Shown in pieces: positions 1 through 64,000 of a stretch of DNA of 64,000 nucleotides. The stretch comes from Limonium bicolor (Eukaryota; Streptophyta; Magnoliopsida; Caryophyllales; Plumbaginaceae): assembly GCA_023374045.1 (NCBI GenBank), contig CM041777.1:466889827-466953826 (forward strand), given 5' to 3'. Within the stretch, counting starts at the first letter, position 1. Each line of letters begins with the position of its first letter. Under the pieces are notes generated by a model. It saw only the letters and a program-made list of their open reading frames with translations, was not told the DNA's origin and made no database searches. A program made the translations under genes and the position numbers.

Positions 1-299
1 AAAAACGTGCTTTAGACTCCGTTAGCGTTTTAACGCCTTATTTGAATCGTTTCTTCCGGAATTTTTTTCCCACTTGTTCTTAGTATGTAATTAGGGTATG
101 AAAATAATTTATAACCCTAGTGAAGGTTATATGCCTCCTAAAATAATTAAATCGCGTTTTCACGTTTTGTGACTTTTACGCATTTTATTTTTTTTCTTTT
201 TGGTTTTTATTTCTTCACCAATGACCTTAAGGACTTAATTAGCCTTAGAAAATAATAATTACATAATTAATTAACACATTAAGGTTTGGGGTATTTCAC
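1..299 (-). repeat. LTR end of a truncated retrotransposon (F)
   Basis: AT-rich sequence ending in GGGGTATTTCA, which read on the minus strand is the TGAAATACCCC start shared by the Ty3-type LTRs in this window. Protease coding sequence begins directly after it, with no polypurine tract. This is therefore best read as the outer end of the 5' LTR of a separate minus-strand element inserted into the protease of element A, and not as A's own 3' LTR. The rest of F lies off the left edge, so the target duplication cannot be checked. Confidence 0.6.
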
Positions 300-735
300 A
301 TAGTGGAGATGACTGTATTTGAAGGCTCTCTCGGTCTCTGGCGGTATGAAACAGTGACCCCAAATGGACTTTTGAGCAGTAATCGATGCTCGGCGCATAG
401 GATTCGTCCCTTGTAACGCTCCAACCAGTTCATTCCAACTATTAAGTCGAATCCCAACCCGTTGAATTTGATGAAGGAGATGGGAAACGCTTCGCCTTTG
501 ATTTGAATTGTGGCGGTGTGGTAATACTTAGTGCACTTTACCCGCTCCTTCGACGGGAGAGTAACCAAAAATTTTGGTAGCTCATCTGCGTCTAGCCCCA
601 ACCTTGTAACGAATGATGGCGATACAAAGGTGTGAGAGGCGCCGGAGTCGAATAGTACTGAGGCTTCGATGTCGTTTACTGGGAATGTTCCCGTTAGGAT
701 GGTGCCGCTCTTGTCGGCTTGTGCTTCGGTGAGGA
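300..735 (-). pseudogene. Retropepsin-like aspartic protease fragment of element A
   Basis: Minus-strand frame open for about 145 codons. It begins with a linker containing LTEAQADKSGTILTGTF, then the active-site loop LFDSGASHTFVS (Asp codon near 647-649), and then the flap-side motif FDLIVGMNWLERYKGRILC typical of plant Ty3 retropepsins. The protease would cut the Gag-Pol polyprotein during particle maturation. The frame ends at 299 only because an unrelated LTR end is inserted there and supplies the TGA, so RT and later domains are separated from it. The sequence to the right (736-910) is non-coding and contains a minus-strand AATAAA at 836-841. Confidence 0.85.
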
Positions 736-910
736 TACTCAGGTTACCTTCGGTACCGAGTCCACAACCTATTGATTCATGAGATTATAAGTAAAGATGG
801 TGGAACGCAAGTGGAATTTAATAACCAACACTACTTTTATTGAATAACCAACCATCATACATACTGTGTCTCTAATACATGTTACTACTGGATTACATGC
901 TAGTACAAGA

Positions 911-1660
911 TTAATACTTTCTAAAGGTAAGGTTCAGGCGTCCTGATTTCATGTGTGTGGCATTGATTAACGCCGGTGGTGCCGTATTCAACTTGATCTC
1001 TGGATCCCGTGATACAGCAACCTTGATTTTCACCCATGATTAGGACATCTCCTGATCTCAATACCAATTTCTCTGCGAGGTCCACACGCTTCTGCTCGCT
1101 ATACAAAAATACGGCATCATCACCAATGGACCGAGACACTACAGGCACTCCTTGTTCAAGAGATTCCGTTGTCTCGTCCTTGTCTTGGTGTAAGCCAAGT
1201 CGTCCTTTTTTCTCATAGAAGTTGACAATACATAAATCTGCTTCAAGTGCAGGGATCGGTTCATCTTCGTACTGTTGTGCGATTTCTACAGCTTGAGTGA
1301 CAAGCGTTTGGAATTCCAGGGGTATTGATGGAGTTGTGGCTCCGTCTCCTGCTCGCGTTGTTTAGTATGTGTTGGTATAAGGGTTCCAATCCTTTCCAAA
1401 GCACATCATCTTCAGCTTCATTGTTGCTTCACCGGGGAATTCGGGTGTATAAAATCCTCCTGGACCCATTCCTAACTCGTTGCATCGTCGGATGATTGAA
1501 ACTTGTGCTTCGGGTGTCAGGTATCCTCTTAATAAGATCATACCTGGGCGGATGACCTGACACTGTTCGTTGTTGAAGTGGTGAGTGGCGATGTCGGTCT
1601 CTTCATGAGGTGAGTTCGAAGGTATGGGTAACAGATAAGGAATTCCTAAGGTGGTAAATT
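911..1660 (-). pseudogene. AlkB-like (ALKBH1-type) Fe(II)/2-oxoglutarate dioxygenase domain inside element A
   Basis: A minus-strand frame covers most of an AlkB domain. It starts with RPGMILLRGYLTPEAQ and GMGPGGFYTPEF, then LKMMCFGKDW, then CIVNFYEKKGRLGLHQDKDE holding the iron-binding HxD (HQD at 1182-1190), then VPVVSRSIGDDAVFLY and SGDVLIMG. After two small indels (near 1030-1045 and 995-1003) other frames give KSRLLYHG (distal His codon 1009-1011) and SGRLNLTFR (920-940, the Arg motif binding 2-oxoglutarate), ending in TAA at 911-913. From RPGM to the stop is about 213 codons, as expected for the catalytic domain. One further in-frame TAA lies at 1362-1364. The family demethylates alkylated or N6-methylated nucleic acid. 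It sits on the gag strand between zinc knuckle and protease. Identity is clear from the motifs; whether it was ever part of the Gag-Pol protein is inference. Confidence 0.88.
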
Positions 1661-1800
1661 ATATCTAGTGTGAGTTCTAGGTTTACTATTCATTTCATGC
1701 TCAATACATATTCCATGTTACTTACTATGTCAATTTCATACTTCAGGTACTTACGCATTCGCATACTCCCATTACAATACTTTAATACTTAGTCATGTCT

Positions 1801-2569
1801 TCAAGGATTAAGGTTACGGTAGTTACCTGGGCCGGACTTAGTCCCGGTCCCATCACGGTCAATGAGTGTAAGGCCGGCTGCCTCTGCGGTGCGCCTTTGC
1901 GGACCTCGGGATCCCTGTCCCTGTGAGGTATGCTGGGCATGAGCATCGCCAGATGCAGTCTCCTTCCTTACGTTGCTTGTAGCCCTGATAGTTGCCCTTG
2001 GGCTTAGAGTTTTCTGGGCATGCATTAGCACGGTGCCCCGGCTTCTGGCAAGTGTAGCAGCGGATCTCCCTTCCTTGGGAATCTATGCCGGGATGGTCCT
2101 TGTTGCAGTTGCGGCATATGTAGCTGTGGCCATCAGATTGGTTCTTGCCCTGGCCAAATCCAGAACCTATAGCTTCCAAGTTAGCAAGGTTCGGTATACT
2201 CACAATACTCTATGTACATACTAGTTCACAAGTGTACTAATTCGGTTCCGGTTTCTTACCCCTATAGGGTTGAGACCTAAGTGGCTTCGCTGCCACTGGT
2301 GCGGTATAGCCAAGCTGCAATGGCTCAGCCGCCTTGCCCTTCTCATGGGCACTACCGTCTCCAGAGGTGCCCTTCTGGTGGGAATGCTTCCCCTTCTTCT
2401 TCTTCCAAGGTTTGGCTTGGTTTTGGTCGTCGGAGGTGTTACCCTTGCCGCTCACCTTGCGCTTCAGCGCTTGCTCCTCATCTCTTAGCTGGCAGGTGAT
2501 CTCAACTCGAGATGCAGCGTGGTAACACTCCTGAATTACTTAGGCATTAGGTTGCACTTACATACGGGA
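1801..2569 (-). pseudogene. Gag C-terminal part: basic linker and zinc knuckle of element A
   Basis: Two open stretches on the minus strand. The first (about 2520-2237) is a Lys/Gly/Ser-rich basic linker with PWKKKKGKHSHQKG. The second (2203-1859) contains CRNCNKDHPG, whose first zinc-binding set has lost a Cys, followed by the intact CCHC knuckle CYTCQKPGHRANAC. This is the nucleocapsid that binds element RNA. The reading then moves to another frame (2031-1801, with RTAEAAGLTLIDRDG). The two parts are separated by a short AT-rich in-frame interruption with stop codons near 2190-2236; a similar interruption lies at about 2525-2575. Confidence 0.75.
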
Positions 2570-2572
2570 ATA

Positions 2573-3286
2573 CTAATTCACATTACTCATGGCTTTTAAG
2601 GGTTCAACGATGTTTACCTGAAGGGAGGTAAACCGTGTGAAGCCCATGCCATACCGGAGTCGATGGCTCAATCCGCCGTAGAAGCGGTCGACCAAGACTT
2701 GGCCGGTATACCCAAGGTCGGGTAGAAGTCTGAGAAGAGAGGTGAAGGTGCGGTAATATTCCAACCGTCATCTTCTGGTCATTTTCAGGGTATCGAGCTC
2801 AAGCCTTTTCTTGGTCTTGACATGCTCGGGATAGTACTTAGATCGGAGAAGAGAGGTGAATGCTTCCCAACCGAATGCGGGATCAGCCACGTGCTCGGCC
2901 TTAATGAGCTTCCACCAGTCCATAGCCGTGTCTTTGAGGTAATACGCAGCTATCGTCACTCGAACTCCAGCGGGAGTCTCAAGTGTCTCGAAGGCCGTCT
3001 CCATCTCGGAGAGAGAGGCCTCGAGCTTGGCGGGGTCGCTCTCGCCTCTAAAGCATGGAGGTCGAAGGTCGGCGACTGCCTTTACCCAATTAGTCTCACG
3101 GGGATGAGGTGGGTCGGGCTGCTGCTGCTGTTGTTGCTGCTGGTGGTTTTACTGTGTTTGTTGTACAGCGGTGATTACATCCGATAGCATCTGTGCTACC
3201 GTGGCGGCGACGATTTCAGCTATCGTCTGCGCGCTTGGTCCGTCATTAGTCCCTCCTCTGGGACGACCTGGACCTCGTCCTGACAT
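2573..3286 (-). pseudogene. Gag capsid region (Retrotrans_gag) of element A
   Basis: Start ATG at 3284-3286 gives MSGRGPGRPRGGTNDG, then a Gln-rich stretch interrupted by one TAA that may have been a Gln codon (about 3145). Next is DLRPPCFRGESDP and the capsid core YYLKDTAMDWWK and FTSLLRSKYYPEHVK, the usual plant Retrotrans_gag signature. A TGA near 2767 follows KMTRR and the same frame continues with LEYYRTFTSLLRLLPDLGYTG and LVDRFYGGL. Gag forms the virus-like particle. It begins about 210 bases downstream of the PBS, a normal leader length. Two stops but no frameshift were seen in this part. Confidence 0.85.
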
Positions 3287-3494
3287 CTGAACAAGTGTGG
3301 ATTACATTAGATACGGTGAAACTATGACCTCATGGTCTTGATTCAACAATGGTATCTTCTTTGCAGACGTTAAGGGTATCCGTTGTTAACAACGGTAGTT
3401 CCGAGTTAGGTTTCTAAGTATCCGTCTTAAAACGGTTGAAATCCTAACTCGGTAATCACTACACTTAGGATTCTAATCATCAGAGCGAGACTTC

Positions 3495-3506
3495 GCTCTG
3501 ATACCA
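3495..3506 (-). other. Primer-binding site of element A (tRNA-iMet)
   Basis: The minus strand reads TGGTATCAGAGC, complementary to the 3' end of plant initiator tRNA-Met, five bases inside the LTR end. It forms part of an inverted repeat (CAGAGCGA / TCGCTCTG, 3481-3500). Confidence 0.9.
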
Positions 3507-3970
3507 CTTTTTGTAACACCCCAACCGCTAATCCTTCCATTATCCTCTAATCATTCCCATAATTACCTTACTCGCAGCGGAAAATACTTACTTACCCCGG
3601 CGTGAGGGGGTGATACAAACGCCGTTAACCATCCAAGGTTAACAAGGCTCTACTACTTACCGTATCGGTGACGATTAGAATAAACTGCATACATACTACT
3701 TAGTTTACAATACCAGATACTTACTTACATTTGATTACCGAGTATCTAAGTAAATGAATTACATTCCAAGACTATTCCAAAAAATTAAGAGTTTATACAT
3801 CCACTCTTTTCTATCCAATCATGAATTCATTATCCAAAAAGGGGTGTACCACATGGTACACCGGCTACTTAAAAATGGCCTTAGCCGTGTACAACTCGGT
3901 ACACCATCCCAATCTACTAACTATTTCAAAAAGAATTACATCCTGTCCCTACTCTACCGTCACGCCTCGC

Positions 3971-4090
3971 GGGTACCTGTAGAATAAAAACATTCCCCCT
4001 AGGGGGCCAGCTTACGCTGCATATGATAACCGCATACCCCGCGTGCTAGCGAGGGTACGCCAACTAATTGGTCGAGTACATGCGGTTCGT
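3971..4090 (-). promoter_or_regulatory. Structured LTR leader module with acceptor-like AG (element A)
   Basis: Read on the minus strand: an outer stem CCGCAT/ATGCGG (about 4031-4085), a hairpin CAGC-GTAA-GCTG (4008-4019, GNRA-type loop), a perfect CCCCCTAGGGGG hairpin (3995-4006), then TGTTTTTATTCTACAG followed by G (about 3976). The same order recurs in elements B, C and D, and partly in E. Possible roles are a structured 3' splice site, a polyadenylation/R-U5 signal or a packaging signal. Confidence 0.5.
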
Positions 4091-5183
4091 TTCATTCATA
4101 CATACATACAGGCTTTATACAATACAATTCTATACATTCCATACACAAGGCATACATGCTACAATACCTGCAAGGAAGGACAATTCAAGTCATCCAATTA
4201 TACTTACCGAAAATCACCGCATTACCGGGACACTTCCCCAATTCATACGAAGGTCTTGTTAGCTTCATTACACACCCGGGTTAATCGGGTGTTCGATACT
4301 CTTTTACTCAAGGTCAATGACTTACAATAGTCAAGACCGATACACATACAATACTTACTTCTTACTTACTTTACTCAAGTCAAGTCGGTATGACCTCCGG
4401 GTAGGGATTACTACATCCCACCACCGGGCTTTAGGGTGGCCCACTAATCCAGGATGCTGCCCATTCAAGGGGATTGGTCCATGCAAGAGATTACAGCCAG
4501 GATTCGGATCCAACCTCTTGTGTTTCCTTATCCTCCATGCGTGGCCGAAACTATATCGGACTTCTACTCATTCCATTTACTCATTACTCAAGTTAGGAGT
4601 TATAATGTAGGAATAGTAGAAGTCAGTACTACCTTTCCATACATCAATACAATACACAAGTATCATCATGTACACATACACTTCATTCTCATTCATTCAT
4701 TTCATGAATTGTACAAACTAATTGTTCAAGAAGATACACAAGAACAAAATAGTTCAAACACAGTTAAGTGCAATATAAGTCCGATTCGTGCATTTATCTT
4801 ATTGGTGATCACATAAGCACAAATCGGGGTGGGTAACCAAGTTAGGATACAGGGCATGAAGAAATCATACCGTTCACCGTCGTACTCGTACTACCGGTTC
4901 CTTCAATGTTCAACTATTGATCCTATACATACATGAAGTTGTATGATCAATGATCCATCTTACTTCCATTAATACTCCTAATGTATACTCACTACTCCTT
5001 TACATTCAACTTGGTTATAAAACCTTCTTTTCCTCATTACTTCTTAAATGCTTCCTTACACATTTACTTACTTCCTTACCTTACTACTTCATTTGTAATG
5101 TTCTACCACATATATGCATATATTGTATAGGCATATATATATAAATGATAATATAATCATATAATAAAACTTTTTTTTGTTTG

Positions 5184-5575
5184 ACGACCGAACTTGCAAG
5201 TCCGGTCGCAAGTTCGGTCCAAGTCAGTAGGTTACATCGCGTGAAAATTTCAGGGCCGACCGACCTTGCAAGTCCGGTCCCAAGGTCGGTCCATTCCAGT
5301 AAGTTTCTTTTGTGAGAATTTTAGCCCGACGCTGACTTGCAAGTCCGGTCGCAAGGTCGGTCCATTCAGTAGCTTGCATTACGGGAATTTTCTGGCCCGA
5401 CCGAATTGCAAGTCTGGTCGCAAGTTCGGTCCATCCAGAAGGTTTCAGACAGGAGAATTTCTGTCCGACACTTGCAAGTCCGGTCGCAAAGTTCAGTCCA
5501 TTCAGAAGGTTTCCGTCTTTGTAATTCTGGGCTCGACCGAACTTGCAAAGTCCTGTCGCAAGTCCGGTGCGGCCC
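5184..5575. repeat. Six-unit palindromic tandem repeat in element A LTR
   Basis: Six imperfect units with a period of about 69 bases, each centred on ACTTGCAAGTCCGGTCGCAAG with flanking GACCGA/TCGGTC arms, embedded in an AT-rich LTR. Each unit can fold into a GC-rich hairpin. Confidence 0.8.
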
Positions 5576-7936
5576 AGTACTTCAGTTTTAAAATCTGTTT
5601 TCAGTTGGTTTCTTTACCCATTGATTCCCCAATCTTTACCAATACTTCCCTACATGTTTACCACTCATTTAAATGCTCTAAATCACCTTAATTCATCTTC
5701 CAAACCTACTACTCAATTTCTACTCAACTTACACAAGTTCTCCTCATTTCATTTCAACACTTGTAACAGTTTTTACTCCTCTAATGCTACAGATTTTTAA
5801 ACTCTCTTCTACTCTCATTACCTCCTCAACTAATGCCACTCCTAACATTCAAAATACATTAACTCACATCATAGTTCCATTCCATCTACAAGCCCCTTTC
5901 CAAATCTGTTTCACAATACTAAACTACTCATTTTCAACCTCTCCAAATACACCTAGTTTATTTCCTCTCCTTAAACACTTAAGTCCTCTCCTTCCTACAC
6001 AAAATTTGACATAGTCTCCCCTATATTTTTAACATTGTCCACACATTATTTCAGCTCACATATTCTCATTCTCACAACCTGTTTATACAACACATTATAC
6101 TCACATTCCAACACTACTACAACAACATAAAATTCCTACACATACACATTCAATACCCCATGTTTTCCCAAGCTTTTAAAACTCATTTAAAAACTTCAAA
6201 ACTGTTTCAATACCATTACTCATTATACTACAACATACTTACTACTCATTACTCAATACACCATTCATTTTACTACTCCAAAAACTGTTACAATACTACA
6301 TACAAAACTAGCTCAAGGTAAAGGTAATTACCTTGTGTTTCTAGTTTTCTTTCTTCCTTTTTCCTTCTCTTCCTTTCTTCACCTTTGTTCTCGGTCCCAA
6401 TGAGGTTCACACACACCAAGTGCTACAACCCATATCAATACACAATACCATTTAACATTCATTTTTGCACTAACCCTAGAATTTAAATGTTTTAGGGTTT
6501 AGAAATGAGTATTACCTCCCAATGGATGAATGAAGTTCTTGACTAGCAAGAGAACAAGATTCCTAGCCCACAAAAGAAGCCAAAATCGGCTGGAGCAAGA
6601 AGAACAAGGCATTCAAAAACTGAAAATTCTTATAAAGCAAACAAGGGCTAGAAATGATGGATTTCCGAATTTCTTTTTACCTCAAGATGATAAGGAGGTG
6701 AAGGTGCTTCTAATGGTGGACTTGAATCTTCAAATGGAGAATACCCACCGAAATGAAAGTGGTCGTTTTTGATTTTTGGAAGGATGAAAATGTTCTCCTT
6801 TGCAAGGGGATTCCAATGGTATGGTTTTTATAATTTTTGGACAAGGTTTGAGCCTTCAAAAATGAGAGAGAAGGAGGTGGCTGGTTTGAGTTGTTCAAAT
6901 CGCCATTGCCATCCTATTTACAAACCTCTTATAAGTTCCAACTAATAAATAGATCCCTTATCTATAAACTCTCATTCCGCATTTTGGTAATTAATGTTAT
7001 AAATGTATTTTATATGGCTCAACCAATTCTAAGAACTCAAGGATTATTATTTAGACTAACTCCCTAGTCATATTTAACATAGTTTTATATCTTAACCCTT
7101 TTAATGATTTTACCTTAAAACATTAAGTTATTACTCACTATTATAAATGTTATGAAATAATTAAATCTAGCCTTATTAATCCACTTCACATTTAGATTTA
7201 AAACTATTTCATTTATTTTATTATTAATTATATATTAAGATCTATTTGTGTAACGTTTTATGTAATCAAATTACAATTTTCCCTAAGTCTTAACTTATTT
7301 ATTACTTAACCCAATTACAAATTTACATTCTTGTCATTGACAAATAATATTATATATGTATTTAGTTATGATTTATTTAAATCCTAGAAATTCGAAGGTA
7401 ACTCAAAACTCAATTTCATAACCCCAATTTAATACCACCTCATATAATATTCTTTCATTAGTATTATGTAGAGGTTTAGTTGAACTTATTTATTCCTTCG
7501 TATTATATTTTCTATAAGGTATTTCATTTCTTTTATTTATGTTTAATGTATATATATATACTAGGATTTAATTATTCAAAACATTCTTTATGTAGTTTTA
7601 TTGTATTTAATTTTATTTAATAACTTTTAGACATGTCCACAACCGATATATGGTTTATAAAATAAAGTATTTTCTTTTATTTATTTACTATATAAATAAA
7701 TATATAATAAATATATATATGCCTGTACATGTAATAGAATTTATTTAAGTCATCCTTTATATAGCGTATTGTATTTAAATTACCTCTATTAACTTCAACA
7801 TATATCAGCATTCCATGTATGTTTTATAAAGTATTTCTTTGTACATTCTAGAATATTAGCTTCTATAGTGTTTAGCTGATATAAGTGTTGATTTATTTAG
7901 CTCCTCGTTTTAACCTAAGTTACTATTTTATTCCTT

Positions 7937-8074
7937 TTATATATGTATATATATATATATATTTCCTTAGATTTAATTAAGAATGTTAACTTCCATATTA
8001 TATAATAAATAAAATGAAGATTAGTTTAGTTCCTTGATTTAACATCAGTTTCTATTTTATTTCTCTCATATAAG

Positions 8075-8110
<36 letters not shown>
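7937..8110. repeat. AT microsatellites
   Basis: Two runs of alternating AT/TA at 7937-7962 and 8068-8110 within the LTR of element A. A homologous run is present in the LTR of element C at 49508-49556. Confidence 0.85.
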
Positions 8111-8115
<5 letters not shown>

Positions 8116-9915
8116 TTTTTTACTTCAGTTAAAAGTTAATTCCCAAAATATTTATAAACATACTGTTACTAGATGCTAATTTAGTCTTCTCATATTTTTC
8201 TCAACCTAAAAAGTTTATTAGTAAACTATACTTTAATTTCTGTTACATTAAAAACCTTATATTATAAGATAACTTATGAAAAACCTTATAAATACAATTT
8301 TTAAACCCATTTCCCCATGTCCGAAATTCCCAAAATTAAATATATAGTAACTATCACATTTTAGACATATTATAAAATTTTTATTTCATAAAAATATCTT
8401 TTTAAATTATCCAAATAATTCCATAATACTCATAACTTGCACAAATCATAACTTACGTTTTAAAACTCAAAACCAATATTAATTTACATCATAATAAACT
8501 ACAATTTATACGGAATCTAGGGTTACAATTTCAAGTCAAAATACATTCGGGAAGGTCATTAAATAAATTCGACAAGTTAGCGTTTAATTAAGGAATTAAT
8601 ATAAAGCTAAAGCTAACTTAAACATCTCTGTTCTAATCTCGACCGCCCGTTTCTATAACCTACGATCGGACGGCCGCTGCTACTCGAGTTCATCAGAAAC
8701 TCATACCCAACAGTCGCGTGGGAAATCGATGATTTCTCTCAATCTACAGAACCAAATCTGTTGTTTCTTGTTTCATTGGACTCGAAATTGAAAAACGAAT
8801 CTATTGACACTGAAATCCCAACCTATCATGCGGTATATTGGAAAAACGATTCTGGGTATTCAAAGTTAGGGTTTATACGGTTCCGACTTTGATTTTGCCA
8901 AATTCTCTTATTACAGCGCATAATAAACGAAATTGATACGTGGGTTTGGTCGAAAATGCAAAACCGATTAACAACATCGGAGGAATTGAAAGAGAAACTC
9001 ACCGGAATCGCGCCAACGAAGAGAATCAATATCGGGTTTGTGGAAAAAGTTCAAGCTTTGAACTGTTTGAGTAGCTAACTTTGTGGATCTATAAAATAGG
9101 TTTTAGATCGAATTAGACTACGTGTGTGGGCTTAATCGAAAGAGGAATTATAGATCTACAAATTGATAGCAAGAGCTTAATCTAACTTGCCACATACAGA
9201 AAGAAATCCAACCCGAAAGTTACAAGTTTATACCAGCGGTTTCTGTATGATTTTTGTGCGTAACAAGGCAGAAACTTTAGACGCCTCGTTCTTGCACACG
9301 GTTGGGATTTAGCCTTAGTTGTAAACACAAGAGTTGTAGACGGGTTAGAGATCTACACAACAAGCTAAAGAACTTGGATTTTGGATGAGAGACGAAGAAG
9401 TTATGATCGAACGAAAGTACCTTACCGATCACGTTTTTCTGAGAATCTGGGTTACGGCTTTGCAGGGAGGCGACTTTGGATCGATTTTTCGGTGGATGTA
9501 GGAAGAGTTAGGTTATGTGTAAGCTATGGTTGTAAAGAGGAGATTAAGGAGAAGAGAATGAAGAAGACGGCACTGGAAAATTTGAAAGGATGAGTGAGAT
9601 ACGACCGTCACAAGTTAGGGCAAAAATACTGGTGGAGGTTAGGGACTTGGTCGATTTTTGTGCTCAGTTCCGGCGAGCTGTGTGAGCTTGACACGTGGCA
9701 GTTCTCAAATTTTTGACTCTAAACTTCATTCTATCATAACTTTGGCTAGGATGATCCATTTTCAACGTTCTTTTTATCGATCTTCATGGTTTTCCGTAAC
9801 CTATTTATTGGTATAGGTTTCATGGGATGGTTTGACCATTCTCAAAAAGTCAACCCTAGCAAGGCTTAAGAAGCTTTAGGGTTTCTAGAATTTTATATTG
9901 ACTTTTATGCTTCAA

Positions 9916-9920
9916 ATCAC
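9916..9920. repeat. Target-site duplication, left (ATCAC)
   Basis: ATCAC at 9916-9920 is repeated at 16076-16080 on either side of the Athila-like element. Confidence 0.9.
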
Positions 9921-10968
9921 TGATGGAGAAATATGTGACTACTTCTACCACTTAGGCAGTGTACCTAATCGTTTTGCGGGATAGTGGATTCGTGGGGTTG
10001 TCGTACTCTTGGGGACCTCGCTGTGGATAACTGACAGTGGATTAAATTTACTGAGACTTCTAGTAAATAGATTTTATCATTTTTTTAAGGAGAAGAAATA
10101 ATTACAAACTTAACTTAAACAAAATAATAATAAAAACAATTAAAATGAAACAAAATAATAAAAATAGAAATTATTAATCTTTTTTGTCTTTTTAAGAAAG
10201 CATCCCGGGTTGTTCTGCTCACCTATTTTATCAATTATATTAATATAAACTTCACCACTTAAGTAATAACTCAGAAACTATAAATAATTCGTTGACGACT
10301 AAATCTAACGAACCCTAACCAGTTGCTAGAACTAGCAGCGGACTAATGCTCTAATCCGGACACAACCAATCGCATAAAGAACAGCTTCTATTTGAGACTA
10401 ATTAACCTATAGGCCGGATCAGGCTTCTAGCTGTTAATCAGGTTTAATTCCTATGTCTTGTTTACTATCTCAGCTCTCGCGTGTTGATTAGAAAACTATA
10501 AATATTGCTTTAATAATTGATCAGAGAATTAAAGCAGATGAAGAACTGGAATTAAACTACTACTTTAGATAAAATTATAGTGGAAAGCTTAACATAACAT
10601 AATTATATAAAATAGGCTCGCATCCCAAACCTGAGAGGGCTTAAGTTTATTAATTAAACATAACTATATATAAACAACATTTTAACAAAATAAGAGAAAG
10701 GGTAGAGAAAACTCCAGCTAGCAAGTTGACTCTGAATCCTGGCTCCGCCTCTGTATCCACGTCGTCCGTAATAATAATACTAATTAATGGCAGAGATGTG
10801 GTGTGGTGGAAAAACAAATTAAAATGGAGAAAACGGGGAGAAAAGAAATGGATGTGGTTGTACGTGGTGAGCGAGCGTGGTGGTGAGTGCTCCGGAGAGC
10901 TGATGGTGAATGAGTGTGTTGGGCTTTGGATTAAAGAAGGGATGCCTAATACTGAGGATGGGCGTTGG

Positions 10969-10976
10969 TTTTTATA
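10969..10976 (-). promoter_or_regulatory. LTR TATA box, element 1 (left copy)
   Basis: The minus strand reads GCCTATAAAAACCAACGCCC, a good TATA box in the sense orientation. The equivalent in the 5' LTR is at 15363-15371 and would drive the element RNA. Confidence 0.55.
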
Positions 10977-11204
10977 GGCAGAAGAAATGGGAAGCAGACA
11001 AGAGAGCAGTCAGGACGGTGCAGTCGGTGTGATTAAATGGCGGTGGTGAGCAGATCGTGGGCAGCAGCAATCACAGAGGCGGCGTCACGCGTGCACAAAT
11101 TAAGGTGGGCGCCGAAGGAGTCTGCAATTAATGAAGAGCAGTTCGAGTGCGGCGCCGCGAAGAAGGAAGAAATCGCCGCGAAGAACGACTCCGCGTCGGA
11201 TTTA

Positions 11205-11400
11205 ATCTCGTCTGCTTGCCCAGTCCGCTTGTGCGTCCGCTCGAAAACAGGCGGACACCTCTTGTGTCTGCGCCTCTCTTGTCCGCTACTTATCAGGCGG
11301 TTGCGCCTCCTGTGTTGTCCGCCTCGTATCAGGCGGTCGCAGCCTTCTCGTGTCCGCGCCTTATCAGGCGGTCGCAGCTTCCTCTTGTCCGCCTCTTTGT
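11205..11400. repeat. GC-rich GTCCGC/GGCGGTC hairpin cluster (left LTR of element 1)
   Basis: Four or five units alternate GTCCGC(CT) with TATCAGGCGGT(C/T)GC, giving repeated short hairpins. The copy in the other LTR is at about 15600-15795, and a related cluster lies in the LTRs of Athila-like element 2. Confidence 0.75.
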
Positions 11401-11680
11401 GATGTCAACATGTGGACGTGTATATTTGTGTTGCCATTTTTGACCGGCTCTAGATTCTTCGTTATAAGTCCGTTTTACTCGCCGTTTGTTGCGTTGGAAA
11501 GCTCATGAGATCATCTATCCATTTACATGGCTTTTTCCTACATTTAACACATAAAATATATCAATTCATATCAAAACATAAATCTAGGAAAATCGTAAGA
11601 TAAGTGAGAAATACGACACAAATTGTTATGAAAATAGGAAGAATTAAAGCCCTAAAAGTAGATGTATTTCTCGCTTATCA

Positions 11681-13694
11681 AACTTCCTCACACTTAGCTT
11701 TTGCTTGTCCTCAAGCAAATAGAGAATAAATATATCTCTAAGGCCGTAGTGTCAAACCTCAGGATTAAACAGATGCAAAACAGAGCAAGCAAAGTGACAA
11801 TCAAAAGAATAGTTCTGCTCCTGGTTGTAGGTTTTCGCAAACAGTGAAAAAGAATTTTTTTTAAAGCATGGATAAGTTAGACTACAAAATCTGAATGTGG
11901 ATTAACTTGGGATCTTCCACCATTTCTTTCCTTTAACCTTTGGATGACAAGGGGTGTGAAGTAACGCCTTATTCCGCGATACCTTTCAACACCACATACT
12001 CATGATCAAAAACAAAAATTAAACTGCAATTAACTCTTTTCGTATGTAAAAACATTCTTCTTCAAGAAATATATACAACACAATTGAATAATTGCGAATT
12101 GCAGAGTTTTTTCCGTAACCCAGACTTTTCTCTCTATCCTTGTAACGGTGTTGGGCCAACTATCCCAGATCACGAGACCTTAGGTAGATAGGTGTTAAGG
12201 CACCCCTAGGACTTAATAACCGGATAGACGAGGCCTGCTTTTGTTAGGAAAATTTTTGATCAGCGGAGTACCTTGCCTTATCCTTTCATTCCAAACTTTC
12301 ATATCATTTCCAAAATCCCAAGATAAACTAATTCAGTTTCCCTAATCAACTTAATCCACCAAATTTTGGGAAAACAGATTCATTTGAATAAAACTATATA
12401 TACAAACAACCTAAAGCAGAAAGATTCTTGAGGTGGTCACCTGGCTTCACTTCAAAATTTATGCAAAAATTTCACCCAAGAATTAACATTTATAAGCACT
12501 CAGAGCAGTGATTCCCTCAATGCAAGAAGACAATTAAAAACATGTGTGGCATTAAGTGCAACTGGCATATTTTCAGGGAAAGGTCTAAACTACGCCAAAA
12601 ACTTAAGAGGAGCAATGTCCTCATTGTTCATAAAATAATCAAGAAAAGACCTTTCAAAATATGCCAGACTCATGAAGAATTTCATTCAGGACAATCATGG
12701 ACTGATATAATAATAATCATTAAGCGTGATAGACTGGACACAAACATTTAAAATAAAGAAACTGAGACTCCCCTGATATCGTAGATTGAGGAAGGTGTCC
12801 TTCCTCACACTTAAGTGCGAAAATGGGGGTAGTAGCGTTCCTCACACTTGCGTTCAAGCAAGTGTCCAGCCTTGGAGTTCTTCAGATACCATGATAAGAA
12901 TTTCACCTGTGCACACTACCCAAAAATAAACGCTAAAAAGCGTTGCATTAAAGCACAGATTCCATTGTCACTTCTTGAGAAAAAGAAAAATAAAAATAAA
13001 AATAAAATCATAGACAAAATTAAAATAAAACCATATGCTCCCTTCTTGCATTTTAATTTTTTTTTTTGAAAAGAAAAATCACATAGGATAGTATAAATAA
13101 TAAAATATAACAAAAATAGGATACTAAGAAAAATAAAATATAAAATAAGATAATAAGATAATAAAACTTAACCACTGGGTTGCCTCCCAGTAAGCTGCCC
13201 GTAGTTTTAGTCTTTGGCTAGACTATCGCTTCGTTATCCTGGATCAAAAATAAAAGTAGATAATATCTTCGCCAGGAAAACGAAGTTAGTAATGATAAAA
13301 AGCAAACCACCTGGATCAAAACAAAATGTTACTTCGGCAAATAAAATAGGAAAATGAATACTCCACAAAACCTGGTGTTTGAGGAGGTACTGCCGGTAAC
13401 GTAGTTTTAACAGGAGACCAGGTGTGATTGCTTTTCTTCCTCAAATTGGAGGATGTAAACATCCTCCTCTTGCTGTTGAGGCTTATGGAGGCAGGATGGA
13501 AGTTGATGAGAGACCGGTGGTAGTGGTTTCCTTCCTCAGATTCGAGGATGTAAATTTCCTCTTCGGTTGGTGAGGCTCAACAGGATAGCGCTCTTCCAGC
13601 TGGTTGACCGGCTCAGACACAATATCTTAATTTTAATTGTTCTCCTGTGTTGGGGATGGAGATGGAGGAAGATTGTAACTCTCAGACATTTGTT
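11681..13694. other. Non-coding interior of Athila-like element 1
   Basis: No convincing reading frame. It holds the polypurine-like tract at the LTR edge (11681-11694), a hairpin TTGCTTG-tcct-CAAGCAA (11701-11718), further polypurine-like copies near 12797 and 12841, a GCAATG-tcct-CATTGTT hairpin near 12611-12628, two covariant hairpins at 13174-13225, and a twice-repeated motif around TACATCCTC (about 13436-13565). Confidence 0.7.
13174..13225 (-). other. Paired hairpins conserved with element 2
   Basis: ACTGGG-ttgcct-CCCAGT (13174-13191) followed by TAGTCT-ttggct-AGACTA (13208-13225). The same positions in element 2 carry compensatory base-pair changes (58107-58157), which supports a folded RNA downstream of the reading frame. 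Confidence 0.65.
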
Positions 13695-14075
13695 CTAACT
13701 CGGCGTCGGAGAAAAATGTCTGAGAAGTTTCTTTATCTCCTCATCAGAACTTGTAGCTTCAATTATCTGGCTCGAGTCGATCTTCACTCCTTGGGTCACC
13801 ACTGGAATTTCTTCTAGCGGCTCACCATTTGGGAGGAATTCATCTGGCCTCTGTGTAGATTGTTGCTTGTTCTGATTGAAGTAGTAATACCCCAACTGAG
13901 CTTCGTTGTACTGTGCGTTAGCCTGGTTGACTTCCCACCAATACGGCTCTCGATTTGATGGTTGAGGTGGTTGATAATCCTTGACCAATCTTTGATATGA
14001 GGATATTTCCTCTTGCATTCGTGTCCATTCCAGATTGATCAATAATCTTCTCACCTCATCGTGGCTGCTCTCCAT
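13695..14075 (-). CDS. Hypothetical small protein of Athila-like element 1
   Basis: A 126-residue frame beginning MESSHDEVRRLLINLEW, with the ATG at 14073-14075 about 220 bases downstream of the PBS, the position gag normally holds. The protein is hydrophilic with Glu/Gln-rich and proline-rich parts (YQPPQPSNREPYWWEVNQ) and an acidic tail. No Retrotrans_gag, zinc-knuckle or protease motif is visible, and I do not recognise it. Near the end a shift of one base would open another 30 or so codons (ending PPSPSPTQENN), so the present C-terminus may be a recent frameshift. It could be a degraded Gag remnant or a leader protein. Confidence 0.45.
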   Translation of the reverse strand: MESSHDEVRRLLINLEWTRMQEEISSYQRLVKDYQPPQPSNREPYWWEVNQANAQYNEAQLGYYYFNQNKQQSTQRPDEFLPNGEPLEEIPVVTQGVKIDSSQIIEATSSDEEIKKLLRHFSPTPS

Positions 14076-14297
14076 AGTAATTATCCTATAAAAACAAAAA
14101 TAAAAATACCAAGTAGAAAAGGAATAGAAACAGAAAAGAAAAATAATAAACAAAATTAACTAGAGAGAAAAACAAATAAGAAATAATATAGAAATACAAA
14201 TTTTTTTTAGTAAATTAAATAAGCGAAAATAAATAAAAGTAAATAAAAATAGAAATCCCAATAAAATTTAAAAACTATCAATTAACCTGCTGGAGGT

Positions 14298-14314
14298 CCC
14301 CGGCAACGGCGCCA
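14298..14314 (-). other. Primer-binding site of element 1 (Athila type)
   Basis: The minus strand reads TGGCGCCGTTGCCGGGG, the site used by Athila-type elements (generally assigned to tRNA-Asp), six bases from the LTR end at 14321. Confidence 0.88.
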
Positions 14315-14320
14315 AAAACT

Positions 14321-16075
14321 TGATGGAGAAATATGTGACTACTTCTACCACTTAGGCAGTGTACCTAATCGTTTTGCGGGATAGTGGATTCGTGGGGTTG
14401 TCGTACTCTTGGGGACCTCGCTGTGGATAACTGACAGTGGATTAAAATTACTGAGGCTTCTAGTAAATAGATTTTATCATTTTTTTAAGGAGAAGAAATA
14501 ATTACAAACTTAACTTAAACAAAATAATAAAAAACAATTAAAAAAACAAAATATAAAAATAGAAATTATAAATCTTTTTGTCTTTTAAGAAAGCATCCCG
14601 GGTTGTTCTGCTCACCTATTTTATCAATTATATTAATATAAACTTCACCACTTAAGTAATAAACTCAGAAACTATAAATAATTCGTTGACGACTAAATCT
14701 AACGAACCCTAACCAGTTGCTAGAACTAGCAGCAGACTAATGCTCTAATCCGGACACAACCAATCGCATAAAGAACAGCTTCTATTTGAGACTAATTAAC
14801 CTATAGGCCGGATCAGGCTTCTAGCTGTTAATCAGGTTTAATTCCTATGTCTTGTTTACTATCTCAGCTCTCGCGTGTTGATTAGAAAACTACAAATATT
14901 GCTTTAATAATTGATCAGAGAATTAAAGCAGATGAAGAACTGGAATTAAACTACTACTTTAGATAAAATTATAGTGGAAAGCTTAACATAACATAATTAT
15001 ATAAAATAGGCTCGCATCCCAAACCTGAGAGGGCTTAAGTTTATTAATTAAACATAACTATATATAAACAACATTTTAACAAAATAAGAGAAAGGGTAGA
15101 GAAAACTCCAGCTAGCAAGTTGACTCTGAATCCTGGCTCCGCCTCTGTATCCACGTCGTCCGTAATAATAATACTAATTAATGGCAGAGATGTGGTGTGG
15201 TGGAAAAACAAATTAAAATGGAGAAAACGGGGAGAAAAGAAATGGATGTGGTTGTACGTGGTGAGCGAGCGTGGTGGTGAGTGCTCCGGAGAGCTGATGG
15301 TGAATGAGTGTGTTGGGCTTTGGATTAAAGAAGGGATGCCTAATACTGAGGATGGGCGTTGGTTTTTTATAGGCAGAAGAAATGGGAAGCAGACAAGAGA
15401 GCAGTCAGGACGGTGCAGTCGGTGTGATTAAATGGCGGTGGTGAGCAGATCGTGGGCAGCAGCAATCACAGAGGCGGCGTCACGCGTGCACAAATTAAGG
15501 TGGGCGCCGAAGGAGTCTGCAATTAATGAAGAGCAGTTCGAGTGCGGCGCCGCGAAGAAGGAAGAAATCGCCGCGAAGAACGACTCCGCGTCGGATTTAA
15601 TCTCGTCTGCTTGCCCAGTCCGCTTGTGCGTCCGCTCGAAAACAGGCGGACACCTCTTGTGTCTGCGCCTCTCTTGTCCGCTACTTATCAGGCGGTTGCG
15701 CCTCCTGTGTTGTCCGCCTCGTATCAGGCGGTCGCAGCCTTCTCGTGTCCGCGCCTTATCAGGCGGTCGCAGCTTCCTCTTGTCCGCCTCTTTGTGATGT
15801 CAACATGTGGACGTGTATATTTGTGTTGCCATTTTTGACCGGCTCTAGATTCTTCGTTATAAGTCCGTTTTACTCGCCGTTTGTTGCGTTGGAAAGCTCA
15901 TGAGATCATCTATCCATTTACATGGCTTTTTCCTACATTTAACACATAAAATATATCAATTCATATCAAAACATAAATCTAGGAAAATCGTAAGATAAGT
16001 GAGAAATACGACACAAATTGTTATGAAAATAGGAAGAATTAAAGCCCTAAAAGTAGATGTATTTCTCGCTTATCA
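14321..16075 (-). repeat. 5' LTR of Athila-like element 1
   Basis: 1,755 bp, nearly identical to 9921-11680. It includes a TATA box (15363-15371, minus) and a GC hairpin cluster (15600-15795). It is followed by the ATCAC target copy at 16076-16080. Confidence 0.93.
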
Positions 16076-16349
16076 ATCACTACTCCAAATATTTATAAAA
16101 TCTTTATAATATAATTGGAGTGTCTAGGAATTCTTCCAAGATTTATTGACTTATAAATCTTGTTATTAAATTCATAATACCATATAATAAATTAAATTAA
16201 ATTGTATTATTATTTAGGATTCAATCAAAGAAATCCCTTGAATAATTTTTAAATATTACCATATAATAATTTGATGTTTAATAATATTATTAAGGGTTTT
16301 AACAAAAGTCATCCCCTAAATTAATTTAAATTTATTTAGGGGTATTTCA

Positions 16350-17713
16350 GTTTAACACATAACCAGTTTCGGTTCTGGCCTATCGGGCTCCTAGGCATTG
16401 ATAATTAGCCATTTAATCGTATATTGAACCTTAAAATTATGGCCCACTAGCTTCTGCTACGCGACCCTGATAACTTTAGAGCTTAGTTCACTTGTTTCGT
16501 TATTCTTAATGTACTGTACATCTCCCATTTATCCCTATTATCTTGGGAATGATGGTTTCTCAATTGTCGCGTGGTATTTCCTACCGTGCGCAAATTCGAT
16601 GAGTTATAGTTTTTCTATCTAGTTCTCTGGAAGTCTATTGTGTATACTATTATGTGTTTCATGATCACTCACTTTGTACTGTCGGTTGAGGTCGAGCCAC
16701 TATCTAACGTGTAGTGCTCCCTCTGCTGTTCTCACACATAAGGTATATTATATACCTGTATTCGGTATCCAGTGCTTCTTTAGTCACGGACTTCGGATCA
16801 CTTCGTTTGAATCATGCTCACTACAAGTACTCTTCCATTGCATGACCTCGCATTTTGTTGGAGTATGAAGGTGTTGCTGAGATAGTCAACTAGATCAAAC
16901 GAGTTAATCACACTTCTCAAAACACGACAGAGTCAGTCAACCTTGAAAGATCGAGTGAGCTCTTAGATCGAATGAGTCTCTCTGTCCTTACCGAAAGAGC
17001 GAGAGAGTCCATCCATGTGAATTCATCAATCAGTTACGAAATTCATGGGGCAACGTCCACTAAACCATAACAGTCATCAACTATCATCCTTGGGCCGAAA
17101 TTCATGCAAAAAGTGAGCAAAATCCAAAGCCTTGACTTTCTGATAATTCGAGAGAGTCTGTCGGGCAGTTGCAAAAATTAAGGAGCAAGTACAGCAACTA
17201 CATTGACTTACAACGGTCATCAATGTTCAGACTTGGACCAAAATTCTCTCAACAAGGCACTAATCTGAAGACTTGGCTCCAACTTCCGAAATTTGGCTCC
17301 AGCTTCCGAATTCAAGGAAAGAGTCGTTGGTCCTGAAATTTCGGAACTAACAGAGTCAGTCTGCTACATCAGACGTGAAAGTCATAATTGAACGTTGCCA
17401 AGTCATCCAATGGATTGGTAATTGTCCGAAAATTAAGGGCCAAGGCTTAGCAACGTTCACAAAGAAGTTAGGACCGGCTTCTAAGCAACTACAAGTAACT
17501 ACAACGTTTAAATGAAAAAAATTCGGAAACATACTCCCTCAACGGCTCCACTATATAAGAGAGTTGTCATTTCGTTTTTTTATTGCAGCTTTCCAGAGAG
17601 AATTATCCAGAGCATTTGTTTAGAGAAAGCTTTGCCTATTTTAGAGAGAGAGAAAGAAAAAGAGAGAGAGAGAAGTACTAGATTCGTTTGTGCATATCGA
17701 CATAGTCATTCTA
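16350..17713. other. Older repeat mosaic between elements A and E
   Basis: No supported gene. About 16440-16480 resembles the interior of elements B and D around GCTAGCTTCYGCTRCGCGAC. The stretch from about 16870 is different: it contains CTATATAAGAGAG near 17550, then a GA-rich run, and looks like the promoter and leader of an unrelated plus-strand LTR that was cut by the E insertion at 17714. No protein domain was recognised. Confidence 0.4.
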
Positions 17714-19554
17714 TGTAACACCCCTACCGGTAATCACGCCATTAACTCCTAACCCGTCTCAATTACCAACAACAATGCAGCGGAAATTCCAATACAACCG
17801 GGGGTGAAACAATGCCGTTAGTCACCCACGTGACTAACAAGGCCAGTCCAAACTCAATTACAAAAATTAAATACAATATCAGTCTGATGGGTCTTATACC
17901 GAGTACACTATACAAACAATACTTCCATTACTTACTCAAACCTCAACCAAATACAACTTCAATCCCATATTATACATTACAACTTCAAATACATTCTATA
18001 CCGAGTATCTCCTACAATTCCTAACTTATTGACCACATGTCGGTCTTACAATTCCACATTACAAAACAATTACAAATTCCTAAACAACTACCCATACTCA
18101 CATGGCAACCCGTCCTACACTCGAACGGTATCCGGCTTCATTATTCCTGTAAAATAAAAACGATGCCCCTAGGGGCTCAGTAAAATTGTTGCATATGATC
18201 TCCGCATACCCCACGTACTAGCGAGGGTACGCCGGCTATTTGGTCAAGAGCATGCGATTAATTTTATTTCAATCAACATGCATACAACATACATTATATA
18301 TCTACATTCACAATCAAAGTTCAATATTGAACACAACCACTAACACACGCATCAGGAGGTTAGTTTGATATTTTCTATACTTAGGCTTGAGGGTTATACC
18401 TCACTATGCCTAAATTCATTCTACGTTGTCACCCACTCACTTGGGTTACCCTTACTCACAATCTCAACAAGTTCTACGATGATCAACTCAATTCTCCACT
18501 CATCTCAAATTCTCAAGTTTCTCAAGTCATAACTCCATTCTCAATACTCACATACTCAATACTCAAGTTCTCCAATCAATACTCAAAGATATATGTTAAG
18601 TCATTACTCATGACCATCGGGCAGGGTCATACACAGGACTCACCATCAGGCTTACAAATACAAAAGGGGCTATGCAGTTAGCTCCTCAAGTTCACCAATG
18701 TCCAGTTCTCTACCGGACTACTCAAATTCCCAAACTCCTTTCTCGGAGTCATTTCTCATTCTCATGGATTAGCCTAGAGGTATCTCTCTAGATAACATCT
18801 ATTGGTTTAGGGAATTCTCAATGTCTAGTATTCTAAGATTATGGTCTTACCTCACTTAACGAATACTCTCATGCTCGTGACATTGTTCATTTTAGTCGGT
18901 TCCTCTCATTGGGGTTCGACTATATTTCTAAGGGGTTTGGTGATCCCTTACCAAGCTTTACTTTGCTCAAGGTTCATATTTTGAACAATTATCAATCCTC
19001 TAGATAGAGGTTACTCATATACTTCCACTAATACTTATCGTGTGGATTAAATCAATTCGGTTCTATAACCGTTATCGGGAGGTTACTACTCCCGTATACT
19101 TTCTCACGTTCTAGTGAGTTCATAAGTTTATGTTACCGTGTATAGGTTCGATAGTTGTAGTGTGTTTCCACCTTTTTGTTAGTTCGCAACTTGACTCTTT
19201 CTACGAGTCTCAACTCAAACAAGACTCAACTATGAGTCGCACTACCATACACAATCACATTCAAGCAATCCATTCACAATTCACAATTCATTTATTATAC
19301 AAACTTTAGTTCAAAATACAATACAACATAAGCACCAATAAGTGCAAACAATCCGATTCATGCATTTATCTTGTTAGGTGTTCACACAATCAAACAAGTA
19401 CACAAATCGGGGTAACCAAGTTAGGATACAGAGCATGTAGAAATCATACCTTTCACCGGGGTTAACTTTACTAGGTGTTCTCACGTTCCTTGGCTCACAC
19501 TTGTTCCTCGTGTCTTACTCTTGAACCACTAATTACATGTCAAATGGTTCAAAT
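17714..19554 (-). repeat. LTR of element E, cut by D
   Basis: Starts TGTAACACCCC and carries the GCAGCGGAAATTCC segment seen in other LTRs here. The leader module (GCCCCTAGGGGC hairpin and acceptor-like AG near 18148-18176, outer stem CGCAT/ATGCG near 18200-18256) matches that of element A. No PBS lies left of 17714, so this is the outer end of a minus-strand element. It is interrupted at 19555 by D; the remainder lies beyond the window. The flanking TTCTA (17709-17713) may be its target copy. Confidence 0.65.
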
Positions 19555-19820
19555 TGAAATACCCCAAACCTAAGTATTCTAAGTAAACATCAATTTATGA
19601 TGTAGAAAGGCTAAAGTATGCCTTAGAAAGATTGGTAGACAATTTAAACCAAGGAAAACACAAGAAAATGCCTTAAAGGCAATTAGGAAAACATGTGCTC
19701 TAAGCTTGGAGAGAATTGGGTGAGTACCCAAATATCATGCTAAGACCTTAGTAATATCCTAATGGTCATTTTAAACCAATTACCAAAGAAAACTAAGCTT
19801 GAAAACAAGTTTAAACACAA

Positions 19821-19850
19821 AATGTGCTTTAAGAAGTCTTAAAGCACATT
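19821..19850. repeat. 30 bp near-perfect inverted repeat in U3 (D 5' LTR)
   Basis: Arms AATGTGCTTTAAGA and TCTTAAAGCACATT separated by 2 bases. The same structure occurs at 25061-25090 and 34701-34730 (B) and 43586-43615 (D 3' LTR), upstream of the putative TATA box. Confidence 0.85.
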
Positions 19851-20173
19851 TTTGAAAAATTGTCTTGTAAATGGGTTTTGAGTGGCTAAATGTCCATCAT
19901 TACTCTTTTATTAACTTGTGTACTACTTAGTATCACATTAGGAAGTCTAAATCAATGGGAAATCAAAAATTTCACAATTATGCGCACTAGTTTATGAATA
20001 GTAATCAAATAGTGCCTAGTTTAGTCTTTAATCAACTAAGTCTAATAAGTTGGTCAACAAAGACCATGACTAGCCTTATTTAAGAGGGGGCCGGTTTTCT
20101 AAGGGATGAGTCACCATAGACTTCATCAAATAAGAAAGGAAAAGAAGAGTAAAGTAAAAGAAGTTACTATTTT

Positions 20174-20185
20174 CTTTTATAAAGC
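20174..20185 (+). promoter_or_regulatory. Putative TATA box of D 5' LTR
   Basis: CTTTTATAAAGC in the sense strand, within a near-palindrome. Equivalents are at 24728-24740 and 34368-34380 (B, minus strand) and 44178-44190 (D 3' LTR). Confidence 0.45.
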
Positions 20186-20903
20186 AAAATATCTATACTA
20201 GCCTACCTTCTCTCCCCTCTTCTTCATTTCCCACCTTCACCCACGGCTTCTTCTTCTCTCCTGCTCCAATACCGAGAGGGCTGCCTCCATGGGTGCTCCA
20301 TCTTCAAATGCTCACCAAACCTTCATTTTAGCTCCAAATCCAAAAATAAGCATAGATTTGTCTTAGTTAAGTCAAGGCCTTCCTTTCTATCTTTTCAAAT
20401 CCTTCAAAGCTCCATTTCGGTGCCAAGGGAAAACTCCATTGATGGAGGAAGATCAAGTTTGAAGAGCCCATTTGGTTCTCATTTCTCTTAAGGTAAAGAA
20501 AATGTAAGAAAAACCATCTTTCCATCACTTCTTCACATGTCCGAAAATTACACTCATGGGGCTTCATTTTTATGCCTTGTTCTAGCTTGTTTTCTATTCT
20601 CCAAGGGCTAGAGGAGGTCCTTCTTGATTCATATCAAAGCTTGTTTTGAGAATCCAAGGTAAAGTATTCAATTTAATACCTTAAAACACATTTTTAACCT
20701 AGGAATAATTCCTTAAGGTTAGTGCATTATCTAGCACTCATGAGGGTCATTGTATATTGATTAGAACATTGGCAAAGGAAATTGGAATGGTGGCCGATAT
20801 TCCCAAGGGAAGAAGCCTAAGGAGAAACTTGAGAAAAACAAGGTAAATTGCTTACCTAATGGCGGTTTAAGTTTTAAGGGATGGTATTTAGATAAGTACT
20901 AAT

Positions 20904-20908
20904 GTAGC
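20904..20908. repeat. Target-site duplication of B, left (GTAGC)
   Basis: GTAGC at 20904-20908 and again at 34998-35002. The uninterrupted site, TGTAGCTTAAAGC, is present in the other LTR of D near 44910. Confidence 0.95.
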
Positions 20909-21205
20909 TGTAACACCCCAACTCAATCCAAATGTGGTCTCGCAACTTAACAGCATATATATATACATGTCACAGCGGAATTCTTTACACTCCAGGACCT
21001 TGCCACGGTCTGACTACAGAATATACCGAACATTAGTACATAACAACCTTAACCAAATACATATTCTTCTTACAATCCTCTCAACAACCTATACATCTTA
21101 CTAACTCAATTGCCATACGAGTGTACATGCACAACTCGTAGGTCACACTTAATCCTTAACACTTGTATCCTCTTCTTACTCTTGCGATGGCCGCTTCCTG
21201 ATGTA

Positions 21206-21315
21206 CCTGTGTAGTAAAAACAGCCCCCAAAGGGGTCAGCACGAATGCTGGTACGATCCCCTCATGGCCCCCAAGCTAACGTGGCTACGACGACTAATTG
21301 TCGATAGCATGGAGG
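21206..21315 (-). promoter_or_regulatory. Structured LTR leader module (element B, left LTR)
   Basis: On the minus strand: outer stem around CCTCCATG, hairpin CAGCA-TTCG-TGCTG (21237-21250, UUCG-type loop), CCCCTTTGGGG hairpin (21225-21235), then TGTTTTTACTACACAG followed by GTAC. The right LTR copy is at about 30850-30963, and D has the plus-strand equivalent at 37808-37917. Confidence 0.55.
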
Positions 21316-22624
21316 TTGATTATAAGCACAACATAATAGTAAATGCTGTAAACAACAATCCAAATATGAACAATCAAAGTTCACACACAATGAACGACTT
21401 AAATGCGTTCCCTTAATTAGAGAGTTAGTTATTTAACTCCTTAAATAATGTTCCCTCTTAATCTTAGTCCATCCTTATCTCACCTCAATCTTAGTCTTAT
21501 CTTAATCTTAGAAACCACCATCCTTTAATAAGGAGTGGATGTCGCTTATCTTAATCTTAATTATACAAACCATCCTTTTAAGAGGAATGGTTGCAACTCA
21601 TCTTAACTTTACCTTAATCTTAAACTTAACAATACAAACCATCCTTTAAAAAGGAATGGTTGCAACTTATCTTAACCTTACCTTAAGTATGCCAACCGTT
21701 CTCTCATTGGGAACAGGTTAGCCCTTAGTTCATTGTTTATTTTTGTAGGGCTTGGTTAACCCTAGCCAGCAGGACACTTACCGGCAATAAACAACATTCT
21801 TAAATTGTTGGGGATGTAGGCTTGATCCCCCCACGCCATCTTAAAGCCACCTACCTTGGACTGGATGTCCAATGTAGCTGAGCCGGTCAACCGACCCAAG
21901 GCTACTAGTCCGAGGACTAGTCCTTAATTGGAAGTCGAATCTGCTATAGATACCGACCCCCTTTCCTTAGCATGCATGACCGGAGATCGGTCCCGGGTTT
22001 CCTCACTCATGTTCCAGTTAGTAGTAGTCTCAAGACCATGTTTGTTGGTTAACCTCTTTCGGTTTATATCGTCCCTTATTAGGGGGCGTTCCTTAGTCTC
22101 ACTCAATTCCTTACTAAACATTGGTTAGTAAGTTCTCACGGTATGTTGTGTTAGTTTTCAAACATCACACAACAATACAATAGGTATAATATATTCCGGT
22201 TGCATGCTTTATCTTGTTTAGTGAGCACACAAAAACAAATAGCACACAAGCCGAGGGACACCTCGTTAGCAAGCAGGTCACAAGAGAACTGTACCGTTCA
22301 CCGTTGGCCGTTCAGTTGCTTAATCTCTTCCGGAGTCCAATTTCCAAGTCCTAAAACATTCATTCAGTTTTAGGTTGTTAATCACTTAACTCAATTCAAC
22401 TTACTTATCTTACTTAACTTACTTAACCCTTAATGACTCCAACCTAAGACCTCTTAAGTCTTACAACTTAATCTTACAAACTTAATCTTAAACTTTTAAG
22501 TTTATTCTTAACTTAATCCCTTAGGTCTTTATGCCTCTAATCATCATTGCCCCCTTAATGGGGTACCATTAATACCACTAAACTCTCTTAGGGTTTCTTC
22601 TTCTTTTTTTTTTTTTTTTTTTTA

Positions 22625-22750
22625 TGGTCCGACCGACCCACCGACCGACCCACCCCTGGGTAGGTCGGCTGCAGAGAACATCCAACTTCACAGTTTCAGC
22701 CCGACCGACCCAGACTGGGGTCGGTCCCCTGGGTAGGTCGGCTGCAGAAA
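22625..22750. repeat. GACCGACCC palindromic repeats in B LTR
   Basis: Two units built from GACCGACCCA and its inverse CTGGGTAGGTCGGC ending in CTGCAGA. The second LTR copy is at 32268-32388. Confidence 0.75.
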
Positions 22751-25357
22751 CTTCTCATACATTGTCAAACTTTCTCCAAATTTTTCCTCAAGCCTCCTAA
22801 TGTGTTCTAACATCATTTGGCACATCAAACCTACCTTATAACCTCCACCAAACTCATTAAAACAACTTCCAAAGATCTTCTCAAACTTTTACTCAATTCT
22901 TACAAGAAATTCCTAACACTTGTCAATTAATTCCTTATATTTCTAACATGTATCCTTACCAAAACTTCTACTACCTAAAGTGTTTCTCTTCAACCCATAT
23001 AACTCCTCCTTAACATCATTACACTTCATCTTTACTTGTTAAACCTTCCAAGGTTATCTTGCATGTCCATGCACAATTTCTCTTCTTTTCACTTGTCACT
23101 CATCACTCTTAAACTCTTAAGCTTGCTTATACATTTCTTTCCATTCTCTTAATACCTTGACATTGTTCTTCATTTACCTTGATGACTTACAACATCCTCC
23201 TACCTTTTTCACTTCCATCACCCAAGTCCACACATTACCATTCAACTAAACCTTACTAGTCCACCACTAACATCACCACCTCTTACACAAACTTCTCGAA
23301 CTCTCATTGTTCTTCTCTTAGTTCATACCTAAATCTCCTTAAGGCATTATACACCTTTCCTTAAAACTTATACACAAGTCTTACACTCCTCATACCATGA
23401 ATTTGGTGTGTTCAATACACCCACCTAAACTCTAACTTCCTCATAGACCATTCTAGGTCATTCTCATCCTTAAGAACTCCTTAGTTAACTCATTTCCACT
23501 CAAATTCTTCATAATGACTCCTAGTAAATCCTAGGTCATATTAATTCACCACCATCACCTAAACACTTATTTTCTACTCAAATTTCGCCATAGCTCCTCT
23601 AGTATATTCTCATGCCCAAATGCATTGTTTTTCTCACACAATAATCTCACTCACACCAAGTCCTTTCTCATCTTATTTTCTCACCCAAATCAACTTATTC
23701 ACATCATACTCAATATATTGCAATAATCTTAAATTGCATAGCACTAAGGCTCTTAAATGACATGGCTCTTAGGCCCTTAAATGACTTAAACTTTAAACAC
23801 TGAATTTCCCATATATAAAAGCCTTCAACCTGCAAATACACCCATCAATCTCATAGTAGTTATAATGCTCTTAAAATCCACCTTGAACTTATACTACTAA
23901 CTCATTCTCATTGGCTCCTTAGTCACAAGTTCACAAGCTTATTTAAGTTCTTTTCTTAGGTTATATAACCCAATACACAATGTAAGCTCTAAGCCACATT
24001 GGTATCCACTTAAACTCATCCCTTAAAACTTAAACCACCATTAGGTAAGCATTTTACCTTGTTTTTCAAGCTTATCTTAACTTCCTCCTTAGACCTTCTT
24101 CTTGCATAGATCTCGGCCACCACTTAAATTCCTTTTGCCATTGTTCTAATCAATATTTAAGGACTCATATGAGTACTAAACAATGCACTAACCTCAAGGA
24201 ATAAAAACCTAGGTTAGAAATGTGTTCTAAGGCATAAAAGTGGATGATTACCTTTGAAGTCTCAAGGTAGACTTTGGCATTGAATGAAATAGGACATCCA
24301 CTAGTCCTTGGTGAATAAATCAAGCTAGAACAAGGCATAAAAACAAGGCCCCATGAGTAGAAATTTTCGGCCATGTAGAAGAAATGGTGGAAACTTGATT
24401 TTTCTTGCATATTATTTACCTTAAGAGAATGGAGAAGCTAATGAGCTCTTCAAACTTGATTTTCCTCCATCAATGAAGTTTCCTCATGGCACCAAAATGG
24501 AGCTTTGAAAGATTTGAAAAGATAGAAAGATAGGTCTTGACCTAACTAAGAATAATATGTGTTTAGTTTGATTTGGAGCTAAAATGAGTAAGTTGTTGCC
24601 AAAGCAAGGTGAAGCAACAATGGAGGCTGCTTGGAACGGTTTGGAACAGAGGAAAAGAAGAGAAGAACCGTGGAAGAAGAAGAGAAATGAAGAAGAGAGG
24701 AGAGAGGTAGACTAATATAAGGTAGTTGCTTTTATAAAGCAAATAGTAACTTTTCTCACTTTACTCTTCTTTTCCTTCTCATTTGATGACTCATGTGGTG
24801 ACTCCCCACATCAAAACCGGCCCCCTCTATTAAATGGAGATATTTATGGTCTTGGTTGACCATCTTATTGACTTATGTTGACTTATGACTTAACTAGCAC
24901 TAAATAGTTACTATTCACTAATCAAGGCACATAATCGGGAAATTTTGATTTCTCATTGATTTAGACCTCCTAATGTGATACTAATTAGTACACATGTTGT
25001 TTAAAGAGTAATGATGGACATTTAGCCACTCAAAACTCAATTCTAAAACAATTTCTCAAAAATGTGCTTTAAGACTTCTTAAAGCACATTTTGTGTTTTA
25101 ACTTGTTTTCAAGCTTGGTTTTCTTTGCTAATTGATTTAAAATGACCATTAGAATATTACTAAGGTCTTATCATGATATTTGGATACTCACCCAAGTCTC
25201 TCCAAGCTTAGAGCACGTTTTTGCCCTGATTGCCTTTAAGGCACTTTCTTGTGTTTTCCTTGGTTTAAATTGTCTACCAATCTTTCTAAGGCATATTTTA
25301 GCCCTACTATATCATGATTTGATGTTTACTTAACATACTTAGGTTTGGGGTATTTCA

Positions 25358-25393
25358 ATCTACCCCCTTAAAAGAACTTTGTCCCCAAAGTTC
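25358..25393 (-). other. Polypurine tract and hairpin of element B
   Basis: The minus strand reads TTTTAAGGGGGTAGAT directly against the LTR start, preceded by the hairpin GAACTTT-..-AAAGTTC (25374-25393). It would prime plus-strand DNA synthesis. A second tract with its own hairpin (GATTACG/CGTAATC, 26537-26554) lies at 26519-26534. Confidence 0.8.
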
Positions 25394-28300
25394 CCATGCA
25401 TCTTTTCTTCTTAGAATGCATGTCTTACCTCATTCCTTAGATCATATAGATCATACTTATGTATACTTAATCTCATTGGATCATTGGATCCACCATATTC
25501 TTATACTTAAATATCACACAACATGCTTAAGCATGTGCAGCATTCAAAATTCCTTTTGTTCCTTTTGATGATTAAAACATTCACATAACTTCCAACGTAT
25601 TCTCCCATGTCACCGGTCCGTAGACAATGGCTCATTCGTCCTCGTCACCATGGGCCAGAATACAAAACACGCTGCTCTCCCCATGTCACCGGTCCGAAGA
25701 CAAAGGCTCGTGCGTCCTCGACTTCATGGGCGAGACTCAGTAAAAAGGTAATCCTTTTTACGAGGTCATGTGAGGAATAATTCCTCTAATTAAAAATACA
25801 AGCAACTCCAATTTCATTTTATCCTAAGGTCTCTATCCTTAGTGTGATTTAATTGTGACCACTGGTAGGGAGTTTCAGGAATCATCCAACCCTGATGTGA
25901 TCAGCATCAGTGTAGAACTATCCTTCCACCCCAATTTGTGTTCGGTTTCCCTTGATCCCTAGAAAATCAAGTTCCACCTCCCACGTCATTTTCAAACATC
26001 AGATAATTCACTCATGTCCAATTTTCTATCTATTTAGTTCTTCTAATCATAATCAATACATCTCCAAAGTGTGGACTCAGTCCATCAAACATTCCCAATT
26101 CATCTCTTAATAATTACCTCAGACTTAAATTCCTACTAAATTCTATATCAGTCTCATACCAACTTCCACTGTCTCATACCACATAGCATTACTATCTTCT
26201 TCCTCATACTCATATCAAATGATATCTCATAGTGTTATCTTATTCTATCCCACACCTAGTCATATCGACTCATACCTCATATATTCCTTATTTCTTAAGT
26301 CTCCTTAATCTATTAATCCTCTTCCTTAATTCTCTTAACTTGTACTCACACCGGAGTTAACAAGATAGGTACTTAATTGTATGGTATTCACATCTTCTGT
26401 GTGTAACAACCATGATTTATCTCAAAATGTTTATGTAAAACATATTCTCAAATTATTTTGTGCTAGCACACCGTAGTTTATGTACTCAGTACACAAACAT
26501 ACGCTAAGCGGTTTTCGCTCTACCCCCCTTAAAATGGATTACGCCCACGTAATCAACATTACATGATCTTTGAACATAAGTTCAAGATGTCTAATTCTTA
26601 CCAAGCATTCTAGCTTCCACGTTATCTATCTTACTTATAATTCGATCAGAAATGACTTAGTCTCTGTATCGAGGATTCTTAACGGTACTTATACCGTATT
26701 CTTAACTTAGTTTGGTCTAATCTCAAGGTAGTGGTCTGCTAGCTTCCGCTGCGCGACTCTGATAATCTTAGGCTTAATTGTCTCAATGGACATGTGTTAT
26801 CTTTATATATACACGGTCTTAATGAGTTGTAACTCGTCTATCCATTCTCCTTGAAGATCTTATGCTCATACTCTTAGTATTTTCTCGAATGTCTAAATTG
26901 TTCTCCCCAACTGACCTTTGGTCTGAGGATGATTCTTAGTCTGAAACTACTGTTTAGTGCATAATGCGCTTTACAGTCTTAATCCCTTACATCCTAAGAC
27001 ATATCCAATGTCTGTACTTAATAATCCGTGCTTTTCGCACTTCATAGTCCTTAATTATCTGTTCTCTGGTTCCTCTGTGTTGCTGGTTCAACTGAATTCT
27101 TCTTCTCGATTGTTTGTGGTAGTAGCTGTTCTTGTCTGATCTTGCGTCGTTGTCTGTGGTACGGAGTCGACTACCTCCCGTGTTCCTTACACCACTCGTC
27201 TACATGCATGGGGTACCTTACTGGTACATTACTACTTACCCAACTAACTCATAAATGAGTGTGTTAGGCCTACAAGCCCCTGTGGGGTGCAGTCGTCCCA
27301 CGTCTCGTTTTAGTAAACTCATAGTGTCCGTCACACGTTTAGCTATTGCTAGTTATGAAGTATTCTGTTGTCGATCTCCTCTTTCATTGTTCCATAATAA
27401 CATTTATTGTTCTTCTTGAAGTTAATCAAGGGAAGTCCATTTACTGTGTTCCTGGGTATTGTATGCTCTAGCTCTTTCCTGTATTCCGTATTGATTCGGT
27501 CACTTAATATCTGAGGTCTCTTTCCATAGAGCCTCCTATCTTGTTTCTCATATTTATGCTAATAGGAATGCACTTCCAGTTCCTTAAGGAATGGGTAGTG
27601 TGCTTCCTGTGAAATCTCACCTAACCAGGTCCAGACTACTGGCATCAATGCACAGCTCGTCTACCATCTTATTTCTTTACTTATACTGGTCTTAACTCAT
27701 AAATCTAATTGCCTCAGTGTCATATTTGACGGCTCATACATAATGGTCGCCTTACCGCGCACCATGACTTAATCACCTTTCTAACTATTGTACTCACGAC
27801 CACTACTATCGTGGTAGTTGGCCCTTACCATGTTGCCCATTGCTGGTGCAACCTCTTATTCACTTATTCTAATGTCTTACCTTATACTCAATCCCTTCTT
27901 GGTGTAAACACACTGGGAGTTCTCTCATTCCGGTATTGGCGGTTGTCGTACCGTGTTGTAAAATAGTTGACTCTTGATATGAAGATGTTATGCTCCAATC
28001 TCAGATTCGTAAGTAGGCTAATTTCTCTCGCTTTCTTTCATCCTTAACGATGTTATCTACCATGTAGTTTGACTGGTTACTGAAGAAGTCATCCGCTGAT
28101 TCACAAGCTCCTCTGAGCATTGATTAATTGACGTGCCATAATGTGTAGTCACAATGTTTATCTCTGACCATTACTAATTCTTACATCCTGGGTGTTGGAT
28201 ATGGGGTCTATCTGTGCCACCTTCCTTATTACTCAAATGTATCTGATATATTCTAAGGTAATCTCAAGTTTCAGAGTTTTCATTTTCTAAATAAAGTGTA

Positions 28301-30537
28301 TTTTATCTCTAATAGGTGAAAGCCCTTTTGAGGGGTTCATTCCCACTCATGGCCTCACAACAAGGAGAGGTATCCCCACCCTAAAGGCATGGTTCGTTCT
28401 CCGCTCTTGTCCTTAGCATTATCTCAATATTCTCATTGGTACCCTTTCTTGGTAATATCTTCCCAATCTAAGTTATAGGTTTGGTAACCGTTCATATCTA
28501 CAAATTGTAGTCCCTTCATGGCTTAAACAAGCTCTCTTCTAACTTATTGCGCCTCGGGCTCTGATGTGGTTAACATCTTGGCTCGTAGGCTCTTAATGCT
28601 TAATGTCTCAGTTCATTATTTGTACTCTTACTCATCTGTAGGTTATTCTTATAAACTTCTGGTCCCTTGGAACACCATCAATCATTAGGTTACATACCAA
28701 ATGTAGTATCGGGTTTCATGGTAAATTGTTACATCCTGCTTCCTGCTAGGGAAGTTGTTCAGGTGATCTGAGGTTACTTAATGTCTTTGACAATGCTGTC
28801 ATTCTACTAGACTTCTGTCTTTTAATAGTCAAGGTTAGGCCCGTATCAGGCGTTTGTCTTACATGTCCAAGTTGGATATCATCCTGTCATCTTATACTCC
28901 CATCTCAACGCTTCGTTCAACCTCTGTTGATTACGCCACCCTTTGATGATCAATCATACTTGGGTGTTAATGAGTTAGACGAACAGTACCAGCTGTCATT
29001 CATCAGTTTGTTCGGCTCGACTATGCCCGCTCTGTGGGGGTAGTCCTCTGAGCTTTCCTTTTTCCAGGGTTGTACGACTTTAATTCTTAGTAGGTCATAG
29101 CTTATGTTTATTATCTTTTACCCTTGTTTTCTGGGTTTCCGTCATCTTCATTGAAGAATGTTGTTATTGGTATCCTTAATGGTCACTCTGGGAGTCTTAT
29201 CCCGTTTTCGTTGTAAGTCGATGCTTCAACAGTCTCAATAGTATCTTATAATACATCCCTTGTATGTCATTGCTTATATAGTGTTTTTGCTCGCGATACC
29301 GAGCAATCTCTTAGGTTTTCCCTTTGGAGTTTGAGATTGGTGTTCTTACCGTACTGTCGGTTGTTGTTGTAGTGGGTTATACCGTTGCTAGTATTTATAT
29401 GGTTTAGTATTTCGTCTAAGCTCAGCTCCCTGCTGGCTGATGTGTCGGTTCATCTCATCATGGTCAGGCCGTCAGGCCCTTCCAAGGTCCTATTTTTTTT
29501 CCTGTTCTTATGGATTTACAATCCGGCATTAATATATGCCACAACTGTAGCGTTCTCCTATTTCGCCTTGATGGCTTTTCGTGTGGCTTAACCGTGGTAG
29601 CACTTGCTATGGCAAGTGCGCCATGCAGGATGGGTTATTGGTACAAGGCACGTTGGAAGTGAAACTTCCTTCTAATTTCCATGTAATTGGTAGTCCTCGG
29701 GACTCCTTCGATAATCTCTTATTTTGGATAACCGTCCACCCGGCAGTTTCCTTGTTGTTTGACAGTACTGTCCTTTATAAGGGTCCTCTTCTGAGAGAAC
29801 CCCTTAATATTTCATTATGTGTTAATCTACGCTCTTGTCTCCACCACATTGGTGTGGTTACTAAGTAATGTTTCTCCTTCAGGCAACTAATCGTAGTCCT
29901 ATTTTGGTATACAATGTATGGGTTTCTACCGTCGTTGCATTATGTCAGCCAGGTCCTGTAACCTTCCTCGTAATATGGGGTTTGGAGTTCCCGTTTCTAA
30001 CTGGACTTTCCAGTAATCTCAATCCTCGTGCTTTGTATTTTTCCCCTGTTATGCTCACTCGGACCGCTGTCGGTATTCTGTCTCTTATCATCTTATCTAT
30101 TGCCTCGTCTTCTTATCATGGTATGGGGGTTATTTCGACTGTGTAGCATGTCGACCCATGTTGCCGGTAATTACCGTTCCTTTACTGATAGTATTCCATA
30201 GGTAGCGCCTGTTTCTCTGTTGATGCGCTCCATTTAAAATCTCCCAGTTCTCCATAACTGTTGTACGACAAGTTGTTTCTCGTATTGCTTACTGTTAGCT
30301 AACTGCCAGATCGGGTTTCCCCGAGTAAGAGAAGGCTTTCTTCTCTCTGGCGTTTGTTCCACATATTTAGGGTTAGGGATGTGGAGGGCGGGCCTAGGTA
30401 CTATGGATATCCGGTAAACACCGGGGAGTCCTGGCTAACGCACCTCACACTCTATCTCTCAACCCTTAACCCACAACTCAATCTCAACCTCATCATTCTC
30501 CTAAGTTCGGTATTTCTTGTCTTCAGAGCGTAACTAC
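25394..30537. other. Non-coding interior of element B
   Basis: About 5.1 kb without a supported gene. The longest open frames are under 100 codons and show no known domain. Notable content: two units bounded by CCCATG...CATGGG (25604-25654 and 25679-25730), a second polypurine tract at 26519-26534, and overall similarity in inverse orientation (roughly 80% by eye in compared stretches) to the interior of D (38232-43300). Confidence 0.75.
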
Positions 30538-30549
30538 GCTCTGATACCA
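30538..30549 (-). other. Primer-binding site of element B (tRNA-iMet)
   Basis: The minus strand reads TGGTATCAGAGC. It is part of a perfect inverted repeat CAGAGCGTA/TACGCTCTG (30524-30543) that could hide or present the site. Confidence 0.92.
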
Positions 30550-30553
30550 CTTT

Positions 30554-33500
30554 TGTAACACCCCAACTCAATCCAAATGTGGTCTCGCAACTTAACAGCA
30601 TATATATATACATGTCACAGCGGAATTCTTTACACTCCAGGACCTTGCCACGGTCTGACTACAGAATATACCGAACATTAGTACTAACAACCTTAACCAA
30701 ATACATATTCTTCTTACAATCCTCTCAACAACCTATACATCTTACTAACTCAATTGCCATACGAGTGTACATGCACAACTCGTAGGTCACACTTAATCCT
30801 TAACACTTGTATCCTCTTCTTACTCTTGCGATGGCCGCTTCCTGATGTACTTGTGTAGTAAAAACAGCCCCCAAAGGGGGTCAGCACGAATGCTGGTACG
30901 ATCCCCTCATGGCCCCCAAGCTAACGTGGCTACGACGACTAATTGTTGATAGCATGGAGGTTGATTATAAGCACAACATAATAGTAAATGCTGTAAACAA
31001 CAATCCAAATATGAACAATCAAAGTTCACACACAATGAACGACTTAAATGCGTTCCCTTAATTAGAGAGTTAGTTATTTAACTCCTTAAATAATGTTCCC
31101 TCTTAATCTTAGTCCATCCTTATCTCACCTCAATCTTAGTCTTATCTTAATCTTAGAAACCACCATCCTTTAATAAGGAGTGGATGTCGCTTATCTTAAT
31201 CTTAATTATACAAACCATCCTTTTAAGAGGAATGGTTGCAACTCATCTTAACTTTACCTTAATCTTAAACTTAACAATACAAACCATCCTTTAAAAAGGA
31301 ATGGTTGCAACTTATCTTAACCTTACCTTAAGTATGCCAACCGTTCTCTCATTGGGAACAGGTTAGCCCTTAGTTCGTTGTTTATTTTTGTAGGGCTTGG
31401 TTAACCCTAGCCAGCAGCAGGACACTTACCGGCAATAAACAACATTCTTAAATTGTTGGGGATGTAGGCTTGATCCCCCCACGCCATCTTAAAGCCACCT
31501 ACCTTGGACTGGATGTCCAATGTAGCTGAGCCGGTCAACCGACCCAAGGCTACTAGTCCGAGGACTAGTCCTTAATTGGAAGTCGAATCTGCTATAGATA
31601 CCGACCCCCTTTCCTTAGCATGCATGACCGGAGATCGGTCCCGGGTTTCCTCACTCATGTTCCAGTTAGTAGTAGTCTCAAGACCATGTTTGTTGGTTAA
31701 CCTCTTTCGGTTTATATCGTCCCTTATTAGGGGGCGTTCCTTAGTCTCACTCAATTCCTTACTAAACATTGGTTAGTAATCTCACGGTATGTTGTGTTAG
31801 TTTTCAAACATCACACAACAATACAATAGGTATAATAATTCCGGTTGCATGCTTTATCTTGTTTAGTGAGCACACAAAACAAATAGCACACAAGCCGAGG
31901 GACACCTCGTTAGCAAGCAGGTCACAAGAGAACTGTACCGTTCACCGTTGGCCGTTCAGTTGCTTAATCTCTTCCGGAGTCCAATTTCCAAGTCCTAAAA
32001 CATTCATTCAGTTTTAGGTTGTTAATCACTTAACTCAATTCAACTTACTTATCTACTTAACTTACTTAACCCTTAATGACTCCAACCTAACACCTCTTAA
32101 GTCTTACAACTTAATCTTACAACTTAATCTTAAACTTTTAAGTTTATTCTTAATTAATCCCTTAGGTCTTTTATGCCTCTAATCATCATTGCCCCCTTAA
32201 TGGGGGGGGTTACCCTTAATACCACTAAACTCTCTTAGGGTTTCTTCTTCTTTTTTTTTTTTTTTTGGTCCGACCGACCCACCGACCGACCCACCCCTGG
32301 GTAGGTCGGCTGCAGAGAACATCCAACTTCACAGTTTCAGCCCGACCGACCCAGACTGGGTCGGTCCCCTGGGTAGGTCGGCTGCAGAAACTTCTCATAC
32401 ATTGTCAAACTTTCTCCAAATTTTTCCTCAAGCCTCCTAATGTGTTCTAACATCATTTGGCACATCAAACCTACCTTATAACCTCCACCAAACTCATTAA
32501 AACAACTTCCAAAGATCTTCTCAAACTTTTACTCAATTCTTACAAGAAATTCCTAACACTTGTCAATTAATTCCTTATATTTCTAACATGTATCCTTACC
32601 AAAACTTCTACTACCTAAAGTGTTTCTCTTCTAACCCTATAACTCCTCCTTAACATCATTACACTTCATCTTTACTTGTTAAACCTTCCAAGGTTATCTT
32701 GCATGTCCATGCACAATTTCTCTTCTTTTCACTTGTCACTCATCACTCTTAAACTCTTAAGCTTGCTTATACATTTCTTTCCATTCTCTTAATACCTTGA
32801 CATTGTTCTTCATTTACCTTGATGACTTACAACATCCTCCTACCTTTTTCACTTCCATCACCCAAGTCCACACATTACCATTCAACTAAACCTTACTAGT
32901 CCACCACTAACATCACCACCTCTTACACAAACTTCTCGAACTCTCATTGTTCTTCTCTTAGTTCATACCTAAATCTCCTTAAGGCATTATACACCTTTCC
33001 TTAAAACTTATACACAAGTCTTACACTCCTCATACCATGAATTTGGTGTGTTCAATACACCCACCTAAACTCTAACTTCCTCATAGACCATTCTAGGTCA
33101 TTCTCATCCTTAAGAACTCCTTAGTTAACTCATTTCCACTCAAATTCTTCATAATGACTCCTAGTAAATCCTAGGTCATATTAATTCACCACCATCACCT
33201 AAACACTTATTTTCTACTCAAATTTCGCCATAGCTCCTCTAGTATATTCTCATGCCCAAATGCATTGTTTTTCTCACACAATAATCTCACTCACACACCA
33301 AGTCCTTTCTCATCTTATTTTCTCACCCAAATCAACTTATTCACATCATACTCAATATATTGCAATAATCTTAAATTGCATAGCACTAAGGCTCTTAAAT
33401 GACATGGCTCTTAGGCCCTTAAATGACTTAAACTTTAAACACTGAATTTCCCATATATAAAAGCCTTCAACCTGCAAATACACCCATCAATCTCATAGTA

Positions 33501-34997
33501 GTTATAATGCTCTTAAAATCCACCTTGAACTTATACTACTAACTCATTCTCATTGGCTCCTTAGTCACAAGTTCACAAGCTTATTTAAGTTCTTTTTCTT
33601 AGGTTATATAACCCAATACACAATGTAAGCTCTAAGCCACATTGGTATCCACTTAAACTCATCCCTTAAAACTTAAACCACCATTAGGTAAGCATTTTAC
33701 CTTGTTTTCTCAAGCTTATCTTAACTTCCTCCTTAGACCTTCTTCTTGCATAGATCTCGGCCACCACTTAAATTCCTTTTGCCATTGTTCTAATCAATAT
33801 TTAAGGACTCATATGAGTACTAAACAATGCACTAACCTCAAGGAATAAAAACCTAGGTTAGAAATGTGTTCTAAGGCATAAAAGTGGATGATTACCTTTG
33901 AAGTCTCAAGGTAGACTTTGGCATTGAATGAAATAGGACATCCACTAGTCCTTGGTGAATAAATCAAGCTAGAACAAGGCATAAAAACAAGGCCCCATGA
34001 GTAGAAATTTTCGGCCATGTAGAAGAAATGGTGGAAACTTGATTTTTCTTACATATTTTACCTTAAGAGAATGGAGAAGCTAATGAGCTCTTCAAACTTG
34101 ATTTTCCTCCATCAATGAAGTTTCCTCATGGCACCAAAATGGAGCTTTGAAAGATTTGAAAAGATAAAGATAGGTCTTGACCTAACTAAGAATAATATGT
34201 GTTTAGTTTTTGATTTGGAGCTAAAATGAGTAAGTTGTTGCCAAAGCAAGGTGAAGCAACAATGGAGGCTGCTTGGAACGGTTTGGAACAGAGGAAAAAA
34301 GAGAAGAACCGTGGAAGAAGAAGAGAAATGAAGAAGAGAGGAGAGAGTAGACTAATATAAGGTAGTTGCTTTTATAAAGCAAATAGTAACTTTTCTCACT
34401 TTACTCTTCTTTTCCTTCTCATTTGATGACTCATGTGGTGACTCCCCACATCAAAACCGGCCCCCTCTATTAAATGGAGATATTTATGGTCTTGTTTGAC
34501 CATCTTATTGACTTATGCTGACTTATGACTTAACTAGCACTAAATAGTTACTATTCACTAATCAAGGCCATAATCGGGAAATTTTTGATTTCTCATTGAT
34601 TTAGACCTCCTAATGTGATACTAATTAGTACACATGTTGTTTAAAGAGTAATGATGGACATTTAGCCACTCAAAACTCAATTCTAAAACAATTTCTCAAA
34701 AATGTGCTTTAAGACTTCTTAAAGCACATTTTGTGTTTTAACTTGTTTTCAAGCTTGGTTTTCTTTGCTAATTGATTTAAAATGACCATTAGAATATTAC
34801 TAAGGTCTTATCATGATATTTGGATACTCACCCAAGTCTCTCCAAGCTTAGAGCATGTTTTTGCCCTGATTGCCTTTAAGGCACTTTCTTGTGTTTTCCT
34901 TGGTTTAAATTGTCTACCAATCTTTCTAAGGCATATTTTAGCCCTACTACATCATGATTTGATGTTTACTTAACATACTTAGGTTTGGGGTATTTCA
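30554..34997 (-). repeat. 5' LTR of element B
   Basis: 4,444 bp, nearly identical to 20909-25357. It contains the leader module (30850-30963), GC palindromes (32268-32388), the U3 inverted repeat (34701-34730) and TATA box (34368-34380). Confidence 0.95.
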
Positions 34998-36394
34998 GTA
35001 GCTTAAAGCTTACATTATGTAATGGGTTATATAACCTAGGAAAAAGAATTTAAACAAGCTTATGAACTTGTGATTAAGGAGCCAATGGGAATGAGTTAGT
35101 AAGATAAGTTTAAGATGGATTTTAAGAGCATTATAACTACTATGAGATTGATGGGTGTATTTACAGGTTGAAAGCTTTTATATGTGGGAAATTCAGTGTT
35201 TAAATTCATTTCATTTAAGGGCCTAAGAGCCATGTCATTTAAGGGCCTAAGAGCCATGTTATTTAAGAGCCTTAGTGCTATGCAATTTAAGATTATTGCA
35301 TTATATTGAGTTTGTTGTGAAAGAGTTGATTTGGGTGAGAAAATATGATGAGAAAGAACTTGATGTGTGTGAGATGGTTGAATGAGGAAAACAATGCATT
35401 TGGGCATGATAATATACTAGAGGAGCTATGGCGAAATTTGAGTAGAAAACAAGTGTTTAAGTGATGGTTATGATTTAATATGACCTAGGATTTACTTGGG
35501 ATCATTAAAAGGAATTTGAGTGGAAATAAGTTAACTAAGGAGTTCTTGAGGATGAGAATGACCTAGAGTTGTCTAGGGAGAATTAGTGGATTGGTGGGTA
35601 TATTGAACACACCAAAGTCATGTTAAGAGGAATGATAAGACTTGAGCAAAAATCTGGAGGAAATGATGGATAATGTCTAAGATGATTTAGGTATGAACTA
35701 GGGAATATAACAATGAGAGTTTTGGGAAGCTTGAGTAAGTGTGATGATGCTAGTAGTGGACTAATAAGGTTTAGTTTAGATGGTAATGAGTGGACATAGG
35801 TGAGGGAAGAGAAAAGTGTAAGAGAATGTTGTAAATGGTCAAGGAAAAAGACTCGGAATGTATAAGAGTGTATGATTATGAGAATGGTGGGTAAGTTGAG
35901 TAAAAGGGATGTAGATGTACAAGAGGGACTAGGGGATCCAATGGTGAAATTAAGGCACCAAAACCATGGTGAAGGAAGCTAAGAAACTTGTACAAAGTTT
36001 GAAGGAAAAATAAGGTATAATGACTTGTAAGGATGTAAGCATGTGCTAGATTATATATAGCTTTGAGAAGTGTGAGTAAACCAAATGGGTTGTGCATGAT
36101 GATGTTTGAGGAGTAGTTAAGATGGTTGTGATGAAACACTTTGGTTAGTTGAAGTTTTAGACAAAGTTTACATGTTGGAAATGTAAGGAATTAAGTTATA
36201 AGTGTTAAGAGTTTAGTAAGGACTTGAATAATGATCAAGGAATTTGGAGGTGAGTTGATGCATGAGTTAGAAGGATTTTAAGTGCTAAAATGGTGTTAGA
36301 ACATGTGTGAATACTTGGGAAAAATTAGAAGAAGATTGGGCAAAAGAACAAGTGTGAAAAGAGGTTCAAAACTGTAAAATTTGACAGTTTAACA

Positions 36395-36585
36395 TGTGGT
36401 CCGGGACTTAGTCCTTGGATAAAGTCCCGGACCAGCATTAAAAACATGCCAAGAGTACACCCAGGGATTGGTCCGGGACCTTGGGTAAGTACCAAGTCCC
36501 GGACCATAGCTAAAATAAGGCTGAGATTAAGGACAGACATTGGTCCGGGACCTTAGGTCCGGACCATGTCCCGGACCAGAGCAAT
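36395..36585. repeat. GGTCCGGGAC palindromic repeats in D LTR
   Basis: Three units in which GGTCCGGGAC is followed within about 30-40 bases by its inverse GTCCCGGACC. Confidence 0.8.
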
Positions 36586-37807
36586 TTACAAAGAAAATGT
36601 GTTTTTAAGGTGGTAAATGGAGGGGGCTTGTTGGGGAATGTTATTATAAGATTGTTAAGAGTTGTTTGGTGGAGTTTTAAGGCCATTGGAGGTGTGATCA
36701 AGTGTGTGTTAAAATGAGAAGTAAGTAACATAAGTGGTTAAGTTCAAACTACAATGACTTAGTGGTATTTAGTTGGAAATCGTTAGTGATTAAGTAAGCT
36801 AGGTTAATTAAAAGTGATTAACCACCCAATTCAATCAATGTTTTAGGGTTTGAGAATTTGGACTCCGGAGGAGAGTAAGCAACCGAACGACCAACGGTGA
36901 ACGGTACAGTTCTTCTTGTGCCCTGCTTGCTAACGAGGTGTCCCTCGGCTTGTGTGCTATTTGTTTTTGTGTGATCACTAAACAAGATAAAGCATGCAAC
37001 CGGAACATTAGGTTTATTGTATTGTTGTGTGATGTTTGAAAACTAACACAACTTACCGTGGGAACATACTAACCAACGTTTAGTAAGAAATTGTGTGAGA
37101 CTAAGGAACGCTCCCTAAGAGGTTTAACCAACAAACATCGTCTTGAGACTTCTACTAACTGGAACTTAAGGGGGGAGTGAGGAACCCGGGACTGACTCCG
37201 GTCATGCATGCTAAGGAAAAAGGGGGTCGGTATCTATAGCAGATCTGACTCCCGCTTAAGGACTTGTCTTCGGACTTGTTGTCTAGGGTCGGTTGCCGGC
37301 TCAGCTACATTGGACATCCAGTCCAAGGTAGGAGGCATTAAGATGGTGCGGTAGGATCACCTAAATCCTAAATTATAAGATAAGTTGTTTATTCAACCAA
37401 TGGAGTTAACAGCTCATTGGCTAGGGTTGCTTTTGACCCGACAAAAATAAACATTGAGGAAAGAAACAATCATTTCTATTTAAAGAGTGGTTTGTATTCT
37501 AAGATTAAGATGAGGTTTGAGATAAGTTGCGACCATTCCTATTTAAAGGATGGTTTGTAATATAAGACTGAGATAAGCTACATCCATTCCTATTTAAAGG
37601 ATGGTTGTTTTCTAAGACTAAGATAAGACTAAGATTGGGGTAAGATAAGGTTGGACTGAGATTAAGAGGAAATATAACTTAAGGAGTTAAATAATTGACT
37701 CCCTGATTAAGGGAACGCATTTTAGTCGTTCATTGTGTTTGAACTTTGATTGTTCATAATTGGTTTGTTGTTTATTGCACTTTCTATTATGTTGTGCATC
37801 TAATCAA

Positions 37808-37917
37808 CCTCCATGCTATCGACAATTAGTCGTCATAGCAACGTTAGCTTGGGGGCCATGAGAGGATCGTACCAGCATTCGTGCTGACCCCCTTTGGGGG
37901 CTGTTTTTACTACACAG
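37808..37917 (+). promoter_or_regulatory. Structured LTR leader module (element D)
   Basis: Plus-strand order: CCTCCATG stem arm, CAGCA-TTCG-TGCTG hairpin (37873-37886), CCCCCTTTGGGGG hairpin (37888-37900), TGTTTTTACTACACAG followed by GTG. It lies about 300 bases upstream of the LTR end and PBS, so it would be in the RNA leader. Confidence 0.55.
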
Positions 37918-38219
37918 GTGAATGTCAGGAGGCGGCCGTCACGAGAGTAAGATGGGGTACAAGCGTTACGGGTTAAGTGTGGCCTACGAGTTGTGCATGT
38001 ACACTCGTATGGCAATTTGAGTTAGTATAATGTATTGGATGTGAGGGGATTGTAAGAAGGATATGTATTTGGTTAAGATTTGTATGCACTGAGGTTCGGT
38101 ATATTCTGTCAGTCAGACCGTGGCAAGGTCCTGGAGTTTATTGAATTCCGCTGTGACATTTATGTATATGTTGTTAAGTTGCGAAACCACATTTGAATTG
38201 AGATGAGGTGTTACAAAAG

Positions 38220-38231
38220 TGGTATCAGAGC
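38220..38231 (+). other. Primer-binding site of element D (tRNA-iMet)
   Basis: TGGTATCAGAGC four bases after the LTR end, inside the inverted repeat CAGAGCGTA/TACGCTCTG (38226-38245). Confidence 0.92.
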
Positions 38232-41200
38232 GTAGTTACGCTCTGAAGACAAGAATTACCGAACTTAGGAGAATACTGAGGTTGAGTTTGAGTTATGGGT
38301 TAAGGGTTGAGTGTTAGAGTGAGAGGTGCGTTAGCTAGGACTTCCCGGTGTTTACTGGATATCCATAGTACCTAAGCCCGCCCTCCACATCCCTAACTAT
38401 GAATACGGGGAACAAACACCAGAGAGAAGAAAGCCTTCTCTTACTCGGGGGGACCCGATCTGGGGGTTAGTTAACAGTAAGCAATACGAGAAACATCTTG
38501 TTGAACAGCAGATTGCGAGAACTTGAACGTTTTATTGGGGCGCAGTGGTGAAACGGGCGCTACTAAGGGAATTCTACCAGTAAGGGAATGGTAATTACCG
38601 GCAATATGGGTCGACATGCTACGCAGTCGAAATAACCCGCCATACCAATGATACGAAAAGCACTACGAGAGCAATGGATAAGAAAAGAGAAGCGACATGA
38701 GTACCGGACAGTGGTCCAAATGAGCATAACAGTGGGATATTACAAAGCTTGAGGATTAAGATTACTGGAAGGTCTAGCTAGAAACGGGGACTTTAAATCC
38801 CATACAATGAGAAAGGTTACAAACCTGGCTGACATAGCACAGACGACGATAAGCACACGTACAACTGTATACCGGAATAGGACTACGGTGTAGTGCCCAA
38901 AGGAGTACCATTACTTAGTAACCCAGACGTAATACGGGAGCGAGGATTAAGACATGAGAAAATAACAAGGGGTTCCCTCAATAAGAGGAACGCCCTGATA
39001 AGTGACAGTACTGTCAAAACGACAAGGAAACTGTTAAATGGTCAGTTGTCCAAAACGAAAGAACATTGAAGGAGTCCCAAGGACTACCAAAGATATAGGA
39101 ATTAGGTGGAAGTACCACTACCGACGTGCCCAGTACCGGTATCCTATCTTGCATGGCGCACTTGCCATAACAAGTGCTACCATGGTTAAGTTATACAGAT
39201 GCCACCATGGCGAGATAGCAGGACGCTACAGTCGTAGTACACAGTAATACCGGATTGTAAATCCATAAGAATGGGAAAATAAGACCTTGGAAAGGCCCGA
39301 CGGCCTGACCATGAAGAGATGAGGTAACATACCAGACAGCCGGGAACTAAACTTGGACGAAATACTAGACGATATAAATAACAGCAACGGTGCAACCTAC
39401 TACAACAATAACCGACAGTACGGTAAGAACACCAATCCCGAACTTCAAGAGGAAAACCTAAGAGATCGCTCAGTGATCCGAGCAAAACAATATGTAAGCA
39501 ATAACATACCGGGAAATGTTACATAATACAGTGGAGACTATTGACTCAACGACTTCCAACGGGAACGGGATACAACTCCCGAGATGACCATTAAGAATAC
39601 TAATAACAACAATCCTCGTTGAATATGTTAGTAAACCCCGGAAACAGGGACAAAGGAAGTGAACTTAAGTTATAACCTACCAAGGGTTAAGGACATACAA
39701 TTCCGACAGAGGAAAGCTCAGAGGACTACCCCCACAGAGCGGGCATAGTCGAGCCTAACAAACTGAGGAATGACAGTTAGTACTGTTGCCTATCTTACTA
39801 ACACCCAAGTGTGATTAATCGTTGACGGGTGGCGTAGTAAACAATGTTGAATGAAGCATTGAGATGGGAGCACATGATAACCAGGAAAATATTCAACTTA
39901 GACACCGTAAGGCAGATGCCTAATACATATAGACCCGTAATTGTTAAAAGGTTACAAGCAAACAAAAACAACAGAATTGTCACAGACACTGGTTAACCAC
40001 AGATCACCTGAATTAAACTTCCAGAGCAGGAAACAGGATGCAGCAACTTACCATGAAACCCGATACTACATTTAATATGTAACCTAACGGTGGATAGTGT
40101 TCGAAGAACCAGGAGCTTAAGATGATAACCTACAGGTGAGTAAGAGTACAAGTAAGGAACTGAGACATTAAACACTAAGAGCCTACGAGCCAAAGATGTT
40201 AACCACATCAGAGCCCGAGACGCAGTAAGTTGTATGAGAGCTTATTCAAGCCATGAAAGAACTACAATTTGTAGATATGAGCGGTTACAACACCTATAAC
40301 TTAGATCGTGGAAAATATTGCCAGGAAAGGGCACCAATGAGAATATTGAGATAACGATAAGGACAGGGGCGGAGAACGAACCATTCCTTTAGGGTGGGGA
40401 TACCTCTCCTTGTTGTGAGGCCATGAGTGAGAATAGACCCCTCAAAAAAGACCTTCACTTATTAGAGATATAATACGCTTTTGTTATATAATGAAAACTG
40501 TAAACCTTGAGATTACCTTAGAACGTACCAGATACACTTGAGTAATAAGGGAGGCTGCATAGACAGACCTCATATCCAACACCCAAGATTTAAGAATCAG
40601 TAATCGTCAGAGATAAACATGGTGAGTGTGCAGAATGGCACGTCAAGTGACCAACGCTCAGAAGAGCTTGTGAGTAAACGGATGACTTCTTCAGTAACCG
40701 GTTAAATTACATGGTAAATAACATCATAAAGGATGAAAGAATGTGAGAAAAATTAGCCTACTTATGAACCTGAGATTGAAGCAGAACACCTTCGTATTAA
40801 GAGATAACCATTTTACAGCACGATACGGCAACCGCCATACACCGAAATAAGAGAACCCCCAGTGTGTTTACACCAAGAAGGGATTGAATGTAAGATAAGA
40901 TGTTAGAGTAAATGAGTAAGTAGTTGCGCCATCAATGGGCAACATGGTAAAGGCCAGCTACCACTGTAGTAGTGGTCGTGAGTACAATATTTGTATAAGG
41001 GGATTAAGTCATGGTGCGCAGTAAAGCGACCGTTAGGTATGAGCCGTCAAATATTGACACTGCGGCAATTATATTTATGAGTTAAGACCAATATAAGTAA
41101 GGAAATAAGATGATAGACGAACTGTGCATTGATGCTAGTAGTCTGGACCTGATTAGGTAAGATTTCACAGGAAGCACACTACCCATTCTTTAAGGAACGG

Positions 41201-43300
41201 GAAGTGCATTCCTAGTCGAGAAAATATGAGAAACAAGATAAAGGCTCGATGGAAAGAGACCTCAGTTACTAAGAGACTGAATCAGTACGGGATACAGAAA
41301 GAACTAGAGCATACAATACCCAAGAACGTAGTAAATGGATTTCTGTTGATTAAATTCGAGAAGAACAATAAGTGTTATTATGGAACAATGAAAGAGGATA
41401 TCGACAACAGAATACTTCATAGTTAGCAATAGTTAAACGTGTGACGGACACTACGAGTTTACTAAACGAGATGTGGGACGACTGCACCCCGCAGGGGCTT
41501 GTAGGCTTGACGAACTCATTTATGAGTTAGTCGGGTAAGTAGTAATGTACCAGTAAGGTACCCCATGCATGTAGACGAGTGGTGTAATGAACACGGGAAG
41601 TAGTCGACTCCGTACCACGGACAACGACGCAAGATCAAACAAGAGCAGCTACTACCACAAACAGTTGAAGAGAAGAATTCAGTTGAACCAATAACACAAA
41701 TGAATCAGAGAACAAATAATTAAGGACTATGAAGTACGAAGAGCACGGAGTCTTAAGTACAGACATTGGACATGTCTTAAGACGTTGGAGATTTAGCTGT
41801 AAAGTGCAATAAGCACTAAATAGTAGTTTCAGATTAAGAATCTTCTTGAGAGAACACTAAGAATATGAACGTTAGATCTTCAGGGAGAATCACATTAGTT
41901 AAGCCTAAGATTATCAGAGTCACGCAGCGGAAGCTAGCAGATCATTACTTTTGAGATTAGACCAAACTAAGTTAAGAAAATGGTATAAGTACCGTAAGAA
42001 TCCTCGATACAGAGACTAAGTCATTTCTGATCGAATTATAAGTGAGATAGATGACATGGAAGCTCGAATGCTTGGTGAGAATTAGACATCTTGAACCTAT
42101 GTTCAAGAATGATATGGTGTTGATTATGTGGGTGTAATCCATTTTAAGGGGGGTAGAGCGAAAACCGCTTAGCATATGTTTGTGTACTGAGTACATAAAC
42201 TACGGTGTGCATAGCACAAAAGAATTTGAGAATATGTTTTACATAAACATTTTGAGATAAATCATGGTTATTGCACATAGAAGATGTGAATACCATACAT
42301 ATTAAGTATCTAACTTGTTAACTCCGACGTGAGTACAAGTTAAGAGAATTAAGGAAGAGGATTAAGGAGACTTAAGGAATGTGGAATATATGAGTTATGG
42401 GTCGATGTGGAAGTATTTAAGAGATAAGAATAAGATAACATTATGAGATATTATTTGACATGAGTATGAGGAAGAAGATAGTAATGCTATGAGATATAAG
42501 ATGGTGAGAAATGGTATGAGACTGATATAGAACTTAGTAAGAATGAGTGCCTTGAGGTAATTACTAAGAGATGAACTGGGAATGATTGATGGACTGAGTC
42601 CACACCTTGGAGATGTATTGATTACGATTAGAAAGACTAAAAAGATAGTAAATTGGACATGAGTGAATTATTTGATGTTTGAAAATGGCGTGGGAGGTGG
42701 AACTTGATTTTCTAGGGATCAAGGGAAACCGAACACAAATTGGGGTGGAAGGATAGTTCTACACTGATGCTGATCACATCAGGGTTGGATGATTCCTGAA
42801 ACTCCCTACTAGTGGTCACAATTAAATCACGCGAAGGATAGAGACGTTAGTATAAAACAAAATTGGAGTTGATTGTATTTTTAATTAGAGGAATTATTCC
42901 TCACATGACCTCGTAAAAAGGATTACCTTTTTACTGAGTCTCGCCCATGAAGTCGAGGACGCACGAGCCATTGTCTTCGGACTGGTGACATGGGGAGAGC
43001 AGAGTGTTTTGTATTCTGGCCCATGGTGACGAGGAGGAACGGGCCATTGTCTACGGACCGGTGACATGGGAGAATACGTTGGAGAATTATGTGATTGTTT
43101 TAATCATCAAAAAGAAATAAAGAGAATTTTGGGTGCTATACATGCCTAAGCATGTTGTGTGATATTTAAGTATAAGCATATGGCGGATCCAATGATCCAA
43201 TGAGTTTAAGTATACATAAGTATGATCTATATGATCTATGGAATGAGGTAAACATGTATTCTAATAAGATAAGATGCATGGAAACTTTGGGGACAAAGTT
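38232..43300. other. Non-coding interior of element D
   Basis: About 5.1 kb without a recognisable gene; open frames are under 100 codons. It matches the interior of B in inverse orientation. It contains a second polypurine tract near 42141-42156 with hairpin, and two CCCATG...CATGGG units at about 42945-43072. Confidence 0.7.
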
Positions 43301-43318
43301 CTTTTAAGGGGGGTAGAT
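43301..43318 (+). other. Polypurine tract of element D
   Basis: CTTTTAAGGGGGGTAGAT immediately before TGAAATACCCC, preceded by the hairpin GAAACTTTG..CAAAGTTC (43281-43301). Confidence 0.88.
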
Positions 43319-45456
43319 TGAAATACCCCAAACCTAAGTATTCTAAGTAAACATCAATTTATGATGTAGAAAGGCTAAAGTATGCCTTAGAAAGATTGGT
43401 AGACTATTTAAATTAAGGAAAACACAAGAAAATGCCTTAAAGGCAATTAGGGCAAAAATGTGCTCTAAGCTTGGAGAGAATTGGGTGAGTACCCAAATAT
43501 CATGCTAAGAACTTAGTAATATCCTAATGGTCATTTTAAACCAATTACCAAAGAAAACTAAGCTTGAAAACAAGTTAAAACACAAAATGTGCTTTAAGAA
43601 GTCTTAAAGCACATTTTTGAAAAATTGTCTTGTAAATGGGTTTTGAGTGGCTAAATGTCCATCATTACTCTTTAATTAACTTGTGTACTACTCCCTCCAT
43701 CCCACTTTGACTGTCTCTTTTACTATTTGGATATGTCGTTTGACTTCAATATTTAACGTATAAGATAACATAATTTTACAAATCTAAGTTTTACAATAGA
43801 AAGCTTATATGAAAAACTATATGTTGTAGAAATTTATTTGATAAAATTATTTTATCTTACATGTTTAATATTAAAGTGGAAAAACGTGCCAAAAAGCAAA
43901 CAGGACACTCAAACTGGGACGGAGGTAGTACTTAGTATCACATTAGGAAGTCTAAATCAATGGGAAATCAAAAATTTCACAATTATGTGCACTAGTTTGT
44001 GAATAGTAATCAAATAGTGCCTAGTTTAGTCTTTAATCAACTAAGCTTAATAAGTTGGTCAACAAAGACCATGACTAGCCTTATTTAAGAGGGGGCCGGT
44101 TTTCTAAGGGATGAGTCACCATAGACTTCATCAAATAAGAAAGGAAAAGAAGAGTAAAGTAAAAGAAGTTACTATTTGCTTTTATAAAGCAAAATATCTA
44201 TACTAGCCTACCTTCTCTCCCCTCTTCTTCATTTCCCACCTTCACCCACGACTTCTTCTTCTCCTCTCCTGCTCCAAGACCGAGAGGGCTGCCTCCATGG
44301 GTGCTCCATCTTCAAATGCTCACCAAACCTTCATTTTAGCTCCAAATCCAAAAATAAGCATAGATTTGTCTTAGCTAAGTCAAGGCCTTCCTTTCTATCT
44401 TTTCAAATCCTTCAAAGCTCCATTTCGGTGCCAAGGGAAAACTCCATTGATGGAGGAAGATCAAGTTTGAAGAGCCCATTTGGTTCTCCATTCTCTTAAG
44501 GTAAAGAAAATGTAAGAAAAACCATATTTCCATCACTTCTTCACATGTCCGAAAATTACACTCATGGGGCTTCATTTTTATGCCTTGTTCTAGCTTGTTT
44601 TCTATTCTCCAAGGGCTAGAGAAGGTCCTTCTTGATTCATATCCAAGCTTGTTTTGAGAATCCAAGGTAAAGTATTCAATTTAATACCTTAAAACACATT
44701 TTTAACCTAGGAATAATTCCTTAAGGTTAGTGCATTATCTAGCACTCATGAGGGTCATTGTATATTCATTAGAACATTGGCAAAGGAAATTGGAATGGTG
44801 GCCGATATTCCCAAGGGAAGAAGCCTAAGGAGAAACTTGAGAAAAACAAGGTAAATTGCTTACCTAATGGCGGTTTAAGTTTTAAGGGATGGTATTTAGA
44901 TAAGTACTAATGTAGCTTAAAGCTTACATTATGTAATGGGTTATATAACCTTGGAAAAAGAATTTAAACAAGCTTATGAACTTGTGATTAAGGAGCCAAT
45001 GGGAATGAGTTAGTAAGATAAGTTTAAGATGGATTTTAAGAGCATTATAACTACTATGAGATTGATGGGTGTATTTGCAGGTTGAACGCTTTTATATGTG
45101 GGAAATTCAGTGTTTAAATTCATTTCATTTAAGGGCCTAAGAGCCATGTCATTTAAGGGCCTAAGAGCCATGTTATTTAAGAGCCTTAGTGCTATGCAAT
45201 TTAAGATTATTGCATTGTATTGAGTTTGTTGTGAAAGAGTTGATTTGGGTGAGAAAATATGATGAGAAAGAACTTGATGTGTGTGAGATGGTTGAATGAG
45301 GAAAACAATTCATTTGGGCATGATAATATACTAGAGGAGCTATGGCGAAATTTGAGTAGAAAACAAGTGTTTAAGTGATGGTTATGATTTAATATGACCT
45401 TGGATTTACTTGGGATCATTAAAAGGAATTTGAGTGGAAATAAGTTAACTAAGGAC
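43319..45456 (+). repeat. 3' LTR of D, first part
   Basis: Matches 19555-20908 and then 35003 onward, with a MITE inserted at 43691-43928. It is cut by element C at 45457; the intact sequence continues AGTTCTTGAGG in the other LTR (35540). Confidence 0.9.
43691..43928. mobile_element. Stowaway-type (Tc1/mariner) MITE
   Basis: 238 bp with terminal inverted repeats CTCCCTCCATCCCA / GGGACGGAGGTAG and a TA target duplication (43689-43690, 43929-43930). The empty site GTGTACTACTTAG is present in the other LTR of D near 19918, proving the insertion. No coding capacity; it would need a mariner transposase in trans. Confidence 0.93.
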
Positions 45457-45701
45457 TGTAACGCCCTATTTATCATAAATGCAGCGGAAATAAAATACTA
45501 AGGCGATTACAGATCATCGGGTTCCAAACACCCGGCACCAAACCTCACCAATTAAAACTTATGATATTACAAATGCTACGGTCTGAACTCGAGAAAACAT
45601 AACATAAAAGTAATAATAACAAAATACAATAGCTCTCCAAAATTCCTAATTCCCATCCCATACACTCACTCTCTTCGTGGCCACCTGTATAACAATTCGT
45701 A

Positions 45702-45765
45702 CCTGCAAGATGAAACCAAGCAGCCCACCCCGGGAGGGGTGAGTCAGTTCCCTGGAATGGAACTG
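45702..45765 (-). promoter_or_regulatory. Structured LTR leader module (element C)
   Basis: Minus strand: 7 bp stem CAGTTCC/GGAACTG (45745-45765), CACCCC/GGGGTG stem (45726-45741), pyrimidine-rich TTTCATCTTGCAG followed by GTACG. The stem sequences differ from A, B and D but the layout is the same. Confidence 0.5.
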
Positions 45766-46763
45766 GTACAACTCTCCAAAGCAAAGTTTAAAAACATAAC
45801 TCTTAAAAATAAACAATAAGATGAAGCCAAACACTTAGAACAAAAGCAGAAGAACAAGGCACATCCAAACCACCAAGTCAAAGGTAACGAGTCGAGGATA
45901 AGGACAAATGACAAGTAAGTAAAGTGAGCCAACATAAAAGAAACCACGCCAGAAGTTAGTAAACATCCAATGCTTAAGTTAGATTCAGTTCCAATTAGGA
46001 TTAGAAAGACCCAAGTAGTCACAAGGACTGGGAATGAAAGAAGATATCCAAGAACCCATAACTCAAGAGTGGAATAAAACCAATTGGGAGAGATGGCCCC
46101 CACCGCCAGTCAGTTGTCACAAGGACGAGGTAAACAGACCTCCACTGTCAGTTGTCCATATGGACGAGGTATAGCAGACCTCCGCTGCCACCGACCCGTT
46201 CTCAGTCATCGGTGAAAAGTGTGTGCACCACTTAATAGAAAGAATCCATACTCAATACCAAGATTGACATTTTCCCATATTCCCACTAGATTATTAACTT
46301 CACAAGTGCAATACCAAAACACTCAGTCCTACAGAGTGCAGAGGCGTAAACCCTCAGCAGTCAATATCTAATGAGGCTACCAGATAAGAGGAACCAATGA
46401 CCATGTGAGTTGTACACCCAAGGCTCAGTTAGTCACATCAAGCTGAGTTAGCCACACAAACAATTCCCTTTTGAAATCTATTTTAGCTCAGTTAGCGTTT
46501 TCCAAAACATTCCGTAAAGTCCGTCAGTAAAAGTATCTGAGTACGAGAAATCGTACCTGATTAGCGCAGTAGCAGTCCTAGTAGACTCGTGCAAACATTC
46601 AACACACTCTGAGGAATATTAAAGGTAGTATATCATCAATAACTTGTAGCCTAAGTTAAACTTAAACAAATTCCTCACTCTTATTTTCTAAGTCTCAATT
46701 GTCTTTTAAGCCCTCACTTAAATGTTATGTGTAACCTTTGACTTATCTTAGGATGTTATATAA

Positions 46764-46771
46764 CTCAAGGT
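46764..46771. repeat. hAT target-site duplication, left (CTCAAGGT)
   Basis: An 8 bp copy repeated at 47677-47684. The empty site ACTCAAGGTTGTAAG is in the other LTR of C near 63386. Confidence 0.95.
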
Positions 46772-47676
46772 TAATGGTGGCCACCGAATCCGAATCTACC
46801 CGGAACCGGCGAATCTACCCAGAACCGATTGGAACCGGAACCGGGCCGGAACCGGAACCGCTACCTTGCGAATCGAATCCGAATACAAGTTTTGAGATTC
46901 GGGACCGAACCGGGACCGGAACCGGAACCGCCCGGAACCGCCCGGAACCGCCTGGATTCGCATCGGATTCGGAACCGTGGAACCGGAACCGGAATCGGAA
47001 CCGGTGGAACCGGAATCGGAACCGCCCCGGAACCGGTCGAAGTTACCGTTGGAATCACCACTTAGGACTTCTATTTTGTATTGTAATCTTTTAGAATGTA
47101 TTAGTATTACTTTCTTTCCATGTAATCTTTTAAGACTTCCAAATTGAAATCATGTAACCTATTAGTAGCTGCACTCTTTTTCCTTATTAGGGTATTCCCA
47201 ATGGTGTTTTTACCTAATAAGGTTTTAACGAGGCAGTGAATCATATAATAAAATCCATTTTGCTCTTTAATTTTTGCAAATTCAAAACAAAAATTTAAGT
47301 CTTTGGTTCTTACACATTTAAGATTATAAATTTGAAGAATAACCTAGCTAGGAGTAAAGTGGACGAAAAAAGCAACGTGTGCGCGCAAACGGATCTAAAA
47401 TCGGAGTTAAAACGAAGAAACTGGAGCTGATCGAATCTTTCTAGAACCGGTCGGAACCGCCCCGGAACCGGTCGGAACCGGAACCGGAACCGCTCCGGAA
47501 CCGGTCGGAACCGTTGATTTGAGCGAATCCGAAGCGAATACAGAGTTCCGGAACCGGAACCGGAACCGCCCCGGAACCGCCTAGGACTGGTTCCGAATCC
47601 GAATACACATTTTCCGGAACCGGAACCGGTGGAACCGGAACCGGAACCGGTGGAACCGGAACCGTTGCCACCATTA
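46772..47676. mobile_element. hAT-type MITE with GGAACC arrays
   Basis: 905 bp flanked by an 8 bp duplication, with 10 bp terminal inverted repeats TAATGGTGGC / GCCACCATTA, which fit hAT ends. Next to each end lies an array of GGAACC-type hexamers mixed with GAATCC (46795-47040 and 47445-47665), in the same orientation on both sides. The middle (47060-47430) is AT-rich. No transposase is present; overlapping open frames are products of the hexamer array. Confidence 0.9.
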
Positions 47677-49507
47677 CTCAAGGTTGTAAGACCAAGGAAT
47701 GTATTTCTATTGACACTTGTTAATTGTTCCACTCTTATCCACTTTACTCATACTTAACCATAATTCCCACATTCAAGAGTTTTGAGACCCTTATATCATA
47801 AGTGCATTTCATATTATTCATTTAATCTTAGAATACTACACTATTACTTCACGATGTAACGATTATGTATTTTATCAATATCTACTAGGTCACTTTGATT
47901 AAGTTTTCCCCTTAACTTAAGTAAGATCTACATCCTGTATATTGGAATCATAGTGTTATAGATGCATTTTATTATAACTTAATTGAGCTACTAAACTCAA
48001 TTATCATATCCTTAGTTCAGAATGACATTTTATTACAACCGTCTAATAATCTTGTCATAAGATGTTAAATTACTTTCAATCTTGAAATAACTATATTATA
48101 ATTAACTTAGACTTATCGAACTCTTACATTTAGTATTCAGAAAGTATATTATTTGCTTTATCATTAACTATATAATAAAGTGTTTTAATTAAGATAACCT
48201 TTTACGTATCCTTACTTACATTTAATTCCCTAATTGTTTTATTTTTACACACATTCCCGCTATAGACTATGTATAATCCTTGTATACTAAATTTTAATAT
48301 ACTTATGTTAAATACATTTTTCATATTGTTTACAAAACCTAAAGTTTCAAAGGAATAACTTAATAAATTAATCTCCTTTATTATGTTTTAGGATGAACAT
48401 TATATCTTAACATAAGGTAAAATTTTATCTAAGAATTAAATCCTCATTCATAAGAGAAATTGTCAATTATTTAATAAGATAATCTATTCTGAAAAATTCT
48501 CGTATTTAATATTAAAATAACATATTAACATTTCTAGTGCCGTAAAGTATATCAATATAATCCCTTATGTACTTAGTTCCACCTGATTAAAGGTTCAAGG
48601 CTGTAAATATCTAGTTTCTATTTACAAACCCTTTTTTTTAAGTTTTAACTACTAAATACATCACTTAATTATAAACTCACATTCTGAATGTGGGTAATAA
48701 GTGTATTTAATATAGCTTCTCCAGTTTTAAGAAACTCAAGGATTATTATTTAGATTAATTCCTAATCATAGTTTAATATAGTTTTATATCCTAATCCTTC
48801 TAATGATCTTATCTTGAAACATTAAGTTATATTTCAATACCATAAATGTTAAGAAATGATTAAATCTAGACTTACTAATCCACCCCACATTTAGATGTAA
48901 AAGTATTTTATTTATTTTATTATTGTTTATATATTAAGAACATTTAGATGTAAAAGTATTACATTTATTTATTAATTATATAGTAAGTTCTATTGTGTAA
49001 AATCTAATTACAAATATCCTAAGTCCCAACTTATTAATTACCTAACCAAATTATAGATTTACATTCTGGTCTTTGACAAATAATATTACACATGTATTTT
49101 AATATGGTTTATATAAATCTTAGAAATCCAAGATAACTCTTTAAGCTTAATTTCATAACCACAATTCAATACCACCTCATATAATATTCTTTTAATACTA
49201 TTATGTATAGGTTTAGTTTAACTTATTAATTCCTTCATATTCTATTTGCTATAAGGTATTTTATGTCTTTTATTTATTATTTATCGTATATGTATACTAG
49301 GATTTATTCAAGACATTCTTCATGTAGTTTTATTGCATTTAATTATTTATATTAACTTTTACACATATCTACATCCAAAATATGGTCTATAAAATAAAGT
49401 ATTTTCCTTAGTTTCAATTAAGTATATTAACTACCATATTATATAATTAATATAAATGTAGATTAATTTAGTTCCTTGATTTAACCTAAGTTACTATTTT
49501 ATTCCTT

Positions 49508-49512
49508 TTATA

Positions 49513-49555
<43 letters not shown>

Positions 49556-49556
49556 A
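49508..49556. repeat. AT microsatellite
   Basis: An alternating TA run in the LTR of C, at the position homologous to the runs in element A. Confidence 0.9.
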
Positions 49557-51601
49557 TTATTAACTTCACTTAAAAGTTTATACCCAAAATATTTATTAAC
49601 ATTCTATATTAAATGTTAGTTTAGTCGTATTGTATTTTCCCCAACCTATAAAGTTCATTAATCAACTATACTTTAAAAACCGTAGATTATAACTATCTTA
49701 TGAGAATAGAATTACAATTTTTAGACCTATTCCCTCTTGTCTAAAAATTCTCAAATTTAATTATAGTAACTATGATATTTTAGACATATTATAAAATTTT
49801 ATTTCCTAAAAATTGCTTTATTAAATACCTAAGTTGATTCTTACAAGGTCGTAACTTATAAAAAAACTTAACTTACGTTTTATAACTCCAAATTTATATC
49901 AAAACGAAATATACTCTATAATTCTCACTTGTATAAAATCTCATTTCAAAATTCATTCGGGAAGATCATTAAATTAGTCAAACAAGGTTCAACCTTACCT
50001 AGATTCATTATTTCATGTGCAGTCCAAGATGCCAACTTCGCAGATCTGGTTCTCACAACCTAAAGCGATTAAATCCAAGGTCTTTATCAATTTTAAAAGA
50101 GGAATCATAGCTCTACACATGGGTGAAAGAATCATTGAAAACGGAGCACTGTGGAGAAAGTTATAGACTCTTCAAGATTCGAGTTTACCACTGAAATTCT
50201 GGGTTCTATTGCGTTATGACCGAGTTGCCTACTTCGACGCTTAATGCTCCCAAATGAGGACGATTCAGCTTTAGCTGCCTTAAGGAAAGTTGAAGAAGAG
50301 TTAAATAGCTTTCCAACAAGGTATGGTTCATTAATTTTCGTACAAGGATGAGAAAGTTATGATAGGGACAAAAATCGGATTTACCATAAGATTCTGAAAA
50401 TTCTGGGCAGAACTGAATCAGGTGACGAACTTTAGACGCGTTTCTGTACCAATTGGTTGTGATTCAGCCTTCGATGTATAAATACAAGTTGAAGAGGAAT
50501 CCATGATCTTTAAAACGAGCTATGGAACAACGAATTTGGATCCAGAACGAGAGAGTTATAGATCTCACAATATCTGAGTTTACCTAGTCGATTTTCTGGA
50601 AAAATCTGGGCAAGAACACGACCTGATCGAGGCAGCTACTTTAACACCTTAATCTTTCAAACGATTGAGAACTAGCTCGAGGTTCCTTCATAAGAGTTGT
50701 AGAGCAATTTAAGATCTTCAAAACGAGGTGTTGTACGTGAATTTTCATTCACAAACGAAGAATATACGATTGAGCAAATTTTACCTCATCAACTGGAATT
50801 TCCAGATTTCTAGGTTGCAGTATCTCGGGTAGGCAACTTTCGATTGATTTTCCCGTCGATGTAGAAAGGTTTAGATGGTGTATGAGTAATGGTTAGAAAG
50901 AGGAATGATAGGAGAATCGAATGCAAAAGACGGCATACCAAATGGTGGAGTAGAGAAGGAGATATAGGCGTTTGAAAATCGACCCTTGAGATGCAAAAAC
51001 GGTCGAAAACCTGGGACTGTTCAGTGGTAATGCCTGGCTGACTGACACGTCGGCATTTCTTAAAATTTTGGCTCTAAACTTCAATCTAACATAACTTTGG
51101 CTAGGATGATCCGTTTTCAACGTTCTTTTTATCAATCTTCTTGGTTTTTCCATAACCTTTTTATTGATATAGTTTTCATGGGCTGGTTTGACCATTCTCA
51201 AAAAGTCGACCCTAGAAAGGCTTAATAAGCTTCAAGGTTTCTATAATTTTATTTTGACTTTTATGATTCAATTAATGTACAAATTATTTCTAAAATCTTT
51301 ATAATATACTTGGAGTGTTTAGAAATTTTCCCAAGATTTATTGACTTATAAATCTTATTATTAAATTCATAATACTTTATAATAATATATAATATTAAGT
51401 ATTAAATTGTATTCTTTAGAGTTAAATAGGAGGAATCCCCTCAATTAATTTTCATATTTCCATATAATATTAATACTCATAATTTCATATGATAATTTAA
51501 TATTCATAATTCCTTATACTAATTTAATACTTAATAGTATTATTAAAGGTTTAATAAAAGAAATCCCCTAAATTAATTTAAATTAATTTAGGGGTATTTC
51601 A

Positions 51602-51638
51602 GTATATCCCCCTTAACAGAAACTTCGCACCGAAGTTT
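51602..51638 (-). other. Polypurine tract and hairpin of element C
   Basis: The minus strand reads TTAAGGGGGATATAC against the LTR start, with the hairpin AAACTTCG-cac-CGAAGTTT (51620-51638). A second, better tract (51929-51944) with hairpin AACTTCG/CGAAGTT (51949-51965) lies about 320 bases inside. Confidence 0.75.
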
Positions 51639-51965
51639 AAAAATCAACTAATAGGCACACACACCGCTTCGAGTGTGCTAAGACAATAATAATTCCAACG
51701 AAATTCCATACCAATCCAATCCTTTATTTCCATCCATTCCCATTTCCACATTCCACTCGAGATTACTCAAACTCAAACTGGGCCAAGATATACAAAGATA
51801 TTTCATGATAAAAATCAAAAGTCACATACTGTGTCATAATGTAAAAACCAAGTTCATACATACACCTCTTACTCTGCTAATCACGTAACAGGGCATAATC
51901 TGGATGAGGTAACGAAGAAAGATTATGCTCTACCCCCCCTTAAAAGAGAACTTCGTCCCGAAGTT

Positions 51966-54386
51966 TAAGATTTATCTACCAACTACTCACACACCCTTCC
52001 GGTGTGTGGGTAATCTAAATATCAAGTTGTACTACAAGCTTTAAAATGTGTGTCAAACAATCAAACCACTCAAGGGTATTCATCCAATAACAATTGTAAA
52101 CATTTGTTCTGTTTTCAAACACTACATTCAAAGAATTCAGCACCTCATTATCAAGCTTTGTTGTAAATTTTATGGCACTGCTGAAGTTATCTATGATCGA
52201 TATATATTTGTACCCCCTGATTGTTATGTATTTGTATTATCTTGATTATTATAAAATTTTATTTTATGATCCTTACCTATTAATTTTATGACAGGTACGA
52301 ATGATATGTCCATTATATGTTCATTTTATATTGTATGTTTATTTTATGAAGATGTCGTACCCCCTTTAAAATAGGGTACGACCCATATCCATCTCGTAAT
52401 AATGAAGTGGGATTTAAACTCACTTTTAAGGAGCACAATATTTTACATCTCCTATGGAGATTCCTCCTTCAAGGATGCAGTTCATTTTGATGCACAAATC
52501 ACTCGTTGTTATTCAAGCTTGATTGTAATTAAATCTTTTAGTGTTCCCAACATGTTTTCCTAACTCATTTCGCCTCTCTTACGGTCATTGGCAAGAACAA
52601 AGTTTTGAATTCATCATTCATATAGTAGGTTAAGGTTTGAAAACGGAACATAGGTTATACTTAGATATTACTATAATAACATTTTAGTTCACTCTTTCTT
52701 TATTTAAGTATTGGGTGTAGTAGGTATCAAAATCTTAAATCATGTGATTTGAAAACTATTAATTCATAAAAGAAAAATTCCATTATAATGTAATGTAATT
52801 ATTTAAATGCTATCCTTACTACAACATTTCTCTAGAAGCATTTTATAACCTAAAGTTTCTTAATTGTCATGGCTTAAAAATTCATGAACTTATTTAGAAT
52901 AGTATCATACTATATATTAAAACTTTTTTTTGTTTTAATGCAATTAAATCTTTCATGGAACCTTGTACCGAATTTATAACCCAAAGTACGTAAACATGTC
53001 ATTTTGTTTTTCACATATCAATTATATAACAAGCTATAAATCAGATGTAACATGTTTAAGTAGTTAAAATAATATTTTAGATCATATAATAAGTCTAGAT
53101 AGTCTTTCAAAATTATATTGAAAGGTTTATTAGCCAAGCATACATTAACATTTTTATTATATTCCTTTTAAAAAATACACCTTCTGTGACTTCTAAAATT
53201 TTGTATATGTATAATGTTAAACTTCCAAATAAACATGAGAATTTCCAATCTTTAAGTAACTCCCAATTCGTTTTCTAGATGCTCAATACTCCAAGTATTT
53301 AAGAATCAATGATATTTAGTTTAGTATACTCTTCTCTTCACCCAATCTTTAAGTAACTTCCATCAATATTTTTTTATTCAACAAGGGGTAGATGTTGTAC
53401 CCTGGAGTACCCAAATTTAAATCCCCTTCCTCCATGTATAGGTATTTTTCACCAAATATTTAAACTCAATAAACCCTTTTCATGTATGAATTTTAATACA
53501 GGATCTTAAGATACCAATTTTGAATTGTTCATTGTGGCTAGTAACGAAATGCCTAGCTCAAGATTTCATGATGGTAACGTCTTACCATCAATCCTCCTCA
53601 AGTTCAACACAATCAATCACTTGCGTAGAAGATTATTTACAATTAGATGACAAGGCTTGTCTAGCCCCTAGACTTCCAGAAGTGAGTGTGCACCCCCACT
53701 ACTTTCAGCCTAGGAGTTCGTCGCACCAGGCACTTCCCGTAGTGTTAGGTTTATGTATTTTCTTTCTTAAGTTAACATAGAGTTTTAGTGTGGATTACAG
53801 TTTGGATGTTGATCTTTTCTGATGAGTTACTAGTTCTTGTTAGTTTATAATTTTCTAGACTTCAGATTTATCTTAAACATTATCTTTTGGTAATAATGTA
53901 CCAAGTAGTTCTTGAGATTTTATTCAAGCTTTAAGGAGTTGAAGTACTTATCACTGTAGTTATTCAAAGCTCCACTTGTATACTATTTTCAACCAAAAAG
54001 TATTCTTTAAATTCTGGGAACATGTGTACAAGCTTTTAAAGAATTGCCTTCTTAGCCATGTATTTTCCATACGTATGCCTTTGAAAATAGTTCAATGTAT
54101 GATTTATTCCAACCAAGATCTTATCATACCCAATAGATATGTTCCAGACTTATTAGTTTTTTTTCCTACAATTTAATGATCACAAACGGTATGACAAACA
54201 TATTCCTAACAGACATTCATACAAAAGGGTATAAAGAATCATTCACTAATCCAAGAGGGTTAGGAGTCGTGCCTTTCTGGGAATCCTCACTTCCCAATTC
54301 TACCCCAATTCCCCAGTTTTAAGGGCACCTATATTCTAAGTAGATTTTCACTCGGCTTGTTTTCTCGGGCTCAAAGCGTTAACTAC
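51966..54386. other. Non-coding interior of element C
   Basis: AT-rich with no supported gene. The longest frame (53520-53780, plus, 86 codons) has no known domain and is antisense to the element. A GTCGTACCCC...GGGTACGAC inverted repeat lies at 52348-52383, another polypurine-like run with a hairpin. Confidence 0.7.
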
Positions 54387-54398
54387 GCTCTGATACCA
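54387..54398 (-). other. Primer-binding site of element C (tRNA-iMet)
   Basis: The minus strand reads TGGTATCAGAGC, five bases from the LTR start at 54404, within an imperfect inverted repeat AAAGCGTTAACTACGCTCT. Confidence 0.9.
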
Positions 54399-55353
54399 CT
54401 TTCTGTAACGCCCCTATTATCAAAATGCAGCGGAAATAAATACTAAGGCGATTACAGATCATCGGGTTCCAAACACCCGGCACCAACTTCCCAATTACCA
54501 ACTTATGATATTACAAATGCTACGGTCTGACTTGAGAAACATAACATTAAAAGTAATAATAACAAAATACAATAGCTCTCCAATTCCTAATTCCCATCCC
54601 ATACACATTACTCTCTTCGTTGGCCACTGTATAACAATTCGTACCTGCAAGATGAAACCAAGCAGCCCACCCCGGGAGGGGTGAGTCAGTTCCCGGAATG
54701 GAACTGTACAACTCTCTAAAGCAAAGTTAAAAACAAAACTCTTAAAAAAAACAATCAAGATGAAGCCAAAACAACTTAGAACAAAAGCAGAATAACAGGC
54801 ACATCTCAAACCACCAAGTCAAAGGTAACGAGTTGAGGATAAGACAAATGACAAGTAAGTAAAGTGAGCCAACATAAAAGAAACCACGCCAGAAGTTAGT
54901 GAACATCCAATGCTTAAGTTAGATTCAGTTCCAATTAGGATTAGAAAGACCCAAATAGTCACAAGGACTGGGAATGAAAGAAGATATCCAAGAACCCATA
55001 ACTCAAGAGTGGAATAAAACCAATTGGGAGAGATGGCCCCCACCGCCAGTCAGTTGTCACAAGGACGAGGTAAACAGACCTCCGCTGTCAGTTGTCCATA
55101 TGGACGAGGTATAGCAGACCTCCGCTGCCACCGACCCGTTCTTAGTCATCGGTGAAAAGTGTGTGCACCACTTAATAGAAAGAATCCATACTCAATACCA
55201 AGATTGACATTTTCCCATATTCCCACTAGATTATTAACTGCACAAGTGCAATACCAAAACACTCAGTCCTACAGAGTGCAGAGGCGTAAACCCTCAGCAG
55301 TCAATATCTAATGAGGCAACCAGATAAGAGGAACCAATGACCATGTGAGTTGT

Positions 55354-56947
55354 TGCAGACTGTTATTTCTGAGTGGTTTAGAACAGGTGTAATTTACATA
55401 AAAGAAAGAAATTAAAAACTCAAATTATAAACGTCGGGCTGCAAACAATTCCCGGTCGTAGTAGTATAACGAGTGTCGTATCCACAGGGAGATTGTTCAA
55501 TTTACCCTAGTCTTGGTAGTTACTTAAAAACTGTAAAAAGGGGTTTAGCCGGAGGCAAGCTTGATTTGTTGTTAAATTAATACAGAAATAATAAAAACAG
55601 TTAAAAGGTGAATTAAGTGATGTGGATGGAAAAATGTATCCTAGGATAGCGGGGGAATTTCCTAAATTACTTAACCATATTTATAACCATGTCTCAATTA
55701 TTTATTGCCTATTAGAGTTAATAATTGTCAGTTACGAACTCTTAATAAAAGCCTTAATATTTTCCTGCTCAGTCCGGAGTGTAAATATCAAGATTAATTC
55801 CTTTGTGGCACCTAGACTATCTCAAAATCATATGTTGATAGTTACCAAATAAATGCAGTCGTTTGTCGCGCAAAACATTTAGCAATATTAGTTAAAAGGA
55901 ATTAAAACAAGTTAAATGAGAGAAACAGGTGATAAATATTAATTACGTAATATTAGAAATCAAACCCCCATCCTAGGATACAAAAGAAAATTACTCAGAC
56001 ATTAACGGAGTTAAGAAGATTACACAGATAGATTTTGACATTAATTCAGAGGAAGAACTGGTCTGTTCTCCTCTCACTGCTGCTCTTCTATTTCTTTTGT
56101 TACTGCGTGAGTGTGGAATGATGTGGTGATACGGGAGGAAATATAAGTGGAAGCGAATGGGTTTCTTCAGACTCCCGTCGTGCGTGGTGTGTATTATGCA
56201 GTTAAGGTGGTGGGTTTATATAGAGGTTAGGATCCGTACGAGTTTGATTGCAGATGAAGAAGAGCATTGATTGCTTCATTGATTGCTTCCTTCATTGATT
56301 GCAGGGGACAGAGCGTGTGCAGAGTAGATGGATAAGTTGCGGGCGAGTCGGGCGAGTTGCAGACGACGACGGCGCGAAGAAGATACTGGTCGCGACTGAT
56401 AATTAGTCACGGTCCTGTTGGTGTCCGCCTGCTAGTACCGCCCATTAAGTGGCGGTAACTCCTGTGTTGTCCGCGAGCTTAAGAGGCGGTAGCCTCTATG
56501 GTGACCGCGAGGCGGTTGCCTGAGTGTTGTCCGCGAGTTAAGAGGCGGTAGCCTCTGTGTCGACCGCGAGGCGGTTGCTTGTGCCTCGTCCGCCTCCTTA
56601 ACCGCCCGTTTAAGAGGCGGTTGCCTCAGCCCTGTCCGCCTGGCGGTTGTCCGTGTGACGTCCGCCACTTAGGGGGCGGTTGCACGTGACTCTCGCGTGC
56701 CTCTGTTTGACCGGCTCTACATTCTTCGTTATAAGTCCGTTTTCTGAGCCGTTTGCGTCTATGTGTTTGTCTCTTTATCTACTTTACTCCCAGCTTGGTT
56801 TTCCTCATGTTAAACCAATAAATTTGTGAGATAAACAATAAAACATAAACTAGAGGAAAACTAACCGAAGTGGAGAAATGAGCAAGAAAAGTGCTAATAT
56901 TATATATGAAATACACCTATAAATCATGCTCATTTGGACACTTATCA
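55354..56947 (-). repeat. 3' LTR of Athila-like element 2
   Basis: 1,594 bp starting TGCAGAC on the plus strand. TATA box TATATAAA on the minus strand at 56215-56222. GC hairpin cluster at about 56420-56690 with units such as CCGCGAG(C)TTAAGAGGCGGTAG. Confidence 0.92.
56420..56690. repeat. GC-rich GTCCGC/GGCGGT hairpin cluster (left LTR of element 2)
   Basis: About eight alternating GTCCGC and GGCGGT motifs able to pair, including a duplicated block GTCCGCGAG..TTAAGAGGCGGT. The copy in the other LTR is at about 62508-62765. Confidence 0.8.
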
Positions 56948-58174
56948 CACCCCCACACTTATCTTTTTGCTTGTCCTCAAGCAAAACTACGTACCCTAAG
57001 TAGGGAATGCTCAATAATAACAAATATTATTATGAAGGGTAGGATAAAGAAGTCAATAGTACATGATCTTAAACTTTTTAGAGGAGTGTGATCCATCACC
57101 TACTGGTGGCATAGGTGTACTCAGGGCAAAAATAAAAATTAGAGTTTCGGGGTATGATCCGGAGTACTTCAATGCTTCTTGATTTAAGGTGACTTTGAGA
57201 ACTTTTACCATGGCCAACTTCTCTCAAGAATGGGCATTGAGGAGAAAACAAAAGGAAAAATAGATTTATGCATTTGTTTCACTTTTGCATAAGAGATGAG
57301 AAGATAATAAGTAGGCATCAAGCCCTTGTATTTAAGAACACTCAACTCTCTTGTTGGTTACCAATGGTGTCTCACAAGTCCCTTATTTATTTTATTTTTT
57401 CCTTTTTGACAGAGAAGCACCCCTTAGCAATCCCTAAGAAAGAAGACAGAAAGAACCCCTGAGTAATAAAAATCCAACCATTTTAGATCATTTGGTCACA
57501 CCGCATAAAAATGCTCCTCAAAAGTAATCAAAATTTTAAAATTTTGTACATTTTATACCATTTATCCCACAATTCATAACAATATTTATTCCTAAAGAGA
57601 ACAACCCACATATACAGGGTCCACAATATTGAATTTGAACAAACGCAAGATAAGCAGAGAGATTAAGCATTTAAGCATAAAATGTCACCGAAAAGGGCAC
57701 ACTCCCCCACACTTAAATTGAACAATGTCCTCATTGTTCACTAGAAAAACAAGGGAAAGATTCAGAAGGCCTTTTCGGTAAGTAGATAAAATAGAGAGAA
57801 CACGAAGCTCACGAATATTCATTTAAGCATATAAATTCTCCTCTGCATAATTTATTTAAATAAAAGCAAGTTTAGAGAAACTGGTACTCCCCTGATCTTA
57901 TTTTTGCTAGCGTGTTTTGGACTTCCCCCACACTTGAGCTTCAGCCTCAAGTAGCGTAGCTTGGTTGCGGTGTAGACATGAAATTGCACCTGCATAAAAC
58001 ACTAGAAGCAACCATACTATAAACGGGGTTAAAAGTTAGCAAAAATAAAATTGAAGGGAATCTGAAAATTAAAAACAGCATAAAAAGCATATAAAAGATA
58101 AGTTCGTCCGGGTTGCCTCCCGGAAAGCTGCCCTTCTTTAACGTCTTTAGCTAGACGCTGTTTCGTTAGATCGA
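56948..58174. other. Non-coding 3' region of element 2
   Basis: No supported gene. It holds the polypurine tract AAGTGTGGGGGTG at the LTR edge (minus, 56948-56960) with hairpin TTGCTTG-tcct-CAAGCAA (56967-56984), a second tract near 57704-57714 with hairpin TGAACAATG-tcct-CATTGTTCA (57719-57740), a third near 57924-57935 with hairpin CTTGAG/CTCAAG (57933-57951), and paired hairpins at 58107-58157. Confidence 0.8.
58107..58157 (-). other. Paired hairpins conserved with element 1
   Basis: TCCGGG-ttgcct-CCCGGA (58107-58124) and CGTCT-ttagct-AGACG (58142-58157), just downstream of the protease frame. Stem changes relative to element 1 (13174-13225) keep the pairing. Confidence 0.65.
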
Positions 58175-59788
58175 TCATGGGGGGTGGTTATGAGGAGGAG
58201 ATCCAAAGCATGACTCGATGGTTTTTTTGAGAGTCCACCTGGATGCATGTTTTCTTTTCTTATCCCGCTCTTCGTCCGGGATTGGTGGTGGTATCTCTGT
58301 GATAGACATGCCGTCTGGAAGGGTAATAAACAGAAGTGGGGATGATGATGATTGAGTATCCCTCACAAACTTGAGATCTTTGGATTTGCTATCTGGAGAT
58401 CTTCCTGATGCAAACTCCAGCTTTTCGTTGTATGCTTGAAGGGTGATCTTCCCCTGGGCTACCCAAATATGCACATCGGCTGTGGCAAGGAATGGTCGTC
58501 CAAGGATGAGAGGTGTAGTGGAGTTCTCTTCGATGTCTAGAATGACAAAATCACATGGGAAGTATAAGTGCTCCACTTTAATGATAACATCCTCCACCAC
58601 TCCGCTTGGGTATGTTACTGAACCATCTGCCAGTTGCAGGGTCATCTTAGTCTTTTTCATCTCTCCAATTCCCAGCTTTTTGAAAGTGGAGAGGGGCATC
58701 AAATTAATGGAGGCACCCAGATCGCATAGGGAGTATGGAAACGAGGTGCTACCAATTGTGACTGGAATAGTGAAGCTGCCCGGATCATTGCTTTTTGATG
58801 GTAGTGGTTTTTGTAGAGTAGCTGAGCAAGCTACATTGAGAGGTACCGTACCGACTTCGGCCAGTTTAGTTTTGTTGGATATGAGGTGTTTGAGGAATTT
58901 GGCATAGTTTGGCATTTTGGCAATGAGGTCTACAAACTGTATGTTGACGTTTAGTTGCTTCAACATCGCTAGAAATTTACCATATTCATTATCCAATTTC
59001 TGCTTCTGGAGTCGGCGAGGAAATGGTATAGGCGGTTCTTGTGAAGAAGGTTCTGAAGCTGGTGGAATAGTGAGGATGGTTGGAGATGTCTTTTCTGTTG
59101 GAACCTCAACTTTTCCTTCACTATCCTCTTTGGATTCTTCTGATTGTTGCGGGATGTGAATCTCGTCGGTTTTCTTACCGCTTCTCAAGGTTATCGCCTT
59201 AACCTCCTCTTCTTCTTCTTCAAATTCGAGCTTCTCATTTTCATAACCGGCTAAGTTCTCGAGGTAGGTATTCTCAGATTGAATGCGATTTTTATAGACT
59301 TTGGCGGTGCTTTCCAATTCAGCTACATTCCTTTTGGAAGTCTCAATTGCTACAACCCACTCTTGGAGGGAAGGGTGTAGTTCTGGAACTTTAGCTGTTT
59401 TAGCCACCTCCGTCTTTTCTTCATCGTGCTCCTTCACATAGATGCACTTGGCTTGCTCTCTTGGATTTGGTTCATTTTGGCTGGGGAGAGCCCCTGGCGG
59501 TCTTCGAGCAAGATGTTCTGCAAGTTGATTGAATTTTCCTTCGATTTTCTGGTTGAAGGCTTCTTGTGCAGAGAGCTGGTTCTGAGTTATGGACATGAAT
59601 CCCTTCATCATCTCTTTGAGTTCTGCGTTTGGATCAGAAGAGGATGATGATGGTTGTTGTTGTTGTTGTTGTGTGTTGGAAACCTGGAGGGGCACCTTGT
59701 GCTCTATAACCCATATTAGAGTTTGGTTGGGGTCTGTTCCCCTGATAGGCATTGGAATTGTTGTTCTGCCCTCCTTGGTTTTGATCAT
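58175..59788 (-). CDS. Athila-type Gag C-terminal linker and aspartic protease
   Basis: A 537-codon open frame, part of a larger gag-protease reading frame; the first Met is not a natural start. Residues about 39-52 are Gln/Ser-rich, followed by a helical region (NAELKEMMKGF). Residues 186-204 are a Glu run followed by the Athila hallmark ITLRSGK. A proline-rich part and KMPNYAKFLKHL precede the retropepsin domain with active site CDLGASINLMP at 355-365 (Asp-Leu-Gly-Ala, as is usual in Athila, in place of DSGA or DTGA) and ILGRPFLATA at 428-437. It would mature Gag in the particle. The frame ends at ESCFGSPPHNHPP with no RT following. One indel near 59780 separates it from the zinc-knuckle region. 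Confidence 0.88.
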   Translation of the reverse strand: MIKTKEGRTTIPMPIRGTDPNQTLIWVIEHKVPLQVSNTQQQQQQPSSSSSDPNAELKEMMKGFMSITQNQLSAQEAFNQKIEGKFNQLAEHLARRPPGALPSQNEPNPREQAKCIYVKEHDEEKTEVAKTAKVPELHPSLQEWVVAIETSKRNVAELESTAKVYKNRIQSENTYLENLAGYENEKLEFEEEEEEVKAITLRSGKKTDEIHIPQQSEESKEDSEGKVEVPTEKTSPTILTIPPASEPSSQEPPIPFPRRLQKQKLDNEYGKFLAMLKQLNVNIQFVDLIAKMPNYAKFLKHLISNKTKLAEVGTVPLNVACSATLQKPLPSKSNDPGSFTIPVTIGSTSFPYSLCDLGASINLMPLSTFKKLGIGEMKKTKMTLQLADGSVTYPSGVVEDVIIKVEHLYFPCDFVILDIEENSTTPLILGRPFLATADVHIWVAQGKITLQAYNEKLEFASGRSPDSKSKDLKFVRDTQSSSSPLLFITLPDGMSITEIPPPIPDEERDKKRKHASRWTLKKTIESCFGSPPHNHPP

Positions 59789-60907
59789 TATTTTTCCATG
59801 AGAAATTCGGGTGATTTCTCCATGGATAGTTGTTGTTGTTATAGGAGTTACCGGGACGGTTTCCTATGAATTGTACTTCCTCGTACTGGCCTTTACCTTC
59901 GCACTGAGGGGTTTCATGAGGACCGGCGCATATGGCACATCCTTCTGTAGGTGAAACTGACGATGAACTTGTAGGTGGGGAAGCTATTGTTTACGATTTC
60001 GTTCTGTGATGTTGTTAGCTTTTCCACCATCTTTGCAAGGGACGAGATCTGAGCCGATAAATGATCTGTAGGCTCAACATGGAGTAGGCCTGCTGCTCGT
60101 GGCGTTCTTCCTTTGGATCTCGTCCACTGTCTTGTATTGCTCGTCATGGTTTCGAGAAGATCCATTCCTTCTTTAGGAGATTTCATCATGAAACTTCCTC
60201 CTGCAGAGGAATTGACGAGTAGTCGGTTCCCATCATCCAGACCGTTAAAGAATGACAGGCAGAGGGATTGATCGTCAAGACCATGGTGGGAACATTTCAT
60301 TAGCATATCTTGAATCTCCCATGCGTCGTATAACGTCTCCCGGCTCTTGACAGAAAGTGTTGATTTCACCGATCAATTGCCTCGTTCTACTGGTTGGGTA
60401 GTATTTGGCAAGGAATTTTTGGGCCATTTGAAGCCATGTGGTGATTGATCGGGAGGGAAGGCTTCGGTACCACCGGTTTGCTGAATCCGACAACGAGTGA
60501 GGAAATAGTTGTAGACGGATTCTTTCTTTGACGTTGCCGGTTTGACTAAAGGAATTGCAGAAGTCTAGGAAGAGACTCAGATGATTTGGGGCTTCATCTG
60601 GGTTCGCTCCACTAAACTTGCCTAGATCCCGGACGGCGGTGATGTAGTGAGTTTTGAAAACCCATCGTCCGGCTTCTTCTGGTGTTAGTTCGGGGAGAAC
60701 TATGGCTGATGCTCTTCCTTCGGTGTTAGGTTGGTGATAATCAGATAGGGCACGGTGTTCTGGTTGAATTGCATGGTCAATTTCATTTATAACTTCGTTA
60801 TTGGCCATGGCTCGGTTTCTCAGGTTTCTCTGTGCTTGAAATAAAGTACGCTCGGGTTCGGGGCTCGGACTGATTGGTGGAGAGCCTCGGGTTCGAGTAT
60901 TTGGCAT
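59789..60907 (-). pseudogene. Athila-type Gag with zinc knuckle (frameshifted)
   Basis: Starts MPNTRTRGSPPISPSPEPER at 60907. The capsid domain includes FKTHYITAVRDLGKFSG, LFPHSLSDSANRWYRSLP, WLQMAQKFLAKYYPTSRT and INTFCQEPGD, the standard Retrotrans_gag pattern of Athila. A shift near 60345 moves to a second frame with ETLYDAWE, KCSHHGLDD and FFNGLDDGNRLLV. Near 59950 another shift leads to a zinc knuckle CAICAGPHETPQC (C-x2-C-x3-H-x4-C, as in the lineage) and an Asn-rich tail with NSYNNNNYPWRNHPNF. At least three frameshifts separate the pieces, so this copy cannot make intact Gag unless the shifts are sequencing errors. Confidence 0.85.
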
Positions 60908-60959
60908 GCACAGAAGATAACTTGTGGTTTTGTCAGAAGCTGCAAAATTAGTTAGTAAA

Positions 60960-61380
60960 TAAAAAAAAAGAAAGACAGAAATATTGGTTAGGCTGATAAA
61001 CGTTAGAGTTAGTATACTGGAAATTATAAGTTAGTAGTTAGTATACAATGGAAAGAAATGTTAAGGACAATGGAAATGAAATGTTAAGGACAATGGAAAT
61101 TAAATGTTAAGGACAATGGAAAGAAAGGACAATGGAACGAAATGACAGGAAATTTAAAGTTAGTAGTTAGAGACTATGGAAAGAAAGGACAATGGAACGA
61201 AATGACAATGGAACGAAATGACAATGGAACGAAATGACAATAATATTAAGATGTTAGATGTCCAAAGTCCGAAGTCAAATGTCCAAGTCAGGTCAGAAGT
61301 CCGATGTCCAATTCAGATTATAGGTCCGATGTCCAAGGTTAGATTATTAACAAGATAATATTGACAGATTATTATAATAA
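60960..61380. repeat. Leader tandem repeats of element 2
   Basis: Between PBS and gag lie repeats of GGACAATGGAA(A/C)(G/T)AAATG (about 61045-61240), then degenerate repeats of AGTCCGATGTCCAA (about 61255-61340). Confidence 0.75.
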
Positions 61381-61425
61381 AACAGGTGAACTACCGGAAA
61401 CTAGGGAAATTGATGGAATCAATCT

Positions 61426-61442
61426 CCCCGGCAACGGCGCCA
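61426..61442 (-). other. Primer-binding site of element 2 (Athila type)
   Basis: The minus strand reads TGGCGCCGTTGCCGGGG, three bases from the 5' LTR end (61446). Confidence 0.9.
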
Positions 61443-61445
61443 ATT

Positions 61446-63031
61446 TGGTTCCTGTTATTTCTGAGTGGTTTAGAACAGGTGTAATTTACATAAAAGAAAG
61501 AAATTAAAAACTCAAATTATAAACGTCGGGCTGCAAACAATTCCCGGTCGTAGTAGTACGAGTGTCGTATCCACAGGGAGATTGTTCAATTTACCCTAGT
61601 CTTGGTAGTTACTTAAAAACTGTAAAAAGGGGTTTAGCCGGAGGCAAGCTTGATTTGTTGTTAAATTAATACAGAAATAATAAAAACAGTTAAAAGGTGA
61701 ATTAAGTGATGTGGATGGAAAAATGTATCCTAGGATAGCGGGGGAATTTCCTAAATTACTTAACCATATTTATAACCATGTCTCAATTATTTATTGCCTA
61801 TTAGAGTTAATAATTGTCAGTTACGAACTCTTAATAAAAGCCTTAATATTTTCCTGCTCAGTCCGGAGTGTAAATATCAAGATTAATTCCTTTGTGGCAC
61901 CTAGACTATCTCAAAATCATATGTTGATAGTTACCAAATAAATGCAGTCGTTTGTCGCGCAAAACATTTAGCAATATTAGTTAAAAGGAATTAAAACAAG
62001 TTAAATGAGAGAAACAGGTGATAAATATTAATTACGTAATATTAGAAATCAAACCCCCATCCTAGGATACAAAGAAAATTACTCAGACATTAACGGAGTT
62101 AAGAAGATTACACAGATAGATTTTGACATTAATTCAGAGGAAGAACTGGTCTGTTCTCCTCTCACTGCTGCTCTTCTATTTCTTTTGTTACTGCGTGAGT
62201 GGAATGATGTGGTGATACGGGAGGAAATATAAGTGGAAGCGAATGGGTTTCTTCAGACTCCCGTCGTGCGTGGTGTGTATTATGCAGTTAAGGTGGTGGG
62301 TTTATATAGAGGTTAGGATCCGTACGAGTTTGATTGCAGATGAAGAAGAGCATTGATTGCTTCATTGATTGCTTCCTTCATTGATTGCAGGGGACAGAGC
62401 GTGTGCAGAGTAGATGGATAAGTTGCGGGCGAGTCGGGCGAGTTGCAGACGACGACGGCGCGAAGAAGATACTGGTCGCGACTGATAATTAGTCACGGTC
62501 CTGTTGGTGTCCGCCTGCTAGTACCGCCCATTAAGTGGCGGTAACTCCTGTGTTGTCCGCGAGCTTAAGAGGCGGTAGCCTCTATGGTGACCGCGAGGCG
62601 GTTGCCTGAGTGTTGTCCGCGAGTTAAGAGGCGGTAGCCTCTGTGTCGACCGCGAGGCGGGCTTGTGCCTCGTCCGCCTCCTTAACCGCCCGTTTAAGAG
62701 GCGGTTGCCTCAGCCCTGTCCGCCTGGCGGTTGTCCGTGTGACGTCCGCCACTTAGGGGGCGGTTGCACGTGACTCTCGCGTGCCTCTGTTTGACCGGCT
62801 CTACATTCTTCGTTATAAGTCCGTTTTCTGAGCCGTTTGCGTCTATGTGTTTGTCTCTTTATCTACTTTACTCCCAGCTTGGTTTTCCTCATGTTAAACC
62901 AATAAATTTGTGAGATAAACAATAAAACATAAACTAGAGGAAAACTAACCGAAGTGGAGAAATGAGCAAGAAAAGTGCTAATATTATATATGAAATACAC
63001 CTATAAATCATGCTCATTTGGACACTTATCA
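61446..63031 (-). repeat. 5' LTR of Athila-like element 2
   Basis: 1,586 bp, nearly identical to 55354-56947 except that it starts TGGTTCC where the other copy has TGCAGAC. TATA box at 62301-62308 (minus), GC hairpin cluster at 62508-62765. Followed by the GTTGT target copy at 63032-63036. Confidence 0.92.
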
Positions 63032-64000
63032 GTTGTACACCCAAGGCTCAGTTAGTCACATCAAGCTGAGTTAGCCACACAAACAATTCCCTTTTGAAAT
63101 CTATTTCAGCTCAGTTAGCGTTTTCCAAAACATTCCGTAAAGTCCGTCAGTAAAAGTATCTGAGTACGAGAAATCGTACCTGATTAGCGCTGTAGCAGTC
63201 CTAGTAGACTCGTGCAAACATTCAACACACTCTGAGGAATATTAAAGGTAGTATATCATCAATAACTTGTAGCCTAAGTTAAACTTACACAAATTCCTCA
63301 CTCTTATTTTCTAAGTCTCAATTGTCTTTTAAGCCCTCACTTAAATGTTATATGTAACCTTTGACTTATCTTAGGATGTTATATAACTCAAGGTTGTAAG
63401 ACCAAGGAATGTATTTCTATTGACACTTGTTAATTGTTCCACTCTTATCCACTTTACTCATACTTAACCATAATTCCCACATTCAAGAGTTTTGAGACCC
63501 TTATATCATAAGTGCATTTCATATTATTCATTTAATCTTAGAATACTACACTATTACTTCACGATGTACGATTATGTATTTTATCAATATCTACTAGGTC
63601 ACTTTGATTAAGTTTTCCCTTAACTTAAGTAAGATCTACATCCTGTATATTGGAATCATAGTGTTATAGATGCATTTTATTATAACTTAATTGAGCTACT
63701 AAACTCAATTATCATATCCTTAGTTCAGAATGACATTTTATTACAACCGTCTAATAATCTTGTCATAAGATGTTAAATTACTTTCAATCTTGAAATAACT
63801 ATATTATAATTAACTTAGACTTATCGAACTCTACATTTAGTATTCAGAAAGTATATATTGCTTTATCATTAACTATATAATAAAGTGTTTTAAGATAACC
63901 TTTTACGTATCCTTACTTACATTTAATTCCCTAATTGTTTTATTTTACACACATTCCCGCTATAGACTATGTATAATCCTTTTATACTAAATTTTAATAT

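Follow-up and report, generated by a model that had tools for sequence, protein, structure and literature searches.

How does an AlkB-type demethylase come to lie between the nucleocapsid and the protease of a plant retrotransposon, and what might the element do with it? The question was raised by a single stretch of Limonium bicolor DNA, 64,000 nucleotides long, which we call the window. An ALKBH1-type AlkB is found between gag and protease in three subfamilies of elements as well as in the window copy, and one genome contains a few hundred such copies or more. The best explanation, and in our judgement a probable one, is that a single AlkB was captured, has been held by purifying selection, and would serve as an alternative 3' exon of an intron-bearing gag, yielding Gag-AlkB in the one case and Gag-Pol in the other. 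A Ty3 element with an AlkB was already known. What is new here is the class of AlkB, its place and the intron architecture: a gag apparently split by introns, with AlkB sitting inside the last of them behind a putative acceptor and ending at its own stop.

A decayed element in the window

Every feature of the window copy lies on the minus strand. It begins with the end portion of a 5' LTR (3512..4879), which carries TGTAACACCCC at 3512, ends in TGTTACA adjoining the primer binding site, and matches LTR-like sequence at 18146-19458 at 78-79%. The primer binding site, TGGTATCAGAGC (3495..3506), is an exact match, presumably of the initiator-Met tRNA type; the window holds four exact occurrences of it against 0.17 expected. 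Gag follows in three pieces. Exon 1, the capsid (2618..3286), gives PF03732 and Ty3_capsid matches in open frames, with one TAA, one frame change and a start codon that we assigned by reading the sequence. Exon 2 (2260..2530) is an open frame that could be aligned in 20 copies, and exon 3 (1827..2166), with one frame change, carries the CCHC zinc knuckle (zf-CCHC, 3.4e-6). Putative introns 1 (2531..2617, 87 bases, GC 0.37) and 2 (2167..2259, 93 bases, GC 0.39) separate the three. Putative intron 3 comes in two parts, one from the nucleocapsid donor to the AlkB acceptor (1646..1826) and one from the AlkB stop to the protease acceptor (769..910, GC 0.32), and between them lies the ALKBH1-type exon with its own stop (911..1645; the sequence-only reading had drawn it as 911..1660). 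The retroviral-type aspartic protease (299..768; RVP_2, 1.7e-28) is cut off towards the reverse transcriptase. The order gag, CCHC knuckle, AlkB, protease on one strand had thus been read correctly, with Retrotrans_gag, zf-CCHC and RVP_2 each matching where expected.

The AlkB domain itself is recognizable in two pieces, with PF13532 matching at 921-1361 (minus strand; E 6.2e-21, above the Pfam cut-off) and at 1362-1658 (minus strand; E 0.008, below it). When the two open frames are joined, with the stop written as X, they match rice ALKBH1 (5xeg) at 1.5e-53, whereas bacterial AlkB reaches about 2e-13. The HQD, YHG and RLNLTFR motifs named in the sequence-only reading are all present, YHG and RLNLTFR in other frames. 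Decay had been put at one in-frame TAA and two small indels. The TAA is there (1364-1362), and the indels prove slightly more numerous: the frame changes near 1034 and 1000 are joined by two further small indels near the 5' end, found by hand alignment. With one TAA and several small indels in AlkB, and one TAA and two frame changes in gag, the two have decayed to a similar degree, as had been supposed.

The protease frame extends to about 299 and is directly adjoined there by an LTR start (TGAAATACCCC; 1..298). In two other elements of the window a similar LTR start comes behind a polypurine tract; here none precedes, so this LTR is probably a nested insertion, and the rest of pol would then lie beyond the window. 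We considered that the window element might be non-autonomous for want of a reverse transcriptase, and dropped the idea: the LTR start sits on the protease with no polypurine tract, and pol is present in other copies. The window copy is a dead, diverged and decayed member of the family, cut by an LTR after its protease.

A family of hundreds of copies

The PF13532 profile, run against the window's own 2.92 Gb genome, gave 38,325 loose candidates, 150 of which were scored; every one of the 150 covered the whole domain and 149 were free of stops. A second search, with a host-type query, scored 104 of 46,568 candidates; we saw no place in common with the first list, and by our own count 73 of the 104 had no stop. 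Both lists were selected by score and the counts are lower bounds. From the first set we read 20 copies, each in a span of about 10 kb, and from the second 12 loci, which form subfamily III.

In the first set, gag precedes AlkB in 20/20 copies by alignment and the start of the protease stands behind it in all 20. In the second, gag and nucleocapsid matches come before AlkB in all 12 loci and pol follows in 11, the exception being L039. AlkB therefore stands after gag in 32/32 inspected loci, and in 31 of them it is followed by protease or by more of pol; the strict zinc-knuckle pattern is present in 26 of the 32. Among the 20 copies, 19 match the primer site exactly and 17 show the LTR start TGAAATACCCC, and a 1007-residue pol frame in one of them, L027, holds RVP_2, RVT_1, RNase H and integrase in that order, with RNase H matches at one place only. 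Gag, CCHC knuckle, protease, reverse transcriptase, RNase H, integrase, LTR start and primer site identify a Ty3 LTR retrotransposon. A chromodomain-like PF00385 match lies behind the integrase in 4/4 frames scanned (E 2.9e-5 to 4.4e-4, below the Pfam cut-off), and we describe the family as chromovirus-like.

Capture as a trait of a lineage, which had been proposed from the one copy, is borne out by the arrangement in 32/32 loci, by selection on AlkB and by a single group in the tree. The proposal would have fallen had no other copy carried AlkB, and other copies do; nor did we see a poly-A tail or target duplication when we looked by eye for an insertion signature around the AlkB segment. All 32 loci were found through AlkB, so they do not give the share of the family that carries it.

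Among the places returned by the host-type query, the 12 that we fetched were all element copies, none of them a host ALKBH1 gene. The window AlkB, padded with X to 914 residues and compared with database proteins of about 500-1600 residues, gave four matches, none with a gag domain. The gag capsid piece had 85 candidates in the protein database, of which none passed, and viral contigs searched with AlkB and with the protease yielded no relatives.

Two further observations concern the way the elements sit in the genome. In L039 an LTR-like start (TGAAATACCCC) stands directly behind the AlkB stop, much as one stands behind the protease in the window, and related elements seem to insert into each other. 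In C1, near 497439466-497470353, four AlkB matches spaced 10.0-10.1 kb apart look like a tandem array of elements sharing LTRs.

A gag interrupted by putative introns

The gag of the window is interrupted by AT-rich stretches that start with GT and end with AG, and similar stretches flank AlkB on both sides; once they are set aside, the reading is continuous. Their GC content is 0.32-0.39, and every 87-base stretch of the gag exons has at least 0.425. Scored against a plant splice consensus, the three donors rank 2nd, 3rd and 4th of the 142 GTs in the region, while the four acceptors are only moderate (6th, 9th, 12th and 31st among 230 AGs); the site most like a donor in the whole region is at 1543, within AlkB. 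Both ends of introns 1 and 2 (GT and AG) and the donor GT of intron 3 are conserved in 20/20 copies and in the window, while the intron interiors vary from one subfamily to another. Homology to AlkB opens at an AG|G in 20/20 copies, and TAG|G precedes the protease in just as many.

Subfamily III lacks intron 1, and the same codons are contiguous in 12/12 loci. Presence in one lineage and exact absence in another at one codon boundary is the mark of a true spliceosomal intron. The difference between subfamily III and subfamilies I and II suggests intron gain or loss within one retrotransposon lineage. Elsewhere subfamily III keeps much of the pattern, with the intron 2 donor in 5 of the 6 loci read and a protease acceptor CCCAG|G in 9/12. 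The conserved GT-AG stretches that interrupt gag bear the marks of introns; that they are removed by splicing we infer from the sequence. The stretch upstream of AlkB, compared with the N-termini of the database proteins P0004 and P0007, was equalled by 69 and 23 of 200 shuffles, and it is therefore treated as intron.

The gag of subfamily III also contains, slightly further on, another GTAAG...CAG stretch (L040, L041, L043, L045, L046 and L047; about 640-760 in the orientation of the match), present in 6/6 loci read and not seen in subfamilies I and II.

How AlkB might be joined to Gag

If these are introns, what would be made? Most likely it would be a Gag-AlkB fusion produced by splicing, with Gag-Pol as the other outcome. 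Joined to the AlkB acceptor, the nucleocapsid donor would give a Gag-AlkB terminating at the stop of AlkB itself; joined to the protease acceptor, it would skip AlkB and give Gag-Pol. RNA left unspliced would serve as the genome of the element, and the introns would in that way survive replication.

The reading frames bear on this directly. In 30/32 copies the AlkB acceptor needs one base supplied by the exon before it (L015 and L023 are the exceptions), and 14 of the 18 copies that are open from knuckle to donor supply that base. L023 supplies none, which fits its own AlkB frame, shifted by a frame change near the acceptor. L013, L019 and L024, all of subfamily II, supply none either, and in them neither AlkB nor the protease would be joined in frame, the protease phase having been read by eye and in few copies only. 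The joining model thus fails in three of the four readable subfamily II copies as they stand; L027, in phase with the AlkB acceptor, differs from them. The three may share a frame change in the linker, or may use another way of joining. In the other 14 copies the frame from knuckle to donor contains stops, or no knuckle was found.

The chief competitor makes AlkB a gene in its own right that sits within an intron of gag, translated alone from an internal ATG, from a non-AUG start or from its own transcript, and never fused to Gag. Subfamily I lends it something: an in-frame ATG lies just before the domain in 10 of 14 copies and at the domain edge in three, the frame of L009 being broken, and independent translation there is possible. 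By eye, most subfamily I copies, like the window copy, show an AATAAA-like motif behind AlkB, and in the Phalaenopsis elements discussed below AlkB is a separate ORF (PMC9289625). Subfamily II tells against it. There the first in-frame ATG comes at residue 82-94, inside the catalytic domain, in 6/6 copies, though AlkB is under selection in this subfamily too; here at least, translation has to begin further upstream, most obviously in gag. The AG|G that marks the start of AlkB homology in every one of the 20 copies, and the split codon that fits the gag donor in 14 of the 18 readable ones, count against it as well. We regard a nested, independent gene as unlikely, with a real if minor chance of being right, and favour the alternative 3' exon.

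Selection on AlkB

Pairwise pN/pS for AlkB is 0.17 in subfamily I (55 pairs), 0.14 in II (15) and 0.18 in III (45), against 1.27-1.62 within subfamilies when the two shifted frames are read. Comparisons between subfamilies, in which synonymous sites are near saturation (pS 0.70-0.90), give 0.27-0.30 in frame and 0.96-1.65 out of frame. The protease of the same copies gives 0.12 (I) and 0.20 (II), close to the AlkB values. Reverse transcriptase gives 0.05 in II and 0.29 in I, where it and the RNase H yardstick are spoiled by poorly aligned stretches, mainly of L025. Copies with AlkB stops were left out (L009 and L015 of the 20, L039 and L042 of the 12); L023 entered the first comparison and L016 the second only. 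The copies were chosen by AlkB score, which favours an intact AlkB, and the ratios are therefore biased downwards. AlkB is kept by purifying selection in the element copies.

Could AlkB instead be a passenger exon, copied along without benefit to the element? Many copies are young, so little decay would be expected in any case, and a function for AlkB is itself inferred. The ratios of 0.14-0.18 within and 0.27-0.30 between subfamilies, set against about 1 or more in shifted frames, nonetheless make a passenger improbable, in a sample biased to intact AlkB.

A continuous Gag-AlkB-protease polyprotein, with AlkB as a normal segment and the AT-rich stretches as products of decay, is less probable again. 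Gag, AlkB and protease do lie in order on one strand, and the place between nucleocapsid and protease claimed for AlkB in the sequence-only reading stands. A plain polyprotein segment it would not be, since it appears to lie inside an intron behind a splice acceptor. A stop of its own closes AlkB in all 20 copies of the first set, intact copies show separate frames, conserved GT and AG delimit the flanking AT-rich stretches, and gag and AlkB are joined in no database protein of about 500-1600 residues. As for a one-off retrogene or host fragment fallen into a dead element, with which the window copy alone, its AlkB intronless and followed by a polyadenylation-like motif, would be compatible, that idea is refuted and has virtually no chance of being right, given the same arrangement in 32/32 other loci and the grouping of the window AlkB with those copies.

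Class, origin and age of the captured enzyme

In the 20 copies YHG, GRL(N/S)LTFR and NFY are present without exception, and LGLHQDxDE in all but L018 and L028 (18/20). These correspond in sequence to the iron and 2-oxoglutarate motifs. A structural model of P0004 (mean pLDDT 87.5) has OsALKBH1 as its best structural match, ALKBH5 structures coming far lower. By sequence, by the modelled structure of P0004 and by motifs, then, the element AlkB qualifies as ALKBH1-type. Plant ALKBH1 genes, such as that for rice ALKBH1 (PDB 5xeg, 5xoi), have fold and sequence in common with it. They differ in a long N-terminal part, which the element AlkBs lack, and in a loop of about nine residues, found in most aligned plant ALKBH1 proteins and likewise absent from the elements.

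A tree of 29 proteins included 13 from elements (the window, four of subfamily I, three of II and five of III). These 13 form one group with five anonymous ORFs (91/91), apart from eight plant ALKBH1-type proteins, seven of them named and the eighth P0009. P0004 is sister to subfamily III (99/97), and P0003 to subfamilies I and II and the window together (96/93). The anonymous ORFs may come from other plants or from relatives of the window's species, and their nested place fits one capture before the subfamilies split. AlkB was probably captured once, by an ancestor of the three subfamilies.

Some copies are young. LTR comparison, tried in 10 copies, gave long alignments for L011 (97.2% identity), L014 (97.4%), L018 (98.2%) and L016 (92.7%, with many gaps); that of L026 covered only 121 bases and five copies gave none. 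At an assumed rate of 1.3e-8 per site and year, the substitutions in these alignments date the insertions to roughly 0.3-1 million years ago.

Comparison with known elements

The sequence-only reading had known of no described plant Ty3 lineage with this arrangement. An AlkB-bearing Ty3 lineage had in fact been published, so that what stands is the difference in AlkB class and position (PMC9289625). It was the one plant LTR-retrotransposon lineage with an AlkB enzyme that came up in the open-licence literature searched. Gypsy_Pa_2799 of Phalaenopsis, published in 2022, is a Ty3 element with an AlkB (2-ODD) ORF2 (PMC9289625). These elements are described as Tat/Ogre-like, with an ALKBH5-like m6A demethylase that binds RNA and demethylates m6A in vitro (PMC9289625). 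The same study reports no such AlkB domain in other-species consensuses among 121 genomes, the authors adding that their method is ill-suited to low-copy families (PMC9289625).

The Phalaenopsis lineage and the window's family share a core: both are plant Ty3 elements with a captured, multi-copy AlkB-family demethylase whose cofactor residues are kept. They differ in several respects. The Phalaenopsis enzyme is ALKBH5-type and encoded in a separate ORF2, with all Gag-Pol domains in one ORF1; by the same account the reverse transcriptase is Tat/Ogre-like, the primer site is that of an arginine tRNA, and the element spans 25 kb with LTRs of 6.4 kb (PMC9289625). In the window's family the enzyme is ALKBH1-type and lies between gag and protease, gag is intron-bearing, the end is chromodomain-like, the primer site is TGGTATCAGAGC and the repeat unit in the tandem array is about 10 kb.

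Introns offer a second comparison. Plant LTR elements are generally without them, Ogre and EVADE being named as exceptions (PMC12786077). In those two, introns are kept in the genomic copy and splicing yields subgenomic RNAs (PMC12786077); the window's family would resemble them. Unlike Ogre and EVADE, it would have several short gag introns and an enzyme exon between alternative acceptors. Plant RNA viruses of the Alphaflexiviridae, Betaflexiviridae and Closteroviridae are a third case of an RNA-based element with its own AlkB, likened here by description only; in them AlkB is a domain of an unrelated viral protein (PMC9289625).

What the enzyme may do

The AlkB of this plant retrotransposon family is apparently an optional piece spliced onto the coat protein. 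The enzyme would travel with Gag and demethylate the element's single-stranded RNA or cDNA; an alternative target would be unpaired DNA such as R-loops. According to published work on the host enzyme, ALKBH1 acts preferentially on 6mA that lies in single-stranded or unpaired DNA, and 6mA at R-loops increases when rice loses ALKBH1 (PMC10469495). By extension from that preference, the element enzyme may act on the single strands of the replication cycle or on the unpaired DNA of chromatin.

There is a bolder version of all this, which we hold tentatively and place somewhat on the doubtful side of even. The lineage would set its Gag to Gag-Pol ratio by alternative splicing, the short product being a Gag-ALKBH1 in the particle that would remove methyl groups from adenines in the element's single-stranded RNA or cDNA, or in R-loop DNA at the target; and this would be a second, independent acquisition of AlkB by plant Ty3 elements, of another class and possibly in several plant genomes. 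A second case with another class of AlkB would suggest that adenine methylation is a recurrent control point between plants and the retrotransposons they carry. An intron-bearing gag with an enzyme exon between two acceptors is a concrete, testable mechanism, with hundreds of copies, some of them young, in which to look for it.

Other repeats in the window

The window has further residents. Two large LTR elements lie side by side in opposite orientation (20909-34997 and 34998-45455) with no long open frames inside. The LTRs of the first are about 4.4 kb and 98.8% alike, and both elements resemble the AlkB family in primer site, polypurine tract and LTR ends; their appearance is that of non-coding elements parasitic on a related one. 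A direct repeat of about 1.76 kb (9921-11681 and 14321-16076; 99.2% identity, 4.4 kb apart) probably represents the LTRs of a young element, and another of about 1.59 kb (55360-56947 and 61452-63031; 99.5% identity, 6.1 kb apart) is probably a second young pair.
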